DNA of 64,000 nucleotides. Source: Segetibacter koreensis DSM 18137. GTDB taxonomy: Bacteria; Bacteroidota; Bacteroidia; Chitinophagales; Chitinophagaceae. The notes below the pieces were generated by a model. It was not told where the DNA came from. It saw only the letters and a program-made list of their open reading frames with translations, and ran no database searches. The stretch's first letter is position 1, and the number at the start of each line of letters is the position of its first letter. The stretch spans positions 192,716 through 256,715 of the forward strand of contig NZ_KB893370.1 of assembly GCF_000374045.1 (NCBI RefSeq), given 5' to 3'. The translations under genes were made by a program, and so were the position numbers. Below are positions 1-64,000 of this stretch, in pieces.

Positions 1-1182
1 CAAGGCATACAGGGTGAAAAAGGTGAAACAGGTGCTCAAGGCATTCAAGGTTTAAAAGGCGACAAAGGAGATACTGGCGATAAAGGTGAACAAGGCATTC
101 AAGGTGAAAAAGGTGTTCAAGGTATCCAGGGTTTAAAAGGCGACAAAGGTGATACTGGCGAAAAAGGTGAACAAGGTATTCAAGGCATACAAGGTGAAAA
201 AGGTGATACTGGTGCTCAAGGTCTAAAAGGTGACAAAGGAGATACTGGTGATAAAGGTGAACAAGGTATTCAAGGTATTCAAGGTATTCAAGGTATTCAA
301 GGTATCCAAGGCGACAAAGGCGATACTGGTAATAAAGGTGAACAAGGTATTCAGGGCATCCAAGGTGAAAAAGGTGATACTGGTGAAAAAGGAGATGCTG
401 GTGCTCAAGGCGTTCAAGGTTTAAAAGGTGATACCGGTGATAAAGGTGAACAAGGTATTCAAGGCATCCAAGGTGAAAAAGGCGAAACTGGTACTCAAGG
501 CATTCAAGGTTTAAAAGGCGACAAAGGTGATACTGGCGAAAAAGGTGAACAAGGTATTCAAGGTGAAAAAGGTGAAACAGGCGCTCAAGGTATACAAGGT
601 GAAAAAGGTGAAACGGGCACTCAAGGCTTAAAAGGTGACAAAGGAGATACTGGTGAAAAAGGAGATGCTGGTGCTCAAGGCGTTCAAGGTTTAAAAGGTG
701 AAACTGGTGCGCAAGGTATCCAAGGTTTAAAAGGCGACAAAGGAGATACTGGTGTTGGAGTTGAGTCAATAGGCTTTAGTACACAACTAGCAGCAGCAAC
801 TGTAGCCGGAAATCAAACAACCGCTTTATCTTTTGGTAGCAGTAACTTCAATGACCCGGTCGGCAATACGTCTATAAGTACAAACTCATATACTGTACCA
901 AAAGCCGGAGTATATTCTTTTACTGCTCATTTAAATTATACATCAGGTTCGACATCGTTAAGAATGCAGATAAAAGACAACACAGGCAAAATTGTAGGTT
1001 CTTCATTTCTTCCTTCGGGTTCACTAACAACAGAGCAGGGAGCTGAATTAAATGTTATAGTAAAAGCAAGTGCAGGTGCCCAATACCAGGTTTACTTAAT
1101 AGGTGGTAGTCCTAACAATAGTACAGGTTATAGAATAAACGTAGATGCTACCAGCTTTTTTAACGGTCGTTTTGTTTATTAA
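1..1182 (+). CDS. Collagen-like Gly-X-Y repeat protein, 5' end outside window
   Basis: The frame is open from base 1 to the TAA at 1180-1182, so the start lies upstream of the window. The visible part begins with about 84 uninterrupted Gly-X-Y triplets (bases 1 to about 755), dominated by KGD, KGE, QGI and TGA/TGD units; Lys-Gly-Asp/Glu pairs are the kind that stabilise bacterial collagen triple helices lacking hydroxyproline. The last ~140 residues form a non-repetitive, Ser/Thr/Asn-rich beta-type domain resembling the C1q/TNF-like trimerisation heads that commonly cap bacterial collagen-like proteins. Such proteins are usually surface or spore filaments; here export cannot be judged because the N-terminus is missing. 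The T9SS protein 23 bp downstream is probably co-transcribed and suggests an outer-surface location. No function beyond a structural or adhesive one is supported. Confidence 0.9.
   Translation, partial: QGIQGEKGETGAQGIQGLKGDKGDTGDKGEQGIQGEKGVQGIQGLKGDKGDTGEKGEQGIQGIQGEKGDTGAQGLKGDKGDTGDKGEQGIQGIQGIQGIQGIQGDKGDTGNKGEQGIQGIQGEKGDTGEKGDAGAQGVQGLKGDTGDKGEQGIQGIQGEKGETGTQGIQGLKGDKGDTGEKGEQGIQGEKGETGAQGIQGEKGETGTQGLKGDKGDTGEKGDAGAQGVQGLKGETGAQGIQGLKGDKGDTGVGVESIGFSTQLAAATVAGNQTTALSFGSSNFNDPVGNTSISTNSYTVPKAGVYSFTAHLNYTSGSTSLRMQIKDNTGKIVGSSFLPSGSLTTEQGAELNVIVKASAGAQYQVYLIGGSPNNSTGYRINVDATSFFNGRFVY
268..303 (+). repeat. Short tandem 9-mers inside collagen-like gene
   Basis: The unit CAAGGTATT (Gln-Gly-Ile) is repeated head to tail, four to five nearly perfect copies, inside the collagen tract. 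Near-identical units are the kind of sequence that expands or contracts by replication slippage in steps of three residues without breaking the reading frame. Confidence 0.8.
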
Positions 1183-1205
1183 TTCAAGCTTTAAAAAATC
1201 GTAAA

Positions 1206-2390
1206 ATGATCAATAACAAACTATTCGTTTTCATGATATTTTTTATCATGTCACTGAATATAAAAGCTCAGTCGCTTACCACTACGGTCTTACCGTCTTC
1301 TGGCGGGTCTGCATCGGTGGGAGGTGTACAATTAAGCTGGACCTTAGGAGAAACATTTACCCCTATGCTTGCAGGAGGTGCAACTATAGTCACACAGGGT
1401 TTCCAACAACCTGAGCTTCAAATCTGGACCGGTAATGTTAATACTGCTATTTGTGCAGGCAGCACTATAACTGTACCCTACACGGCCTCAGGTATCACAA
1501 GTACAACAAATAAGTTTGTTGCGGAGCTATCGGACGCAAAAGGAAGGTTCAGCAAAGCGACCATCCTGGGAAGTATAACAAATAATAAAAATGGCGCTAT
1601 AATAGTTAATATTCCTCAAAACACAACAACGGCGAGCGATTATAGAATTAGAGTAAGAAGTACGATAGCTGAGTTTGTAGCACCCGATAATGGTAAATCG
1701 ATAACAATAAGTAAAGTAGTAGCCGAAATACCAGATGCATACGCCTATTCAAAGGGAGTTGCTGTAAACACCATTTATGATGGCTGGGTTCCTGCATCTG
1801 CACTTACACTTAGAGCTCATGTTATTGAAGGTATAGGCCCGTTCTCTTACATTTGGAAGAATAGTGCCGGTACTACAGTTGGCAAGTCTGACACTTACAA
1901 AGTAACTGCTCCCGATACTTACACCGTCTCTGTTATAGACAGCAAGGGCTGCGGTTCAATCATAAAGAAAACAATAAAAATGATGAATGTAAGGTGCGGC
2001 GCTGATGTTCAGATTTGCCGAAAGATTAAAGGCAGTTTTGTTACATCCTGTATTAATGCCCAACTGGTCGATAGTTACTTAACTCCGGATGCAATGCTTG
2101 GTTCTTGTTCAGGATTAGCAAGACCCGATGTAACTAATAATAGTTTCAATATCCAGGTATTTCCAAATCCATCCACAACCACTTTTACATTAAAAATGGA
2201 AAGTGACTTAGCAGAATACGCAACTTTAGTAGTGGTCAATGAGTACGGGCAGATTGTTGAATTAAGAAATAATATATGGCCTGGCCAAACAATTGTACTA
2301 GGAAGCAAATATTTACCCGGAATTTATTATGCGGAATTTATACAGAAAAACATAAAAAAGGCTGTTAAGCTCTTTAAATCAAAGAATTAA
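1206..2390 (+). CDS. T9SS type A sorting domain protein with Ig/PKD-like region
   Basis: A 394-residue secreted protein. Residues 1-22 are a Sec signal peptide ending in KAQ. Residues ~190-255 hold a PKD/SprB-like Ig module (pattern GPFSYIWKNSAG...YTVSVIDSKGCG). The last ~78 residues form the Por secretion tail (start FNIQVFPNPSTTTFTLKM, end IKKAVKLFKSKN), the signal recognised by the type IX secretion system for export across the outer membrane. The N-terminal 60 residues (SSGGSASVGGVQLSWTLGE) are a segment often seen at the start of Bacteroidota T9SS cargo. It follows the collagen-like gene by 23 bp and is followed by a strong terminator, so the two probably form one transcript making surface components. 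No catalytic motif is seen; the function is unknown. Confidence 0.85.
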   Translation: MINNKLFVFMIFFIMSLNIKAQSLTTTVLPSSGGSASVGGVQLSWTLGETFTPMLAGGATIVTQGFQQPELQIWTGNVNTAICAGSTITVPYTASGITSTTNKFVAELSDAKGRFSKATILGSITNNKNGAIIVNIPQNTTTASDYRIRVRSTIAEFVAPDNGKSITISKVVAEIPDAYAYSKGVAVNTIYDGWVPASALTLRAHVIEGIGPFSYIWKNSAGTTVGKSDTYKVTAPDTYTVSVIDSKGCGSIIKKTIKMMNVRCGADVQICRKIKGSFVTSCINAQLVDSYLTPDAMLGSCSGLARPDVTNNSFNIQVFPNPSTTTFTLKMESDLAEYATLVVVNEYGQIVELRNNIWPGQTIVLGSKYLPGIYYAEFIQKNIKKAVKLFKSKN

Positions 2391-2402
2391 AATTTACCAA
2401 AC

Positions 2403-2439
2403 AAAAAGCCGTCTCAAGAGATTGAGGCGGTTTTTTTTT
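2403..2439 (+). terminator. Rho-independent terminator
   Basis: CCGTCTCA (2409-2416) pairs with TGAGGCGG (2423-2430), one G-U pair, six-base loop, followed by nine T (2431-2439). It lies 13 bp after the stop of the T9SS cargo gene and closes the collagen/T9SS unit. Confidence 0.9.
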
Positions 2440-2642
2440 GTTTACAGCCGCACTATCAATTGTTATGTTAATAACAATTACTTTATAAAAATCAATGCGT
2501 TAAGTTAGCCTCCCAAACAGCTAAGACCGAGGTACGAGAAATCATAGCATAAAATCTTTTCGAAGGCATTTTTATGCTTTAAGCTATTTTTATTCGTTTT
2601 TCAATAAAAATATTAATAACATTTAAATCGTTTAAAGTTTCA

Positions 2643-2836
2643 TTAAATACTAACCTTCTTTAATGCTGCAACTGCATAGTTTGCTGCGCGTGCAGTAAGT
2701 GCCATGAAAGTTAAAGACGGGTTTTGATTTTTTACTGAAGTCATACAAGCTCCGTCTGTTACAAAAACATTTTTGCGCCAAATGTATTTGCAGCAACCCC
2801 TTTTGTATTAATATTTACATTCGAAGAATCTCCTGG
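2643..2836 (-). pseudogene. C-terminal remnant of a GMC family oxidoreductase
   Basis: On the minus strand the bases read as the conserved end of a GMC oxidoreductase: VFVTDGACMTS, NPSLTFMALTARA and a tail ANYAVAALKKV followed by TAA at 2643. The VTDGACMTS...QNPSLT..ALTARA block is characteristic of the FAD-dependent GMC C-terminal domain. The upstream piece (PGDSSNVNINTKGVAANTFG) is in another frame; the shift falls at the T-run 2770-2774. Upstream, the frame meets a stop and the rest of the enzyme (~500 residues) is absent. GMC enzymes of this type oxidise sugars in the periplasm of Bacteroidota, which fits the DUF1080 gene next door. Confidence 0.75.
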
Positions 2837-2899
2837 TATACAGGTTCTATTAGGTTAACTAAACATAAATTACTTTCAATTATTTCTAAGATGATTTAT

Positions 2900-3145
2900 A
2901 AGTAATCACTTTTTTACCATCCTACAATCTTTTTCAGATCCAAACTCACTTTATCCTCAAACAATTCCTTTCTATGATTACAGACACTCCGGCTTCGCAA
3001 CCAGAATTTGCAAATGCAAAAACCATTTCACTACAGAGTAAATATGAATAAATATCGCATCTACCCCATTTCTATTTCGAAGGTCTTTAAGATCTGCATA
3101 TATTGCAGGCACTTTTAAATCTATACATACATTTCCTAAGCATTA
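2900..3145 (-). pseudogene. Possible degraded Gfo/Idh/MocA-like oxidoreductase fragments
   Basis: The minus strand carries protein-like pieces in several frames: an N-terminal-looking run ending DLKDLRNRNGVDAIFI (about 3045-3112), then FAFANSGCEAGVSVIIE in another frame, then ELFEDKVSLDLKKIVG in a third (about 2930-2985). The first resembles the stretch before the conserved ATP/TPxxxH segment of Gfo/Idh/MocA dehydrogenases. The pieces are collinear but frameshifted, as in a decayed gene. The family call is tentative; this is pattern recognition, not a search result. The rest of 2440-3159 is AT-rich without any recognisable gene. Confidence 0.35.
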
Positions 3146-3159
3146 AATTAGCATTGTTT

Positions 3160-3900
3160 ATGATTAAAATTCCATTTTTTATTCTATTGTTTGTTAGTAC
3201 TATTTTTTATGCATGCTCGTCTTCAAGAAGCCAGTCAGCAAGCGGACAACCAAATGTTTTAACGCAAAAAGAACAAAGTGACGGTTGGCAACTGTTATTT
3301 GATGGCAAAACAACAAATGGCTGGCATACTTACAATAAAGATTTTGTAACCAAAAATTGGAATGTGGTTGATGGCGCGATATTGCTGGATCCAACGGTAA
3401 AAGATGACCGTGGTAACGGAGATTTAGTTACAGATAACGAATACGAAAATTACGAGTTTTCTACTGAGTGGAGGATTTCTGAGGGTGGCAACAGTGGAAT
3501 TATTTTTGATATAAAAGAAGATCCTAAATTTCATGATACTTACAATACAGGTGCTGAAATGCAGGTATTGGATAATATAAAAGCTTCTGACAATAAAAAA
3601 GAAAATCATTTGGCAGGTTTATTATACGACTTGTCAGGCACTGCTTCATTATCAAAGCCAAAACCAGTAGGACAATGGAACGAGGCCAGAATTATTCAGA
3701 ATAACGGACATCTTACTTTTTATTTTAATGGCATAAAAACAGTTGATGTGCAAGAGGGCAGTGACGAGTGGAAAAATATGGTTGCTAACAGCAAGTTTAA
3801 AACCTGGACTGATTTTATGACTTCTCCAAAAGGAAAAATAGCTTTTCAAAATCACGATCATGTGGTGGCCTTTCGAAACGTTAAGATCCGAAAGCTTTAA
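3160..3900 (+). CDS. DUF1080 (3-keto-disaccharide hydrolase family) lipoprotein
   Basis: I prefer the ATG at 3160 (246 residues) to an upstream TTG-type start at 3103, because it begins a lipoprotein signal peptide, MIKIPFFILLFVSTIFYAC, with Cys19 as lipidation site. The rest is one DUF1080 (pfam06439) concanavalin-like domain: GWQLLFDGKTTNGWHTY, GDLVTDNEYENYEF, a glycine-rich NSGIIFDI strand, AEMQVLDN and the closing VAFRNVKIRKL. The family includes enzymes that hydrolyse 3-keto-glycosides made by periplasmic sugar oxidation. It probably sits on the periplasmic or outer membrane. A second family member lies at 47.3 kb, and dead oxidoreductase genes sit just upstream, suggesting a formerly larger sugar-oxidation locus. 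Confidence 0.88.
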   Translation: MIKIPFFILLFVSTIFYACSSSRSQSASGQPNVLTQKEQSDGWQLLFDGKTTNGWHTYNKDFVTKNWNVVDGAILLDPTVKDDRGNGDLVTDNEYENYEFSTEWRISEGGNSGIIFDIKEDPKFHDTYNTGAEMQVLDNIKASDNKKENHLAGLLYDLSGTASLSKPKPVGQWNEARIIQNNGHLTFYFNGIKTVDVQEGSDEWKNMVANSKFKTWTDFMTSPKGKIAFQNHDHVVAFRNVKIRKL

Positions 3901-3957
3901 TGTGTGAAGGCACCTTGGCAATGTTCTTAAAAGCGTTTGCAATTTTCTTCAGATATA

Positions 3958-3997
3958 AAAAAAATCCCTTAAATATAACATTTAGGGGATTTTTTTA
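3958..3997 (+). terminator. Rho-independent terminator
   Basis: TCCCTTAAAT (3965-3974) pairs with ATTTAGGGGA (3980-3989), one G-U pair, five-base loop, flanked by an A-run upstream and seven T downstream. It lies ~60 bp after the DUF1080 stop; the flanking A-run means it could also act for minus-strand transcripts. Confidence 0.85.
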
Positions 3998-4125
3998 TTA
4001 AAAAATGTTGCGGAATTAAATTAATGAGATTTTAAAAACACAAACGCTGGTGCTCTACGAGTAGTAAAATTAAACAGCAAGCCACTTACACATTGTAACA
4101 TAATTTCTGTTTTTATTTCAAAGCT

Positions 4126-5352
4126 CTATTTGCTTAGGTCCAATGCATGATCTCCTGCAACGTCCTCTCCATTCCATACTTTTACTGCCGTCCAGGGTTG
4201 GGATGCGGAAGACCAGAAATCATCAGACTCAGGCAATCCTAATGGCAAGAAAATATTTGTGCAGATATATAAGCTTCCTGTTGTATTATAAACATCAGCA
4301 AGGTCAGGTTGATTACCACATAAACCTATTGTCAACCAGCCTGCTTTATCAAATGTTCCGGGAGCGTCCATTGTTTTTTTTATGACTGCTGTTAATGCTC
4401 CTCTCACCTGTGCCGGTTTTAAAGATTGCGGCAGTTGTTTCCGTAATGCCATATCCGCTAAATGATGAAAGGCAGCGCCGCGGTAAACAATGGAACGGCC
4501 CACAGCAGGAAAACTCCCGTCTGTATTTATTAGCCTTTCCTGTATCTCTGCATAACGTTTGTTTATTTTATCAAGTTTTGGTTCAAACCAGGCGTAGGAG
4601 TTGTCTTTACTGTCTGCAATATCTACTATGGTAGCAAGGTAAGGTTGTATTACATAGCTGTTATAATAATTAAAAGCGAAGTTCATTCCATCGGAAAACA
4701 TACCGTCGCCTATGTACCAATGCTGAGCAAATTCCCTCACACCGTATTCAATGCGCACTTTGTCGTAATTTAAACCATATTTACAAAAAAAAGATTCGAT
4801 CATTGCTGAAAACAAAATCCAATTGTTATATCCCGGAACAATAGAACGGCTCTTTATTAAAGCAGAGACAGCCTGGTTTTTAACAGTTTCATTCAAATGC
4901 TCCCACAGCCAGGGACAACGTATAAAGGCAAGTGCAACAAAGGATGCATCCACCAAAGGCTGGCCTCCCTGTTCCCAAACCATATAGTCTTTTGAGGTTG
5001 AATCAACTGCATTTGCAATTGCCTTTAACGACCACGCCCGGTACTGATTGCGTAAAGCAACTTCTTCTTTTGAACCTCCTTCCAAATTTAGCCACGGAGC
5101 TATCCCACTTAATGTTCGTCCGAAGGCTTCAAGATAAGCTACCTTAGCCCGTTGCCCGACGTTGTCTACTCTTTTAGATAAAATGCCCGGCATTTTTTCT
5201 TTTAGCTTGTCTTCCGCCAGGTTTGACATAACCGGTCGTGCTACTTTATCTAAATATTTCAGCCAACTTATTCTGTCATTTATTTTTGCTGTACTCTTAT
5301 CTTGAGCTGTTGAGGCGAGGACAAGAATATTGCTAAGACAAATTACTTCCAA
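4126..5352 (-). CDS. DUF2264 domain protein, 5' end apparently frameshifted
   Basis: The protein is a DUF2264 member: it has the RPVMSNLAEDKLKEKMP region, then YLEAFGRTLSGIAPWL, WEQGGQPLVDASFVALAFI and the IGDGMFSDG block typical of this (alpha/alpha)6-barrel-like family, which is linked to uronic-acid polysaccharide breakdown but has no firm reaction. The frame opens only at a TTG (5352) and gives MEVICLSNILVLASTAQ, which looks like the inner part of a signal peptide. An ATG at 5363-5361 starts a different frame (MRKYWK then stop). Adding one base to the A-run (T-run 5355-5358 on the plus strand) would join ATG to the main frame as MRKILEVICLSNILVLASTAQ, split here only for length by eye. 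So either the TTG is used and export is impaired, or the gene has a recent one-base deletion or sequencing error. Confidence 0.8.
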   Translation of the reverse strand: MEVICLSNILVLASTAQDKSTAKINDRISWLKYLDKVARPVMSNLAEDKLKEKMPGILSKRVDNVGQRAKVAYLEAFGRTLSGIAPWLNLEGGSKEEVALRNQYRAWSLKAIANAVDSTSKDYMVWEQGGQPLVDASFVALAFIRCPWLWEHLNETVKNQAVSALIKSRSIVPGYNNWILFSAMIESFFCKYGLNYDKVRIEYGVREFAQHWYIGDGMFSDGMNFAFNYYNSYVIQPYLATIVDIADSKDNSYAWFEPKLDKINKRYAEIQERLINTDGSFPAVGRSIVYRGAAFHHLADMALRKQLPQSLKPAQVRGALTAVIKKTMDAPGTFDKAGWLTIGLCGNQPDLADVYNTTGSLYICTNIFLPLGLPESDDFWSSASQPWTAVKVWNGEDVAGDHALDLSK

Positions 5353-5497
5353 TATTTTCTCATCAGGTTCTAATTTGCTGTTTCAATTCATCCGTATCGA
5401 GTACTATTTTTACTCTATGTCTTATACAGGAGCGTTTTTTACCACGAGAACCGGCTAACATTACTAACTAAAAAACCGTGAAAAATATGATTTTTTA

Positions 5498-5584
5498 ATA
5501 ATTTTTTGCTGTTTCCCAAACAAAATCACTGTCTGTATCATTGGGCTGACTAACACTTGCATAGCCATCGCTAGCAACCCACTA
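5498..5584 (-). other. In-frame extension after methyltransferase stop
   Basis: Immediately after the TAG at 5584-5582 the same frame reads TGG GTT GCT and continues with SDGYASVSQPNDTDSDF and WETAKNY to a TAA near 5498. The composition looks protein-like. It could be a former C-terminus cut off by a nonsense mutation, or chance. Confidence 0.3.
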
Positions 5585-6271
5585 AACAACCACTTCGCTT
5601 TTTACTCCCCGCACGGTAATAAGAGCCTCAAAATCGCGGTCTTTGAAGTCAAGTTCTTCTACAGTCAGCTCCTCTGCACACATACCATACAAAAAAGCGG
5701 TAGCGACCAGCACGTTACCATGCGCCTCTACCTCCACATTAGTGGGGCCAAATAAGTCACCAAAAAGACGTTGAACGGCCGCGCTTGTTAAGCGCCAATA
5801 GTCGCCCCAGCGATCCATATCATAACGGCAGATCGGGCTAAGTGATGGAAGCGAGCCTAGCAGTACACCGCCAGGTTTCAGTATACGGTGAAGTGTGCGG
5901 ACGGCAGCAGTTACATCATATATAAAGTGCAATGTTTGGGTAATAATAATACAATCAAAACTGTCAGATGGAACGTGATCGGCATTGGTAAGGTCGGCAA
6001 TGATGGTTGGCGAAGAGTCAGGGTGATCCTGATCAAGCACATCAGACTGAGAGACACGACTACCTCCAAACCTGCGGGTATATCGGTCGTCACCAATTTC
6101 AACAACGTGGCCTGAAATATCTGCTGAATGCTGACTTAGAAATTTATTAATGTAGTAACGGTCAATGGGCTGCCCCCGATCATAACCAAAGGACCTGGTT
6201 AACGGCTCTAGTCTGCGCAGATCGCCGAGATTTACTTTTCCTACAATCGGCGTTGCTTGTTTTTGCTCCAT
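5582..6271 (-). CDS. Class I SAM-dependent methyltransferase
   Basis: A 229-residue methyltransferase from the ATG at 6271; a TTG 45 bases further upstream is less likely. Motif I is VVEIGDD (residues 56-62), followed by an acidic loop, IIADLTN, the motif IV region FDCIIITQTLHFI and the post-motif LHRILKPGGVLLGSLP (about 127-142), all typical of the Methyltransf_11 fold. The sequence before motif I (GQPIDRYYINKFL) matches methyltransferases found in sugar and surface polysaccharide clusters. It is last of three minus-strand genes with a glycosyltransferase and a PIG-L deacetylase, so a sugar or sugar-conjugate acceptor is likely but not shown. After its TAG stop the same frame continues for 28 sense codons to a TAA (see separate finding). 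Confidence 0.85.
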   Translation of the reverse strand: MEQKQATPIVGKVNLGDLRRLEPLTRSFGYDRGQPIDRYYINKFLSQHSADISGHVVEIGDDRYTRRFGGSRVSQSDVLDQDHPDSSPTIIADLTNADHVPSDSFDCIIITQTLHFIYDVTAAVRTLHRILKPGGVLLGSLPSLSPICRYDMDRWGDYWRLTSAAVQRLFGDLFGPTNVEVEAHGNVLVATAFLYGMCAEELTVEELDFKDRDFEALITVRGVKSEVVV

Positions 6272-6502
6272 ACCTGCTGTTCGTTTATTCGGAATAACTC
6301 TTTTTTGCAATGACAATATAATTGGGGGATCAAGAGATTGAGGAAACGAAACGTCCTAAATCTTAAACTATTTATCCTGGCTTTTTATTATAAAACTGAC
6401 GTTACCTGCTTTTTTATACCTTTTTATTACTGACAACCAGTAATTATTCCGCGGATGTCAATAGTATGTTCAACTTTGATACATCCCCTAATTATGAACA
6501 GC

Positions 6503-7315
6503 TCAAGGATCAGCGGTGATGAACTCCGCGCTACTTAAACACCAGCTCAAATACGTAGGAACGCTTTCTCCCAAGGTGCTATAACCACTATTATCATAAA
6601 CGGCTTTTTCATAGGCTGAAAACATCCCTGATTTCCAGAATAAACCTGTTAGATTCAAGTTCTCTTTATTATTACTGACGCTGTAGCCAACATACAACGT
6701 CTGCTTAATAGTTGAGATGAGAGTCATGTCCTGAATAGCCTGCCCTGTTGCAATATGGTCTTTGTGGTCGTTTGGATTTGTGTCGGTATTTGGGTTCAGG
6801 TAGTTAATCATTATTTCTGATATACCTTGACATTCCGACTTAATGATGGATTGAAGAGTAGTATAGAAGTCTGGCCAGCTTTTATAGGTGGTTGAATTGT
6901 CTAAGGCAGTAATAGCACTTATCTCCTCTCCTCTAAACTTGGAAAGACTTTGATAATGGTTTTGCGAGAATCCATTACCATCAAGGTTGCCATCTGGCAA
7001 ACGAAGAAAATAACATGTAGCGTTATTCGCGGTCCAATAGTTGATAGTATGTTTGTTAAACTCTCTTGTGCCAACAGATTCTGAAAGGGCCTCAAGAGGT
7101 TGCAGGCAAAATCTAATGGAACTTTTTGATCCTTCCTCCCGGGCAAACCAAAATGTTTCGCCAGCTCCAGCATCGCCTGCAGTGGTAATTATGAAGACAA
7201 CTTTACCACCGGGTGCCACAAGATCGTTATAGGCATTTGGCTGCATGAAAAGTTGCCAGTCGTCAGCGTGTGCAACTACATAAAAAGAAATCTTTGTAAA
7301 TTGTTTCTCTGCCAT
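6503..7315 (-). CDS. PIG-L family (LmbE-like) deacetylase
   Basis: From the ATG at 7315 the product has 270 residues; a TTG at 7339 is possible but less likely. The zinc-site motif HADDWQ gives His16, Asp18 and Asp19 in the AHPDDE position of PIG-L enzymes, followed by the strand VVFIITTAGDAG and, near residue 183, DHKDH, matching the second metal-binding His motif. PIG-L proteins remove N-acetyl groups from GlcNAc-containing substrates (mycothiol and bacillithiol precursors, GPI, antibiotic aglycones). No signal peptide is seen, so it acts in the cytoplasm. It lies 104 bp after the glycosyltransferase stop, and the pair suggests transfer of an N-acetyl sugar followed by deacetylation. The acceptor is unknown. 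HADDW instead of HPDDE marks it as a divergent branch. Confidence 0.85.
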   Translation of the reverse strand: MAEKQFTKISFYVVAHADDWQLFMQPNAYNDLVAPGGKVVFIITTAGDAGAGETFWFAREEGSKSSIRFCLQPLEALSESVGTREFNKHTINYWTANNATCYFLRLPDGNLDGNGFSQNHYQSLSKFRGEEISAITALDNSTTYKSWPDFYTTLQSIIKSECQGISEIMINYLNPNTDTNPNDHKDHIATGQAIQDMTLISTIKQTLYVGYSVSNNKENLNLTGLFWKSGMFSAYEKAVYDNSGYSTLGESVPTYLSWCLSSAEFITADP

Positions 7316-7419
7316 GCATCGAGTTTTTTCCAATTTCAATAATAGTTACTCAAAATAGAGACATTCATCCCCGAATTGATAACGAAATACTGAAAACCTA
7401 CCTTATTTTTATCTAATCC

Positions 7420-8631
7420 TTAATTGTCAAACGATTTCCGGCCATCTATCTCTTTGGCCACCGCAGTCTTGCCGACAAAGCATTGGCCGTTAATACCTGC
7501 AAAAGCAATACGGCGAAGTATTTCGGCCGTTTGAGCAGTATTTTTTTTAATGTTAAAATACCGTTCCACCCGCAAGCGTGCCGCGGAACCTATACTTCGC
7601 AGGCTTTCCGGGTGTTCAAGCAGTTGAACAATCCTAAGTCCTACACCCTCCCAGTCGCCGGCTCCCGCTAGCAAGCCTGTAGTATCATTCTCAATGATTT
7701 CACGCACGCCTCCAACGGCAATACCAACCGTAGGACAAGCGCACGACATCGCCTCAAGAAGCACCAATGACGTGCCATCACTTCTAGAAGTATGAGCCAC
7801 AAGGTCAAGCGAAGGGTATACCTCGTATGTATTCCGCCACCCTAGAAAATGCACCTGCTTCTCCAGTTGGAAATGCGATGCCATTTCCTTGAGCTCATTA
7901 CGCATAAATCCGTCACCGATAATGACGAAATGCACATCTGGTCGCATTCTGTGGACTAACTCAGCAGCGCGGAGAAACAGATCAGGTCCTTTCTCGTGTG
8001 ACAAACGTCCTACAAACCCAACTAATGGAGTAGTTTGGGGAACGCCTATAGAATTACGAAGATCATCGCCAGAGGAACCAGGAGTAAAAACTGAGAGATC
8101 AACACCGTTTCGTACAAGGTTTACACGTTCTGCTGTCACCCCCATAGCAAGCGCCTGAGTGTATGCCTCCTGGCAATTAGTAATTAAATGAGATCCTATA
8201 GCCCTGGTAATTCCCAGCTCTTGTGATGTTACATTCATTCCATGCACCGCTGCCACCACAGGTTTATGTATAAGGCAGCCAGCTATGCCTGCAAGTATAT
8301 GCGCTTTAGGCATATGTGCGTGCAACACATCAATTTGATGAAGACGAGCTACCTCGCACGTAAGCTGGATTGATCGCCACGCAGGATCATCTTCAATCGG
8401 AGTTATAAAAACATCTTCGACTCCGAGTTCGCGAAGAGAAGCTGTAAACGCGCTTTCGTTTGGGCAAATACAGGTGACTTGAAATTGATTAGAAGGCAAA
8501 TTTGAAATGAAATTTTTAATATAGCTTTCCATTCCCCCAATGCTGGCATTTCCGATGACTTCCAAAACGTGTATCCTTGTATCACGTCGATTTGTTTGAG
8601 TGATAGATGGCTTATCCTTGTTTAACTCCAT
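7420..8631 (-). CDS. Glycosyltransferase family 4
   Basis: A 403-residue GT-B glycosyltransferase. The N-terminal Glyco_transf_4 half opens with HVLEVIGNASIGGMESYI, where the Gly-Gly of the donor/acceptor loop is clear; HAHMPKAHIL follows at ~105. The C-terminal Glycos_transf_1 half has the VGRLSHEKGPDLFL nucleotide-phosphate site (Arg209, Lys214), VIIGDG (237-241) and the donor motif SDGTSLVLLEAM, in which Asp285 replaces the first Glu of the usual E-x7-E; Glu293 is the second. Such retaining enzymes add hexoses or HexNAc from nucleotide sugars at the cytoplasmic face. The first ~18 residues are an extra, charged leader. It heads the GT4/PIG-L/methyltransferase series; the order matches the logic transfer, deacetylate, methylate. 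Confidence 0.9.
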   Translation of the reverse strand: MELNKDKPSITQTNRRDTRIHVLEVIGNASIGGMESYIKNFISNLPSNQFQVTCICPNESAFTASLRELGVEDVFITPIEDDPAWRSIQLTCEVARLHQIDVLHAHMPKAHILAGIAGCLIHKPVVAAVHGMNVTSQELGITRAIGSHLITNCQEAYTQALAMGVTAERVNLVRNGVDLSVFTPGSSGDDLRNSIGVPQTTPLVGFVGRLSHEKGPDLFLRAAELVHRMRPDVHFVIIGDGFMRNELKEMASHFQLEKQVHFLGWRNTYEVYPSLDLVAHTSRSDGTSLVLLEAMSCACPTVGIAVGGVREIIENDTTGLLAGAGDWEGVGLRIVQLLEHPESLRSIGSAARLRVERYFNIKKNTAQTAEILRRIAFAGINGQCFVGKTAVAKEIDGRKSFDN

Positions 8632-8956
8632 AGATGGCAGTTGTGTTAGAAAAGGAAAAAAGATTGGTAACCGCTACCTCTCCTTAATCTGATATCAGAA
8701 ATAGCAATTAGCATACCATTATAAAAAAAGCTATAAGAAATATTTAATATTATGATATAGAAGGAATAATATCATAATTCAAAATAATTATAATTATTCT
8801 TCTAACTGCTATATGATAAAATTTACATGACTTTCAGCATAAGAATTTACATTATTACAGCGCTGTTCAATTAAATCCTAACCTTACACTTTTCGGAAAT
8901 TGTTAGATAAAAACTATTAAAAGTAAAGGGCTACAAAAAATGTTATAGTTTAGCCT
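8632..8956. promoter_or_regulatory. AT-rich divergent promoter region with two inverted repeats
   Basis: This gap separates the minus-strand glycosyltransferase from the plus-strand reductase. It has a 10-bp perfect inverted repeat, ATTATGATAT (8749-8758) and ATATCATAAT (8769-8778) with a 10-bp spacer, and just after it a 16-bp perfect palindrome AATAATTATAATTATT (8783-8798). No gene is seen. The symmetric sites are candidate operators for a divergent promoter. Confidence 0.45.
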
Positions 8957-9982
8957 ATGCTACAACGACAGGTTTACCGCATGCCGAAAGCAGGTTCCAT
9001 AAAAAATTTGCAATTTCAAACAGAGCTTTTGGGAGACCCGGAAGCCGATGAAGTATGTGTGCAAGTGAAAACAATAGGGTTAAACTTTGCTGATATCTTT
9101 GCAATGCAAGGCCTTTATAGTGCAACTCCTCAAGGCTCACTTATTCCCGGTCTGGAATTTTCGGGGGAAATTATAGCAGTAGGTACAACCGTGAAAGAAT
9201 GGAAAATAGGTGACAAAGTGATGGGCGCTACTAAGTTTGGCGGTTACGTTTCTCACATAAATATCCACCATCGCTACGTGCTTCCACTTCCAAAAAATTG
9301 GAGCTTTGAAGAGGTAGCCGGTTTCCTCGTTCAGGGGCTGACTGCCTATTACGCCCTTACCACTTTGGGCAATTTACAAAAAAGAATGACAGTGCTCATC
9401 CATAGTGCGGCCGGAGGAGTTGGCATTATGGCCAACCGCATTTGTAAAAAGTTCGGTGCTTATACCATTGGCAGTGTAGGAAATGCTAAAAAAGTGGATT
9501 TTCTACGGAAGGAGGAAGCGTATGATGATGTAATTATACGGGATGGTGATTTTTACGCAAAGTTGCTCCATGCTCTTGGTGACCGCAGATTACATCTCGT
9601 TATGGAATGTATTGGGGGAAAAATCTTTAAACAAAGCTGGAAAGCGATGGCGCCAATGGGCAGGATGATCGCGTACGGGAGTGCCAGCTTCACCAGCCAT
9701 GGCAATAAGCCTGATTATTCGCGGCTCATTTGGAAATACCTTACTCGCCCAAAAATAGATCCTTTACGTTTGCCAACAGAAAACAAGTCTCTTATGGGGT
9801 TTAACCTCATTTATCTCTACGAGCAAACGGATATGATGCACAATATGCTTAACAAATTACAGTCATTGGAGCTGAAGGCACAGCATATTGGTCACGTCTT
9901 TCCTTTTGAAGAAATGCATAATGCCATTCACCTGTTTCAAAAAGGAGAAACGGTGGGTAAAGTGGTAGTTAAAGTTGAATGA
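8957..9982 (+). CDS. Medium-chain reductase, quinone oxidoreductase/VAT-1-like
   Basis: A 341-residue MDR-superfamily NAD(P)H-dependent oxidoreductase. The GroES-like half contains GLNFADIFAMQGLY and PGLEFSGEIIAVG; the Rossmann half has the cofactor loop AAGGVG at 151-156 within VLIHSAAGGVGIMA. The Cys/His/Glu ligands of zinc alcohol dehydrogenases are not evident, as expected for quinone oxidoreductase, crotonyl-CoA reductase and VAT-1-like members. It probably reduces an activated double bond or quinone in the cytoplasm using NADPH. It is followed by an aldo/keto reductase and a beta-hydroxyacid dehydrogenase on the same strand, each with its own ~90-150 bp leader, so they look like neighbours in redox or detoxification metabolism rather than a tight operon. 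The substrate is not predictable. Confidence 0.88.
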   Translation: MLQRQVYRMPKAGSIKNLQFQTELLGDPEADEVCVQVKTIGLNFADIFAMQGLYSATPQGSLIPGLEFSGEIIAVGTTVKEWKIGDKVMGATKFGGYVSHINIHHRYVLPLPKNWSFEEVAGFLVQGLTAYYALTTLGNLQKRMTVLIHSAAGGVGIMANRICKKFGAYTIGSVGNAKKVDFLRKEEAYDDVIIRDGDFYAKLLHALGDRRLHLVMECIGGKIFKQSWKAMAPMGRMIAYGSASFTSHGNKPDYSRLIWKYLTRPKIDPLRLPTENKSLMGFNLIYLYEQTDMMHNMLNKLQSLELKAQHIGHVFPFEEMHNAIHLFQKGETVGKVVVKVE

Positions 9983-10008
9983 TTTGTTGATTTTCTACTA
10001 CAAAGATC

Positions 10009-10068
10009 TTTATAAAGTAATGAACGTATTTGCCAGACACAAATATGAGAAGAAATTTACTTTATAAA
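10009..10068. repeat. 12-bp inverted repeat in leader of aldo/keto reductase gene
   Basis: TTTATAAAGTAA (10009-10020) and TTACTTTATAAA (10057-10068) are perfect inverse complements with a 36-bp spacer, 70-130 bp before the aldo/keto reductase ATG. They could form a long hairpin or be paired regulator sites. Confidence 0.6.
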
Positions 10069-10137
10069 TTTATCTCGTAATCCTCAATACATGATGGCAA
10101 AATTTTATTATTAATTTTAAACACTAAAAAAATAAAC

Positions 10138-11109
10138 ATGCAATACAGAACTTTTGGACGTACAGGCTGGCAAGTTAGCGAAGTGGGTTATGGTATGTGG
10201 GGAATGGCAGGCTGGACAGGATCGGAAAGCGAAGAAGTAAATCGTGCGCTCGACCGTTCTGTCGAGTTAGGATGTAACTTTTTTGATACCGCTTGGGGAT
10301 ATGGAGAAGGACTTAGTGAACAAATTTTAAATGCACTTGTCAAAAGGCATTCACAAAAAAAACTGTATGTAGCTACCAAGGTTCCGCCAAAAAACCGCAA
10401 GTGGCCTTCAAAACCCGAATTTAAATTAACTGATGTTTTTCCTTCGGATTATATTGTTGAGTACACTGAAAAAAGTTTGCAAAACCTCGGTGTTGAGACG
10501 ATAGACCTTCAGCAGTTTCACGTATGGGAAGATGATTGGGCGCAACAGGATGAATGGAAAGAAGCCATTACCAAGTTGACCCAACAAGGCAAAGTGCAGC
10601 ATTGGGGTATTAGCGTAAACAGGTGGGAACCCAATAATAGTCTGCAGACCTTACAAACAGGATTGATAGATGCGGTACAGGTGATTTATAATATTTTTGA
10701 CCAGGCTACTGAAGATAAATTGTTTCCTCTTTGTCGCGAGCTTAATATTGGTGTTATTGCCCGTGTTCCTTTTGACGAAGGAACCCTCACCGGTACAATG
10801 ACTAAAGAAACGACTTTCCCTGAAGGCGACTGGAGAGGAACTTATTTTGTTCCCGAAAACCTGAATGCAAGTGTAGAACATGCAGATGCTTTAAAGCCTT
10901 TGCTGCCTCAAGGAATGAATTTGCCGGAAATGGCACTTCGATTTATTCTTAGCAATCCAGATGTGGCAACTACTATCCCTGGCATGCGTAAATTGAGAAA
11001 TGTAGAGGCAAATATGTCGGTAAGTGATGGTAAAGGATTACCGGAAAATTTGTTGAAAGAATTAAAGAACCATCGCTGGGATAGGGAACCTACACAATGG
11101 TCTCAGTAA
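10138..11109 (+). CDS. Aldo/keto reductase
   Basis: A 323-residue (alpha/beta)8 NADPH-dependent reductase. The catalytic tetrad is visible: Asp50 and Tyr55 in FFDTAWGYGEG, Lys81 in VATKVPP and His128 in LQQFHVWED. The start MQYRTFGRTGWQVSEVGYGMWGM is the classic N-terminus of the YajO/Tas-like AKR branch. The C-terminal cofactor region TTIPGMRKLRNVEANM is also present. It reduces aldehydes or ketones, including sugar carbonyls, to alcohols in the cytoplasm. There is no signal peptide. It lies 155 bp after the medium-chain reductase and 88 bp before the next dehydrogenase. The length and all key residues are normal; the physiological substrate is unknown. Confidence 0.93.
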   Translation: MQYRTFGRTGWQVSEVGYGMWGMAGWTGSESEEVNRALDRSVELGCNFFDTAWGYGEGLSEQILNALVKRHSQKKLYVATKVPPKNRKWPSKPEFKLTDVFPSDYIVEYTEKSLQNLGVETIDLQQFHVWEDDWAQQDEWKEAITKLTQQGKVQHWGISVNRWEPNNSLQTLQTGLIDAVQVIYNIFDQATEDKLFPLCRELNIGVIARVPFDEGTLTGTMTKETTFPEGDWRGTYFVPENLNASVEHADALKPLLPQGMNLPEMALRFILSNPDVATTIPGMRKLRNVEANMSVSDGKGLPENLLKELKNHRWDREPTQWSQ

Positions 11110-11197
11110 TATTTCATCTTGCCAAATAAGTAGTGATTAATAAATAATCTATAATTCTCCTTCTATTTCTATAACAACTTCACAAAAATCAAAGATT

Positions 11198-12046
11198 ATG
11201 AAAGCATTTTTGGGTATGGGTCTCTTGGGGTCCAATTTCGTTAAGGCAATGCTGAAAAAAGGCGAAACGGTACACGTTTGGAACCGTACAGTAGCCAAAG
11301 CAAAAGCATTAGAAGCGTATGGTGCAAAAGCATTCGAAAACGTGAACGAAGCGGTAAAAGGTGCGGATGTTATTCATGTTACCCTAAAGGATGATTCTAC
11401 TGTTGACGAAGTACTGGAAAATGCAAGTAAAGGATTTAAAGACGGGGCTACAATTATAGATCATACTACAACTTCTGCTAAAGGAGCTATTCAAAGAACC
11501 CGGGCATGGAGTAGTAAAGGGTTTACCTATGTTCATGCTCCTGTTTTTATGGGTCCCCAAAATGCTTTAGAAAGTAGTGGCTTTATGCTGGTTTCCGGTG
11601 ATCAATCAGTAATTACGAAGTTGGAGCCGGAACTGTCAAAAATGACTGGAAAGGTTATCAATTTTGGTGCAGAAGAAGGTAAAGCGGCAGGGATAAAACT
11701 AACAGGTAATTTGTTTTTGCTAAGCCTGACAGCCGGACTATCTGATGCCCTTGCGCTAGCCAAAGCTCACGGTATTGGAGCTGATGAGATTCTTAATCTT
11801 TTTAATAATTGGAATCCCGGGGCAGCGGTTCCGGCAAGGTTAAAGAAGATCACAGAAGGTAAGTTCACGGAACCTTCGTGGGAACTAAGTATGGCCCGTA
11901 AGGACGCAGGACTAATGATTAGTGCCGCAAAAGAAGCTGGAACTGACCTGGCCATAATACCTGCTATAGCAGCTGTAATGGATCAGTGGATAGCTAAAGG
12001 GCACGGTAATGACGACTGGAGTGTTATCGCTAAAGACAGTATCTAA
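11198..12046 (+). CDS. NAD(P)-binding beta-hydroxyacid dehydrogenase (3-HIBDH family)
   Basis: A 282-residue member of the 3-hydroxyisobutyrate/GLYR1 dehydrogenase family. The dinucleotide loop GMGLLG lies at residues 6-11, unusually close to the start, and VHVWNR at 26-30 ends the second strand; Arg30 favours NADP. The family's substrate loop is altered to HAPVFMGPQ (113-121), and catalytic Lys167 and Asn171 are present in GIKLTGN. Enzymes of this group oxidise 3-hydroxyacids or reduce short semialdehydes such as succinic or glyoxylic semialdehyde. It is cytoplasmic. The early start of the Rossmann motif leaves only three residues before the first strand, but no better upstream start is apparent. 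It probably works with the reductases before it in carbonyl metabolism, which is inference. Confidence 0.88.
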   Translation: MKAFLGMGLLGSNFVKAMLKKGETVHVWNRTVAKAKALEAYGAKAFENVNEAVKGADVIHVTLKDDSTVDEVLENASKGFKDGATIIDHTTTSAKGAIQRTRAWSSKGFTYVHAPVFMGPQNALESSGFMLVSGDQSVITKLEPELSKMTGKVINFGAEEGKAAGIKLTGNLFLLSLTAGLSDALALAKAHGIGADEILNLFNNWNPGAAVPARLKKITEGKFTEPSWELSMARKDAGLMISAAKEAGTDLAIIPAIAAVMDQWIAKGHGNDDWSVIAKDSI

Positions 12047-12539
12047 GGTTTAAAAGCAAGTTCTATCCCAAGTAACTGATCAAATCAAAGGAAGTTACAT
12101 TTTGATTTTAAGCAAGACTTGGGGTAAAATTTGTATTTAGCTCCACTGATGTTTAATTGTCATTAATAGAAAAAAAAGGTCTAAGTCCTGTTCGCATTTG
12201 TAAAATTCGACGGTTTAATAACTTAAATTGAATTGAATTGATTGCTTGTGTTATGCAATCGATCTTTTTAACACCTTTACAGCTATCTCGTTATTCAATC
12301 CTACCTACCCTCCTATTTAGACAAAATTTTACAAGCTACTCGACATGAAAAACCGTCATGTTTGTGTTACCTTCCTATTTTAATACTTGATTAATAAATA
12401 AAAATAGATTTACCCTCTCTTTTCTAACAGCAGGTTCAGGTTCGGATTGTACAACGTTGACAATAATAAATAACAGGATGTGCAAATATTTTAGTTAATT
12501 TTAGAGCTATTCCTTCTAACCTAATACTCTCTTGCGTTT
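12047..12539. other. Intergenic region with potential stem-loops
   Basis: No gene is seen in these 493 bases. ATCCCAAGT (12065-12073) and ACTTGGGGT (12117-12125) can pair with one wobble, and GATTGC (12240-12245) pairs with GCAATC (12255-12260), the stem extending to 12237-12263 and followed by CTTTTT; the latter is a plausible weak terminator. Three AATTG repeats stand at 12226-12240. The rest is AT-rich leader of the DUF4838 gene. Confidence 0.4.
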
Positions 12540-14414
12540 ATGAACAAAGTTATTTTACCAATCATTCTCGCTTTTTTTCTTGTTACAATTCAATTAGCAC
12601 AAGCTCAAAAATTTACCATTGTAAAAAGAGGCACTTCAAAAAGCAGGATTATTATCCCTGAAAAAGCAACTGTTGTAGAAATACAGGCTGCTAAAGTTTT
12701 GCAGGATTATATTCAGAGAATTTCAGGAGCAAGTATACCAATTGAGGCGGATAACACACAACAGCAGGAAGGTGAAATTTTAATAGGCAACGTAAACAGG
12801 CCTGAATTAAAAGAGGTACCAAAAGAAAAGCTTGATAAGGATGGATTATTTATTAAAAATATCGGTAAAAGTCTTGTTATCACAGGAGGAACAGACAAAG
12901 GCATTTTGTATGGTGTTTATACTTTCCTTGAAAAGTATATGGGTTGTCGCAAGTATTCAGCTGCAGTAACTTATGTACCTAAAAAGAAAAAGATTGTTGT
13001 GAGCTCAATTAATGACATGCAATTGCCTGCTTTTACCTATAGGGAAACTTTTTATAGAGATGCAGTTGATCCTGAATACCAACTTTGGCATAAGTTAGAT
13101 TCGCACGTAGGACCGGGTAAAAGCGAATGGGGATACTGGGTTCATACCTTCGGGTCTTTGTTAGACCCAAAAGAATATGGAGAATCTCATCCTGAATATT
13201 TTAGTTTTTACGATGGTAAGCGCCATGCAGGTACGGTGCCCTCATGGGATGGTGCAAGTGTACAACCTGAAGCCCAGTTGTGTTTAAGTAATCCTGAAGT
13301 TTTGGAAATTGTTTGTAAAAACCTACAAGCTGCTATCAATAAAAACCCAGAAGCAATATATTGGTCGGTTAGCCAAAACGACAACGTGAATTATTGTCGG
13401 TGTCCCGAATGTTCTGCATTAGATAAACAATATGCTGCCTATGCTCCTGAAGATAAAATGTATTCGACTCATGGGGGCTCAAAATATCCTGCGCTTGGCA
13501 TGGGTTCAATATTAACTTTCGTTAATAAAGTAGCCGAAAGATTTCCTGATAAAATTATATCAACTCTTGCATACCAATATAGCCGGGTACCGCCCAAAAA
13601 TATCGTTCCCCGCAAAAATGTAAATATTATGCTATGTAATATTGAAAGTGCGAGAAATACTACGATTGAAAAAGGTGATACCTCTTTTAGCAGCGACCTT
13701 AAAGGATGGGGCCAGTTAACAAACAATATTATTGTATGGGATTATGTAATCAGGTTTTCAAATCTTTTTGCTCCTTTTCCAAACCTTCGCATACTACAAC
13801 CTAACCTCACATTTATGCATAACAACAGAGTCTCTGCTGTTTTTGAGCAAGGTAACCGGGAAATTGGTGGTGAATTTGCCGAACTACGCGCTTACTTGAT
13901 TGACAAATTGCTTTGGAACCCTAATATAAATATTGATGAAGTAATGAATGATTTTCTGTCAGGGTATTACGGCAAGGCATCAAAACAAATAAAAGAATAC
14001 ATAAACCTTTTACACGAAAATAACATGGAGCAATCGGGATATAAGTTGTCTATTTTTGGCAGTCCCGTTATGGAAAAAGAAACTTTCCTTTCTGATTCGC
14101 TAATAACAGTATATAACAACCTCTTTGACAAGGCTGAAAAAGCAGTAGCAAAGTCCCCTGAAATTTTAGAACGGGTGAAGACAGCTCGATTACCTGTTTA
14201 TTATGCAATGCTTGAAATTGCAAAAGAGGAAAAAACGGGAAAACGTGGAGCTTTTATCGTTGCTGACAATAACAGTAAAATTCGGAACCCGGCCATTGTT
14301 AAGATTTTGTATGATTTCGTTTACCAATGTATACGTACAAATGTTACTAGGGTAACCGAATGGCACACCACTCCACTGGAATATCTTGCCGAATATAAAA
14401 AGTTTCTGGAATAA
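12540..14414 (+). CDS. DUF4838 protein, alpha-glucuronidase-like fold
   Basis: A 624-residue secreted protein with a signal peptide (residues 1-22, ending AQAQ). The N-terminal ~110 residues (VEIQAAKVLQDYIQRISGASIPI, LVITGGTDKGILYGVYTFLE) match the GH20b/GH67N-type accessory domain found before alpha-glucuronidases and hexosaminidases. The DUF4838 core follows: WGYWVHTFGSL, VSQNDNVNYCRCPECS with its CRCPEC cluster, then a run of conserved Trp/Asn positions. Members occur next to SusC/SusD systems and are thought to attack uronic-acid or amino-sugar glycans, but the reaction is unproven. It is monocistronic here, facing the minus-strand YjbR gene. It lies ahead of utilisation locus 1 and probably belongs to the same periplasmic glycan-degrading set. 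Confidence 0.85.
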   Translation: MNKVILPIILAFFLVTIQLAQAQKFTIVKRGTSKSRIIIPEKATVVEIQAAKVLQDYIQRISGASIPIEADNTQQQEGEILIGNVNRPELKEVPKEKLDKDGLFIKNIGKSLVITGGTDKGILYGVYTFLEKYMGCRKYSAAVTYVPKKKKIVVSSINDMQLPAFTYRETFYRDAVDPEYQLWHKLDSHVGPGKSEWGYWVHTFGSLLDPKEYGESHPEYFSFYDGKRHAGTVPSWDGASVQPEAQLCLSNPEVLEIVCKNLQAAINKNPEAIYWSVSQNDNVNYCRCPECSALDKQYAAYAPEDKMYSTHGGSKYPALGMGSILTFVNKVAERFPDKIISTLAYQYSRVPPKNIVPRKNVNIMLCNIESARNTTIEKGDTSFSSDLKGWGQLTNNIIVWDYVIRFSNLFAPFPNLRILQPNLTFMHNNRVSAVFEQGNREIGGEFAELRAYLIDKLLWNPNINIDEVMNDFLSGYYGKASKQIKEYINLLHENNMEQSGYKLSIFGSPVMEKETFLSDSLITVYNNLFDKAEKAVAKSPEILERVKTARLPVYYAMLEIAKEEKTGKRGAFIVADNNSKIRNPAIVKILYDFVYQCIRTNVTRVTEWHTTPLEYLAEYKKFLE

Positions 14415-14522
14415 AATAAAAAGCATTTCTATTTACCAGAGAAACGGTTCTTGTGGGCTACATCTTTATTTTAAAAGGGATTGCCATTTTATCTGAGGCT
14501 GTAAAACTGCTCTTTCCGACTG

Positions 14523-14846
14523 CTATTTTTTCTTATTTTTCAACACGTCGTTATAAGCCTCTTGTAAAGCATCAAACATAATTTGATCGTCAACTCTGGC
14601 TAGTTGAAAGGTTGTCCAACCTTGCAAACCCCATTTGTTATCAACAGGGAAAATAGCTTTTTTATCGATCAGACAATACACGGACTGATCAGCAGGTGAA
14701 AATTTTACATTGGCAGTTTCACTTTCTTCATGCAGCGTTGCAAATATTCTTTTACCAACTACTTTAAATGCAGTTCTCTCAAAATGCGGTGATGCTGTAG
14801 TATGTGGAAACGAAAGAGCAAGTTCACTGAATTGATGGCACGTCAT
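14523..14846 (-). CDS. MmcQ/YjbR family protein
   Basis: A 107-residue protein with the MmcQ/YjbR fold (CyaY-like DNA-binding superfamily). Characteristic features are FSELALSFPHTTASPHFERTAFKVVGKRIFATL, a KFSPADQ turn, and GLQGWTTFQLARVDD near the end, followed by a basic tail NKKK. Family members are small double-wing proteins; YjbR binds DNA weakly in vitro, and the cell role is unknown. It is cytoplasmic and stands alone: convergent with the DUF4838 gene and 211 bp from the next minus-strand gene. No link to the sugar genes is apparent. Confidence 0.9.
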   Translation of the reverse strand: MTCHQFSELALSFPHTTASPHFERTAFKVVGKRIFATLHEESETANVKFSPADQSVYCLIDKKAIFPVDNKWGLQGWTTFQLARVDDQIMFDALQEAYNDVLKNKKK

Positions 14847-15057
14847 GATTTATTTCATTTAAAAAAAGAAAAACCGAATTTAAAACTTTGTCTTGAAAAT
14901 CTATGTGATTCTTCATTGGACAACTACCGATTACAGACTAATGAGGAAAATAAGGACAGATTAATTCCTCTGTGTAGAAAAACGCATTTTTCGAAAATAA
15001 CCTGCAGAAAAGTTTCATTCAGCGAAATTTTTCTATTCCTTGTTTAGAATTTTGTTA

Positions 15058-15945
15058 CTATCGTTTGTAATGAGGGAACTGGGTAGTCATTAGCACTTTC
15101 GACCGTGGAATCCCTGTATGTAAAGTGCTCTTTTTCACCGGAGATAGACTTTCAAACTTATATTTAATTAAAACAAAACAAGCGAGAAGCATTACCGCAA
15201 TACTCATTACTGCAGATAATACTATGTCGTCTTTCCCAATCATGGAAGCAAAATTAAAGGTAAGATGCCAGAGGCTTACAGCGAGTATGCTGCCATTTGT
15301 ATAATTAAAAAGAAAGGTAAGCCAAATGGCTCCGGCAAAAATTCCAAGTAAAAAACCAAGGTAGGCTCCTCCTTTGAAGTCGTAGCGATAAAAGAAAGAA
15401 GGGATATGCCAGCATATCCAGATGACTGATAGAATTACTGTTGCCTTAAATGCCGCGCAATTTGATTGCAATGCAGGCAAAGCATAACCCCTCCATCCTC
15501 CTTCTTCACCAAACCCGTAAAAAACGATAGGTAAAAACCACGCAAACAGGTTGGACGTTTTTACCAATTTGTTTTTTTCAAAATAACCGGAAATATCAAA
15601 CCAATTATGTGTGATGATGCGACTCACCAATAAAGAAAACACAAAGATCAGTAAGGGTGAAAAAGCCAGCAGCCAGCCTTTCAGCGTTAGCTTTTTAAAT
15701 GAGTAACGGCTCACAAATTGATGCAATTCTCCTTTCTGATGAAAAAGCCTAAAAGTAATAATAGCGGCACTAATAGGACCTAACCCTCCAATAGAATGCA
15801 CAACATCCTGCAACCGGGCATGGGCCGCATCGTCTTGAAAAAGGAAAATAATATGATGATGATTTAGTGCCAGCAAAATGAAGATGAGCCACGAAATAAA
15901 ATAAGCTATCGCAATATAAACCAGTAATGGCTGCCGACTTTTCAT
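15058..15945 (-). CDS. CPBP family intramembrane glutamic endopeptidase
   Basis: A 295-residue polytopic membrane protein with about seven or eight hydrophobic helices. The three motifs of CPBP/Abi (Rce1-like) proteases are intact: EEGGWRGY with Glu147, Glu148 and Arg152; WICWHIPSF with His180; and SLWHLTFN with His227/Asn231. Eukaryotic Rce1 cleaves prenylated CAAX proteins; bacterial members are linked to bacteriocin immunity or membrane protein processing, but most have no known substrate. The N-terminus has a first helix at ~9-27. It lies between a YjbR gene and a glycosidase, apparently as an unrelated single gene. Length is normal for the family. Confidence 0.9.
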   Translation of the reverse strand: MKSRQPLLVYIAIAYFISWLIFILLALNHHHIIFLFQDDAAHARLQDVVHSIGGLGPISAAIITFRLFHQKGELHQFVSRYSFKKLTLKGWLLAFSPLLIFVFSLLVSRIITHNWFDISGYFEKNKLVKTSNLFAWFLPIVFYGFGEEGGWRGYALPALQSNCAAFKATVILSVIWICWHIPSFFYRYDFKGGAYLGFLLGIFAGAIWLTFLFNYTNGSILAVSLWHLTFNFASMIGKDDIVLSAVMSIAVMLLACFVLIKYKFESLSPVKKSTLHTGIPRSKVLMTTQFPHYKR

Positions 15946-16082
15946 ACACTGTTGTTAAGTTGATGAAGGTAACAACACGTGTAGCCAAAACAAATGAGGA
16001 CAGACAGTTAAAACAGTGAGCAAGATCAGAATATATTTGATGCAAGACTCTGATTTCTGTTAATACTTGTACATCAACACAT

Positions 16083-17018
16083 TTACTTGTTTTTTTTGTT
16101 CAAATAGAGGAACACCTGGGGATGCATGGAATATAACCTATAGCCCTTGGTATCTGAGACTATAATTGGGCTTGAGTGGTCACCCTGAATAATTGGATTT
16201 TTAGGATATTTAATCCAATGTATTAAATCTGTCGACATAGCTACGTTAGATGTCCAAACTATAGAGGATGACATGGGATTTGAAGATGCATGATAATAGA
16301 GGTAATACCTGCCTTTATATTTAACAACCTGGTTAGCAGCAACAGCGCCGGCATCGTACTTCTCGGGACCTGTTGTAATAACAGGCTCATCCTGTACATT
16401 TTTCCACGTTTTATGATCGCTCGATTCAGCCAGCCATATTGCTTCGTCGTTACGTTCGTAAAAAAGGTACCATTTGTCATTCTCTATCCACACTGTTGGC
16501 GTACCATAAGGTCCGGGAATAGATTTTCCATCTTTAGTACGAATGATTAAATCCCCTTCCTCCTGCCAGTTAATACCATTATCTGAAACAAGTGAATGTG
16601 CAACATCATTCCTGCCCTCAGCAAACATATAATACTTGCCTGCATTTTTGACAACACACATGTCTTCAGTCCATTTCCCGTTGAAAATAGGATTCTTGTT
16701 GTATCTCTCCCAGTTTATACCATCGCTTGAAGTTGCATAGCCTAAATATTTCACCACCGTATCGCTTCCTTTATAACCTGTATACCACATTTTATACATA
16801 CCGTCTTCGTATAAAATATAGCCACGTTCCCTTATTTTTTGATCCCAGGAATTTGTACCTGTACCTTTAAAAACGGGGTTTGCATTATATGGTACAAATT
16901 CAACCATTTCAGCAGGAAATTCTTCTTTAGTTACATCTTTTGTTGTAAGCTTCTGCTGGTTTCTACAGCTAAACACGACCAGAGCTAGTAATATCTGTAA
17001 ATAAGTAAATACCTTCAT
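16083..17018 (-). CDS. Five-bladed beta-propeller glycosidase-like lipoprotein (GH43/GH32-type fold)
   Basis: The 311-residue protein starts with a lipoprotein signal, MKVFTYLQILLALVVFSC, lipidated at Cys18. It consists of repeated propeller blades with the signature of glycosidase-like five-bladed folds: NANPVFKGTG, GMYKMWYTGYKG, GYATSSDGINWERYNKNPI, GKYYMFAEGRNDVAHSLVSDNGINW, GTPTVWIENDKWYLFYER and GRYYLYYHASS. These DGINW and YY.Y strands are shared by GH43, GH32/68 and GH130-like enzymes; I cannot fix the family because no triad is certain. It probably trims a glycan at the cell surface. It lies downstream of SusC1-SusD1-DUF4091 with a dead BNR-type gene in between, so it belongs to utilisation locus 1. 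Confidence 0.8.
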   Translation of the reverse strand: MKVFTYLQILLALVVFSCRNQQKLTTKDVTKEEFPAEMVEFVPYNANPVFKGTGTNSWDQKIRERGYILYEDGMYKMWYTGYKGSDTVVKYLGYATSSDGINWERYNKNPIFNGKWTEDMCVVKNAGKYYMFAEGRNDVAHSLVSDNGINWQEEGDLIIRTKDGKSIPGPYGTPTVWIENDKWYLFYERNDEAIWLAESSDHKTWKNVQDEPVITTGPEKYDAGAVAANQVVKYKGRYYLYYHASSNPMSSSIVWTSNVAMSTDLIHWIKYPKNPIIQGDHSSPIIVSDTKGYRLYSMHPQVFLYLNKKNK

Positions 17019-17141
17019 TTAAATGTTTTTTGATTATTTATTTTGAGATGTAGGCTTGTTAATAACTTCTCTAAAATAGATGCGGCATTATAACCCATTG
17101 CTCGGGATCATAACACTGCAGGCGTCAAGGGCAGCGATGAC

Positions 17142-17301
17142 TTATCGCCCAACTCTTTTACCGCATTTAAAGTTATATCCTTTAATACGCTTACATGTTG
17201 CACCAAAATCATCCGATCTGTAAGCAGAACCATTAAAACCACGCGCAAAGTATATTTTCACAGGGGCATCATCAGTTATATCATGAATATGTTGATTTTT
17301 T
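17142..17301 (-). pseudogene. Remnant of BNR/sortilin-like glycoside hydrolase
   Basis: In the 309-bp gap between the propeller glycosidase and the DUF4091 gene, the minus strand reads KIYFARGFNGSAYRSDDFG, then ATCKRIKGYNFKCGKRV to a TAA at 17142. The pattern S.Y.S.D.G.TWK.I.GYNFKWG.RV is the last BNR (Asp-box) blade of secreted sialidase/sortilin-like proteins. At both places where a Trp is expected a Cys (TGT, TGC) is found, and the frame is closed on both sides. This is a short relic of a much larger enzyme. No other gene is seen in 17019-17327. Confidence 0.6.
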
Positions 17302-17327
17302 TAAAGAAAAGGTAACCACTGTTGCCA

Positions 17328-19127
17328 TCAGTGATTGCCTGATTTCTCATGAGCTAACTTTTCTAAACGTGTGGCCATTGCCTTTCGCGTTGAATAAAGA
17401 TCTTCACGGTTACGCGAGAATGTACTAACATCAATAACCATATTATGTACCATTGAGTCTGCATACTTCCTGTCACCGAAATCTCTCAACATCCATAGAT
17501 ACTCATAGTCTTCGATGCCTTCCCGAAGGAGCTCAAATCTTATAGAAGAAACTGGTCCGTTTACATCAGGCTGACCAGTATATTTTTTTGTGTAATCTCC
17601 AGGATAAACCAATGACCCTTCACCGTTGAGCAAATAACCACCACTACACAAAAAGCCGGAGATAAAAGTGATTGGGTCAAGCCATGGATTGGGTGTTTCA
17701 GACCAAAAGTTAGATGCCCAATACAGAATACCAGCCATTTTATAACTATCTGTAATCCATGGAACCATTACGGGATCAAGAGGCGGTGCGTCAATAAAGT
17801 AGTTGGGTTGTGGAAATGTCTGATCACAGGAGATATACCATGTCATTTCGCCACCTTTCGCCTGCTCTTCTATGATTGCTTTTTTAACCCGTTGATCATT
17901 AAGAGCATTTCCATGCATTGAAAAGTTATTTACATGTCCGGTAAGAGTACCCCAGTCAGGGTTATCTGTCACCGGTGATTCCGTGGCTAAAAACGGAACG
18001 CCTGGTGCTGCCTCATGTACAAGAGTAGCCCACTGCCGCGTGTCTTCGTAATCCTGCTTTGTATTGGGTTCATCAATTGGGCTGTTAAATACCAGCCTGT
18101 CCTTCCACCCATGCTTCTCGAAATACGATTCAACCTGGGATAAATAAGACTTCACTTTCTGATTGAATGGTTTAGAGAAAGTTTCTGCCGAATTATGCCT
18201 TTTCAAATCAGAAGGATAACTCTCGAGGAGTACACGTTTGCTCTTTAGCTTGTCCAGGTAGTACTGATACCTAGCATCGTCAAACTTCACCTCTACTTTT
18301 TCACCATTTACAACAACTTTTGGCTCAAGCTGATCATTGAACCAGGGCTCCATGCGATGAGCATACAGGAATTCGTAATAAGTTTGTGTGAGGCGGTCTA
18401 TTTCGGGAGATGAGGCTTCTTTGTGATAGAAGCTGGCCAGGGATCCTTTGGACACATTCATATAGGTGATCAGGTGAGTTTTATCTGGCAATGAAAAGTT
18501 GTAGACCTGCACTTCCACATTCAACGTTTCAATCGTCGTCCCATTTTGTGTGACTGTGATCGTACCAGTATACGCGCCACCGGGCGTTGAGGATGGAATG
18601 GACAGATCAACCCAAATGGGACGATTGTGAACGACTGCATATTGCGCAGCCATACTAAAAGGTTCTTTTATTGGTGCGAGGGCGTCTGGCCAATAACCTG
18701 TTTCTCCAACGGAACTTGACTTTCCATAAACCATTATATAATGCTCGAGATAGAAATTGATCTGAGCCTCACGAATTATTTTCCCTTCCCGGGAAGTAAG
18801 GTTAGAAGCCTTAATAAAAAACCCTCCAGGAGCTTTTGGCGCCCGGCCTGCAGGAACAGGTGCGGTTACTACTACCTGGAACGGAACATGTTCATTACCC
18901 GCTCCGGAGATATTAATTTTTTTCTTCTCCTTTGACCATACAAGGTTATTCGTTTCAACCCTATCGTCCGGACGCACTTTTTGTTCGGCAGGAACTGCCC
19001 ATATTATCAAGCTCTCCCCGGTTATTACCTGGTTGCCAACCTTATTGTCATTCGCGCCGGTCTTATCCTGTCCGCACACTTTTGCGGCACTTCCAAGAAA
19101 CAGATAAAAAAAGATGAGTATCGGCAT
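17328..19127 (-). CDS. DUF4091 domain glycoside hydrolase-like protein
   Basis: I choose the ATG at 19127 because it opens a signal peptide (MPILIFFYLFLGSAAKVCGQ); a start at 19223 would add 32 residues ahead of it. The ~599-residue product has an N-terminal beta domain (NFYLEHYIMV, GTITVTQNGTTIETLNVEVQVYNFSLP) followed by a TIM-barrel-like region with YDPSDLKRHN-type segments, WKDRLVFNSPIDEPN, SMHGNALNDQRVK and GILYWASNFW, and the DUF4091 signature at the end, SIRFELLREGIEDYEYLWML. The family is related to GH42/GH123-like hydrolases; the DEPN turn may carry the acid/base Glu. It is exported, and it lies ~350 bp after SusD1 in the same orientation, so it is a likely degradative arm of locus 1. 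Confidence 0.85.
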   Translation of the reverse strand: MPILIFFYLFLGSAAKVCGQDKTGANDNKVGNQVITGESLIIWAVPAEQKVRPDDRVETNNLVWSKEKKKINISGAGNEHVPFQVVVTAPVPAGRAPKAPGGFFIKASNLTSREGKIIREAQINFYLEHYIMVYGKSSSVGETGYWPDALAPIKEPFSMAAQYAVVHNRPIWVDLSIPSSTPGGAYTGTITVTQNGTTIETLNVEVQVYNFSLPDKTHLITYMNVSKGSLASFYHKEASSPEIDRLTQTYYEFLYAHRMEPWFNDQLEPKVVVNGEKVEVKFDDARYQYYLDKLKSKRVLLESYPSDLKRHNSAETFSKPFNQKVKSYLSQVESYFEKHGWKDRLVFNSPIDEPNTKQDYEDTRQWATLVHEAAPGVPFLATESPVTDNPDWGTLTGHVNNFSMHGNALNDQRVKKAIIEEQAKGGEMTWYISCDQTFPQPNYFIDAPPLDPVMVPWITDSYKMAGILYWASNFWSETPNPWLDPITFISGFLCSGGYLLNGEGSLVYPGDYTKKYTGQPDVNGPVSSIRFELLREGIEDYEYLWMLRDFGDRKYADSMVHNMVIDVSTFSRNREDLYSTRKAMATRLEKLAHEKSGNH

Positions 19128-19480
19128 GAGGCGAACTGCCCTGACATAAATAAGATTTTCCAAAAGAGCATTTGATATCCAAATCCTCCAAAAAAACATT
19201 ACTGTAAATTGTTTTATATTCATACTAATAACTATCTAAATACTATGTAACTGAATTTGATTTTTAGAGGAATTCCAAATAAACTCGTTACTGATTAGTG
19301 TAATTTATCTTAACGATAAATGTTTTTGTTTAAGGGATTATTCTCCCATTTGTTCTTGTATTGATTAAACTTCTAAAGAAGTTTTTCCTTTTTCTATTTT
19401 AAGTCTACCTCTTACAACTCATATATCTACTAATAATTTTTAACCTAATTCAGAAATTATTCATCAAAATTCTGTTCTTA

Positions 19481-20917
19481 TCAATAACCTGGATTCTGCG
19501 TTAACATTGGATTTAATTGAATATCATTATCAGGGATAGGAAACAAATAATCATCTTCAGAAAAATTCTGCTGTATGGATGGAATACTTTTTTCTTTTAA
19601 AATTCTTTTTCTTATTAAATCAAACCAACGGTCATACTCAAAACATAATTCCTGGTTTCTCTCTTCAATAACTGCGATATCAAAAGCTTCTTTAGTCATT
19701 CCAGTTGTCAATTTTGGGTGCAAAGGGTTATCTATATAACCATTGGCACGATCAATTACTTTGTTAATAGCATCAACTGCCTCTTGGGTAGGACTGCCAT
19801 TAGCCATATTAGCTGCCTCTGCATAAATCAATAAAACATCTGCAAAGCGTAAAATAGGCATATTCATTATGGATGAGTAATTGTCGAAGTCTTCCTGTTT
19901 ATCATACATAAACTTTTTGATAAAAGGATTTTGCTCATCGGGCCACTCTGTATAATTCTTACCATCAATTTCAGTAAGAATATAAGCGTCTTTGCGAGCC
20001 TCCTTAGGATATTGTTGTTCCCATTCACGTTGTACCCTAAAATCGCCCCAACCGCCCAGGAGACCTGGTTTGTAAATCTCAGGATCGGTATTTATATCTG
20101 CATAGTTGGAGTTAAAGCTCCACATCATTTCAGGCCCGTACTTTGTCTCAAGGGCAAAGACCTTCGTAATATCTGGCACAAGGGAATATTTCCCTTCCTG
20201 TATAACCTCTTTCGCAAGATTTGCTGCTTTTTGATAATTACTAATATCATTTAAAGGGGCCGTAGCCATAGTAAGATATGCCTTTGCCAATAATCCTTTT
20301 GCGGCACCACTCGTTGGCCTACCTTGTTGTGCCGTAGGCCACTCTGCAGGAAGTTTACCGGCGGCCTCTGTAAAATCACTGACAATTAAATTATAAACAT
20401 CTGCGATAGGCGACCGCCCGATTTTGGCGGTAATAGGGTCTGTTATATCTTCAGTAAGTAAAGGCAAATCACCAAACATTCTTACAAGCATGAAATAATT
20501 GTAAGCGCGGAGGAATTTGGCCTGCGCCATTAATAAATCGTAAACGTCCTGCGATGTTCCCGCTCCTAAACTGCCTTTTTTCATAGCTCCTATAGCAGCA
20601 TTTAGGTTTGCTATTGCAGCATAGTGCCTGTTCCATAAATCACTTCCATGATTCCGGCTGATCACTAAGTCTCCTCCATCTAATTGATCATCGTTTACAA
20701 ACGTCCCCTGTCCATAGCCATAACCTCCCCAATAATCCCATAAATTATTCATTGCAGCAGCAAATGCTGCTTCAACCTGGGCAGGAGTTGTATAGAAATT
20801 TTGAGGTGTAACAAAGCTTTTAGGGGTTTCTTCAAGCTTTTTACATGATGAAACGATAGTTAGTATTACAATAAATAAAAAAAGTATTATTCTTAGATAA
20901 ATGCTATTATTTTTCAT
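19481..20917 (-). CDS. susD: SusD/RagB family nutrient-binding outer-membrane lipoprotein
   Basis: A 478-residue surface glycan-binding lipoprotein. The signal peptide ends in TIVSSC with Cys25 as lipid anchor, followed by KKLEETPKSFVTP and the family start FYTTPAQVEAAFAAAMNNLWDY. The central TPR-like helices include AQAKFLRAYNYFMLVRMFGDLPLLTE and AAKGLLAKAYLTMAT; the C-terminal part has LRFADVLLIYAEAANMANG, ERNQELCFEYDRWFDLIRK and the ending DIQLNPMLTQNPGY, all hallmark SusD/RagB motifs. It caps the SusC barrel and captures oligosaccharides at the cell surface. It starts 11 bp after the SusC1 stop, so the two are co-transcribed. The ligand cannot be predicted; the enzymes around it suggest a plant or animal heteropolysaccharide. 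Confidence 0.96.
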   Translation of the reverse strand: MKNNSIYLRIILFLFIVILTIVSSCKKLEETPKSFVTPQNFYTTPAQVEAAFAAAMNNLWDYWGGYGYGQGTFVNDDQLDGGDLVISRNHGSDLWNRHYAAIANLNAAIGAMKKGSLGAGTSQDVYDLLMAQAKFLRAYNYFMLVRMFGDLPLLTEDITDPITAKIGRSPIADVYNLIVSDFTEAAGKLPAEWPTAQQGRPTSGAAKGLLAKAYLTMATAPLNDISNYQKAANLAKEVIQEGKYSLVPDITKVFALETKYGPEMMWSFNSNYADINTDPEIYKPGLLGGWGDFRVQREWEQQYPKEARKDAYILTEIDGKNYTEWPDEQNPFIKKFMYDKQEDFDNYSSIMNMPILRFADVLLIYAEAANMANGSPTQEAVDAINKVIDRANGYIDNPLHPKLTTGMTKEAFDIAVIEERNQELCFEYDRWFDLIRKRILKEKSIPSIQQNFSEDDYLFPIPDNDIQLNPMLTQNPGY

Positions 20918-20928
20918 TATAAAGATTT

Positions 20929-23900
20929 TTAAAATGATACATTTAAACCGAAATTGACAATTTTAGCTTGAGGGTAGTTGCTAAAGTCTACGCCAATCTG
21001 GGCATCATTAGCATTATATGAACTTACCTCCGGATCGTACCCCGTATATTTTGTAAGAGTAATAAGATTGGCACCACTAACAAAAGCTTTCAGGTTAGAT
21101 AGCCTGAATTTTTCGGTAATAGATTTAGGTAAATTGTAACTTACAGTAATGTTTTTTAACCGAACATAAGAGCCGTCCTCTACCCACCTGCTAATTCTTT
21201 GATCGCCACCAATGGCTATTTTGCTAGTCAAGCCCGCTTCTTCACGTGTTTTTCCATCTATGAAAGCAGGAACATCTGTATTTTGATTTTCCGGAGTCCA
21301 CCGGTTTAAAAGACGGGAACTTGTCCCTTCACCCGGAGTTTCCATGCGAATTCTTCCCATGTTAAATATGTCATTCCCCTTTGCTCCCTGGATCAGAAAA
21401 TTAAGCTCGAAGTTGTTATAAGAGACGCGGTTAGTCCAGCCAAAAATAAATTTTGGAAAAGCATTTCCAATTACTGTAAGGTCTTCTTTATTAATTACTC
21501 CATCCTTATTAATGTCGGTAAACTTTCTATCACCAGGCAACTGTCCATAATCCGCAGCTTGTTTTGCTTCGCTTGTCTTCCAGGTACCTTCATAACTATA
21601 GCCGTAAATCTGGCCAAAAGATTTTCCAACAATTAAATACATAAAAGGATCATTTACGTTATATCCTCCTTTTGTTGTTCTATAACCAAGTCTGTCAATG
21701 TTCCCTAAATTCAATACTTTATTTCTGTTTGCTGAAATATTAAAGCCGGTGGTCCATCTTACCTTTCCTACAAGCGGATCTCCACCTATTTCAATTTCAA
21801 TCCCCCTGTTTTCAATAGAACCTACATTGTCAATTATACTGGTAAAGCCAGTGTAACCAGGTATGGTGCGAGACATCAATAAATCTTTGGTAGTCTTTTT
21901 ATAGTAATCAGCACTAACTGTTAACCTGCCTTTAAACACTGCAAGGTCAATTCCAACATCGGTTTGTGTGGTACTCTCCCATTTAAGCGATGGATTAGGA
22001 GCATTGGCAATGAAAAAGCCTAAATCAGTTCCATCGCTTCCATTGTAAGGATAATTACTGCCAGAGCTGATTCTTGACAGTGTTTGATAAGGGCTAATGG
22101 CCTGGTTACCTGTAATACCCCAACTACCTCTGATTTTAAGAGTTGAAAACACATTTAAGTTGCGAATAAAACTTTCTTCCGATGCTTTCCATGCTACTGA
22201 TGCCGATGGGAAATAGCCCCATTTATTATTCTTTCCAAAAACAGAAGAGCCGTCGGCACGATAACTTGCGGTTAATAAATATTTATCGGCAAAAGCATAA
22301 TTAATTCTTCCTAAGTATGAGTTTAAAACTCTTTCTTCTGCATCTGATGTTGGCACTACAATATTTGCTCCACCAAGATTATTTACGCCTGTCTGGTCTA
22401 CTAAAAACTTGCTTGCCCGCAGCGAAGAAAAATTAAATTTAGAATACTGTTGTTCAGCCACTCCCGTAAAAGTTATATGATGGTCCTTAAAAGTTTTATC
22501 GTAGGTTAAAATATTAGAATTTTGATATCTCACATTCATACTTTCGGTAGATAAACCTAGGCCTGTGTTTTGTTTGCCTTCGTAGGTCTTTAAATTGTGA
22601 TACATCCGATTATTGATGTTAATGATATTTGCTCCCCCCGTAATTCTTAATGACAATCCTTCAAAAGGTTTAAATTCAATGTAGCTGTTTAAAACATTTC
22701 TGATCGTATTATTATCAACTTTAGGTTCAAGAGCACTTGCCAACGGATTCCACGTGTCACTTGCGCCGTAACCTGGCCTATGCACGCTGTAATTACCAAT
22801 TGAATCATATATAGGTTCTGTAGGAGCCCACCGGGGAGCAACATTTACAGAGTTACCAAGAAAGCTGATATCTGCACTACCAAATGGAGGTGAGTTTCCT
22901 GCCTCCTTAGATCCTGCCCAGCTTAAGCTAAAGGCTGACCACTTATTAATATCGGTTTTTAAATTAGCCCTTAAAGAAAAGCGTTGGTATTCTGAATTTA
23001 CCAGTATTCCCTGCTGGTTCAGGTATCCACCCGAAACCAGGTACTTTAAATTATCAGTACCGCCACTAATTGAAAGCTCATGATTTTGAATGGGTGCGGC
23101 ACGATATATAACATCCTGCCAATCTGTTCCGCCGTTTTTTTCATATTTCTGTATATCAGCATCTGAAAAAATCGGAACAGGTATAGCCCCGCCGGCAGTG
23201 CGGGTGAGAGCATTGGCATTTATAGTTTTTGCAAAATCGGCGGCATTCATCACATCCAGTTTCTTACGTAATGTAGATATGCCATAACTATAATTGTAAC
23301 TAATAACGGGTTTTCCTTTTTTGCCAAGTTTTGTAGTTATTAAAACTACTCCATTGGCTCCCTGGGCTCCATATATTGCTGTTGCTGATGCATCTTTTAA
23401 AACCTCTATTGATTCTATATCATTAGGATTTAGAGAATTCAGGTTACCGCCTTGTAATCCATCAATAACAATGAGGGCATTGTTTCCACCATTAATAGAA
23501 TTGCTTCCTCTTACCCTGATCGTTGTATTTCCGCCTGGTGCTCCATCCGTATTTAATACCATTACCCCTGCCGCACGGCCTTGTAAAGCCTGGTCAACCC
23601 TTTGTGTAGAAAGTTGCGTAAGATCAGATCCTTTTATTGAACTTATGGCACCGGTTATATCACTCTTTTTCTGACTTCCATACCCAACAACAACCACATC
23701 TTTCAGCTGCCTGACATCCGCCGCCATACTTATTTTTAAATTGTTGCCGGCACCTACAGCAACCCTTGTTGTTGTGTACCCAACATAATTAAATTCGAGT
23801 TGTGTACTACCGCGTGGTAATTTAATTGAGAATCTTCCATCTGCACCTGATGTTGTCCCGATTTTAGCACCTGGCACTGAAACACTTACACCATTGAGAG

Positions 23901-24015
23901 GTAATCCTTCTCCAGTTGTAGTTATAGTACCCGTTACGGTTCGCTCTTGCGCATACACTGAGTTAAAAAATATCAATGTAAATAAGAGTAAAATGTACTT
24001 AAAAAAAATTTTCAT
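20929..24015 (-). CDS. susC: SusC/RagA family TonB-linked outer membrane transporter
   Basis: A 1028-residue TonB-dependent transporter. Residues 1-22 are the signal peptide (VYAQ). A CarboxypepD_reg-like beta-sandwich follows (TVTGTITTTGEGLPLNGVSV ... FNYVGYTT), then the TonB box/plug start LKDVVVVGYGSQKKSDITGAISSI, plug motifs GRAAGVMVLN, IRVRGSNSINGGNNALIVIDG and the DIESIEVLKDASATAIYGAQGANGVVLITTK block diagnostic of SusC. A 22-strand barrel fills the rest and ends in NFGLNVSF with terminal Phe. It imports oligosaccharides with the SusD partner 11 bp downstream. No extra N-terminal signalling domain is seen, and no sigma/anti-sigma pair is nearby. Control is more likely by the LacI-type regulators at 27-29 kb. 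Confidence 0.97.
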   Translation of the reverse strand: MKIFFKYILLLFTLIFFNSVYAQERTVTGTITTTGEGLPLNGVSVSVPGAKIGTTSGADGRFSIKLPRGSTQLEFNYVGYTTTRVAVGAGNNLKISMAADVRQLKDVVVVGYGSQKKSDITGAISSIKGSDLTQLSTQRVDQALQGRAAGVMVLNTDGAPGGNTTIRVRGSNSINGGNNALIVIDGLQGGNLNSLNPNDIESIEVLKDASATAIYGAQGANGVVLITTKLGKKGKPVISYNYSYGISTLRKKLDVMNAADFAKTINANALTRTAGGAIPVPIFSDADIQKYEKNGGTDWQDVIYRAAPIQNHELSISGGTDNLKYLVSGGYLNQQGILVNSEYQRFSLRANLKTDINKWSAFSLSWAGSKEAGNSPPFGSADISFLGNSVNVAPRWAPTEPIYDSIGNYSVHRPGYGASDTWNPLASALEPKVDNNTIRNVLNSYIEFKPFEGLSLRITGGANIININNRMYHNLKTYEGKQNTGLGLSTESMNVRYQNSNILTYDKTFKDHHITFTGVAEQQYSKFNFSSLRASKFLVDQTGVNNLGGANIVVPTSDAEERVLNSYLGRINYAFADKYLLTASYRADGSSVFGKNNKWGYFPSASVAWKASEESFIRNLNVFSTLKIRGSWGITGNQAISPYQTLSRISSGSNYPYNGSDGTDLGFFIANAPNPSLKWESTTQTDVGIDLAVFKGRLTVSADYYKKTTKDLLMSRTIPGYTGFTSIIDNVGSIENRGIEIEIGGDPLVGKVRWTTGFNISANRNKVLNLGNIDRLGYRTTKGGYNVNDPFMYLIVGKSFGQIYGYSYEGTWKTSEAKQAADYGQLPGDRKFTDINKDGVINKEDLTVIGNAFPKFIFGWTNRVSYNNFELNFLIQGAKGNDIFNMGRIRMETPGEGTSSRLLNRWTPENQNTDVPAFIDGKTREEAGLTSKIAIGGDQRISRWVEDGSYVRLKNITVSYNLPKSITEKFRLSNLKAFVSGANLITLTKYTGYDPEVSSYNANDAQIGVDFSNYPQAKIVNFGLNVSF

Positions 24016-24591
24016 ACAAGAAAAGAGTTTTAAATTATGTAAGGTTTTGAATCTGCGGGAGTATTAATTGCTGTTGTCCGAATCAGCAATTAACGGATAA
24101 AAAGGGTTTGAAGAAGTTAGGTTTGCGTTAGTTTTATAAGGTGTTAATGATTAAGAGTTGAAGAATGAATTTCAATTCAATTGAATAATGGTTATCTTAT
24201 TCAATTTTTTTTACCCTATAAACTTACAAGTTTATTTCATGTGTTCGCGCACATTCTTAATTTTTTTTTAAATATTTTTTTTAGTTCACTTGATTGAATA
24301 ATTTTTCTTATATCACATTCTCTTTAAGATCTTTAGTAAAGCTAGTTTTAGAATAAAAAATGATAATTGCTTACAAATTGTCCTTAACACCTTTGAGTAC
24401 TGGTATGTATTTCAATGATCGAATTAGCTTTAGCATCGACTGAAAGAACGAAACGGAGAGTTATACTTGCAGAAATTGTGAAGTGAAGGGCTTTAAAGCA
24501 CAAGGTTGAACATAAGCTTTTTCTGGCTTAGTTTTAAAGATAACTGAGCCAGAAATATTTTTTTCATCTTTGGTAAAACAACTTAAAACCC
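24016..24591. promoter_or_regulatory. SusC1 upstream region with clustered palindromes
   Basis: This 576-bp gap has no gene. Three symmetric elements lie 160-220 bp before the SusC1 start: ATTCAATTGAAT (24175-24186), TTGAATAA (24181-24188) with TTATTCAA (24197-24204) across an 8-bp spacer, and ATAAACTTACAAGTTTAT (24218-24235, perfect arms, 2-bp centre). A weaker ATGTG...CACAT pair sits near 24240-24255. They are candidate operators for SusC1; the 18-bp site is a good size for a LacI-type dimer. Downstream-facing T-rich tracts near 24260-24300 could belong to the promoter. Confidence 0.5.
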
Positions 24592-25236
24592 CTATAAAAA
24601 TTTCAAATCACCAAAATATTCTGATAAATGAAAATCAGGATTTTCAGATTCAATATTGTTCCATACCACGTAATGGGGCTCAGGCAAATCATCACCACAT
24701 TTATAAAAGTTTACCTTACAATCCTGGTTCTTTAAAGAAGTAAATGAATGATAAGAAAATACTTCAAATGGTATCATCAAGGTAAGATTCCAATTTATCC
24801 CATCTGTTCCGAGACTATTAAAAGTTGTAATTACAGATTGGTTGTTAATTTTCTTTATAATTGTTTCTGGTAGTAGTTTACGGTTCGCCCTGTTTTTCCC
24901 GTAACCCAGCAGGCAAGTTCCAAAGCAATTAAACTCAAAATTGTAATACTCCTTTTCATTTCCAAAAGAAATAAAAAACTCTACGCAGGTATCTTTATAA
25001 ACCGGCTCGTTTGATGTACAATAAACGGCCCGAATATTTTTTTCGCTGACGTAATATTTTAATAAGATGCAATTGGGTCCATATGCAATTGCAAAAGACA
25101 CATTTGGTTTATAGGTATAAAAAGGCCACGGCGTTATTGCAATTTGGTTTCTTACAAGGCTATCAGCTTCTAAGGCAAGTTTTTCAATATTGCTTTCTGA
25201 TCCGACAGAATCAATAAATGGCACTGAAAGTTTCAA
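24592..25236 (-). CDS. CBM9-like (carbohydrate-binding family 9-like) protein
   Basis: A 214-residue beta-sandwich protein of the CBM9-like type often annotated as carbohydrate-binding family 9-like. Features are WPFYTYKPNVSFAIAYGPNCILLKYYVSEKNIRAVYC, the acidic turn CVEFFISFGNEKEYYNFEFN, and the closing PDFHLSEYFGDLKFL motif, which is conserved in this group. No signal peptide is visible and no ATG is available: a TAA stands nine bases before the TTG at 25236, so TTG is the likely start. The domain binds reducing-end sugars in xylanases; stand-alone copies next to sugar oxidoreductases have no proven role. It lies 135 bp downstream of the GH109-type gene and probably shares its transcript. 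Confidence 0.8.
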   Translation of the reverse strand: MKLSVPFIDSVGSESNIEKLALEADSLVRNQIAITPWPFYTYKPNVSFAIAYGPNCILLKYYVSEKNIRAVYCTSNEPVYKDTCVEFFISFGNEKEYYNFEFNCFGTCLLGYGKNRANRKLLPETIIKKINNQSVITTFNSLGTDGINWNLTLMIPFEVFSYHSFTSLKNQDCKVNFYKCGDDLPEPHYVVWNNIESENPDFHLSEYFGDLKFL

Positions 25237-25371
25237 ATAATATTACTTTTTGCTTTATAATTGTTGTAATCTCTATTCTAATAAAAACGTCTGATTAATC
25301 TCTGACCTTAGGTTTTTTGCACTAAAGCCATAATAATACAATCTGCATTATCAGTTTATGATTCTTTGATT

Positions 25372-26709
25372 TCAATAGGAATCGTTAAGCGCAAATACGG
25401 GTTTACGGTTTTGCCATTTTCCACTGGTAAAATCAGGGAATTTTTGCGGAGCACCACCGTTTGCAATAGATGCTTCAGAAAGCGGCGCTATTACACTCCA
25501 CGCGGCAGCATCATAAACATCAATTGGCGGGGCAATTTTTCTTTTAACGGTTTCTACAAAGGCGTTCATTACAAAAAAGTCTATACCTCCATGACCGGCG
25601 TTTCCAATATCACTGTCTAAACGTTTCCAAAGCGGATGATCGTACTTTGCAAGTAGATCCGCAGATGGCTCCCATTTATCATAAGGACTTGTTCCTTCGA
25701 GATAAATATTATTTCCATCATTCATCCAAATACCATTTGTTCCCTGAACACGGAAACCCAGGGAATAAGGCCGTGGTGAATTGGTATCATGCGTTAATAA
25801 AATTGTTTCACCATTGGCAGTTTGTATGAGGGAAGAAACAATATCGCCCAAATGAAATTTAACCTTTGCATTTGGATGATCTTTTCCACCGTTATCAACT
25901 ATGTATTTATGCAGGCCTCTTGATTTTGTAGCAACAGAAGTTAAAGAAACAAACTGGTTACCTCGATTTATATTTAAAATATTAGCTATTGGGCCCATAC
26001 CATGAGTAGGATACACATCTCCGTTTCGTTTTACAGAATGTTCTGTACGCCAGTGTGCCTCATGTATACCTTTCGCTCCAAACTCAACGCCAGGTTCAAA
26101 TTTCACCTTTCTTAAATCATGCTGGTAGCCGCCGTGGCAATGCAGTATCTCACCAAATAAACCCTGCCGTACCATATTTAAGACAGCCATTACATCACGC
26201 CTGTAACAGACGTTCTCCATTATCATACAATGCGACCCGGTTGCTTCTGATGTGTTTACTAAATCCCAACATTCCTGAACTGTATTTGCAGCAGACACCT
26301 CGACACCTACGTATTTTCCGGCTTTCATAGCAGCAACAGCCATTGGAGTATGCCATTCCCAGGGAGTAGCGATAATAACACCATCAATATCTTCCCTTTT
26401 TAAAAGATCGAGAAAGGCATGATCATTTTTGGAGTACACTTCAGCTTTTTTGTTACCTGCTTTTGTTATTAAGTCCTGTGCTACGGCAATTCGTTCCGGA
26501 TCAATGTCACATATAGCAGGTATAGTCACATCCTTTCTTAAAAGAATATTTTCAAGATGATCGGTGCCTCGCAGCCCTACACCTATCATTCCAAGACGTA
26601 CTTTCTTTTCAGCAAATTCTGAAAAAGCTAAAGCAGGTGTTACAGAAATGCCGGAACCTAAGATTAAACCTTGGCCGATAAATCTGCGGCGGTTAATTAT
26701 TTGACTCAT
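25372..26709 (-). CDS. GH109-type Gfo/Idh/MocA oxidoreductase (alpha-N-acetylgalactosaminidase-like)
   Basis: From the ATG at 26709 the product has 445 residues. It starts with a twin-arginine-like export signal (NRRRFIGQGLILGSGISVTPALAFS). The Rossmann motif RLGMIGVGLRG follows, then GVIIATPWEWHTPMAVAAMKAGKYVGVEVS, in which the EKP of ordinary Gfo/Idh proteins is replaced by EVS as in GH109, and ENVCYRRDVMAVLNMVRQGLFGEILHCHGGYQHDLR, highly characteristic of GH109. These enzymes cleave alpha-N-acetylgalactosamine using a tightly bound NAD in an oxidation-elimination mechanism; some related proteins have other alpha-glycoside targets. It is likely periplasmic. It follows the LacI regulator 172 bp upstream and precedes the CBM9-like gene, suggesting one regulated unit. 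Confidence 0.88.
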   Translation of the reverse strand: MSQIINRRRFIGQGLILGSGISVTPALAFSEFAEKKVRLGMIGVGLRGTDHLENILLRKDVTIPAICDIDPERIAVAQDLITKAGNKKAEVYSKNDHAFLDLLKREDIDGVIIATPWEWHTPMAVAAMKAGKYVGVEVSAANTVQECWDLVNTSEATGSHCMIMENVCYRRDVMAVLNMVRQGLFGEILHCHGGYQHDLRKVKFEPGVEFGAKGIHEAHWRTEHSVKRNGDVYPTHGMGPIANILNINRGNQFVSLTSVATKSRGLHKYIVDNGGKDHPNAKVKFHLGDIVSSLIQTANGETILLTHDTNSPRPYSLGFRVQGTNGIWMNDGNNIYLEGTSPYDKWEPSADLLAKYDHPLWKRLDSDIGNAGHGGIDFFVMNAFVETVKRKIAPPIDVYDAAAWSVIAPLSEASIANGGAPQKFPDFTSGKWQNRKPVFALNDSY

Positions 26710-26881
26710 CAGAAATATTAATTGAGGAAGTTGTGCCCGCACACAATTTAGTAAAAGTTTTATAAGACTGTAATATTTTTTAAAATTGAAATAGTTTTAA
26801 ATTTAAAAGGAAGTACAAATTATATCTGTAAGCATAAAAAATACTGCTGATGAACCTATTAACAATATGAAAAGATTTGGC

Positions 26882-27976
26882 CTAACCAGATACATTCAAA
26901 TCTGCAAGGTTATTACCTTCTTCTACATAATAACTGAGGTTTTCTTTGGTAACGATATCAAGGGGCAGGTATTTTAAACCAGGCACTTTCTTTTTAAAAA
27001 CCAGGTAATCCGCCAAATGGTGTATTCCCCAAAAACCCTGTCCCTTTGGATTTTGATTTATAAGAAAACTGATTGATCCATTATTTAAGTAATGTATATT
27101 TTCAGAAATTAAATCATACCCGATTATTTTTATGTTTGAAATTTTTTTGTCCTCAAGATATTTTGCTATAACATGAGCTTTGGAAGTCGTTACAAAAATA
27201 CCTGCAAGATCTGGCGTATTACTAATAATCTCATCAAGCCTTTTATTGAAAACTTTCTGAGTGCAGCGGTTTAATTCAATTCTTAAAATGGTATACTTTT
27301 TATCCAGCTTATTTTTGGTGAAATAATTTCGAAAACCTTGCTCTTTTGTAATCAGGTGTGCAGCGTTACTTATTTCTTCGTCTATGTGAGCTATTAAAAC
27401 AGAGCAAGGATCCGGCAGTCCATACTGTAGTAATTTTCCTGCTAAACATCCGCTTTGAAAAGAGTCCTGGCCTATATAGCTCAAAGGATCATATTCGGCA
27501 ATTTGAGTATTAAATAATACAAAAGGAATATTTTGATTTTTCCATTTTTCAAAAAAAAGCAAACTCTGGCGATAGAATATGGGAGATAGAATAATGCCAT
27601 CAACATTATCTTCTGAAACTTCATTTGCTTTTTCTATAAATGAATTGACATCATAAGGATTAAAAATATATTGTTTTACAACAATTCCATACTGTTTAAG
27701 ATCCTTTTCCGCTTTTTCTATTCCGGATTTTGGAGCTTCCCAAAACGAATCAGTTAATGGGTTGGGGATTAAAGCAGCAAGCAAATACACTTTATGTGAA
27801 CCTAAGGCACGAGCCATAAGATTTGGCTCATAATTCATCTCTTCTAAAATTTTTAAAACATCTTCTTTTACTTTTTTAGATACCCTTCCTCTATCGTGTA
27901 TTACCCGGTCTACCGTTCCTGTTGACACGCCTGCTTTTTTTGCAATGTCTTTTATGCGCACTATATTATTTATCAT
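26882..27976 (-). CDS. LacI family transcriptional regulator (first)
   Basis: A 364-residue LacI/GalR-type repressor. The headpiece (residues ~7-58) carries IKDIAKKAGVSTGTVDRVIHDRGRVSKKVKEDVLKILEEMNYEPN; recognition helix TGTVDRV departs from the common STVSRAL, marking the branch with a Peripla_BP_4-like sensor seen in Bacteroidota. The effector domain includes NVDGIILSPIF, FVLFNTQIAEYDPLSYIGQDSFQSGCLAGKLL and KIIGYDLISENIHYLNNGSISFLINQNPKGQG, typical of ribose-binding-like folds, so a sugar effector is expected. It is upstream of the GH109 and CBM9-like genes in the same direction. It is probably a local sugar-responsive regulator; its operator is unknown, the 18-bp palindrome before SusC1 being one candidate. 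Confidence 0.93.
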   Translation of the reverse strand: MINNIVRIKDIAKKAGVSTGTVDRVIHDRGRVSKKVKEDVLKILEEMNYEPNLMARALGSHKVYLLAALIPNPLTDSFWEAPKSGIEKAEKDLKQYGIVVKQYIFNPYDVNSFIEKANEVSEDNVDGIILSPIFYRQSLLFFEKWKNQNIPFVLFNTQIAEYDPLSYIGQDSFQSGCLAGKLLQYGLPDPCSVLIAHIDEEISNAAHLITKEQGFRNYFTKNKLDKKYTILRIELNRCTQKVFNKRLDEIISNTPDLAGIFVTTSKAHVIAKYLEDKKISNIKIIGYDLISENIHYLNNGSISFLINQNPKGQGFWGIHHLADYLVFKKKVPGLKYLPLDIVTKENLSYYVEEGNNLADLNVSG

Positions 27977-28271
27977 AAATAATGAAAATACAATTTTTAA
28001 GCATCTTTAATATCTTAAATTAAATAGTCAACAAAATTACCAACAGCTGTGTAGGATTTAAAGATTATCTGAAAAGTATCGCTTCTGGCGAGGTGTTTAT
28101 TTGCTGTTGTAAAGAATTATAGAATGCTATTTATAATAATTATTGAAACAAAATTTAAAAATCAAACAAAGCATAATCAATATAGAAAAAATTAACTACA
28201 ATTACTTATTGTATCACGGGCGATAGAAGATTTAAAAGTGATCATCTTTTGCGCTAATAAAGGAAAAAGAA

Positions 28272-29297
28272 TTACTGGCTATTACGGATTACCAACTTAG
28301 ATTCAATGATAATGTTGTTATAAGAAGGAGGTATATTTTCATCTTTGTTTTTGTTTAATAAGTCCAATAAAATTTCTGTAGCTTTCTGCCCTTGCTCATA
28401 TGGAAATTGCTCAACAGAAGCTGCAGGCGGAAAAGCCGTATAATGACTAAGGGGCAAATTTGCATAACTTACAAAAGTAATATCTTCATTTATCTTCATT
28501 TGCTGCCCCCTTGCATATTGCACAGCATCTAAAGCAACATAATCATTGAAGGCAACAATAGCGGTAGGTTTTCTACGCATTGTCGTTAGTTGCCGCATAG
28601 CATCATACGTGCCTTCCTTCGTCAGATCTGATGATACTATTAAAATTGGGTCATACTTTAGCCTGTGTTTCTTTATGGCTTTTAAATATCCTTCCAGCCT
28701 TTGCATGCTTGCCATCATTTTGTCCGGCCCATTGATCATCCCAATTATTCTATGTCCTTTATTTAATAAATAGCTAACTGCCTGTAGTGATCCCGATTGT
28801 ATGTTACACGCTACATAATGAATATCAGGCATATTTGGAATCCGGTCAAAAAACACAACAGGTATTGCATATTTTCTTAACGCCTCGAAATGGTCAAAAT
28901 TTATGGTATTCTTTGATATAGATACAATCAACCCATCGACGCGATGATTTTTCATCGTTTCGACAATTTGTTTTTCACGTTCTTCCTGATCGTGCGATTG
29001 CCCTAATAAAACAGTGTAATTATGTTTATTAGCAGTATCCTCAATAGCAGAAATAGCAGTAGAAAAAAATGCTTCAGATAACTCAGGCAGAATAACACCT
29101 AAAGTAAAAGTTTTTCGCTGCTGAAAAAAGATAGCTGTCTGGTTGGGCTCATAATTTAATTCATTTGCCACTTGCCTAACACGCATTTTCGTTCGCAAAC
29201 CTATACTTGAATGATCGTGTAAAGCCCTAGACACCGTAGAAACTGAAATATTAAGCCTTTTAGCGATTTCTTTTATTGTTGGTTGTTTAAATGTCAT
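28272..29297 (-). CDS. LacI family transcriptional regulator (second)
   Basis: A 341-residue canonical LacI/GalR repressor. The headpiece TIKEIAKRLNISVSTVSRALHDHSSIG is followed by the hinge region NELNYEPNQTAIFFQQRKTFTLGVILPELSEAFF, where the usual minor-groove residues are present, and by the sensor domain VDGLIVSISKNT, PVVFFDRIPNMPDIHYVACNI, RIIGMINGPDKMMASMQRLEGYLKAI and AIVAFNDYVALDAV. This class binds CpG-centred palindromes like AAACGTTT. Just such a palindrome lies 24-37 bp before its ATG with a second one 21 bp farther on, so autoregulation is likely, and the same pair occurs at 41.55 kb. It faces SusC2 divergently and is the best candidate controller of locus 2 and the amidohydrolase/acyltransferase pair. 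Confidence 0.95.
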   Translation of the reverse strand: MTFKQPTIKEIAKRLNISVSTVSRALHDHSSIGLRTKMRVRQVANELNYEPNQTAIFFQQRKTFTLGVILPELSEAFFSTAISAIEDTANKHNYTVLLGQSHDQEEREKQIVETMKNHRVDGLIVSISKNTINFDHFEALRKYAIPVVFFDRIPNMPDIHYVACNIQSGSLQAVSYLLNKGHRIIGMINGPDKMMASMQRLEGYLKAIKKHRLKYDPILIVSSDLTKEGTYDAMRQLTTMRRKPTAIVAFNDYVALDAVQYARGQQMKINEDITFVSYANLPLSHYTAFPPAASVEQFPYEQGQKATEILLDLLNKNKDENIPPSYNNIIIESKLVIRNSQ

Positions 29298-29320
29298 AAA
29301 TGAACAATTACTAAAAATTA

Positions 29321-29353
29321 CGCAAACGTTTGCGCTACTTTCTCAATCGTTTG
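29321..29353. promoter_or_regulatory. Paired LacI-type operators upstream of lacI-2 / SusC2
   Basis: CGCAAACGTTTGCG (29321-29334) is a perfect 14-bp palindrome with core CAAACGTTTG at 29323-29332. CAATCGTTTG (29344-29353) differs by one base. The cores are offset by exactly 21 bp, about two helical turns. They lie between lacI-2 (starts at 29297, minus) and SusC2 (starts at 29635, plus). The CpG-centred form is typical for LacI/GalR proteins. Confidence 0.8.
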
Positions 29354-29489
29354 CACCCAGCTTTTAAAATTGGTAACTGAAAAAATATTTTTCGCACTAG
29401 ATAAAAATATTAACTTGAACAAAATTTTAACAATTTATAGTAAAATTCTCATAATAAGTTTTTTTTAAAGAATTTTTATTTCAAATATT

Positions 29490-29517
29490 TCAGTAAGAAA
29501 ATATCAGTAAGAAAATA
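29490..29517. repeat. Tandem 14-bp direct repeat in SusC2 leader
   Basis: TCAGTAAGAAAATA occurs twice head to tail (29490-29503 and 29504-29517), about 120-145 bp before the SusC2 ATG. It may be a slippage product or an activator site. Apart from this and the operators, 29298-29634 is AT-rich promoter DNA without a gene. Confidence 0.7.
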
Positions 29518-29634
29518 ATTGATTTTTTAGAAATGAAAATGAGAAAATCAGCCTTCCTTATATTTTATAATAAGGAAATTTAAAATTGACTTTAATTGTT
29601 TGAGTTTATTAAAACAAACCACAACACCACAACT

Positions 29635-32600
29635 ATGAATTCGCAAATTGCTTTTAAAGCTTTTGTCCTAATTTTTTTAAGCGGACTACCTGTTATTTTA
29701 CACACCAAAGTTTCCGCGCAGGCGGTGTCTTCCTCTTCGCGAAAAACGGTATCTGGTAAAGTAACTGATGAATCAGGGAATGGTCTTTCTGGTGTAACAG
29801 TTACTATAAGAGGAACACAGCAAGCCACACAAACGGACGCTAACGGCAATTACACAATTAATGCACCATCAAATGCAACGTTAGAGTTTTCATCTGTAGG
29901 TTTTGCCAGAAACACAGTCGAAACCAAAGGGAAAAGTACTGTAAATGCAACTTTAAGCGCTCAAACAAGTAATTTAAATGAGGTAGTTGTCGTTGGTTAC
30001 GGAACTCAACGAAAAGCTGACCTGACAGGTGCTGTGGGTTCAATAACAAGAAAAGATTTTGCTAATAAACCTTTTACCAGTCCGGACCAGATTTTGACTG
30101 GCCGTATAGCAGGTGTTAATATCACAAATCGTAGTGGAGATCCCGGTGCTCCTATTGAAGTGCGCATACGTGGTATTGGTACGGCCGGTAATAACCAGCC
30201 GCTTTGGGTAATTGATGGAGTACCTGTTGCAACAAATACAAGTACGATAACTGTAAACACAAATAGCGGTACTGAATCGAACCCTTTGTCCGGTATTAAC
30301 CCAAGTGATATTGAAAGTATTGATGTATTAAAAGATGCTTCTGCTACTGCTATATATGGTGCCCGTGCAAATAACGGGGTTATACTGGTCACTACTAAGC
30401 GGGGCAAGGCAGGTACTGCCGTACTTAGTTACGATGGATATGTCGGTGCTCAAGCGGTTCCAAAGGATAAATTATTTAAAGTGCTGAACACAGAGCAGTT
30501 TATCAAATTTCAAAAGGAGGGAATGGATAACGATTTTTCAGCTTTTGCCGGAAAACCTACTGTGGATTGGCAGGATTTGGTGTATAGGACCGGAGTTGCC
30601 ACTACCCATAACCTCACTGTATCCGGTGGAAACCAAAATGCCACTTATAGTTTTGGGGGAGGTTATTTCAAACAGGAGGGTATCCAAATAGCCCAGAACT
30701 TCGCCAGGTATTCGGCTAAAGCAACTTCAGATGTAAAAGTTGGTAAATACCTAAAATTTGGAGAGTCTCTTTTATTAGGTAGAACTGAAAGGCAGGTACA
30801 ATCAGAAGAAACGATGAATTCAGGATCTATTGCGACTACAAATGCTCCTTTTTTTCAGCCCTATAAGGCAAACGGGGAGTATAACCCGTCGAGTACCGCT
30901 AATACGGGCGGTGCGTCCGCGCAAAACCTGCTTTGGCAAAATGATCCGGGGGCGGGCTATACTAAATTGCAACATAACAAAATATTAGGAAACCTGTATG
31001 GAGAAATCGAACCAATAAAAGGTTTGAAGTATAAAGCCAGCATAGGTCTTGACTATAACGAAGCAACAGGTGTATTTTATCAGAATGCTATTGATTTTGA
31101 CGCCAGTGGCGCCCCACGAACCTCACTCATAGTAAATGAGCAGCCAAAAGAAGCAACGCTTACCTTGACACATACGCTTACTTATGACAAAACTTTTGGC
31201 AAAAATAAACTTACTGCTTTAGTTGGGTATGAGCAAACCAGTTACCTGCTACGTAGGTTAAGGGTACAGGCTAACGGCCTGTTTAACCCTCCTTTAGGAT
31301 TAGCGGGTGGAGCAGGCGCATTTGGTTCTTCAGAAACTGCCGATCATTGGAATATCCAGGGTAAATTGGCCCGCTTGTTTTATTCATACGACGAGCGGTA
31401 CCTGCTAACAGCTACGATAAGGGAGGATAAATCGTCACGGTTTGCTAAAGCAAATAATACAGGCTATTTTCCATCCTTCTCGGTTGGATGGAGGCTTAGC
31501 CAGGAGAAATTCTTAAAAGACTCGAAATTGTTTAATGATCTGAAAATCAGGGCTGGATGGGGTCAGTCTGGCAATCAGTTTACTGGTACTAATTTTTCCT
31601 ATCTCCCTGCGCTTAGCAGCAATGTAAAGTACGTGGTTGGCAAGGGCAACCAGGCCATTGTAACTGGCTACGCCCCCGTTTTGTTCGCTAATCCAGACTT
31701 AAAATGGGAAACAGCTATTCAGACAAATATCGGGCTTGACTTTTCCATGGTTAATTACAAGCTAAGTGGTTCTGTTGATTATTTCAGCAGGACAACCAAA
31801 GATTTGTTGATAAGCATTCCTGTAGCTTTAACTACCGGTTTTTACCAGTTTGCCGATTTAAACTCGGGTACTTTAACCAACAAAGGAGTTGAAGTTACTC
31901 TAAGTTACAGGGACAAAATTGGCGACTTTGGCTACAATGTTAGTGGTAATTTTACGCATGTAAAAAATCAATTTACGAAGCTTCCTGAAGGAATTGATTA
32001 TATTCAGCTCAACGATAAGCGAATTTCGGTGGGCAGGCCATTAGGTTATTTTTACGGGTATAAAACCGATGGTATATACCAAACCGATGCTGAAGTACCC
32101 ACTACAGAAGGATATGCTGGTGCAAAGGCGGGAGATATTAGATTTGTAGACGTGAATGGAGATAAAAAATTAACAGATGCCGATCGTACTTTTTTAGGAA
32201 GCCCTATTCCCAAATTTTTTTACGGAATGAGCTTAAACGGCAATTATAAGTCACTTGACTTGTCAATTGTATTGCAGGGCGTAGGTAACTATACGGTTTT
32301 TGACGGTCCTCGTTCAGGTCTGGAAAGCATGAGTGGAACTAGTAACCAAAGTGTTGCCGTGCTGGAGAGATGGACTCCGACTCATAAAACCAATAGCATG
32401 CCCCGTGCAAATAGCAGCTACAATACCAGCAACGGCTTTACTGATCGGTTTTTAGAAAACGCTGCCTTTCTTCGCGTAAAAAACCTGCAATTAGGTTACA
32501 ACATAAAATCAATTTCCAGTGCGACTAAAGGAGTTATTTCTTATGCCCGTTTTTATATAGGTGTATCGAACCTTTTTACATTTACCAAATACAAAGGTTA

Positions 32601-32724
32601 CGATCCCGAAGTTACAAGGCAGCAAAGTTTTGCAGGGGGAGAAAACCAGTTTTTAAATGGATATGATAACGGTAGTTCACCGCAACCAAGAATGTTTCAG
32701 TTAGGCTGGCAAATTAATTTTTAA
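29635..32724 (+). CDS. susC: SusC/RagA family TonB-linked outer membrane transporter (second)
   Basis: The ATG at 29635 begins a signal peptide, MNSQIAFKAFVLIFLSGLPV ending KVSAQ; an upstream TTG at 29596 is unlikely. The 1029-residue product has the regulatory beta-sandwich TVSGKVTDESGNGLSGVTVTI, the TonB box region NLNEVVVVGYGTQRKADLTGAVGSI, plug motifs GRIAGVNITNRSGDPGAPIEVRIRG, NQPLWVIDGVPV and DIESIDVLKDASATAIYGARANNGVILVTTK, and a barrel closing with MFQLGWQINF. It forms a transporter with SusD2, which starts 31 bp downstream. It is distinct from SusC1 in sequence, so the two loci probably take up different glycans. The paired LacI operators ~300 bp upstream suggest repression until an inducer sugar appears. 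Confidence 0.97.
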   Translation: MNSQIAFKAFVLIFLSGLPVILHTKVSAQAVSSSSRKTVSGKVTDESGNGLSGVTVTIRGTQQATQTDANGNYTINAPSNATLEFSSVGFARNTVETKGKSTVNATLSAQTSNLNEVVVVGYGTQRKADLTGAVGSITRKDFANKPFTSPDQILTGRIAGVNITNRSGDPGAPIEVRIRGIGTAGNNQPLWVIDGVPVATNTSTITVNTNSGTESNPLSGINPSDIESIDVLKDASATAIYGARANNGVILVTTKRGKAGTAVLSYDGYVGAQAVPKDKLFKVLNTEQFIKFQKEGMDNDFSAFAGKPTVDWQDLVYRTGVATTHNLTVSGGNQNATYSFGGGYFKQEGIQIAQNFARYSAKATSDVKVGKYLKFGESLLLGRTERQVQSEETMNSGSIATTNAPFFQPYKANGEYNPSSTANTGGASAQNLLWQNDPGAGYTKLQHNKILGNLYGEIEPIKGLKYKASIGLDYNEATGVFYQNAIDFDASGAPRTSLIVNEQPKEATLTLTHTLTYDKTFGKNKLTALVGYEQTSYLLRRLRVQANGLFNPPLGLAGGAGAFGSSETADHWNIQGKLARLFYSYDERYLLTATIREDKSSRFAKANNTGYFPSFSVGWRLSQEKFLKDSKLFNDLKIRAGWGQSGNQFTGTNFSYLPALSSNVKYVVGKGNQAIVTGYAPVLFANPDLKWETAIQTNIGLDFSMVNYKLSGSVDYFSRTTKDLLISIPVALTTGFYQFADLNSGTLTNKGVEVTLSYRDKIGDFGYNVSGNFTHVKNQFTKLPEGIDYIQLNDKRISVGRPLGYFYGYKTDGIYQTDAEVPTTEGYAGAKAGDIRFVDVNGDKKLTDADRTFLGSPIPKFFYGMSLNGNYKSLDLSIVLQGVGNYTVFDGPRSGLESMSGTSNQSVAVLERWTPTHKTNSMPRANSSYNTSNGFTDRFLENAAFLRVKNLQLGYNIKSISSATKGVISYARFYIGVSNLFTFTKYKGYDPEVTRQQSFAGGENQFLNGYDNGSSPQPRMFQLGWQINF

Positions 32725-32755
32725 AGTATACAAATCACAAGTATAAATCTTCTAT

Positions 32756-34324
32756 ATGAATATTAGAAAAAAATTTTTTCTACGTTTTCTTTTGGTAATT
32801 TTAGCCGCTATAAGCGTGGCAGCAATTGTTGTTTCCTGCAATAAACTCGATTTAACACCATTGGATAAAACCACGACCTCCACTTTTTTCAATAAAAAAT
32901 CTGATTTTGAAGGAGGCCTCTTTGCCGCCTACTCATCTATGCAGGATTTATATGCCGTTAACAGTGCCACAAGTTTTGGCGGACATAACGGGGCTGCCTC
33001 TTTTTGGGTAACAAGCATGCTTGCAAGCGATGATGCGCAGTTTAATACTTCTCAAAATAATTCAGACGTTGAGGTAATGGATGTAGATGCGCTGAACTTA
33101 AAACCAAATAACCGATTCATTTACACTGTATATGCCGAAACGTATGAAGGAATAAACAGGGCCAATATTGTGTTGGAGCAGGTTGATAATGGCAGAAACA
33201 ATCTTACCGATGAGGAGAAAAAGGTAGTTGTTGCAGAGGCAAAATTTATAAGAGGTTTCTTTCATTTTTTGGCCGCTCAAATGTGGAAAACAGCCCCGCT
33301 AATAACGGAAACAGCTAAAAAGCTTCAGCAAACTTTTAAAAATAGCGATCCAACAGCCCTTTTGCAGGCGAGTTTGGATGATTTCAAGGCTGCGGCTATA
33401 GATTTGCCAACTTCATGGGATGCCGCCTTTACAGGCCGTGCTACCAAATGGACAGCTCGGGCTTACGAAGGAAAAGTGGACGTGTGGATGGGAAAATGGG
33501 ATGATGCCGTAGTAGCCTTTGAAGATGTTGAAAAAAATGCCGGTTATCAATTGCTTCCCCAATACGACGATAATTTTGCCGTAACAAATGAGAACAACAA
33601 TGAGTCCATATTTGAAATTCAGTTTGGCGGACCTTACTCAGATGATAACAGCTGGATATTAGACGATAATGGCAATGAAGACTTTAAATCTACCCAGGGA
33701 ACATCTCGCCAATCGTTCTTTATTGCACTTACAGATGCAGGAGCCAATCGCTGGTTCGTGCCGACCAGGAAACTAAAAGACTTGTTTGACGAAGAACCTG
33801 CTGACAAAAGACTGGATGAATCTCTGTACTATAAAGAGGGTGAAGACTATACAGTATATGAAACAGGTTCAAATGTAATGAAATCAGGTGTGTTTACTAC
33901 GGCGCTCACTGGTCCTACATCTCTTTCTCCTACAGGCCTTGCCATAAAAAAATATTTAGGTAAAAAAAATGCTGACCCTGCTTATTATCGACAGGGGGTT
34001 AGCTTTAACAATGAGCGCTTTTTCCGGTATTCTGAATTGTTGCTATTGCACGCGGAAGCTTTATTAAGCGGGGGTAAACCTAAGGGCGGAAGTGTTTACC
34101 AAACGGCAGATGCCCTTGTAAACGCAACAAGGCAAAGGGCAGGGTTATCACCATTAACCGGCGTTTCTATGCAGCAGCTTCAAAAAGAAAAACAAAAAGA
34201 GCTTTGTTTTGAGCCCGCCAGGTATTTTGATATGATACGATGGAATATCGGGGGAGCTAAAATATTCCCCTTCCCGCAAGATGAAATTGACAGGAACCAT
34301 GGAAGCCTGGTACAAAATCCGTAA
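32756..34324 (+). CDS. susD: SusD/RagB family lipoprotein (second)
   Basis: A 522-residue surface glycan-binding lipoprotein with signal peptide ending AIVVSC (Cys28), then NKLDLTPLDKTTTSTFFNKKSDFEGGLFAAYSSM, the standard SusD N-terminus. The helical core has AEAKFIRGFFHFLAAQMWKTAPLITE and ATKWTARAYEGKVDVWMGKW; the second half has RFFRYSELLLLHAEALLSGG, KQKELCFEPARYFDMIRW and IFPFPQDEIDRN, and ends at QNP, two or three residues short of the usual ending. It works with SusC2, 31 bp upstream. Downstream lies a dead FG-GAP gene and then an intact one, an arrangement (SusC, SusD, FG-GAP) known from Bacteroidota glycan loci. Confidence 0.96.
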   Translation: MNIRKKFFLRFLLVILAAISVAAIVVSCNKLDLTPLDKTTTSTFFNKKSDFEGGLFAAYSSMQDLYAVNSATSFGGHNGAASFWVTSMLASDDAQFNTSQNNSDVEVMDVDALNLKPNNRFIYTVYAETYEGINRANIVLEQVDNGRNNLTDEEKKVVVAEAKFIRGFFHFLAAQMWKTAPLITETAKKLQQTFKNSDPTALLQASLDDFKAAAIDLPTSWDAAFTGRATKWTARAYEGKVDVWMGKWDDAVVAFEDVEKNAGYQLLPQYDDNFAVTNENNNESIFEIQFGGPYSDDNSWILDDNGNEDFKSTQGTSRQSFFIALTDAGANRWFVPTRKLKDLFDEEPADKRLDESLYYKEGEDYTVYETGSNVMKSGVFTTALTGPTSLSPTGLAIKKYLGKKNADPAYYRQGVSFNNERFFRYSELLLLHAEALLSGGKPKGGSVYQTADALVNATRQRAGLSPLTGVSMQQLQKEKQKELCFEPARYFDMIRWNIGGAKIFPFPQDEIDRNHGSLVQNP

Positions 34325-34399
34325 CAGAGTAATATATTATTATACTTATATTTGTTGATAGCTAGTAGCCTTTAAAAAACATGATACATACAGTTTTTA

Positions 34400-34997
34400 G
34401 GGAAGTTTCTTCATCCAAGAGAGCGGGTGCATTTTAATTTGCGAAACTTTTAGCAGCGCGTAAATTCAAAATCTGGGAAATGGCAAGTTGGTAATTTAGA
34501 ATCTTCTGATAGAAGCAAAATTTGCCCCAATCAATTGCATGGCATCTGAAGATTTTAATGCCGATGGTGACTTGGATATTTTATGTACGGGAAATTCGCG
34601 TAACAGAAGCACAAACAAGCCCTTACGTTGCTGCGCGTAGTTTTCTTCTTGGGTAAATGGCAAAGGGAATTTTACGGTAGACAGGAAACAGATCGATGTT
34701 ATCGGAGATGACAATGCGGTAGTGGAAATAGCAGGTACAAATGATTCGTCTATGTTTCTTAACACCAGCAGTTCTAATAGTCTTCATGCTTATCGTTTGA
34801 ATAAGCCTAATCATAAGTTAGGTCCCTTTAATCCGGATGATACTTACACAAGTACTACCTTTCGTAACAGTATGAAATGCTGGCAGCAGTTTTATTATGG
34901 CAGTTCTTATCTATCACAATCCAGTGGTCGATTAACAATTTCACCCAACATTCAAACGGTTGTTATCTATAGTTTTTTTGAAGAAAACGCAAATTGA
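34400..34997 (+). pseudogene. C-terminal remnant of an FG-GAP/VCBS repeat gene
   Basis: The frame from 34443 to the TGA at 34995-34997 reads as the end of a paralogue of the intact gene that follows: EAKFAPINCMASEDFNADGDLDIL against EAQFAPVFGMIASDYNNDGNMDIL, GKGNF, and QQFYYGSSYLSQSS against QEFYYGSNYLSQSS. Three in-frame stops interrupt it, at 34461 (TAA), 34497 (TAG) and 34638 (TAG), with no frameshift in this part. Weak similarity reaches back to ~34400 in another frame. About 1000 residues of the N-terminal part are gone. It is therefore the stump of a tandem duplicate of the next gene, positioned directly after SusD2. Nothing else is seen in 34325-35001. Confidence 0.85.
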
Positions 34998-35001
34998 ACT
35001 T

Positions 35002-38000
35002 TTGAATAAACGCAAAAATCATATAAATCCAATTTTCAATACTATTTGTTGGACATTAGCGACCTGTGTATTAGGGTTATTATTTGTCTCATGCAACCAC
35101 AAGCAAACCTTATTTCAAATGCTTCCTTCATCGCAAACGGGCATTCACTTTAATAACAAAGTGGAAGAAAATGATAAATACAACGTATTTGAGTATATGA
35201 ATATCTATACGGGGGCGGGAGTAGCAGCCGGAGATATAAATAATGATGGACTGGTTGACTTGTATTTCAGTGGAAATGAAACACCTGGTAAATTATACTT
35301 AAACAAAGGAAATTTTAAGTTTGAAGATATTACAGAGAAAGCAGGGCTACTGACAAACCGGTGGTGCACAGGGGTTTCAATGGTAGATATAAACGGTGAT
35401 GGTTTTCTTGATATTTATGTGAATGTTGCCGGCAGTTCAAAATTCGGTGATACCCATAACCTTTTTTATATCAATAATGGGTTTTCTCATTCACCTGGTA
35501 ACTCTCCGAACCGGCAAGTCACGTTTACCGAAAAAGCGACTGAATATGGTGTTGCTGAAACAAGGCAAACAATGAATGCATCTTTTTTTGATTATGATAG
35601 AGATGGCGATCTTGACCTTTTTCTAATAACTAATCCAGCCGATGAAATGGTCGCCGGGGTAAATGATGTCCATGGAAGAAAAGTAAACGGTGAGTCTTTA
35701 GGGACAGATATTCTTTACCGGAACAACGGCGCCTCACCTTCAGGTGATCTTACATTTTCAGATGTATCGAGAGAGGCAGGAATTTTAGTTGAAGGGTACA
35801 GTCTTGGCGCAGCTATCAGCGATGTTAACGGAGATGGGTGGCCGGATATTTATGTGTCAAACGATTTTTTAACTAACGATATTTTATACATAAATAATGG
35901 TAATGGAAGTTTTAGTGATAAGACTGCGGAGTGTTTAAAGCATACAAGCTTTGCTTCGATGGGAAATGATATTGCTGATTTTAATAATGATGGCCTTCCT
36001 GATATTTATACACTTGATATGTTGCCCGAAGACAACTATCGAAAAAAAATGATCATTCCGGCAGGCGGCTACGACAAGTTCCAGCTTTTACTTCAGCGGG
36101 GCTATGAGCCACAATACACGCGAAATGCGCTGCAGTTAAATAATGGTAACGGTACGTTTAGCGATATCAGTTTTTTGTCCGGGGTGAGCAGTACCGACTG
36201 GAGCTGGAGTGCATTGTGGGCCGATTACGATAATGATGGAGATAAAGATCTTATGGTCACCAATGGATTTTACCGCGATCTTGGAAACCTGGATTATATC
36301 AATTATCAGCCGCGAAAACAAAATCCAATGGGCACGAGAGCGTCAAGGGTGGAAGAAAAACTTAAGGCTATAAAAAACCTTGAAGAAGTACCGCTGCAGA
36401 GTTATCTTTTCGAAAATAATAATGATCTTACTTTAACCAAACGATCAGACGACTGGGGATTTACACAAAAAGGTTTTTCGAACGGCGCTTGTTATGCTGA
36501 CCTTGACAACGATGGTGACCTTGATTTAGTTATTAATTGTTTTAATTCTGAAGCAAAAATTTACAGGAACAACGGCGAGACAAATAAGAATACTTACCTG
36601 AATATCCTGTTGAAAGGTAAGAAACCAAACACCCAGGGCATCGGCGCCAAACTGTATGTTTATACTAATGGTAAAATGCAGTTCCAGGAATTTTATCCTT
36701 ATCGTGGCTACGAATCTTCGGTTGAACCTGTGGTACATTTCGGATTAGGAAGGTATAAGAAAGCAGACAGTTTAAAAATTATCTGGCCCGACGGAAGTGA
36801 ACAAACGGAGTATAACGTAAAGGGAGGCCAAATTCTACAGATTGATTTTGATGTAAAAGATCAGATTTCAAATAAACCACAAAATGTAGCAAAGCATCAG
36901 GAAATTTTTTCGGATATAACAGGTAAAACGGGGCTCGTCTATCAGCATAAAGAAGCTGACTTTGAAGATTTTAAGATACAGCCCTTACTCCCTCACATGT
37001 TCTCTAAAAACGGACCGGGGATAGCAGTCGGGGATGTAAATGGAGATGGCAGAGAAGATTTTTTTATCGGTGGCACTGCAGCGGGGAATGGCAGTTTTTT
37101 CTTTCAGAGTAAAGATGGAAGCTTTATTCAACATCCGTTGGAAAAAAAATCATTGTCAGATGATATGGGTGTCTTACTGTTTGATGCCGATAATGATAAC
37201 GATCTCGACTTATATATAGTAGGTGGAGGTTCTGAAAGTCAGGAAAACTCAGAAGAATACCAGGACGCTTTTTTTAAAAATGATGGTAAGGGCAACTTCC
37301 GGTTGATCTCAGGGGCATTACCAGATACAAAAGCAAGTGGCTCGTGTGTAGTTGCTTCCGACTACGATCACGATGGTGATCTAGATCTTTTTGTTGGCGG
37401 TAGAGTTTCTCCCGGCAATTATCCTTTGCCTCCACGAAGTTATCTGTTGCGTAATGATAGTCACCCGGCTGACGAAAATATAGCAGGGGAGGCATCGGAA
37501 GTGACGGTAAAATTTACTGATGTCACCAGCCAGGTTTGCCCATATCTTTCAAATATCGGAATGGTCACATCGGCATTATGGTCAGATTACGATAATGACG
37601 GCTGGCAGGATCTGGTGCTTGCAGGTGAATTCAAGCCTTTGACTTTTATTAAAAATGAAAAAGGAAGGCTGAATAAAATGGTGACTGTTGAACATTCGAG
37701 CGGATGGTGGAACAGTATTACGGCGGCCGATTTTGACAATGACGGAGATATTGATTACGTTGCAGGCAACCTCGGCCTTAATAGCCGGCACAAAGCAACA
37801 GTAAAAGAACCCCTTTGCATTTATGCAAAAGACTATGACAAGGACGGACGGATTGACCCAATCATGTGTTATTATGTAAATGGCAAAAACTACATTTATC
37901 CAACACGCGACGAGATCATAAAGCAGATCAATTCCATGCGGCGACGTTTTCCTTCTTACGCTGACTATGCTAAAGCCACTTTCGAAGAATCTTTTTTACC

Positions 38001-38613
38001 GACAGAAATCTCAGATGCATATGTTATAAAAAGCGAGTGTTTTGAGAGTAGTTACTTTGAAAATAAGGGGAACGGTAGTTTTATAAGAAAGCCACTTGTT
38101 GTGGAAGCACAATTTGCCCCTGTTTTTGGGATGATTGCAAGTGATTATAATAATGATGGAAACATGGATATTTTAATTGCCGGTAATTCGTACAGCACTG
38201 AGGTTTCAACGGGAAGGTATGATGCTATGGAAGGATTGCTGTTGTCAGGTGATGGAAAAGGAAATTTTAAGCCGCTAAAAAGTTCTGTTACGGGTTTTAA
38301 AGCAGACAGAGATGTAAAAGGCCTTGCAGAAATTACTGCTAACGGCTCAGAGGTAATTTTAGTTGCGAATAATGATAATAATATGCAGGCTTTTCAATTT
38401 AAGGAAAAGCCTGCAAGTATCATTTCTATCAAAAACACTGACGCTTATGCTATTGTAAAAAAGAAAAATGGGCGATTTTACCGGCAAGAGTTTTACTATG
38501 GCAGCAATTACCTTTCGCAGAGCTCGAGAAAGTTGAAAGTTGGTAAAGATGTAAATTCTATTGACATTTTTGATTATAAAGGAAACAGCAGAAAGGAAGT
38601 TTTACCCCGTTAA
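35002..38613 (+). CDS. FG-GAP/VCBS repeat and ASPIC/UnbV domain lipoprotein
   Basis: No ATG precedes the mature part. The TTG at 35002 gives NKRKNHINPIFN then a hydrophobic core TLATCVLGLLFVSC with a lipobox, so I take it as the start; a TTG at 34960 overlaps the dead upstream copy. The ~1203-residue protein has many calcium-type DxDxDG loops (GDINNDGLVDLY, DINGDGFLDIY, DYDRDGDLDLF, DVNGDGWPDIY, DFNNDGLPDIY and more), forming two beta-propellers, and between them an ASPIC/UnbV domain (NTYLNILLKGKKPNTQGIGAKLYV ... LKIIWPDGSEQ, about residues 520-605). It ends FYYGSNYLSQSSRKLKVGKDVNSI. Such proteins are encoded with SusC/SusD pairs and probably bind glycans on the surface; no catalytic role is known. 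Confidence 0.92.
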   Translation: MNKRKNHINPIFNTICWTLATCVLGLLFVSCNHKQTLFQMLPSSQTGIHFNNKVEENDKYNVFEYMNIYTGAGVAAGDINNDGLVDLYFSGNETPGKLYLNKGNFKFEDITEKAGLLTNRWCTGVSMVDINGDGFLDIYVNVAGSSKFGDTHNLFYINNGFSHSPGNSPNRQVTFTEKATEYGVAETRQTMNASFFDYDRDGDLDLFLITNPADEMVAGVNDVHGRKVNGESLGTDILYRNNGASPSGDLTFSDVSREAGILVEGYSLGAAISDVNGDGWPDIYVSNDFLTNDILYINNGNGSFSDKTAECLKHTSFASMGNDIADFNNDGLPDIYTLDMLPEDNYRKKMIIPAGGYDKFQLLLQRGYEPQYTRNALQLNNGNGTFSDISFLSGVSSTDWSWSALWADYDNDGDKDLMVTNGFYRDLGNLDYINYQPRKQNPMGTRASRVEEKLKAIKNLEEVPLQSYLFENNNDLTLTKRSDDWGFTQKGFSNGACYADLDNDGDLDLVINCFNSEAKIYRNNGETNKNTYLNILLKGKKPNTQGIGAKLYVYTNGKMQFQEFYPYRGYESSVEPVVHFGLGRYKKADSLKIIWPDGSEQTEYNVKGGQILQIDFDVKDQISNKPQNVAKHQEIFSDITGKTGLVYQHKEADFEDFKIQPLLPHMFSKNGPGIAVGDVNGDGREDFFIGGTAAGNGSFFFQSKDGSFIQHPLEKKSLSDDMGVLLFDADNDNDLDLYIVGGGSESQENSEEYQDAFFKNDGKGNFRLISGALPDTKASGSCVVASDYDHDGDLDLFVGGRVSPGNYPLPPRSYLLRNDSHPADENIAGEASEVTVKFTDVTSQVCPYLSNIGMVTSALWSDYDNDGWQDLVLAGEFKPLTFIKNEKGRLNKMVTVEHSSGWWNSITAADFDNDGDIDYVAGNLGLNSRHKATVKEPLCIYAKDYDKDGRIDPIMCYYVNGKNYIYPTRDEIIKQINSMRRRFPSYADYAKATFEESFLPTEISDAYVIKSECFESSYFENKGNGSFIRKPLVVEAQFAPVFGMIASDYNNDGNMDILIAGNSYSTEVSTGRYDAMEGLLLSGDGKGNFKPLKSSVTGFKADRDVKGLAEITANGSEVILVANNDNNMQAFQFKEKPASIISIKNTDAYAIVKKKNGRFYRQEFYYGSNYLSQSSRKLKVGKDVNSIDIFDYKGNSRKEVLPR

Positions 38614-38713
38614 AACACAAGTTTTACCTTTTCAAATAATTACTGCTTTTCTGCATGTAAACCAATTGGAATCACTCATGTCGGTGAATTATTTTTAGCA
38701 TAAAAAATAGAAA

Positions 38714-40150
38714 TCAGGCTTTATCTATCTCATTAGCTACGCGATTAGCTGACCTTGTAGACGCTTCCATTCCCCAGTTTAGATTGTCTGCATACGCACC
38801 GGCAAAATGAATACGACCAACCGGAGCCATTACATTGGGCCAAAACTTATGCAGTTCACCGATAGGAAAGCTAAGTCGTTCACAGGTATAAGAATAAGTT
38901 TCTTTTGTCCAGTCCCTGCTTACGGCCTGTTCAATAGTATCTTTTTTACCAGGATACAATTCTCTGAATGCAGCAAGTGCTCTCTGTACGGAAATACCTC
39001 CGGGCCCGGTTCCTAATATGATTACCCTGTGTGTATCTACTTCATCTGCACTTTGCCAGACCGACCAAAGATCAGGATGCTCAAATTCCATATTAATGCT
39101 TAGATTATCATTAAGCCAAAATTTTGAACTGGCCTGAAAAACAAAACGCTGATATGAATCGTAAGCAAGACTATCAACTATATATTTTTTTTCCGGTGGC
39201 AACGCAGGTGTCACAGGAATATTTTTGAAAGCAGGCAGAGGAATGCAATTAACAAGAAAATCAGCAGTCATTTCCTGTTCTTCATTGATTTGGCGATACT
39301 TCACCGATACTCCCGTAGGGCTATGTTGTATAGAAAGAATAGGACTATTTAACCACACTCGTGCACCTAGTTTTTTAGCAAATGCATTTGGCATCATCTG
39401 GTTTCCATCTTTTAGACGATATACTTCTACAGGAAACTGTGGCACTCCCCTTAACTTTAATATTGCCGATCTCCATAATTCAAATAAGGCAGAGGAATTT
39501 TTACCGCCAAGAAAACCTAAAGCCGTAGCCGAAGCTCCATCTTTTTTATAAATATCAGCAACCGGGATTTTATCTAAATGATCATAACCAACATTGAAAG
39601 GCTGATATTCATCCGTAAACTTGTCGAGGTATGGACTTACATATAAAGATTCTAAATCCCAAAAAGGATTTTTTGATAAATGTTTTACTTCTTTTTCATT
39701 AAAACCTAATTTTCTTAACACTGTAGGATCGGCTAACATTTCCTCAGTATAGAATTTACCACCAATTTGCCTTAAAAGATTTTTTCGTCTTGGATAAGCA
39801 AGAGGTGTCAGGTTTAATTCTTTGGTATACTCCCAATATTTTTCGTACCCTGGTTTTGTGAAATGCTCAGCTCCGAAATCGCCATACAAACCATCAGAAA
39901 GTCCATCATGAACTGTCATTACATGTCCACCATGTCGGCCCGATGCTTCCAGCACGGTTACCTCATGTCCTTTTTTCATTAATTCATAAGCGGTACAAAG
40001 TCCTGCTATGCCGGCTCCGGCAACTATCACTTTTTTTACTTTCTTTTGATTACTTTCATTGTTTGCAAGTAAATCGTTGCTAAGAACTGTGGTTCCTATG
40101 CCTGCTATTGCAGTGTTTTTAATAAATTCTCTTCTTCCTAATGGATTCAT
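38714..40150 (-). CDS. FAD-dependent amine oxidase-like oxidoreductase
   Basis: A 478-residue flavoenzyme with a twin-arginine-like leader (LGRREFIKNTAIAGIGTTVLS), so it is probably exported folded with its cofactor. The FAD Rossmann segment KVIVAGAGIAGLCTAYELMKKGHEVTVLEASGR (about 40-72) plus GGHV is the classic amine oxidase/phytoene desaturase signature; a C-terminal FAD-contact motif FAGAYADNLNWGMEASTRSANRVANEI closes it. The substrate may be an amine, an amino sugar or another alcohol-like group. It is downstream of the amidohydrolase on the same strand, separated by 235 bp containing a perfect hairpin, so it may have its own or attenuated expression. It faces the FG-GAP gene convergently. 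Confidence 0.88.
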   Translation of the reverse strand: MNPLGRREFIKNTAIAGIGTTVLSNDLLANNESNQKKVKKVIVAGAGIAGLCTAYELMKKGHEVTVLEASGRHGGHVMTVHDGLSDGLYGDFGAEHFTKPGYEKYWEYTKELNLTPLAYPRRKNLLRQIGGKFYTEEMLADPTVLRKLGFNEKEVKHLSKNPFWDLESLYVSPYLDKFTDEYQPFNVGYDHLDKIPVADIYKKDGASATALGFLGGKNSSALFELWRSAILKLRGVPQFPVEVYRLKDGNQMMPNAFAKKLGARVWLNSPILSIQHSPTGVSVKYRQINEEQEMTADFLVNCIPLPAFKNIPVTPALPPEKKYIVDSLAYDSYQRFVFQASSKFWLNDNLSINMEFEHPDLWSVWQSADEVDTHRVIILGTGPGGISVQRALAAFRELYPGKKDTIEQAVSRDWTKETYSYTCERLSFPIGELHKFWPNVMAPVGRIHFAGAYADNLNWGMEASTRSANRVANEIDKA

Positions 40151-40268
40151 CGTTAGAGGTTTTAATTTTTGAAAAACGAAGCAGTAACGGCAAGAACTAA
40201 CTTTTTTAAAAGCAGGTCAGAAAAGCTGAATAAAGAGACAGAAAGTACAAGTGAGTGACACAACAATG

Positions 40269-40300
40269 TTTAATAGTGCTTGAATGCTGGCACTATTAAA
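40269..40300 (-). terminator. Perfect 11-bp hairpin between amidohydrolase and flavoenzyme genes
   Basis: TTTAATAGTGC (40269-40279) and GCACTATTAAA (40290-40300) pair perfectly around a 10-base loop. It lies 86 bp past the amidohydrolase stop and 119 bp before the flavoenzyme start on the minus strand. No long T-run follows, so it may be a weak terminator, an attenuator or a transcript stabiliser. Confidence 0.5.
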
Positions 40301-40385
40301 TATTTCTTATTCACCAATAGTATTTAATTGCTTTTCTGATAAAATATGATTTTTGAAAAATTTATTTAAAAAAAACAAATCAGTT

Positions 40386-41483
40386 TTAACGGCTCAATAT
40401 TTTTTTCCCATTCTCACTATATAACTTTTTCAATGTAGCATCTGTAAGTGACAATCCATATAACGGCCAGTGATATCCAAATTGATTATGCTCATAAAAA
40501 TGTTCATCGGCCGTCTCGAGAATACGAAAAGTAGTATGATACATTTCCTTATCGGGCCCCATATCTGTTCCATATACGAGTCGGTTGTTATATTTTTCTA
40601 TAAACGCATGTACATAGCGCGGTATGGGTGCAAGTTCTCCATAACGTGCTGCAATATCAGCGTACAGGTTTGGATATTTATCGAATAACCTTCCTAAAAC
40701 ACTTAAGTCTGAACAAGTATTAGCCAGGTGACAAGCAATAAAAGTTGTTTTCGGATTATTTCTTACTGCATTCTCTAAGGTTGTAATTAATTCATCGTGA
40801 CCAATTATTCCTTTTTTCGTAAGATCAACCTGCCATTTCGATGAATTCATTAATCCATCATTTGTAGAGTCAGGTTTTTGGTACATCCATGCATCTTCGG
40901 CAACGTGAATACTTATCGGCATATGCAATTCTCCACATTTCTCTATCAAAGGTTTCATGCGGGCATCATCTATGTGTATGCCCCAGCCCGGTGTTGGCGT
41001 AGAATAAAATTCTCCCAAGCCTTTGTCACCTAATTCACCCACTCCTCTTGCTCCTTTTTTGTAACATCTTTCCAGTTCTGCCACAGCCTTCTTTTCCCAC
41101 CCTGGTTTGTCATTATCCGTATAATCAAAGCCGCACCAGACTTCAAACCTGTTCTTATAACGACTATATTTATCAATTACAGAATCAAGACGTTTTCCTG
41201 TCGAATAGGAAAGAATAATTGTTTTTGCAATACCTGCATTGTCCATTGTTTTTACCCATTCGTCTACTTCTGCATCAGATTTAGGATAGTCGTGAGAATG
41301 AAAATCTATAGCAGCAAATTTTGCTTTTTCAACGTTCGTTTGTGGTACCTTGTAAATGGAAACGGGGCGATAATCTTTTAGTTTCAGATTATTTACATCG
41401 GGCTCACTCTGCGAAAAGGCAACCAGCGAAACAACCTGTAATACTGCAAAAAAAGTCAGTGGATATAAACTTTTAATTTTCAA
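40386..41483 (-). CDS. Amidohydrolase family 2 protein
   Basis: A 365-residue secreted amidohydrolase (amidohydro_2 type). A signal peptide precedes FSQ at ~25. The TIM-barrel has the metal motif IDFHSHDY (His62, His64), a central RGVGELGDKGLGE, ISIHVAEDAWM with a metal His near 190, FIACHLANTCSDLSVL with a second His, and the closing RLVYGTDMGPD Asp. Such enzymes hydrolyse or decarboxylate lactones, uronate-like or aromatic acids. It shares a divergent 228-bp promoter with the acyltransferase gene, where two LacI-type operators lie 69-99 bp before its ATG, so it is likely co-regulated with SusC2 by lacI-2. The product may convert a sugar lactone released by the flavoenzyme or dehydrogenases, but this is inference. 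Confidence 0.85.
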   Translation of the reverse strand: MKIKSLYPLTFFAVLQVVSLVAFSQSEPDVNNLKLKDYRPVSIYKVPQTNVEKAKFAAIDFHSHDYPKSDAEVDEWVKTMDNAGIAKTIILSYSTGKRLDSVIDKYSRYKNRFEVWCGFDYTDNDKPGWEKKAVAELERCYKKGARGVGELGDKGLGEFYSTPTPGWGIHIDDARMKPLIEKCGELHMPISIHVAEDAWMYQKPDSTNDGLMNSSKWQVDLTKKGIIGHDELITTLENAVRNNPKTTFIACHLANTCSDLSVLGRLFDKYPNLYADIAARYGELAPIPRYVHAFIEKYNNRLVYGTDMGPDKEMYHTTFRILETADEHFYEHNQFGYHWPLYGLSLTDATLKKLYSENGKKILSR

Positions 41484-41551
41484 GTAATAAAAATTTTAAT
41501 TGTGAAAAGTTGTTTGCTAAATATAAATAAACAATATAACAAAAAGTTGCA

Positions 41552-41582
41552 CAAACGTTTGCGTATTAAAATCAAACGTTTG
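41552..41582. promoter_or_regulatory. Paired LacI-type operators in divergent promoter
   Basis: CAAACGTTTG occurs twice, at 41552-41561 and 41573-41582, offset by exactly 21 bp, between the amidohydrolase (minus, starts 41483) and the acyltransferase (plus, starts 41712). The core is identical to the perfect site at 29323-29332, and the spacing is identical to that of the pair there. The second copy overlaps no gene. Both divergent genes could be controlled from here. Confidence 0.82.
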
Positions 41583-41621
41583 CATAACTATTATAGAAAA
41601 TTGCAGCCTGAGAAATAGTAT

Positions 41622-41635
41622 ATTATTTAAATAAT
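41622..41635. promoter_or_regulatory. 14-bp perfect palindrome upstream of acyltransferase gene
   Basis: ATTATTTAAATAAT (41622-41635) is a perfect AT-only palindrome, about 80 bp before the acyltransferase ATG and 40 bp from the LacI-type sites. It could be a binding site or chance in AT-rich DNA. Confidence 0.35.
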
Positions 41636-41711
41636 TGTATCAACTTTAGTTGAAGAAATATTAATTACAAATCTCCCTTTTCAATCAAAAAATTATATCA
41701 GCCTTCAAAAT

Positions 41712-42833
41712 ATGAATGTCGTAACCGCTTCTCCCCTATTAAACACTAACAAACGGTTAGTCTCCCTTGACTTTGTACGGGGGCTTACAATGGTACTCTT
41801 AACACTTGAAAGCACAGAGTTATACGCTCACCTTCATCATGCTTTAGAAGGTACGGCGGGAGAACATGTAATGAACCAGTTTTTTCATCATCCATGGCAT
41901 GGATTGCATTTGTGGGACCTGGTGCAGCCGGTTTTTATGTTTGTTGCAGGTACTGCAATGGCTTTTTCTATAAAAAAGCAAAGAGAACATGCAACATGGG
42001 GGCATACATTTACCAAAGTGCTTAAAAGAAGTGGATGGCTGTTTTTTTGGGGTGTTTTAGATTATGCGGTAAGAAAAAATGGTCTTTCATTTGAACTCTG
42101 GGATGTACTTACCCAACTGGCTTTTACTACTTTAGTTACTTTTCTTATTATAGATTTTCCTGTAAGTATACAACTGGGGGTGAGTATATTATGCCTTTTA
42201 TTACCTGAATTTCTTTATCGCTATACGCACATACCAAATTTTGATCAGCCTTTTACTGACCAGCATAACTTCGGAAACTATATGGATCTTGTTTTAATGA
42301 ACAAGATCAACAAAGATGGCTGGGTGGCCATTAATTGTATATCGACGAGTGCGCATACTATCTGGGGAATGATGGCAGGCCAACTTCTTTTAAGTAATAA
42401 GACTTATAGCGAGAAGATGAAGTATCTTCTTATAACCGGCATTACTTTATTAATTCTTGGTTTTGGACTTGACGGATCAGGTATTACTCCCATCATTAAA
42501 AGAATAGCAACAAGTTCTTTTGTACTTGCATCAGGAGGTTGGTGTATACTGTTTCTTGCAGTATCGTATTGGTGGATCGACATAAGACAACATCAAAAGA
42601 ACCTTTTTTTATTCATGATATTTGGCATGAACTCTATTTTTATTTACCTGTTTTTTGAAATTGTAGGCGCAAGATGGTTTACAGGCTATGTTTTCGATAT
42701 TACTAATGGCTTATTCGCAATTATTCATTTTCCAAAAATAGCTGCAGAAATATTAGGATCATTGGTAGTATTTGCTTTGGAAGCGGGCATGCTTTATTTT
42801 TTATATCGCAAGAAAATATTCTTTAAATTATAA
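41712..42833 (+). CDS. DUF5009/HGSNAT-like membrane acyltransferase
   Basis: A 373-residue polytopic protein with about ten membrane helices. It starts with RLVSLDFVRGLTMVLLTLES, the signature of the DUF1624/DUF5009 group related to heparan-alpha-glucosaminide N-acetyltransferase, followed by HHPWHGLHLWDLVQPVFMFVAGTAMAFS, containing the conserved His/Asp pair in which His may be the active-site residue in human HGSNAT-like enzymes. These proteins move acetyl groups across the inner membrane onto sugar amines. Here the divergent amidohydrolase, the GH109-type enzyme and the flavin amine oxidase nearby suggest work on amino sugars. It is transcribed divergently from the amidohydrolase with shared LacI-type operators. 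Length and topology are normal for the family. Confidence 0.85.
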   Translation: MNVVTASPLLNTNKRLVSLDFVRGLTMVLLTLESTELYAHLHHALEGTAGEHVMNQFFHHPWHGLHLWDLVQPVFMFVAGTAMAFSIKKQREHATWGHTFTKVLKRSGWLFFWGVLDYAVRKNGLSFELWDVLTQLAFTTLVTFLIIDFPVSIQLGVSILCLLLPEFLYRYTHIPNFDQPFTDQHNFGNYMDLVLMNKINKDGWVAINCISTSAHTIWGMMAGQLLLSNKTYSEKMKYLLITGITLLILGFGLDGSGITPIIKRIATSSFVLASGGWCILFLAVSYWWIDIRQHQKNLFLFMIFGMNSIFIYLFFEIVGARWFTGYVFDITNGLFAIIHFPKIAAEILGSLVVFALEAGMLYFLYRKKIFFKL

Positions 42834-43013
42834 TTTTTAAAGGTGTTTTTACAAATAACATTAATTAAACTCCTATTGAAGGGTTTTGGAATTGATTACT
42901 TAGCAGATGCCTGTAAAAAAAATTATTTCGTTCTTAATTTTTTCATCAGAAAAAGTTAAGTTGCTATATACTTATACATAAGTTTTTATAGATTATTAAG
43001 AATTATACAACCT

Positions 43014-44123
43014 ATGGTAAAAAAATTTCTATTGCTGCCAACAGCCTTATTACTTTCTTTTCTTTTTCTATCTTCAACTACGTTTGCATTGCCATCTAAA
43101 AAAGCAGCAAAGGGTTTTGTTATTAAAAGAGGTACAAATATTAGCCACTGGCTTTCTCAAAGTGAGGCCAGGGGTGACGAAAGACGAAATTATTTTACAA
43201 AAAAAGATGTGAAATACCTGGTCGGCCTCGGCTTTGATCATATTCGCATTCCTGTAGATGAAATGCAACTGTGGCAGGAAGACGGAGAGCAGGACAAAGA
43301 AGGATTTTCACTTTTGCAGCAGGCGCTTGAATGGTGCAGGGAATATAATCTTAAGGCTGTTGTAGATCTTCATATTTTACGCTCCCATCATTTTAATGAA
43401 AAGGAAAAACCGTTGTGGACACAACCTGCTGCGCAGGAACGTTTTTTTCAATGCTGGCGGGATTTATCAAATGCACTAAAAAAATATCCTGTAGCAGATG
43501 TCGCATATGAACTAATGAATGAGCCGGTAGCAGATGACCCTGAAGACTGGAACAAACTGGTTGAAAAGGCTGTGGCAATTATTCGCAAAACTGAACCGAA
43601 GCGAAAATTAGTTATCGGATCTAACCTTTGGCAAAGCCCGGACACTTTTGACAAATTACGTATTCCAGAAAACGATGAAAATATCATCCTGAGCTTTCAT
43701 ATGTATGAACCATTTTTGCTAACGCATCATGAAGCATCCTGGACACGTATTAAAGACTATAAAGGACCGGTAAATTACCCTGGTGTAATTGTGAAGGAGG
43801 AAGACCTAAAAAATTTGCCCGACAGTTTAAGGAAAGAGATCTTAAAAAATAAAAATTATTATACTAAAGAAACGATAGCCGCACATTTCGCTAAACCCAT
43901 TGCTATTGCGAAACAATACAAACTGCCTCTATACTGTGGAGAATGGGGTTGTTTAACCACCGTGCCGGATGCCGCACGTTTTCAATGGTTTCGCGATGTA
44001 AAATCGGTTTTGGAAGAAAATAACATTGCCTGGGCAACATGGGAGTATAAAAGTGATTTTGGCATAATCAACAAAAAAGGGCAGGAAGAAAAAGAATTAA
44101 TTCAGATTTTAATGGGAAAATAG
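43014..44123 (+). CDS. Glycoside hydrolase family 5 (cellulase-like)
   Basis: A 369-residue secreted GH5 enzyme with a signal peptide (residues 1-25, TTFA). The (beta/alpha)8 barrel has the family landmarks: GTNISHWLSQ at the start, FDHIRIPVD (conserved Arg/Pro), AVVDLH, YELMNEP with acid/base Glu170 after Asn169, FHMYEP (His229, Tyr231) and the nucleophile Glu310 in LPLYCGEWG. GH5 cleaves beta-glucans, mannans or xylan-related chains with retention of configuration. The subfamily cannot be set from motifs alone. It is 180 bp after the acyltransferase and 144 bp before the fused dehydrogenase, in the same direction. It probably supplies oligosaccharides to the SusCD systems. Confidence 0.93.
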   Translation: MVKKFLLLPTALLLSFLFLSSTTFALPSKKAAKGFVIKRGTNISHWLSQSEARGDERRNYFTKKDVKYLVGLGFDHIRIPVDEMQLWQEDGEQDKEGFSLLQQALEWCREYNLKAVVDLHILRSHHFNEKEKPLWTQPAAQERFFQCWRDLSNALKKYPVADVAYELMNEPVADDPEDWNKLVEKAVAIIRKTEPKRKLVIGSNLWQSPDTFDKLRIPENDENIILSFHMYEPFLLTHHEASWTRIKDYKGPVNYPGVIVKEEDLKNLPDSLRKEILKNKNYYTKETIAAHFAKPIAIAKQYKLPLYCGEWGCLTTVPDAARFQWFRDVKSVLEENNIAWATWEYKSDFGIINKKGQEEKELIQILMGK

Positions 44124-44267
44124 ATAATTACCGTTGAAACCCTTCGCTAAGATCAAATAGTTTCTAAAGTTTGCAACACCCTTGTAAATGAATAATCTTC
44201 ATTTTATAATCGGTAAGGTAATTAGTTATATGATAACTTGCAGTTAGATAAACAACCGCACCAAAAG

Positions 44268-47204
44268 ATGACTTTACCATTTGATGACCTTGTGAAAAAG
44301 ATTAAGGGCGAATTATATTTTTCAGATACCAAACGTGATAATGCTATCAGGATGGTTTACGCAACTGATGCCTCCGTTTACCAGGAAAAACCTCTTGCAG
44401 TTGCATTGCCAAAAACGGTGGAAGATGTAAAGTCACTGGTACATTTTGCCAATAAACATCAACTAACATTAATACCGAGAGCAGCAGGAACCTCGCTGGC
44501 AGGGCAGGTAGTAGGAAATGGAATTGTGGTGGACATTTCAAAATACTTCACTTCTATTTTAGAGGTAAATCAGCAGGAGAAATGGGTAAGAGTTCAGCCC
44601 GGTGTTATTCGTGATGATCTGAATGTTTTTCTCAAACAATTTGAGTTAATGTTTGGCCCTGAGACCTCCACGTCCAACCGTGCAATGATTGGCGGTATGA
44701 TCGGGAACAATTCGTGCGGCTTGCATTCGATCATTTGGGGAGATACAAGAGCAAATCTGCTGGAAGTGAATGCAATATTATCTGACGGGTCTGAAGTGGT
44801 TTTTAAAGACTTAACAAAAGAGGAATACGAGGACAAATGCTTACAACAAACACTTGAGGGAGAAATATACAGATCTATAGAAAAAATGATGCGTGATCCT
44901 GAAAAACAGGCGGCCATACGGGAAGGTTTTCCGAAAGCATCTGTTAAACGCCGTAACACAGGCTATGCATTAGACTTCATACTTCAAATGTTTTCTTCAG
45001 AAAAATCTTTTAATATCAGCAAACTGGTAGCTGGTTCAGAAGGTACACTTTGTTTTATAATAGAAGCTAAGCTTCAATTGCTTGATCTTCCTCCTTCTAA
45101 AAAAGGCGTAGTAGCTATTCATACAAATTCTATTAATGAAGCCTTAAGAGCTAACCTTGTTGCGCTTAAGCACAATTGTATGGCATCAGAGTTAGTAGAC
45201 GATATTATATTAAATTTTACCAAAACAAATATAGACCAGTCTAAAAACCGCTTTTTTGTAGAAGGCGAACCAAGAGCCATATTAATGGTAGAGTTTTTTG
45301 ATAAAACGGATGAAGGACTTTTATCTAAAGCAAATACTTTTATACAAGCCTTGAAGGTAGAAGATTTAGGATACGCATATCCACTTTTGCTGGAAGATGA
45401 TACAAACAAGGCATGGGATCTCAGGAAAGCAGGATTAGGATTGCTACGTAACGAGCCCGGAGAAGCACAACCGGTTAATTTAATTGAAGATTGCGCAGTT
45501 GATGTAGAAGACTTGCCCAACTACATCAGCGAAGTAGAGGCATTACTGCAAAGGCACGAGGTTAAATATTCAATGTATGCACATGCCGGCGCTGGAGAGT
45601 TGCATGTTGAACCGATGGTCAACTTAAAAACAACTGCTGGTAAAAACCTTTTCAAAACTATTTTACAGGAAACCGTTATTATAGTTAAAAAGTATAACGG
45701 ATCATTAAGCGGCGAACATGGCGATGGTCGCCTACGGGGAGAGTTTATACCTTTTATAATGGGCGAAAAAAACTACGCATTATTCCAGGAGATAAAACAT
45801 TTGTTTGATCCTCAAGGCACATTTAATAAGGGCAAAATTGTTGACACACCCAAAATGAACGAGTTTTTGAGGTATGAGCAAGATAAACCCCGAAAGCACA
45901 TTGAGACAACATTTTCTTTTACAAAAGAGGAAAGCATTTTGCAATTAGCAGAAAAATGCAGTGGTTCAGGTGATTGCCGTAAGACGCAGGTAACAGGCGG
46001 AATAATGTGTCCGAGTTACATGGCTACGCGTAGTGAAAGGGATACAACAAGAGCAAGAGCGAACATGCTGAGGCATTTTTACACTAGCATAGAAACCGAG
46101 AAATCAGGTGAATTATATAGCGAAGTACTGGATGTACTGGATTTGTGCATCTCCTGTAAAGGGTGTAAGTCCGAGTGCCCCTCAAGTGTTGACGTCAGTA
46201 AGATGAAAGCCGAATTTTTGCAACAATACTATGACAGAAACGGCGTACCTGTCCGTTCAAAACTAGTTGGAAATTTCAGTAAACAAATGAAGTTAGCGTC
46301 AATAGCTCCATGGGCTTATAATAAAATATTTGGCACCCCTTCACTCAGGCGAATTGCCAATAAAACAGTAGGTTTTCATCCTGATAGAACAATGCCCCTT
46401 TTATCTAAAACCACCTTGCAAAAGTGGTGGCAGAAAAGAAACCGCCAACCTTTGATGGGGGGTAAGGAAAGAGCTCCCACCAGGGTATACTTGTTTTGTG
46501 ACGAGTTTACAAATTATAATGATGTAGAAATCGGGCAGAAACTAGTCATGTTGCTGGAAAAGCTGGGATATGAAGTAATAATACCGAAACATGTTGAAAG
46601 TGGAAGGACTTATTTATCGAAAGGTCTGGTAAGAGAAGCAAAAAAGATTGCGATTACGAACGTGGACCTATTGAAGGATAAAGTAAATGACGAGATACCA
46701 ATCATAGGTATTGAGCCTTCTGCTATCCTCACTTTACGTGATGAATACTTAGATCTGGTTCAACCAGAACAAAGGGATGATGCTAAACAAATAGCCAAAA
46801 ACACCTTCCTGTTCGATGAATGGTTTGCAAGGGAAATATTGCGAGGAAACATTAGCAAAACATCTTTTACGAGTGAGGCAAAGCAAATAATTCTACATGG
46901 GCATTGCCATCAAAAAGTTCTATCATCAACACAGTACACCCTCAAATGTCTTTCATTGCCTGAAAATTATGAAGTGCAGGAAATTCCCTCCGGTTGCTGT
47001 GGTATGGCCGGTTCATTTGGGTACGAAGAAGAGCATTATGATGTAAGTATGAAAATAGGAGAGCTTGTTTTGTTTCCTGCCATCAGAAATAAGTCTCAAG
47101 CTGTTATTGCAGCAACAGGTACCAGCTGTCGTCATCAGATCAAAGATGGTACAGGAAGAATTGCAAAACATCCCATCGAGATTTTGTACGAAGCCTTGAA
47201 ATAA
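44268..47204 (+). CDS. FAD-linked oxidase/Fe-S fusion (D-lactate or glycolate dehydrogenase-like)
   Basis: From the ATG at 44268 (a TTG 30 bases upstream is less likely) the product has 978 residues and fuses GlcD-like and GlcF-like parts. The FAD_binding_4 region has PRAAGTSLAGQVVGNGIVVDISK and GGMIGNNSCGLHSIIWGDTR; the FAD-oxidase C-terminal region follows with AHAGAGELHVEP and GEHGDGRLRGEF. Iron-sulphur segments are CSGSGDC...MCPSYMATRSERDTTRARAN (from residue 564) and CISCKGCKSECPSS (from 627), and the CCG domain contains HGHCHQK and SGCCGMAGSFGYE. It oxidises a 2-hydroxy acid such as D-lactate and passes electrons to quinone, probably at the inner membrane face. Its place beside sugar genes suggests use of an acid made from sugar breakdown, which is inference. 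Confidence 0.9.
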   Translation: MTLPFDDLVKKIKGELYFSDTKRDNAIRMVYATDASVYQEKPLAVALPKTVEDVKSLVHFANKHQLTLIPRAAGTSLAGQVVGNGIVVDISKYFTSILEVNQQEKWVRVQPGVIRDDLNVFLKQFELMFGPETSTSNRAMIGGMIGNNSCGLHSIIWGDTRANLLEVNAILSDGSEVVFKDLTKEEYEDKCLQQTLEGEIYRSIEKMMRDPEKQAAIREGFPKASVKRRNTGYALDFILQMFSSEKSFNISKLVAGSEGTLCFIIEAKLQLLDLPPSKKGVVAIHTNSINEALRANLVALKHNCMASELVDDIILNFTKTNIDQSKNRFFVEGEPRAILMVEFFDKTDEGLLSKANTFIQALKVEDLGYAYPLLLEDDTNKAWDLRKAGLGLLRNEPGEAQPVNLIEDCAVDVEDLPNYISEVEALLQRHEVKYSMYAHAGAGELHVEPMVNLKTTAGKNLFKTILQETVIIVKKYNGSLSGEHGDGRLRGEFIPFIMGEKNYALFQEIKHLFDPQGTFNKGKIVDTPKMNEFLRYEQDKPRKHIETTFSFTKEESILQLAEKCSGSGDCRKTQVTGGIMCPSYMATRSERDTTRARANMLRHFYTSIETEKSGELYSEVLDVLDLCISCKGCKSECPSSVDVSKMKAEFLQQYYDRNGVPVRSKLVGNFSKQMKLASIAPWAYNKIFGTPSLRRIANKTVGFHPDRTMPLLSKTTLQKWWQKRNRQPLMGGKERAPTRVYLFCDEFTNYNDVEIGQKLVMLLEKLGYEVIIPKHVESGRTYLSKGLVREAKKIAITNVDLLKDKVNDEIPIIGIEPSAILTLRDEYLDLVQPEQRDDAKQIAKNTFLFDEWFAREILRGNISKTSFTSEAKQIILHGHCHQKVLSSTQYTLKCLSLPENYEVQEIPSGCCGMAGSFGYEEEHYDVSMKIGELVLFPAIRNKSQAVIAATGTSCRHQIKDGTGRIAKHPIEILYEALK

Positions 47205-47323
47205 GAAACAGCGTTGTTATTAAGTGAAGAATACCTTTTGGCACAAGAGTGTGCATAGTCGTTAAAGCTGTTTTATAAGAAGGCCAAGGATCTTTTTAAC
47301 ATGGAAAATGTAAAAAAGCTTTT

Positions 47324-48034
47324 TCATTTGCCGGTATCACAATCAGCACCTGACAATTTCACGATTGGCGTTAGTTCAACTTTTCGGAATTCTACTTCAG
47401 ATCCTTCAGCTTGCAGCGCAATCTGTCCTTTTGCTGCAGTACAGTTAAAGCCACAGTTTACCAAATCGCCATTAACCCAAACTTTAATTGAGTTTTTTAC
47501 ACATTCTATAATCATGGTATTCCACTCTCCTACCGGCTTTTCAGAACCATCTGTCAAATTTAATATTCTGCGTTTTTTATTTCCGTTTACGCCCCATTCT
47601 TCCTTGGGCCCTCGCCGTTTTTCCATTTCCGGAACTGAAATATCTTCTTCTATACACCAGAAATCACCTGCATTTTGTGTCATCATTTGCACTTCTATAG
47701 ATTTTGGAAACATTTGATAAAGGGCCCTCGGAGTGGAGGCATGAACAAGCACACCGCAATTGCCGGGCACACCTGCAAAACGGTATTCTACCTGTAGTTT
47801 GTAATTCTCGTATATAGCATTTGTAATAAGATGACCTCCCGGCGTTCCCATACTTACCAGCAAACCATTCCGAATAATAAAAGGACTTTTTATTGACGTA
47901 TTTGTATCCATAGCCGGAACATCTGCATGCCAGCCAGTGAGATCTTTGCCATTAAAAAGGCTGATACTTTTAGGTTGATGTGTAAACGAAAGAATCGAGG
48001 GAAGGATTATCGTTAATAAAATCAGCTTTTTCAT
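47324..48034 (-). CDS. DUF1080 (3-keto-disaccharide hydrolase family) protein, second copy
   Basis: A 236-residue secreted protein (signal peptide to ~17, SFTHQ) with one DUF1080 domain: SISLFNGKDLTGWHADVP, GGHLITNAIYENYKLQVEYRFAG with GNCGVLVHAS, IEVQMMTQNAGDFWC, the conserved PVGEWNTMIIEC and VNGDLVN near the end. Its IEVQ/WC and EKR segments match a DUF1080 branch that has a longer EDIS.P insert. The family includes 3-keto-disaccharide hydrolases of the periplasm. It differs clearly from the lipoprotein copy at 3.2 kb. The divergently oriented SGNH/propeller/cytochrome gene begins 336 bp upstream, and together they look like one 3-keto-sugar module. It faces the dehydrogenase gene convergently. 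Confidence 0.85.
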   Translation of the reverse strand: MKKLILLTIILPSILSFTHQPKSISLFNGKDLTGWHADVPAMDTNTSIKSPFIIRNGLLVSMGTPGGHLITNAIYENYKLQVEYRFAGVPGNCGVLVHASTPRALYQMFPKSIEVQMMTQNAGDFWCIEEDISVPEMEKRRGPKEEWGVNGNKKRRILNLTDGSEKPVGEWNTMIIECVKNSIKVWVNGDLVNCGFNCTAAKGQIALQAEGSEVEFRKVELTPIVKLSGADCDTGK

Positions 48035-48370
48035 ATGCTTATCGTAAATGTATTAAAGTGAAATATACGACAAGATGAGGGTAAAGTGCTTTATTGACTT
48101 CAAATCCGTAGCATTTTTTTGTAAGTTTATTCTTTGTGTTCCGGGATTTAAAGCCTCCTTACCTATCAACGACGGCTTATACATATGAATTCATTTTGCT
48201 TCCATGCCAAGTTTTATTCCTTCTCCTTTGGTAAATGGCCATAAATCTTTTAGATTTGATTTCGAAGCTGCCATATTTACCAGGATAGAAAGTTAACATC
48301 TTGTTTTCGTTCCTCTTACTTATTGGCCTATTCTATATAATCTTTATAATCTTTTTTAAACTTAAAACGA
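48035..48370. other. Divergent intergenic region, with a small minus-strand ORF
   Basis: These 336 bases separate DUF1080 (minus) from the cytochrome-type gene (plus). A 27-codon minus-strand frame (48191-48274, MAASKSNLKDLWPFTKGEG and seven more residues) looks protein-like but matches no family I know. It may be the stump of a decayed gene or chance. No clear terminator or palindrome was found. Confidence 0.35.
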
Positions 48371-51300
48371 ATGATAATAAAAAGGGTAAAGCATAATAGT
48401 AAGGGTACACTTAAAATTCTGGGAGTTTTGCTAATAGGTTTCGCTTCCTTTCAATTTACCCGATCAGATCCTGCTACTTTACAAATAAAAAAAGGTGCTC
48501 ACATTATCCTTGTTGGCAATAATCTTGGTTCTCGAATGATGAATTTTGGTCATTTTGAAACGGAAATGCAGCTTCGATACCCTGACAGTATGTTGTATAT
48601 CCGAAACATGTGTGACGGAGGAAACACGCCCGGCTTCAGACCTCATTCAGGCCGTCCGTCACCCTGGGCCTTTCCCGGCGCTGAAAAATTTCAGACAGAA
48701 CTTGCCCGGAACTCAGATAGCCAGGGAGATTATGAAACACCTGACCAATGGACTGCCCGGCATAAAGCAGATATCATAATAGCATTCTTTGGGTTTAACG
48801 AATCTTTCCAGGGAAAACAAGGGCTCGAAAACTACAAAGCCGAGCTGGATGCCTTTATTAAACATACCCTAAGCCAAAAATATAATGGAGTAACAACACC
48901 GCAACTGGCCATTGTTTCTCCCATTGCCTTTGAGGATCTTTCTGCTAAATATGACCTGCCAAATGGTAAAAAGGAAAATGAAAACCTTGCCCTTTATAGT
49001 GCGGCTATGAAAGAAATTGCAGCTAGAAACAAGGTTCATTTTGTAGATGCTTATTCCCCATCGAAAAAATGGTTTGAAACAACTAATACACCTTTAACCA
49101 TAGATGGCTCTCAACTTACCGATTCTGGTTATGCTAAGTTCTCTACACTGCTTAGTGACGAGGTGTTTGGCAAGGCAGAAGCCAAAGCGGAAGCGCATCG
49201 TGATCTCGTACATGCTGCAGTAATGGAGAAAAACTGGATGTGGCACAATGATCTTAAAATCCCCAATGGCGTTCATGTTTACGGCCGCAGGTTCAATCCT
49301 TTTGGACCCGACAATTACCCCGCTGAACTTACAAAGATCCGCCAAATGACGGCGATAAGAGACGAGGCAATTTGGAAGGCGGCAAAAGGAGAAAAAATGG
49401 ATCTTGCGGAGACAGACAAAAAAACACTGCAGCTTCCCCCCGTAAAGACGAACTATAATCCAGAGAAAAATGGCAGCCTGGAGTACTTGTACGGAGAAGA
49501 AGCACTAAGTAAACTGAAAGTAGCCCCGGGCTATAAAATAGAACTGTTTGCTTCGGAAAAAGAATTTAGTGATTTGGCAAATCCTTGCCAGTTATCCTTT
49601 GATAATAAAGGCCGTCTTTGGATAGCTACCATGCCAACTTACCCTCATTGGAAGCCGGGCGATAAAAAGCCAAACGATAAGATCATCATTTTGGAAGATA
49701 CAAATGGTGATGGCAAGGCTGATAAACAAACTACTTTTGCAGATGGCCTGCATCTTCCAGTCGGTTTTGAGCTGGCCCCGGAGGGTGTTTATGTTTCGCA
49801 AGGGACCAACTTTGTGTTACTTAAAGACACAACGGGCGATGATAAAGCTGATACAAAAGAAATTTTGCTGAGTGGTTTTGATGATCATGATACACATCAT
49901 GCCCACCATGCTTATACTGTAGATCCATCTGGGGCTATTTATATGGGTGAGGGTGTTTTCCTACATACTAATGTGGAGACTTCTTACGGCCCGGTTCGTG
50001 CTACAAATGGAGGCTTTTACCGTTACAATCCACAGCGGAGACAGCTCGAACGTACTGCCCAACTGGCTATCCCAAATCCGTGGGGAATTGCTTTTGATGA
50101 TTGGGGTCAAAACTTTTTTGCTGAGACTTCAAGTCCTGATGTTAGATGGATGATGCCCGGTACTATTAAACCAAGATATGGGGTATCCTCACCTAAATCA
50201 GAAAACCTGGTAGAAGAAAAACATCGGGTACGTCCAACTTCCGGTCTTGAGTTTGTTTCAAGTCGTCACTTTCCTGATGATGTGCAGGGAGACTTTCTTA
50301 TAAACAATACCATAGGTTTTTTAGGAACAAAAGAACATACGCTTGTTGATAATGGCACAGGGTATAAAAGCAAACACCGGCAAGACCTTTTGGTATCAGA
50401 GGACAAAAATTTCCGGCCGGTCGATATGGAATTTGCCCCGGACGGCTCCTTATATGTCGTTGATTGGCATAATGTGCTAATTGGCCATATGCAACATAAT
50501 GCGCGTGACCCATTACGGGATCATGTGCACGGACGAATTTACCGCATCACCTATCCATCAAGACCCCTGGTTACACCCGCCAAAGTGGATGGGGCAAGCA
50601 TAGATGAACTCCTGGATAATTTAAAGCTTCCTGAATACCGCACTCGTTACCGCACTCGTCGTGAACTGCGTGGTCGTGAAGCATCTGATGTACTTTCTCA
50701 TCTCAACACCTGGGTTACTAATCTTGATAAGAAAGATGCGGGGTATGAGCATAACTTGCTTGAAGCACTTTGGGTAAGCTGGGGACTTAATAAAGTTGAT
50801 CAAAAGCTTCTTCGACAGTTACTGCATGCAAAAGACTACCGGGCCAGGGCGGCGGCAGTCCGTGTGCTGCGATATACCGGTCACCAGGTACCTGAGCAGG
50901 CAAGCCTGTTAATGCAGGCAGCAAAAGACATACACGGCCGAGTTCGCCTGGAGGCAATCGTAGCAGCTTCCTGGCTAGACAAAGCTAAGGGGCTTCCCAT
51001 TGTTATAGAAGCTGGTAAGAAGCCGCTTGACGAATGGATGCGCCCATCTTATGAGACAGCCATCGCCTATTTGAATGGGCATGAGGTGAAAGAGAAAAAA
51101 GAAGAGATAGTAAAAACTGATCTTAAAGGAGCTGAACGTGATCTTTTCAACTTGGGAAAAGTAATCTATAACCGTGAAGGCTTTTGTAATACTTGCCACC
51201 AGCCCGATGGAAAAGGTCTTACCGCATCCGGCTTTCCTCCACTCGCTGGAAGCAAGTGGGTGCTGGGAGACCAGGAAAGGTTAATAAAAATTGTTTTAAA

Positions 51301-51556
51301 AGGACTGTATGGGCCTATTGAAGTACAGGGAAAAAAATATCCGGGGCAGGTACCTATGACACCTTTCGGCGGCATGCTCAAAGATGATGAAGTTGCGGCT
51401 GTAATAACTTATGTGCGAAACTCTTTTGGCAACAAAGCATCTGCTATTTCTCCAGCCAAGGTAAAACAGGTACGAGCTGCTACAAAAGATAAAACCGGTT
51501 TCTATTCACCTGAAGAATTGCTTAAACAACATCCCCTGGAGAACAATAATCAATAG
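48371..51556 (+). CDS. SGNH-like / membrane-bound dehydrogenase propeller / cytochrome c fusion (PVC-type CxxCH protein)
   Basis: A 1061-residue exported multidomain protein. After a membrane leader (~15-31), residues ~40-275 form an SGNH/GDSL-like fold (HIILVGNNLGSRM, ADIIIAFFGFNES, DAYSPSKK, DGSQLTDSGY); the nucleophile Ser is not at the standard GDSL place, so activity is uncertain. Residues ~370-730 carry the membrane-bound dehydrogenase propeller (LKVAPGYKIELFASE, DTNGDGKADK, DHDTHHAHHAYTVDPSGAIYMGEG, IPNPWGIAFDDWGQNFFAETSSPD). A HEAT-like stretch follows (~745-885). The C-terminal cytochrome c has Cys939-x-x-Cys942-His943 and Met996 as likely axial ligand. This domain order is that of the PVC-type heme-binding CxxCH proteins, thought to oxidise sugars or alcohols in the periplasm. 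It heads a trio with ThuA and the epimerase, 41 and 25 bp apart. Confidence 0.9.
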   Translation: MIIKRVKHNSKGTLKILGVLLIGFASFQFTRSDPATLQIKKGAHIILVGNNLGSRMMNFGHFETEMQLRYPDSMLYIRNMCDGGNTPGFRPHSGRPSPWAFPGAEKFQTELARNSDSQGDYETPDQWTARHKADIIIAFFGFNESFQGKQGLENYKAELDAFIKHTLSQKYNGVTTPQLAIVSPIAFEDLSAKYDLPNGKKENENLALYSAAMKEIAARNKVHFVDAYSPSKKWFETTNTPLTIDGSQLTDSGYAKFSTLLSDEVFGKAEAKAEAHRDLVHAAVMEKNWMWHNDLKIPNGVHVYGRRFNPFGPDNYPAELTKIRQMTAIRDEAIWKAAKGEKMDLAETDKKTLQLPPVKTNYNPEKNGSLEYLYGEEALSKLKVAPGYKIELFASEKEFSDLANPCQLSFDNKGRLWIATMPTYPHWKPGDKKPNDKIIILEDTNGDGKADKQTTFADGLHLPVGFELAPEGVYVSQGTNFVLLKDTTGDDKADTKEILLSGFDDHDTHHAHHAYTVDPSGAIYMGEGVFLHTNVETSYGPVRATNGGFYRYNPQRRQLERTAQLAIPNPWGIAFDDWGQNFFAETSSPDVRWMMPGTIKPRYGVSSPKSENLVEEKHRVRPTSGLEFVSSRHFPDDVQGDFLINNTIGFLGTKEHTLVDNGTGYKSKHRQDLLVSEDKNFRPVDMEFAPDGSLYVVDWHNVLIGHMQHNARDPLRDHVHGRIYRITYPSRPLVTPAKVDGASIDELLDNLKLPEYRTRYRTRRELRGREASDVLSHLNTWVTNLDKKDAGYEHNLLEALWVSWGLNKVDQKLLRQLLHAKDYRARAAAVRVLRYTGHQVPEQASLLMQAAKDIHGRVRLEAIVAASWLDKAKGLPIVIEAGKKPLDEWMRPSYETAIAYLNGHEVKEKKEEIVKTDLKGAERDLFNLGKVIYNREGFCNTCHQPDGKGLTASGFPPLAGSKWVLGDQERLIKIVLKGLYGPIEVQGKKYPGQVPMTPFGGMLKDDEVAAVITYVRNSFGNKASAISPAKVKQVRAATKDKTGFYSPEELLKQHPLENNNQ

Positions 51557-51597
51557 TTATTATCAATGTCATAAACCCTTGTCAATTTTATAAGTTC

Positions 51598-52476
51598 ATG
51601 AAAAATTTTAGAAGTATTACTTTCTGTTTTTTGCTGTGTTTTTTCCTGCATCCTGGCTTTTACTCCTCTGCCCAAACAGGAGCAAGTTCGAATGCTAAAA
51701 ATCCCTTGATCGTATTTGTTACCGGCGATCATGAATATAGCGGAGAAGCAACGCTTCCAATTATTGCTGCGGAATTAGAAAAAAATTATGGATTTCGCAC
51801 TAAAGTCCTAAAAGCGTTTCCTGATCATAATTCGGAAGAGAACATTCCTGGATTAGAAGCTTTGCAAGAGGCAGATGTCGCCGTATTTTTTCTAAGATGG
51901 CGCCGGCTACCTGCCGAGCAGGTAAAATATATTGAAGATTACTTAAAGACAGGTAAACCTGTCGTTGGTTTCCGTACCACTACTCATGCTTTTAATTATC
52001 CCAAAGGACACGAGTTGGAGAAATGGAACTCTTTTGGTGAGCTCGCCTTTAATGCTCCACCAGGATGGGGTGGTAAAGCAAATCATACCCATTACGGCCA
52101 TAAGTCAACTACCGATGTAAGTATCATTCCATCGGCTGCTAAAAACCCAATTCTTACAGGCGTTGATAATAATTTTCATGCTAAATCATGGTTATACAAA
52201 GTGTTACCTGATTATCCCACTAAAGGGTCTACCTGGCTATTGATGGGACACCCTATTAATCCTGATAAAAATGATGCTATTGATAACCCCGTAGCCTGGA
52301 TGGGACAAAATACTTTCGGCGGAAAGTTCTTTATGACTACTTTGGGCCACCCCGAAGATTTTGACCTCGAACCTTTTCAACGCCTCGTTATTAATGCCAT
52401 TCATTGGGCAGCAGGAAAACCAGTGCCCAAAAAGTGGGCAGGTAAAATAGAAATCAATGTGCCTTACCGGCAATAG
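51598..52476 (+). CDS. ThuA-like domain protein
   Basis: A 292-residue secreted protein with a signal peptide (1-24, SSAQ). The ThuA-like fold (glutamine amidotransferase-like flavodoxin fold) shows IVFVTGDHEYSGEATLPIIAAELEK, ADVAVFFLRWRRLPAEQVKYIEDYL, GKPVVGFRTTTHAF and GHPEDF near the end. ThuA proteins take part in trehalose/trehalulose-type 3-keto-sugar metabolism with ThuB dehydrogenases. The classic catalytic Cys is absent in this branch. It begins 41 bp after the cytochrome-type gene and stops 25 bp before the epimerase start, so the three are probably one operon. It is probably periplasmic. The exact reaction of ThuA is not known. Confidence 0.88.
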   Translation: MKNFRSITFCFLLCFFLHPGFYSSAQTGASSNAKNPLIVFVTGDHEYSGEATLPIIAAELEKNYGFRTKVLKAFPDHNSEENIPGLEALQEADVAVFFLRWRRLPAEQVKYIEDYLKTGKPVVGFRTTTHAFNYPKGHELEKWNSFGELAFNAPPGWGGKANHTHYGHKSTTDVSIIPSAAKNPILTGVDNNFHAKSWLYKVLPDYPTKGSTWLLMGHPINPDKNDAIDNPVAWMGQNTFGGKFFMTTLGHPEDFDLEPFQRLVINAIHWAAGKPVPKKWAGKIEINVPYRQ

Positions 52477-52501
52477 CAAGCAATCTTATAATCTCGCTTT
52501 T

Positions 52502-53350
52502 ATGAATAAAATTGGATTTAATGTGCTGGCATGGTCAGCGGTAATTTCAGATGATTTAAAACCTATTGTAGATAGGCTAAAAACAATTGGCTACGACGGA
52601 GTAGAGTTCCTGGTAGGTTCGCCTGACACAGCAGCTTACAGATTGTTGGGGGATTATGTCAAAAATATCGGCTTAGAAGCAACTACTGTTTTTGTGGTAG
52701 GAAAAGAAGAAAACCCAATAAGCGAAGTAGAGACCGTAAGGGTCAAAGCACTAGACCGGATTAAGTGGGCTATAGATAGAACGTATGATTTAAATGCTAA
52801 AATAATATCCGGCCCTTTTCATTCTGCCCACGCACATTTCGCAAAACATGAGCCTCAAAATAGAGAATATGGATGGAGTGCAGAAGTTTTGCACCGTGCA
52901 GGTGAGTATGCCGCAGAAGCAAATATTACGCTAGGGTTAGAAGCTGTCAACCGTTTTGAATGTTATTTATGCAATACGATGGAACAACTGAAACGACTGG
53001 TAGACATGGCCGACCATCCCAATGTACAAGCTATGTTCGACACTCATCATGCCAATATTGAAGAAAAAAAATTCTCTCAAGCTATCTCAACAATTGCCCC
53101 TGTACTTACACATGTACATATTAGCGAAAACGACAGAGGCACACCTGGTGATGGACATGTAGATTTTGATGATGTGTTTTCTAAACTAGCAAAAATAAAT
53201 TACCGGGGTTGGCTCACTATCGAAGCGTTTTCCCGTAACGATCCGGATTTTGCCAATTCTATTGGTGTTTGGCGCGAGTATTCTAAACCCTGGGATATTG
53301 CAGAAAGTGGTTTGAAATTTATTAAGCAAATGTGTACTAAGCACAAATAG
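52502..53350 (+). CDS. Sugar phosphate isomerase/epimerase (D-tagatose 3-epimerase-like)
   Basis: The ATG at 52502 gives a 282-residue protein; a start at 52457 would overlap the ThuA gene and is less likely. The AP-endonuclease-2-type TIM barrel has the metal/catalytic set of ketose 3-epimerases: Glu147 in GLEAVNRFE, Asp180 in AMFDTHH, His206 in LTHVHISE and Glu241 in LTIEAF. These enzymes invert C3 of free ketohexoses or isomerise related sugars using Mn or Co. It is cytoplasmic (no signal peptide), whereas the two genes before it are exported, suggesting the sugar is oxidised outside and finished inside. C3 chemistry fits the 3-keto-sugar theme of the DUF1080 and ThuA neighbours. The substrate is not known. 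Confidence 0.92.
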   Translation: MNKIGFNVLAWSAVISDDLKPIVDRLKTIGYDGVEFLVGSPDTAAYRLLGDYVKNIGLEATTVFVVGKEENPISEVETVRVKALDRIKWAIDRTYDLNAKIISGPFHSAHAHFAKHEPQNREYGWSAEVLHRAGEYAAEANITLGLEAVNRFECYLCNTMEQLKRLVDMADHPNVQAMFDTHHANIEEKKFSQAISTIAPVLTHVHISENDRGTPGDGHVDFDDVFSKLAKINYRGWLTIEAFSRNDPDFANSIGVWREYSKPWDIAESGLKFIKQMCTKHK

Positions 53351-53404
53351 AGGACTATTTGTTGAAAAAAATTTATTAGGGTTACTTTTTCAGGAGGAAA
53401 GAAA

Positions 53405-53436
53405 GGGGGCTGAGATAGAAATCCCGCCCCGTTTTT
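53405..53436 (+). terminator. Hairpin with AGAA loop, repeat family member 1
   Basis: GGGGGCTGAGAT (53405-53416) and ATCCCGCCCC (53421-53430) flank an AGAA loop, followed by GTTTTT. The pairing has two mismatches. It lies after the epimerase stop and works as a candidate terminator. The core GATAGAAATC and the downstream ATTCTA..AAAAAC resemble the element at 60311. The rest of 53351-53667 shows no gene. Confidence 0.6.
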
Positions 53437-53667
53437 ATCCAATATTCTATGAAAAACCAAGTGTAAGAGTGATGGTTTCTTAAAAAGGTTGCGGGCAATT
53501 TTACAAATTTTTGTACAAGCGCATATTTGGCAGTAACTTAAGCGGTAATTATATAATAATCGACTATTTAATGAACGGTAATTACCGCTGACCTTAATGG
53601 TGTTGGAAATGGTGAATATAATCACAGAAGAAGTTTGTTTTTCTAGATTTACATCCAATTAAACCCA

Positions 53668-55209
53668 TTACAGAGGAATATTTCCATGTTTCTTTCTTGG
53701 CCTTTTCACTACTTTATTTTCCAGCATGGCAAATGCTTTGATCAGTTTTTTCCTAGTGTCTTTAGGTTCAATTACTTCGTCAATAAATCCTCTTTCAGCA
53801 GCCAGGTAAGGAGTGGCAAACTTTTCGGCATACTCAGCCTCTTTCTCCGATAACTTTTTAGCAGGATCTTCAGCTTCTGAAATTTCTTTTTTGAAAATAA
53901 TCTCGCTCGCACCTTTTGCACCCATTACAGCAATTTCTGCCGTGGGCCACGCATAATTCATATCTGCACCAATGTGTTTGGAGTTCATCACATCATATGC
54001 TCCGCCGTATGCTTTCCTCGTGATCACTGTTATGCGGGGAACCGTGGCTTCACTCAATGCAAATAAAAGTTTAGCTCCGTTAGTAATGATGCCGTTCCAC
54101 TCCTGGTCTGTTCCAGGCAAAAACCCTGGCACATCAACTATCACAAGCAATGGTATATTAAAACAATCGCAAAATCTAGTAAACCTCGCTCCTTTTTTAG
54201 AACTATCAATGTCTAATACACCTGCAAGTATCATGGGTTGATTAGCAACAATTCCGATACTTCTTCCGGCTAACCTGGCAAAACCTACCACTATATTTTC
54301 CGCGTATGAATTATGAATTTCAAAAAACGAGTCAGTATCACAAATGCCGGCAATGACAGCCTTTATATCATATGGCTGATTAGTGCTTTCAGGGATAATT
54401 GTTTCCAATACTTCCCTTGTTTCATCCCCCAAAGTGTAAGGATTTTTCAAAACGGTATCTTCGCAATTTTGCGGAATATAACTTAACAGCTTTTTCACCT
54501 GGCCGATGCAATCCATATCATTGGCAGCAGTAAGATGAGTCACACCAGATTTAGTGGAATGAGTTGATGCGCCTCCAAGCTCTTCAGAACTTACTTCTTC
54601 ATGCGTTACTGTTTTCACCACGTTTGGCCCCGTTACAAACATATAACTGGTATTCTCCACCATTATGGTAAAATCAGTCATAGCAGGAGAATATACAGCT
54701 CCACCGGCACATGGCCCCATGATGGCAGATATTTGGGGAATGACCCCCGACGACTGAACATTGCGATAAAAAATATCAGCATAACCACCGAGAGAACGTA
54801 CTCCTTCCTGGATCCTTGCACCGCCAGAGTCATTTAGGCCAATCATAGGAGCTCCTCCTTTCATAGCCATATCCATGATCTTACAAATTTTCTCTGCATG
54901 CGTTTCAGATAAAGCTCCACCAAAAACAGTAAAGTCTTGTGCAAAAACGTATATGAGCCTTCCGTTTACGCTGCCATAACCGGTAATAACACCATCCCCA
55001 TAATACTGTTGTTCCTCCATCCCAAAATCTTTGGTGCGGTGTAAAACCAGTGCTCCTATCTCTTCAAATGAACCTGGATCCATCAATAAATTTATTCGTT
55101 CTCTTGCGGTAAGTTTTCCTTTGCTATGCTGAGTATCGATCCTTGCAATTCCTCCACCCAATTTGCCTTTTTCAATCTTTTCTCTTAGTATTTCGACCTT
55201 TGATTTCAT
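53668..55209 (-). CDS. Acyl-CoA carboxylase carboxyltransferase (beta) subunit
   Basis: A 513-residue carboxyltransferase of the propionyl-CoA/methylmalonyl-CoA type. It contains the crotonase-like halves of the family: [21 protein letters not shown] at the start, [33 protein letters not shown], the acyl-CoA site [22 protein letters not shown], oxyanion loop [32 protein letters not shown] and [16 protein letters not shown]. It moves CO2 from carboxybiotin to an acyl-CoA, most likely propionyl-CoA, giving methylmalonyl-CoA. It is last of three minus-strand genes, after the biotin carboxylase (38 bp gap) and carrier protein, which together form a complete enzyme. Length and motifs are normal. 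The precise acyl-CoA cannot be set from sequence alone. Confidence 0.93.
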
Positions 55210-55247
55210 TTACAAATATTTTTAAAAACCGCAATAATCTGTTTAAG

Positions 55248-56720
55248 TTATGCCAATCTTCTTTTCCAACTGGTGGTTTTGTGCTCTACCGGTTTCAGTA
55301 TTTTTTGTTGCTCAAGCCAGTATTTCACACCTATTAAAGCAGCCGCTTCAGCATTTGCTTTTTGCTTTTCTTTTATGAGTTCCGGTGTGTAATGATTTTT
55401 TACAAAATGAGTATCAAACTTTCCCCTAATAAAAGCTTCGTGTTCAAAAACAAAAGTGCCAAACGGCAACGTGGTTGACAAGCCTTCAATCTTAAAATTT
55501 TTAATGGCCATTTTCATTTTTTGGATAGCTTCAGTTCTGTCCTTGCCATGGGTGACTAATTTGGCTATCATAGGGTCATAATAAATAGGAATTTGCATGC
55601 CTTCTTCGTACCCATCATCTACTCTTACGCCCTCACCTTGTGGTTTTATATAAGTTGAAAGAGTGCCGATAGATGGTAAAAAATTATTCAGGGGATCTTC
55701 TGCATATACTCTCAATTCTACTGCGTGGCCGTTGATAGCCAGATCGTCTTGTGTAAAACTTAATTTTTCACCCCTTGCAATTTTTATTTGCTCTTCTACC
55801 AGGTCAATACCAGTTATCATCTCAGTAACAGGATGTTCTACCTGCAACCTCGTGTTCATCTCAAGAAAATAAAAATTCATTTTATCATCCATTAAAAATT
55901 CCACGGTGCCGGTACTTGTATAGTTACACGATCTCGCTACCATGACGGCAGCTTCACCCATTTTCTTTCTTATTTCGGGAGTCAGTATAGCGGAAGGGGC
56001 TTCTTCCACTACCTTTTGATGCCGTCGTTGTATACTACACTCCCGTTCAAACAAATGAACAGTATTTCCATAGTTATCAGCCAGCACCTGTATTTCAACA
56101 TGCCTGGGCGAGGTTACATACTTCTCAATAAAAACAGAACCATCGCCAAAAGAAGCCTCAGCTTCACTAATTGCTCTTTGCATTTGTTCTTCAAAATCAG
56201 CGTCTTTTTCAACGATCCTCATTCCTTTGCCGCCGCCACCTGCTGATGCTTTAATTAGTATGGGATAGCCGATCTGCCTTGCCGTTTCTTTCGCAACAGC
56301 AACGTCTTCAATAGCTTTATCGATGCCCGGAACCATAGGAATATTATACTGCTTAACACATTCCTTTGCAGCAAGCTTTGAACCCATTACACGCATAGCT
56401 TCAGCACGCGGGCCAATGAAAGTGATTCCCGCTTCTTCAACCTGCCGGGCAAAGTCTGCATTTTCACTAAGAAAACCGTATCCGGGATGAATTGCATCTA
56501 CAGCCAACTCTTTACAATAAGCAATGATCTTATCCCCATTTAAATAGGAAGAGGCGGAAGCAGGAGCGCCTAAACACACTGCTTCATCGGCAAATGAAAC
56601 GTGAGGTGAATTTCTATCAGCTTCAGAAAAAACTGCCACGGATTGAATACCCATTTTACGAATGGTACGCATGATACGTAATGCGATTTCTCCACGATTC
56701 GCCACTAAAATTTTTTTCAT
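55248..56720 (-). CDS. accC: Biotin carboxylase subunit (acetyl/propionyl-CoA carboxylase)
   Basis: A 490-residue ATP-grasp biotin carboxylase. The N-terminal domain starts MKKILVANRGEIALRIMRT; AIHPGYGFLSEN is at 77-87; the glycine-rich ATP loop KASAGGGGKGM at 158-168; and the catalytic segment FLEMNTRLQVEHPVTEMITG follows, with the Arg/Glu/Gln/His set of biotin carboxylases, then GHAVELRVYAEDP. It carboxylates biotin on the separate carrier protein using bicarbonate and ATP in the cytoplasm. It lies 326 bp after the carrier-protein gene, a gap mostly filled by the 14-bp minisatellite, and 38 bp before the carboxyltransferase gene. The ~25-residue basic tail (KHTTSWKRRLA) extends past typical AccC length of ~450. 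Confidence 0.95.
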   Translation of the reverse strand: MKKILVANRGEIALRIMRTIRKMGIQSVAVFSEADRNSPHVSFADEAVCLGAPASASSYLNGDKIIAYCKELAVDAIHPGYGFLSENADFARQVEEAGITFIGPRAEAMRVMGSKLAAKECVKQYNIPMVPGIDKAIEDVAVAKETARQIGYPILIKASAGGGGKGMRIVEKDADFEEQMQRAISEAEASFGDGSVFIEKYVTSPRHVEIQVLADNYGNTVHLFERECSIQRRHQKVVEEAPSAILTPEIRKKMGEAAVMVARSCNYTSTGTVEFLMDDKMNFYFLEMNTRLQVEHPVTEMITGIDLVEEQIKIARGEKLSFTQDDLAINGHAVELRVYAEDPLNNFLPSIGTLSTYIKPQGEGVRVDDGYEEGMQIPIYYDPMIAKLVTHGKDRTEAIQKMKMAIKNFKIEGLSTTLPFGTFVFEHEAFIRGKFDTHFVKNHYTPELIKEKQKANAEAAALIGVKYWLEQQKILKPVEHKTTSWKRRLA

Positions 56721-56852
56721 CTGAAATATTTACTTTAAAAGCTTTTATAATTTCCGATTACCTCTTTTTCGAGCTAAACAATCAATATTCATAAAATCTG
56801 TATTTTAGGTACAATGCAAACAACAATAGATGCCCAGCTGCTTAAAAACTGT

Positions 56853-57038
56853 AAATTGTTGGTTATAAATTGTTCGTTATAAATTGTTCGTTATAAATTG
56901 TTCATTATAAATTGTTCGTTATAAATAAATTGTTCGTTATAAATTGTTAGTTATAAATTGTTAGTTATAAATTGTTAGTTATAAATTGTTCATTATAAAT
57001 TGTTCATCCCAAATTGTTTATCGTAAACTGTTCATTGT
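56853..57038. repeat. 14-bp minisatellite, 13 copies, inside the carboxylase operon
   Basis: The unit AAATTGTTCGTTAT (minus strand ATAACGAACAATTT) is repeated 13 times without spacers, with a 4-bp AAAT insertion at 56923-56926. Copies vary at positions 9-10 (CG, CA, AG, GG) in runs, and the last three drift (CATCCC, TATCGT, ACTG..TTGT). It starts 9 bp after the carrier-protein stop and ends ~130 bp before the biotin carboxylase start on the transcribed strand. Confidence 0.95.
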
Positions 57039-57046
57039 TCTTTGAA

Positions 57047-57541
57047 TTACTCCAATTCCACTAATACCTGTCCTTTTTCAACAGCCTCCCCTGCGCTAAC
57101 CGCAACCCGCTTAATAGTTGCGTCTGTATATATCAATATGCTGTTTTCCATCTTCATAGCAACCAAGATTAAGATCTTATCTCCTTCTGACACTTGCTGT
57201 CCTTCAGAAACCGCAATTTCAAGTACCAGTCCCGGCATTGGGGCTTTTATCTCTTTTATTTGCTTACCCGCCACGGTACTAAATCCCATTTTATCCAACA
57301 TCAGGTCCAGTTCATCCTCGATGTGTATATGAAAACTTTCGCCCTCTATTTCTATGGTTTGCATTTTTGCCGATCGATCTGCTTCAATCAAAACAGCGTT
57401 CACTGATCGCTGGTTCTTCAACAGGTTAAATACTGTTGGCGATTTTTGAACCAGGTCAATGGCTTCAACCTGATCTTGTGTAAAGCAAAATTCAAATTCA
57501 TTCACTTTTACTTTATACACCACTGAATTGTTTTCTGACAT
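57047..57541 (-). CDS. Biotin carboxyl carrier protein
   Basis: A 164-residue carrier subunit. The C-terminal 80 residues form a biotinyl/lipoyl domain: KAPMPGLVLEIAVSEGQQVSEGDKILILVAMKMENSILI, with Lys130 in AMKM as the biotinylation site; Val127 replaces the Glu of the common EAMKM. The N-terminal ~85 residues (EFEFCFTQDQVEAIDLVQKSP ... MLDKMG) match the extra domain seen in Bacteroidota carboxylase carriers, where it may dock to the other subunits. It is first in the order carrier, biotin carboxylase, carboxyltransferase, so the three subunits are encoded separately rather than fused. The tandem minisatellite begins 9 bp after its stop. Confidence 0.93.
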   Translation of the reverse strand: MSENNSVVYKVKVNEFEFCFTQDQVEAIDLVQKSPTVFNLLKNQRSVNAVLIEADRSAKMQTIEIEGESFHIHIEDELDLMLDKMGFSTVAGKQIKEIKAPMPGLVLEIAVSEGQQVSEGDKILILVAMKMENSILIYTDATIKRVAVSAGEAVEKGQVLVELE

Positions 57542-58168
57542 GGGTGGAGTTTATAGAATTTGTTTAACTCATTAAGATAAAAATGAGAGTAGTATTTATA
57601 TATGCGAATGTAGTTTTTATAGTAATAAAACGTTGGTTTAAAAATTTTGAGGTCAAGTCTTTTTTATCATCCTTTTTACCTGTCGTTGATGTTGTGATAG
57701 GGGTATTGGCAATTCCAGTAATGTAAGACATATGAGGGCAAGAACATGTCACTGGACCTCGCAAATAGAAAAAACCTTAAAAATTTATTTGTTTAAAAAT
57801 TTCTTTTTCAGGGGAAAACCAACTTAAACACTTTTCCGTATTTTTTTAAAAGAAGTAAAAATTATTACTTGTGATATTGGTCTTATGCTACCTACTATAC
57901 GGCATTTATTGCAGAACTTACTATTCAATAAATATTGTGAGTTTAAAATACCAAATACAGATTAATAAATGGTGATTTTAGGATCCAATTACAAACAAAC
58001 TTCTTTTCTCTGATAATTATTAACCTGTTGACTAGCACTGATTTCCCGACTAACCATCCAATTGTTTATTCTTTTTCGGCATTTACTATTTACCCCTTAT
58101 GACCCTCCTTTGAGGTAAGAAAGCTTTTTAATAACGAAATTAATTTTTCACTTATAAATACCTTTATT
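57542..58168. other. Intergenic region without recognised gene
   Basis: The 627 bases between the carrier gene (minus) and the NTF2 gene (plus) hold a 66-codon minus-strand frame (57564-57764) with low-complexity composition and no family resemblance, which I do not call a gene. No repeat or strong hairpin was noticed. It probably carries the two divergent promoters. Confidence 0.5.
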
Positions 58169-58993
58169 ATGTCTACAGCAATTTTAACTGACAATGCAAC
58201 AACAGTAGCCAAAATGTACCAGGCCTTTAGCCGTGGCGACATTCCTTACATTTTAAGCAATGTAGCTGATGATTGTACCTGGATAGGCGCAGGAGAAGGT
58301 TCTCTGCCGCAAGGCGGAATGTATATCGGTAAAGATGCAATTCGCTTTTTCAGGCAACTGGAAGAAAACGAGGAATTTAACTCCTTCAATGTCACTTCTA
58401 TTAATAATATCAATGATGTTGAAGTGGTAGCTTTTGGCGACATGAAAACCACTTCAAAAACAACCGGCAACAAGATTGCATGTGATTGGACCATGCATTG
58501 GAAATTTAATGAAGAAGGCAAGGCGGTATATTTTCATGATTTTTTTGACACAGCTGCGGCTTACCTTGCTGAACAAAAAGAAACCCAAACTTCAAAAAAA
58601 GAACACAATATTAGTATTGTAAAAAGAGCATTTGAAAACTTTTCAAAAGGAAACATACAGGGTATACTTGACTGTTGCACAAATGATGTAGTTTGGGGCT
58701 CGCATGAAAATCTTAGAGTACCTTATGCCAAAACCTTTTATGGTAAACAAGGTGCAGGAGAATTTTTTTCATTATTATCCGAAAGCATTAACTATTTAGC
58801 GTTTGAGCCAAAAGAATATTATGCCGATGGCGACAAGGTATTCGTCAAGGGCAATCATAAAGCAACCGTGAAATCAACAGGTAAAAGTTTTGCTCATGAT
58901 CTGCTTATGGAGTTTACTTTAAAAGATGGAAAAATTTGTTCTTTTTTTGCCTGGGTAGATACCCATGACCAGGCGCAGGCTTTTCAAGCTTAA
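58169..58993 (+). CDS. Tandem SnoaL-like (NTF2-fold) protein
   Basis: A 274-residue cytoplasmic protein made of two NTF2/SnoaL-like domains, residues ~8-132 and ~143-272. Each has the same pattern: (T)VAKMYQAFSRGDIPYILSNVADDCTWIG and SIVKRAFENFSKGNIQGILDCCTNDVVWGS, then GMYIGKDAIRFFRQL / KTFYGKQGAGEFFSLL, then KSTGK/KTTGNK strands. The duplication within one chain is plain. Single NTF2-like proteins of this type act as small enzymes, ligand-binding proteins or stress-responsive proteins; no catalytic residue can be picked. It is alone between divergent and degraded genes, so the context gives no role. Confidence 0.85.
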   Translation: MSTAILTDNATTVAKMYQAFSRGDIPYILSNVADDCTWIGAGEGSLPQGGMYIGKDAIRFFRQLEENEEFNSFNVTSINNINDVEVVAFGDMKTTSKTTGNKIACDWTMHWKFNEEGKAVYFHDFFDTAAAYLAEQKETQTSKKEHNISIVKRAFENFSKGNIQGILDCCTNDVVWGSHENLRVPYAKTFYGKQGAGEFFSLLSESINYLAFEPKEYYADGDKVFVKGNHKATVKSTGKSFAHDLLMEFTLKDGKICSFFAWVDTHDQAQAFQA

Positions 58994-59183
58994 AAGTTTT
59001 TTATTGATAATTCTTCTTTCCAAGTGGGCTTCAGACCAAATTAGTAAGGATTATTATTTTCGATCTTAAATTTATTTGTTCCATTACCTCGTCACGCCTT
59101 GGGGAAATTGCATTTATGTCGGGCCATAAAACATTCGTGCTTATAACTAGCCGAGATGAGTGTAGATATGGCCCGTCAATCTC

Positions 59184-59965
59184 TTACCGCACCTTACCGG
59201 CAGCATTTTCTAAAACAACATTAGAAAATGTACCTGTACCAACTTTATCAGGTGAATGTGAGCAGAAGCCAATACCAACATAAAATGGACTATCTATATG
59301 CAGCTCGATTGGGTTACCTAACTGGTGCATCGGTTCGCCTTTCATGCTGACAAAAATGGCGAAGGCATCGCCACGCTTTTCTATGCCAATACGATGAGCG
59401 CCTTTCTCGTCAACACGCATTTCTTTAAGATTTTGGTTTTTTTCCGGTCGCCAGGCAAGGTGCATCAAACCGGCGACGTGAAGGGCCACCATGGCTTCTT
59501 TAGAATGATCCTCGAGGCTTTGGCGTATAATAACTACAACTTTGCGATCAGCGTAGCCGGTAGTATCGGGAAAGCTAACGTCAGCTGCCAGCGATACATC
59601 GCCAGACATTTTCTTCCACAGATAACGGAATTCGTCATGGGTATACCAGATATTATAACCGGCAGAGTTGATAATGTACTGTTTGGTAGCAGGGTCATAA
59701 CTGGATGAGCCGGGACACCAGTGCAGCCCCTACATCGCTCTGACCGTCGAATATGCCTATGGGAGTATTTTCTGTTCGCGCAGGTCGATGGAAATCTAAT
59801 GGCGGCGGAACTTGTTTATGTGTTGCAGATCCTGGCAGAGCCCAATTCGGCACCTCTACTTTTGAACTTGTTGTTTGTGCCGCCAGCCGATGTGATCGGG
59901 CACAAAATACCGTGGAAATCAGCAGGATGAATAAACCTTGTTTTTGGCGAGGATATAATTACAAA
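59184..59965 (-). pseudogene. Broken DUF1349/concanavalin A-like secreted protein gene
   Basis: An almost complete gene is visible on the minus strand but cannot be translated in one piece. Part 1 (about 59965-59716) has a signal-like core GLFILLISTVFCARSHRLAAQ, then KVEVPNWALPGSATH and TPIGIFDGQSDVGAAL. After a one-base insertion near 59715 part 2 goes on in a new frame with PGSSSYDPATKQYIIN, AGYNIWYTHDEFRYLWKKMSGD, LAADVSFPD and the end FSNVVLENAAGKVR at 59184. The fold is DUF1349/beta-xylosidase-C-like, a sugar-binding lectin-like unit. There is no start codon in the first part; a TAA blocks it. The intact C-terminal frame (59609-59184, 141 codons) could still be read only from an internal ATG. 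Confidence 0.8.
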
Positions 59966-59984
59966 AACTATTATTCTTCGTAGT

Positions 59985-60402
59985 TATTAACTTTATTAAC
60001 ATCTTCATTTTATGTTTTTATTTATATAATCAAATAAACCTTCATTAAAAATAGAGATTATTTACATTCGATATTGACATTTTCATGAGCATCTCTATGA
60101 TAATGTGTGTTACTCTAAACGTGCTATGCAATTAAATACAATTTAAATGCAACAAGTATTTATTGTGCGAATCCTCCTTGGCTATTGTTGTTAAAACACA
60201 CCCAAGCTTGGTACTTTAGTGAAAACATTTGAAGTCAAATTTCATTTATTTTTTAAGAAACTTCTGCACCTACCCCATTTGCGCACACCCTAAAAATAGG
60301 GACTATCTAAAATAGGGCTGTGATAGAAATCGCAGCCCTATTACCAAAAATTCTAAAAACAGTTGTAAGATGATTAGTTGATGAAAGATTGTTATTACTC
60401 AG
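59985..60402. other. AT-rich intergenic region with hairpin near 3' end of delta-60 gene
   Basis: These ~420 bases hold no gene I can support. The only structure is the strong hairpin at 60311-60342, described separately. Confidence 0.5.
60311..60342 (-). terminator. Strong hairpin with AGAA loop, repeat family member 2
   Basis: AATAGGGCTGTGAT (60311-60324) pairs with ATCGCAGCCCTATT (60329-60342) over 14 bp with one G-U, four-base loop AGAA. It lies 60 bp past the stop of the delta-60 gene on the minus strand and is followed there by TTTTAG. It shares the GATAGAAATC core and 3' flank ATTCTAAAAAC with the element at 53405, so they may be one repeat family. Confidence 0.75.
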
Positions 60403-63400
60403 CTACAGCTTTACAAATTGCTTGTACGTGACCTTATCTCCGCTTACAACTTTTACAGTATACACTCCTTCCGTGAGAGATGAGACATCTATTTGTACGT
60501 TTGAATTACTTGTTTGAATTGTTTTCGCTACAACTCCTGACGCAGATATAATTGAAATAGTTGTTGGTTTATCTTGATTTGATAGAACAGTAGTAACCTG
60601 TAAAACATTCCTGGCAGGATTAGGGCTAAGTTTCAAATTTATCGCGGCTTTGCCGTCTCCGAATATTAATCTGCTACTTACGATGGTCGTACTATTTATA
60701 GTTATGGTTACAGGTGCAGAGGTGCTTGACAATCCCCTTGCATCATAAGCTTTTGCTGTTATTTTGTATTTTCCTGGCTGTGCATTCATCCAATTATAGG
60801 TGTAAGGGTAAATGTATTCTGTTCTCAATAAAGTTGTTCCATTATAAAACTCTACCTTACTTATTCTATCGTTTGCATCATGGGCGTCAGCAATTAAGCG
60901 GATAGTTGCCGGACTCGTGTAAGTGGTATCATGCATCGGGTTTATAATGGTTACAACAGGTGCTACATTAGAATCTGCTACCAATACGCTTATAGCATTA
61001 GATGTAATAATATTGCTGTTTTCATCATATGCTTTTGCGGTAAGCGTATAAGTGCCCGCAGGAACATCTGTCCATAAAAAACCATAAGGAGAAACAGTCT
61101 CCGTATGTATCAGAGTTGTATCGCTATAAAAACGAACTTTGGTTATTGTACTACTTACATTAGCAACTAAAGCATTAAGTTTAATTCTTGCAGGTGCGGA
61201 GTATTTTACAATATTAGCTGGAATGGAGAGAGTTACAGCAGGAGCTTTGGTTTCATCAGCAAGAAGATAACGAGCTATAATTCCAACAGGACCTAATGCA
61301 TTACCCCCGCCCACTGCATACAATTTATTATCTGAAATAAGAACTTTTTGTATCGTACCACTTATTGATACTTGTTGAAAATTATTAAATCTCTCATCAG
61401 GGGTTCCATCATTATTATAACGTGCAAGAGCAAAAGAAGGGTCATACACCTCATCATAACCTAAATCGCCAACGCTACCGCCTACAACTATTTTTCCATC
61501 TTTTTGAATGGCTACACTCCTTGCGTCACTTCCACGGTAATCCTCCAATTCACCGTCGCCTGAAAAAGTACTATCAAGGTTACCATCAGAGTTATAGCGA
61601 GCAATGGTAATATGGGGTCCGTATCCGCGATAGCCATATCTCCACTGTCCTGATACTACTATTCTTCCATCTTCCTGGATTGCAACCGCCTCTGCCGAAT
61701 AATTGTCTTCATCATTTTCATCATTCGGAGCAAAATCAATTGCCTGGTATCCATCTTCAGAAAATGTACTGTCAATACTTCCATCTTTATTAAACCTTGC
61801 AATTTCAAAAACATATAAACCACCTACAACTACAATTTTTCCATCCTTTTGCAAGGCAATGTCTTTCCACGTCGTACCTGAATTTATTTTACCCTTAATA
61901 CCAAAACTCAAATCGGCTGATCCATTCTTATTATAACGCGCAATGCCTGAGCCTGACACCACTATTTTGCCATCGGCCTGAACAGCTACGCTGTTATAAT
62001 CGCCGGACATTATTTTGCCATTGCTTCCGAAACTAACATCTGGTCGGCCATCGGTATTATAACGGGCAATGCCGCTACCTGCCACTACAATTTTGCCGTC
62101 CGTTTCAATGGCAATATCGTTCCAACCGCTTGAATAAACTTTCCCATTTTTCCCAAAACCAGTATCGGGTGAGCCATCGTTATTATAGCGAGCGACTTCC
62201 GATCCTGCAACTACAATTTTACCGTCAGCCTGCGCGACAGAACTTGTATAATTAGTAGGATCACTGAAATGTAGTGCAAGGGTTAACTTTCCATCCTGAT
62301 CAAATGTTTTATCAAGGCTGCCATTGCTGTTATACCTGGCCGCTACGATACGTGAAAGCCCTCCTTTATCTGTATAACCTGCTATGGAAATCGCACCATT
62401 ACTTCCGATAACGATATTGGTATAGTAGGTGGAGTCTACATCTAAGTCTGTGTTGTACAATAATTTCCCATCACCTGACAGAGTCTTATCCGGGCTTCCA
62501 TCAGAATTAAAGCGAACAAGTCCAAAAAATTGGTCATACACATTATGTTTTACTGAAACAACTATTTTTCCATCATTTTCAAAAAGTATGGAGCCTGGAG
62601 TGTAATCCGTTGTAATCACTCCATTATTGCCGAAGGAACTATCCACGCCTCCAATGCTATTGTAACGGGATATGTAGTCAGGACCACCAACTACAATTTT
62701 TCCATCACTTTGTATTGCTACGGTTGAAGGATATGATGGGATTTCAGTTCTTGAAAAAGTGGTATCGTTACTCCCATCAATATTAAAGCGATTTACGGCA
62801 TAAGGATTATAATCTAAAGCAGCAACCATTTTTCCATCATTTTGAAATGCATATGGAGAATCAAAATCATATAGATTTAACATTACTACTTGTTCTTTAC
62901 TGCCATCCTGATTATAATATGCAACAACTAATTGATTTCCATTGTAGTTGGAAGTCTCACAAAGCAAAATTATTTTTCCATCATTTAGTATCGTTAGAGA
63001 CAAGGGGACCTGAGAGTCTCTACCAAAATTTTCAATCTTTTTTCCAAAAGAATTGTCCAGACTCCCGTCGGTGTTATAGCGAACCATCAATACCTCCCTT
63101 CCCAAATGACTGTTAACAGAACCTGCCACTACTATTTTACCATCGGGTTGCATTGCTGCATATGCTCCTCCCTCTACCGGACAACAGTATGATGGGTTTA
63201 AAGGTAATGGTTTTGAGTAGCCATTGTTTCCATAGCTAATGTCGGGCGAGCCATCAGCATGTATTTTTTTAATGAAAGTTCCAAATTTCTCACCTGGAGC
63301 TTCAATAAGAATATACATACTTCCATCTAGTTGTAACATCAATCGTTTTGCTTTAGAAGGAACATCTCTGCCAGATCCAGTATTTGTTTTTACAATACCA

Positions 63401-63495
63401 TTCGCTCCGAATGATGAATCAAGCTGGCCCGGCTGCGAATAAATAATTGCAGAAAAGCAAAAAAACACATTAAAAAGTAAAAGGTATTTTTTCAT
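60403..63495 (-). CDS. Delta-60 repeat T9SS protein with Ig-like domains
   Basis: A 1030-residue secreted protein. The signal peptide (1-20, IIYSQ) is followed by a long beta-propeller of delta-60 repeats (TIGR02608-like, ~50-57 residues each): units such as QPDGKIVVAGS, ARYNTDGRPDVSFGSNGKI, DGKIVVSGSGIARYN repeat about 14 times to ~ residue 750, with DG and GNGKI turns. Two Ig-like repeats follow (TAKAYDENSNIITSNAI... and TSAPVTITINS; about 780-950). The last ~77 residues form the Por secretion tail (LKLSPNPARNVLQVTTVL ... VTYKQFVKL), so the protein is a type IX secretion substrate. Such proteins are large surface or extracellular beta-propellers of unknown ligand. It is the largest cargo in the window and ends with a strong hairpin. 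Confidence 0.9.
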   Translation of the reverse strand: MKKYLLLFNVFFCFSAIIYSQPGQLDSSFGANGIVKTNTGSGRDVPSKAKRLMLQLDGSMYILIEAPGEKFGTFIKKIHADGSPDISYGNNGYSKPLPLNPSYCCPVEGGAYAAMQPDGKIVVAGSVNSHLGREVLMVRYNTDGSLDNSFGKKIENFGRDSQVPLSLTILNDGKIILLCETSNYNGNQLVVAYYNQDGSKEQVVMLNLYDFDSPYAFQNDGKMVAALDYNPYAVNRFNIDGSNDTTFSRTEIPSYPSTVAIQSDGKIVVGGPDYISRYNSIGGVDSSFGNNGVITTDYTPGSILFENDGKIVVSVKHNVYDQFFGLVRFNSDGSPDKTLSGDGKLLYNTDLDVDSTYYTNIVIGSNGAISIAGYTDKGGLSRIVAARYNSNGSLDKTFDQDGKLTLALHFSDPTNYTSSVAQADGKIVVAGSEVARYNNDGSPDTGFGKNGKVYSSGWNDIAIETDGKIVVAGSGIARYNTDGRPDVSFGSNGKIMSGDYNSVAVQADGKIVVSGSGIARYNKNGSADLSFGIKGKINSGTTWKDIALQKDGKIVVVGGLYVFEIARFNKDGSIDSTFSEDGYQAIDFAPNDENDEDNYSAEAVAIQEDGRIVVSGQWRYGYRGYGPHITIARYNSDGNLDSTFSGDGELEDYRGSDARSVAIQKDGKIVVGGSVGDLGYDEVYDPSFALARYNNDGTPDERFNNFQQVSISGTIQKVLISDNKLYAVGGGNALGPVGIIARYLLADETKAPAVTLSIPANIVKYSAPARIKLNALVANVSSTITKVRFYSDTTLIHTETVSPYGFLWTDVPAGTYTLTAKAYDENSNIITSNAISVLVADSNVAPVVTIINPMHDTTYTSPATIRLIADAHDANDRISKVEFYNGTTLLRTEYIYPYTYNWMNAQPGKYKITAKAYDARGLSSTSAPVTITINSTTIVSSRLIFGDGKAAINLKLSPNPARNVLQVTTVLSNQDKPTTISIISASGVVAKTIQTSNSNVQIDVSSLTEGVYTVKVVSGDKVTYKQFVKL

Positions 63496-64000
63496 ATTCA
63501 GGCTTTTTTGTTAGTGAAGAGTTGATTATAATGCTGTTTGTTTTTACTATTTTTTATTGAAAATTAGTGACTTTACTTTTCACAGAAGTTACAGTATTAG
63601 GTATTGGTAAACAATGTAATACACTCGAATTTTTGAAAAGCATGAAAATTGGTGGAGGATATTTTGAAATTGTCAGGAACTGCAATAAATTAAAAATAAC
63701 ATTATCGCAATCAATTGCATTAAATACCAACTTTTTCTATAGATAATGGAAATAAACAGTTCATTCAGTGATTACGATAAAAGATACTATTACTCAGTTC
63801 AACATAGAATTATCAAACTTATACTGCATCTCTAAAATAAAGAAGTATTTTAAAAAATGCAAGTAATAATATTTAAAGGAACATTTGTCTACAAGATAAA
63901 CTTTACTTTAATTAATTTTTATAATAAAAAATAGCCTGACAATTAACTGGGCTTTAAATAAAAAATGAAGAAATACGGTTTTCTTTAAAAATAATTGAAA
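63496..64000. other. AT-rich terminal region, no gene
   Basis: The last 505 bases lie upstream of the delta-60 gene and hold its presumed promoter. I see no reading frame, hairpin or repeat to report; the next gene lies outside the window. Confidence 0.5.

Follow-up and report, generated by a model that had tools for sequence, protein, structure and literature searches.

The window, which is the whole stretch of 64,000 nucleotides analysed here, carries a gene for a LacI-family regulator together with susC and susD genes, glycoside hydrolase-type genes and a gene for a NagX-like acyltransferase. Two pairs of short palindromes lie among these genes.

Genes and paired sites in the window

The features are as follows.

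17328..19223, minus strand: GH123-type gene, with susD1 (19481-20917) and susC1 (20929-24015)
25372..26742, minus strand: GH109-type gene; the motif is absent upstream
28272..29297, minus strand: lacI-2, LacI-family regulator of 341 aa (PF00356, 53.4 bits against a cut-off of 27; Peripla_BP_1, 111.8 bits)
29323..29353, unstranded: doublet 1, CAAACGTTTG-N11-CAATCGTTTG, predicted tandem LacI-2 operator (lacI-2 autoregulation; possibly susC2)
29635..32724, plus strand: susC2, SusC/RagA TonB-dependent receptor (TIGR04056); the listed reading frame runs from TTG 29596, and ATG 29635 is the likely start
32756..34324, plus strand: susD2, SusD-family lipoprotein
34953..34962, unstranded: single site CAAACGGTTG, matching the degenerate CAANCGNTTG exactly, between susD2 and an FG-GAP/ASPIC gene; its membership of the regulon is doubtful
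40386..41483, minus strand: amidohydrolase (PF04909), with doublet 2 upstream
41552..41582, unstranded: doublet 2, CAAACGTTTG-N11-CAAACGTTTG, tandem operator predicted for LacI-2, in the divergent promoter region of amidohydrolase and nagX
41712..42833, plus strand: NagX-like membrane acyltransferase (NF046061, 119 bits, below the cut-off of 480), with a weak match to heparan-alpha-glucosaminide N-acetyltransferase
43014..44123, plus strand: GH5-type glycoside hydrolase, directly after nagX on the same strand; a possible regulon member

The first-pass annotation had placed CAAACGTTTG at 29323-29332, 41552-41561 and 41573-41582 and CAATCGTTTG at 29344-29353, and these positions are correct, as is the offset of 21 bp (two helical turns) in both pairs. 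Its placement of the sites relative to the genes is kept, with the refinement that the susC2 side of doublet 1 is far. Doublet 1 lies 25 bp from the ATG of lacI-2 and 281 bp from the likely ATG of susC2 (29635); doublet 2 lies 68 bp from the TTG of the amidohydrolase gene (41483) and 129 bp from the ATG of the nagX-like gene (41712). In the window lacI-2 and nagX, 12 kb apart, have one doublet each. Palindromes with a central CG upstream of genes are the form of LacI/GalR operators, and the sites are predicted to be of this kind. No clear promoter could be placed in these regions with the Bacteroidota -7/-33 and sigma-70 consensus sequences, a point against the interpretation given below.

LacI-2 contains both the LacI helix-turn-helix and the periplasmic-binding-protein-like sensor domain, and so belongs to the LacI/GalR family; its best solved chains are CcpA, then PurR. 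Glycan loci of Bacteroidota are usually described under sigma/anti-sigma or hybrid two-component control. Such genes had been noted as absent here, and the Pfam scan, which took in 38 of the 47 window ORFs of at least 100 aa, agrees: neither an ECF sigma/anti-sigma pair nor a hybrid two-component system was found near susCD among the 38. The motif is likewise missing in the window near the GH123-type gene, susC1 and susD1, a group that shows only the amino-sugar theme of the locus. A related-locus search on the genome contigs gave one remote match, with 24% identity (L013), which was left out of the comparisons that follow.

The pattern CAAWCGWTTG-N11-CAAWCGWTTG occurs at two places in the 6,104,304 bases of the genome, both inside the window, and its reversed control at none; the double motif is therefore not widespread at random. 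Two pairs at a given offset from 37 single sites have a Poisson P of 2.4e-8, so that the doublets are not a product of chance. The single sites behave otherwise. With up to one mismatch the window holds 5 against 3.38 expected, which is no enrichment. Over the whole genome the counts for pattern and reversed pattern are 10 and 13 for exact CAAACGTTTG, 37 and 26 for CAAWCGWTTG (10 of the 37 intergenic by the ORF caller), and 74 and 36 for the longer GCAAWCGWTTGC with up to one mismatch. The doublet thus tells real LacI sites from chance, whereas a single palindrome cannot.

Sites in related genomes and outside the window

Exact doublets were found at 26 places in 195 genomes of the family, against 3 for the reversed control. 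Their offsets are 21 bp at seven places, 22 bp at eight, 17 bp at six, and five other values once each. The 21/22-bp offsets therefore make up 15 of the 26 places, and 15 of 20 after removal of the 17-bp class. The latter class was dropped as support, since all six places precede a TetR-type gene and appear to be the site of another regulator; at L141, the only one of the six whose next genes were identified as well, the TetR-type gene is followed by genes of OEP, HlyD and EmrB types. Outside the own genome there are 18 places with a 21/22-bp offset. Eight immediately precede a SusC-type receptor gene, a further four are associated with GH123, GH20, GH109-NahK and lacI/nagX, and six are without a clear amino-sugar link, which counts against the interpretation given below. 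The gene after the C3 site, taken by its length for SusC, was rejected because Pfam gives DUF5107/TPR.

Exact 21/22-bp doublets and a LacI-2 relative occur together in all 8 other genomes with such doublets (P = 0.024 against genomes of at least 3.9 Mb), and for the wider set in 11 of 12 (P 0.03). These P values are only modest and were counted against the interpretation.

Seventy-two LacI-2 loci, chosen by protein and totalling 1.14 Mb, contain 118 CAANCGNTTG sites against 22, 23, 14 and 10 for four control palindromes, overlapping stretches being counted in these totals. They also contain 19 site pairs against 0 for the controls, with offsets of 21 bp (five), 22 bp (four), 27 bp (four), 13 bp (two) and 28, 39, 45 and 47 bp (one each). 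The 72 loci are given alone because NagP loci of 24 genomes chosen in part for their doublets enter the combined scan of 92 loci. An exact CAANCGNTTG lies in the 200 bp upstream of 22 of the 72 LacI-2 relatives (shuffles: mean 0.26, maximum 3). It is absent there from the other 50, and a 21/22-bp doublet stands at the lacI promoter in only four loci (L073, L093, L102 and L170); both observations count against the interpretation. Of 30 NagP-like loci, 8 have a site in the 250 bp ahead of the gene, against 0-1 for the controls. NagX lies within three genes of lacI in 6 of the 72 loci, and is adjacent and divergent to it in four genomes of three genera (G170, G034, G055 and G193). In G034 the 125-bp gap between lacI and nagX holds an exact 21-bp doublet, and a second 21-bp doublet, degenerate, precedes SusC. 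The sites thus recur in other genera before lacI-2 relatives, nagX, nagP, SusC and amino-sugar hydrolase genes.

Sites also stand before genes of the own genome outside the window. On contig C12 a single site precedes a row of nagB-like, nagP-like, nagA, GH20, PQQ and nahK-like genes, and on contig C10 a GH109 paralogue has an exact CAAACGTTTG 62 bp upstream. By sequence, then, candidate operators stand before nag catabolic and transport genes, here as in the eight NagP-like loci. Both of these sites, on C12 and on C10, stand alone and not in pairs, which counts against the interpretation, as does the lack of a site at the four NagP genes nearest to the own one (67-76% identity). The upstream region of C12 shares no long conserved block in alignment with those of two relatives (G197 and G199), and the missing site in the relatives is therefore weak evidence. 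G196, third among the nagA relatives of the genus, is located at the end of a contig and displays no upstream region of the operon.

In the tree LacI-2 falls within a clade of 25 rows (support 100/98), 14 of them NahK-linked; members of the clade often adjoin a gene like that of N-acetylhexosamine-1-kinase. Of 101 sampled genera of the family, 51 contain relatives at E 1e-70, the own genus included. LacI-2 was absent from the nine other genomes of the genus searched, and a close footprint is therefore unavailable, which counts against the interpretation.

The predicted LacI-2 regulon and competing explanations

It is quite probable that the doublets are tandem LacI-2 operators, that LacI-2 represses the use of N-acetylhexosamines (GlcNAc/GalNAc), and that its regulon reaches the C12 and C10 genes. 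As judged from sequence, the most likely role of LacI-2 is that of an amino-sugar repressor controlling its own gene, similar to NagR of Shewanella, with tandem operators as for RafR and ScrR. Without inducer, two LacI-2 dimers would bind next to each other on the same face of the helix, 21 bp or two turns apart. They would occupy the lacI-2 promoter, causing autorepression, and the divergent amidohydrolase/nagX promoter. Through single sites of the same sequence the regulon would also take in the nag operon on C12 and the GH109 gene on C10, and LacI-2 would be released by a sugar, or a derivative of one, that arises in the breakdown of amino sugars.

A single lacI-2 regulon covering the transporter, the hydrolase and the acyltransferase had been proposed in the first-pass annotation. 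The part concerning the acyltransferase gene and its neighbours has gained from the G034 lacI-nagX doublet, the enrichment in the 72 loci and the recurrence of 21/22-bp offsets; the weakest link is the control of susC2, which is less sure because doublet 1 lies 281 bp away. Beyond that proposal, the acyltransferase is NagX-like, and the regulon looks like one for amino-sugar use that extends outside the window.

There is a considerable chance, if below an even one, that doublet 1 serves lacI-2 autoregulation only, so that the regulon in the window consists of lacI-2, nagX and the amidohydrolase gene. The 25 bp to lacI-2 against the 281 bp to susC2 favor this, and doublets in relatives begin about 90-180 bp before SusC. 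However, the lacI-2/susC2 intergenic region holds no other candidate site, SusC genes are the commonest neighbors of 21/22-bp doublets in the family, and about 7% of LacI-family sites are given as more than 200 bp upstream (PMC4052901).

It is rather improbable that the sites are LacI-family operators read mainly by a paralogue, the C29 LacI or LacI-1, with LacI-2 one of several readers. Operators of the family are as a rule palindromes centred on CG (PMC4052901), and the genome encodes seven LacI DNA-binding domains. LacI-2 shares its recognition helix, ISVSTVSRAL, with the C29 LacI, whose gene adjoins a NagB-like gene; this counts against LacI-2 as the main reader. Yet CAAWCGWTTG was not found on contig C29 or at the starts of the other intact LacI genes; among the seven, only lacI-2 and a frameshifted paralogue on C68 have it at the gene start. 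Moreover, a doublet stands at the promoter of lacI-2 itself, sites of this kind are found with its relatives (in G034 with nagX as well), and LacI-1 of the window has a different helix, STGTVDRV.

That the palindromes are RNA or DNA hairpins, for example terminators, is very improbable. Each strand has a terminator-like match that overlaps the first arm of doublet 1 (2 against 0.1 expected from shuffles), but doublet 2 has none, and a main role of this kind was rejected as the matches are confined to doublet 1. The sites also lie upstream of gene starts in pairs of fixed offset, and they change together with the recognition helix of LacI. A chance origin of the palindromes in an AT-rich genome is hardly credible. 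The near-chance number of single sites might point to it, as might the location in coding sequence (ORF caller) of 27 of the 33 sites that are not part of the doublets, but it is contradicted by the doublet rarity, the family recurrence and the 72-locus enrichment.

Known systems and the K-helix subclade

In Shewanella, the LacI-family NagR regulates nagP, nagK-nagB-nagA, a hexosaminidase gene and the gene for an outer-membrane TonB-dependent transporter, and nagX is listed in the same pathway (PMC3223726, PMC2996990). LacI-2 would resemble NagR, judging by its sites, as a LacI-family regulator over nag-type genes; it differs in that a SusC/SusD system is present and the kinase is NahK-like, not NagK.

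For RafR of Enterobacteriales and ScrR of Burkholderiales, double sites at 21-22 bp have been read as cooperative binding of two dimers (PMC4052901). The sites here, which belong to a different regulator and lineage, share this spacing and, like those, recur as tandem sites before genes across genomes. Unlike those systems, single sites (C12, C10 and many relatives) and a 27/28-bp class also occur, and doublets, and with them cooperativity, are therefore not obligatory here.

The mucin/GalNAc locus BT4240-50 of Bacteroides thetaiotaomicron encodes a GH109 together with a protein predicted to belong to the phosphotransferase family, and a predicted ECF sigma/anti-sigma pair that its authors regard as the likely regulator (PMC11992087). 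The present locus is likewise a polysaccharide utilization locus with GH109 and a predicted protein of the phosphotransferase family, with LacI in place of the pair. In the titles and abstracts of the open-access literature searched, neither a LacI amino-sugar regulon nor tandem LacI operators in Bacteroidota were found. The tandem LacI switch is a known type, and its use for amino-sugar genes in this bacterium appears to be new. It provides a testable amino-sugar regulon, in which LacI would control SusC/D loci instead of sigma/anti-sigma or hybrid two-component systems.

We tentatively suggest, as a less than likely extension, that a LacI subfamily took over SusC/D amino-sugar loci with one operator in two geometries, 21/22 bp (lacI, nagX, SusC) and 27/28 bp (nagP, K-helix subclade), and that LacI-2 captured a resident nag operon by operator gain. 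The natural spacing classes, together with the change of helix and operator, make cooperativity and specificity directly testable. The K-helix subclade consists of LacI-2 relatives with a changed recognition helix, and its sites are CAACCGGTTG; helix and operator thus co-vary in the sequence comparison. The co-variation is one evolutionary event, which counts against the interpretation. CAACCGGTTG is present in three of the four K-helix members, and the fourth has just 37 bp upstream.

Predicted paired operators at the window locus

All four palindromes reported by the first-pass annotation were found at their positions. They form doublet 1 (29323-29353) and doublet 2 (41552-41582), each with a start-to-start offset of 21 bp and an 11-nt spacer. 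The genes beside them are as follows.

28272-29297, minus strand: lacI-2, a LacI-family gene, with its ATG 25 bp from doublet 1
29635, likely ATG: susC2, 281 bp from doublet 1
40386-41483, minus strand: amidohydrolase, on one flank of doublet 2
41712-42833, plus strand: NagX-like membrane acyltransferase, on the other flank of doublet 2

LacI-2 is an ordinary member of the LacI family; among solved structures, CcpA and PurR match it best. Genes of GH109, GH123, CBM9 and GH5 types also lie at the locus, and SusC/SusD pairs and type IX sorting domains are present in the window. Sigma, anti-sigma and hybrid two-component genes, said earlier to be absent, were found in none of the 38 of 47 window ORFs examined.

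The exact palindrome CAAACGTTTG occurs 10 times in the 6.10-Mb Segetibacter koreensis genome against 13 times for the reversed pattern, and the degenerate site CAAWCGWTTG 37 times against 26 for its control. The single motif alone therefore means little in this genome. Four of the 37 lie in the doublets, 27 in coding sequence according to the ORF caller and 6 in intergenic DNA. The double motif is not scattered widely at random: it occurs at two places, both inside the window, and its reversed control at none. A Poisson estimate from the 37 single sites puts the probability of finding two pairs at one offset at 2.4e-8. The finding of paired sites is real, and its reading as one lacI-2 regulon is supported. 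The inclusion of the transporter fared less well, the case for control of susC2 from doublet 1 being weak by distance.

LacI-1 (26882-27976), encoded beside lacI-2, carries the recognition helix STGTVDRV, unlike that of LacI-2, and the sensor domain Peripla_BP_4. The gap between susD2 and the ASPIC gene (34325-34960) resembles, by eye, a degraded FG-GAP/ASPIC gene fragment; a single CAAACGGTTG at 34953 is located at its end.

LacI-2 relatives and their upstream sites

At E 1e-70, 87 of the 195 family genomes and 51 of 101 genera have a LacI-2 relative, with 106 matches in all, S. koreensis counted. The locus set comprises 72 of the 105 other matches (1.14 Mb, selected by protein and not by motif; genome G150 and the 32 weakest were left out). 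Of the 72 relatives, 22 have an exact CAANCGNTTG in the 200 bp before the gene; shuffles averaged 0.26 and never exceeded 3. The upstream 200 bp of the remaining 50 hold no exact site, which may be counted as a doubt. The 72 loci contain 118 sites, compared with 22, 23, 14 and 10 copies of four control palindromes. Pairs at 10-60 bp number 19 against 0 in the control; their offsets are 21 (five), 22 (four), 27 (four), 13 (two) and 28, 39, 45 and 47 (one each).

The LacI-2 clade has 25 rows with support 100/98, and in 14 of them an N-acetylhexosamine-1-kinase-like gene, named by PDB matches at E 3e-47 and 2.6e-53, is at most three genes away. NagX lies at most three genes from lacI in 6/72 loci. 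It is divergent and adjacent in genomes G170, G034, G055 and G193; the arrangement looks alike in G095, where the ORF calls overlap. The 125-bp lacI-nagX gap of G034 contains an exact 21-bp doublet; therefore the single divergon there corresponds to the two window loci 12 kb apart, each with a doublet. A second, degenerate 21-bp doublet of G034 lies 111 bp ahead of SusC. In the same genome, the gap between NagP-like and NagB-like genes (L230, 8714-8871) carries four CAANCGNTTG sites, three at 28-bp steps; beside the 21-bp doublets, these steps are possibly a case of one regulator with two spacings.

Doublet spacing and the recognition helix

The 195 genomes were scanned with CAAACGTTTG-N(1-31)-CAAACGTTTG. 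Exact doublets were found at 26 places, against 3 for the reversed control, with offsets of 21 (seven), 22 (eight), 17 (six) and 13, 27, 28, 33 and 35 (one each). Allowing W at two positions per site, the N11 doublet occurs at 12 places in 10 genomes (control, 1 place). Outside S. koreensis, the 21/22 set comprises 18 places. A SusC-type receptor gene is directly downstream in eight (L119, L122, L123, L126, L128, L130, L135 and L136), and four more lie at GH123 (L137), GH20 (L125), GH109-NahK (L132) and lacI/nagX (L073). The others are listed here.

L121: DUF3472 gene
L127: 1103-aa gene without Pfam match; GH123 gene 509 bp off on the opposite side
L131: inside an ORF
L138: type IX secreted protein, in G100, a genome without LacI-2 match
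L120: 186-aa gene
L129: glucosidase-like gene

Exact 21/22 doublets occur in eight genomes besides S. koreensis, and all eight have a LacI-2 relative (P 0.0012, weakening to 0.024 when the comparison is limited to genomes of at least 3.9 Mb).

The 17-bp class comprises six places (L139-L144; six genomes, three genera), each of them ahead of a TetR-type gene, so it probably belongs to another regulator. In L141 that gene is followed by OEP, HlyD and EmrB types. The class shows no link to LacI-2, a relative of which is present in 3/6 genomes. These CAAACGTTTG pairs appear as a separate, conserved operator sharing the same core.

A four-member subclade (L094, L106, L146 and L151) has K directly before STVSR in the recognition helix, corresponding to residue 17 of E. 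coli LacI; other LacI-2 relatives carry V, I, P or a further residue there. Three of the four are accompanied by CAACCGGTTG doublets with a 27-bp offset, and L094 offers only 37 bp of upstream sequence. This co-variation links the predicted operator to the LacI protein, although it represents a single evolutionary event.

By eye, TGAAAT was seen inside the spacers of five of nine 27/28-bp doublets (L106, 9317-9353 and 10507-10543; L230, 8714-8779; L134, 8031-8068). One of those in L106 is part of a TGTGAAATAAAATCACA palindrome. A second regulator may sit between two LacI dimers.

A proposed amino-sugar regulon

We propose that LacI-2 binds the predicted operators. Most likely, its dimers on the paired sites would repress, two helical turns of offset giving room for two dimers side by side, and an amino sugar or derivative would relieve repression. 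Gene content points to a regulon for amino-sugar use. Intergenic sites outside the window are as follows.

Contig C12: 191 bp ahead of a gene row (esterase-like, NagB-like, NagP-like, NagA, GH20, PQQ and NahK-like)
Contig C10: 62 bp upstream of GH109
Contig C3 (L118, 6467-6476): 279 bp upstream of a DUF5107/TPR gene
Contig C68 (L111, 8900-10200): CAAACGTTTG beside a frameshifted LacI-2-related LacI paralogue, with a poor second site at 22 bp
C1:180091 and C57:77692: two sites without clear sense

In the C12 row NagA scores above its NCBIfam cut-off, and the NagB and NagP matches below theirs. The DUF5107/TPR gene is perhaps a regulon member; a doublet of G055 (L119, 8027-8057) lies between SusC and a divergent gene of the same family. 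A NagP search in 24 genomes with LacI-2 relatives gave 57 matches, with 30 loci returned. A site lies within 250 bp upstream of NagP in 8 of these 30 (controls 0-1), and in 7 of 20 larger stretches holding mostly the same genes (controls 0-1). The four NagP genes closest to that of S. koreensis have no site. LacI-2 is present in one of ten genomes of the genus. Two other members, G197 and G199, lack a site at their nag operons, the nearest sequence having 2 mismatches, but the regions upstream of these operons hardly align with that of S. koreensis. Another S. koreensis LacI, on contig C29 (L264, 4577-5602), has the same recognition helix as LacI-2 and adjoins another NagB-like gene, and may be counted as a doubt on LacI-2 as the binder; C29 contains no CAAWCGWTTG.

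PMC4052901 gives LacI-family intersite distances peaking at 13, 22 and 32 bp, and doublets only, at 21-22 bp, for RafR and ScrR; the word Bacteroidetes is absent from its main text. In Shewanella, the LacI-family regulator NagR controls nagP and nagK-nagB-nagA together with genes for a TonB-dependent transporter and a hexosaminidase, and its binding is suppressed by N-acetylglucosamine (PMC3223726, PMC2996990). The same logic is seen here from sequence, but with SusC/D. At the B. thetaiotaomicron mucin/GalNAc locus, PMC11992087 places a predicted ECF sigma/anti-sigma pair instead of LacI. The kind of regulation is already known; within the reach of our literature searches, its host and the combination seen here are new.

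The frameshifted LacI on C68 has a sodium:solute symporter gene and a DHDPS-family gene in its neighbourhood.
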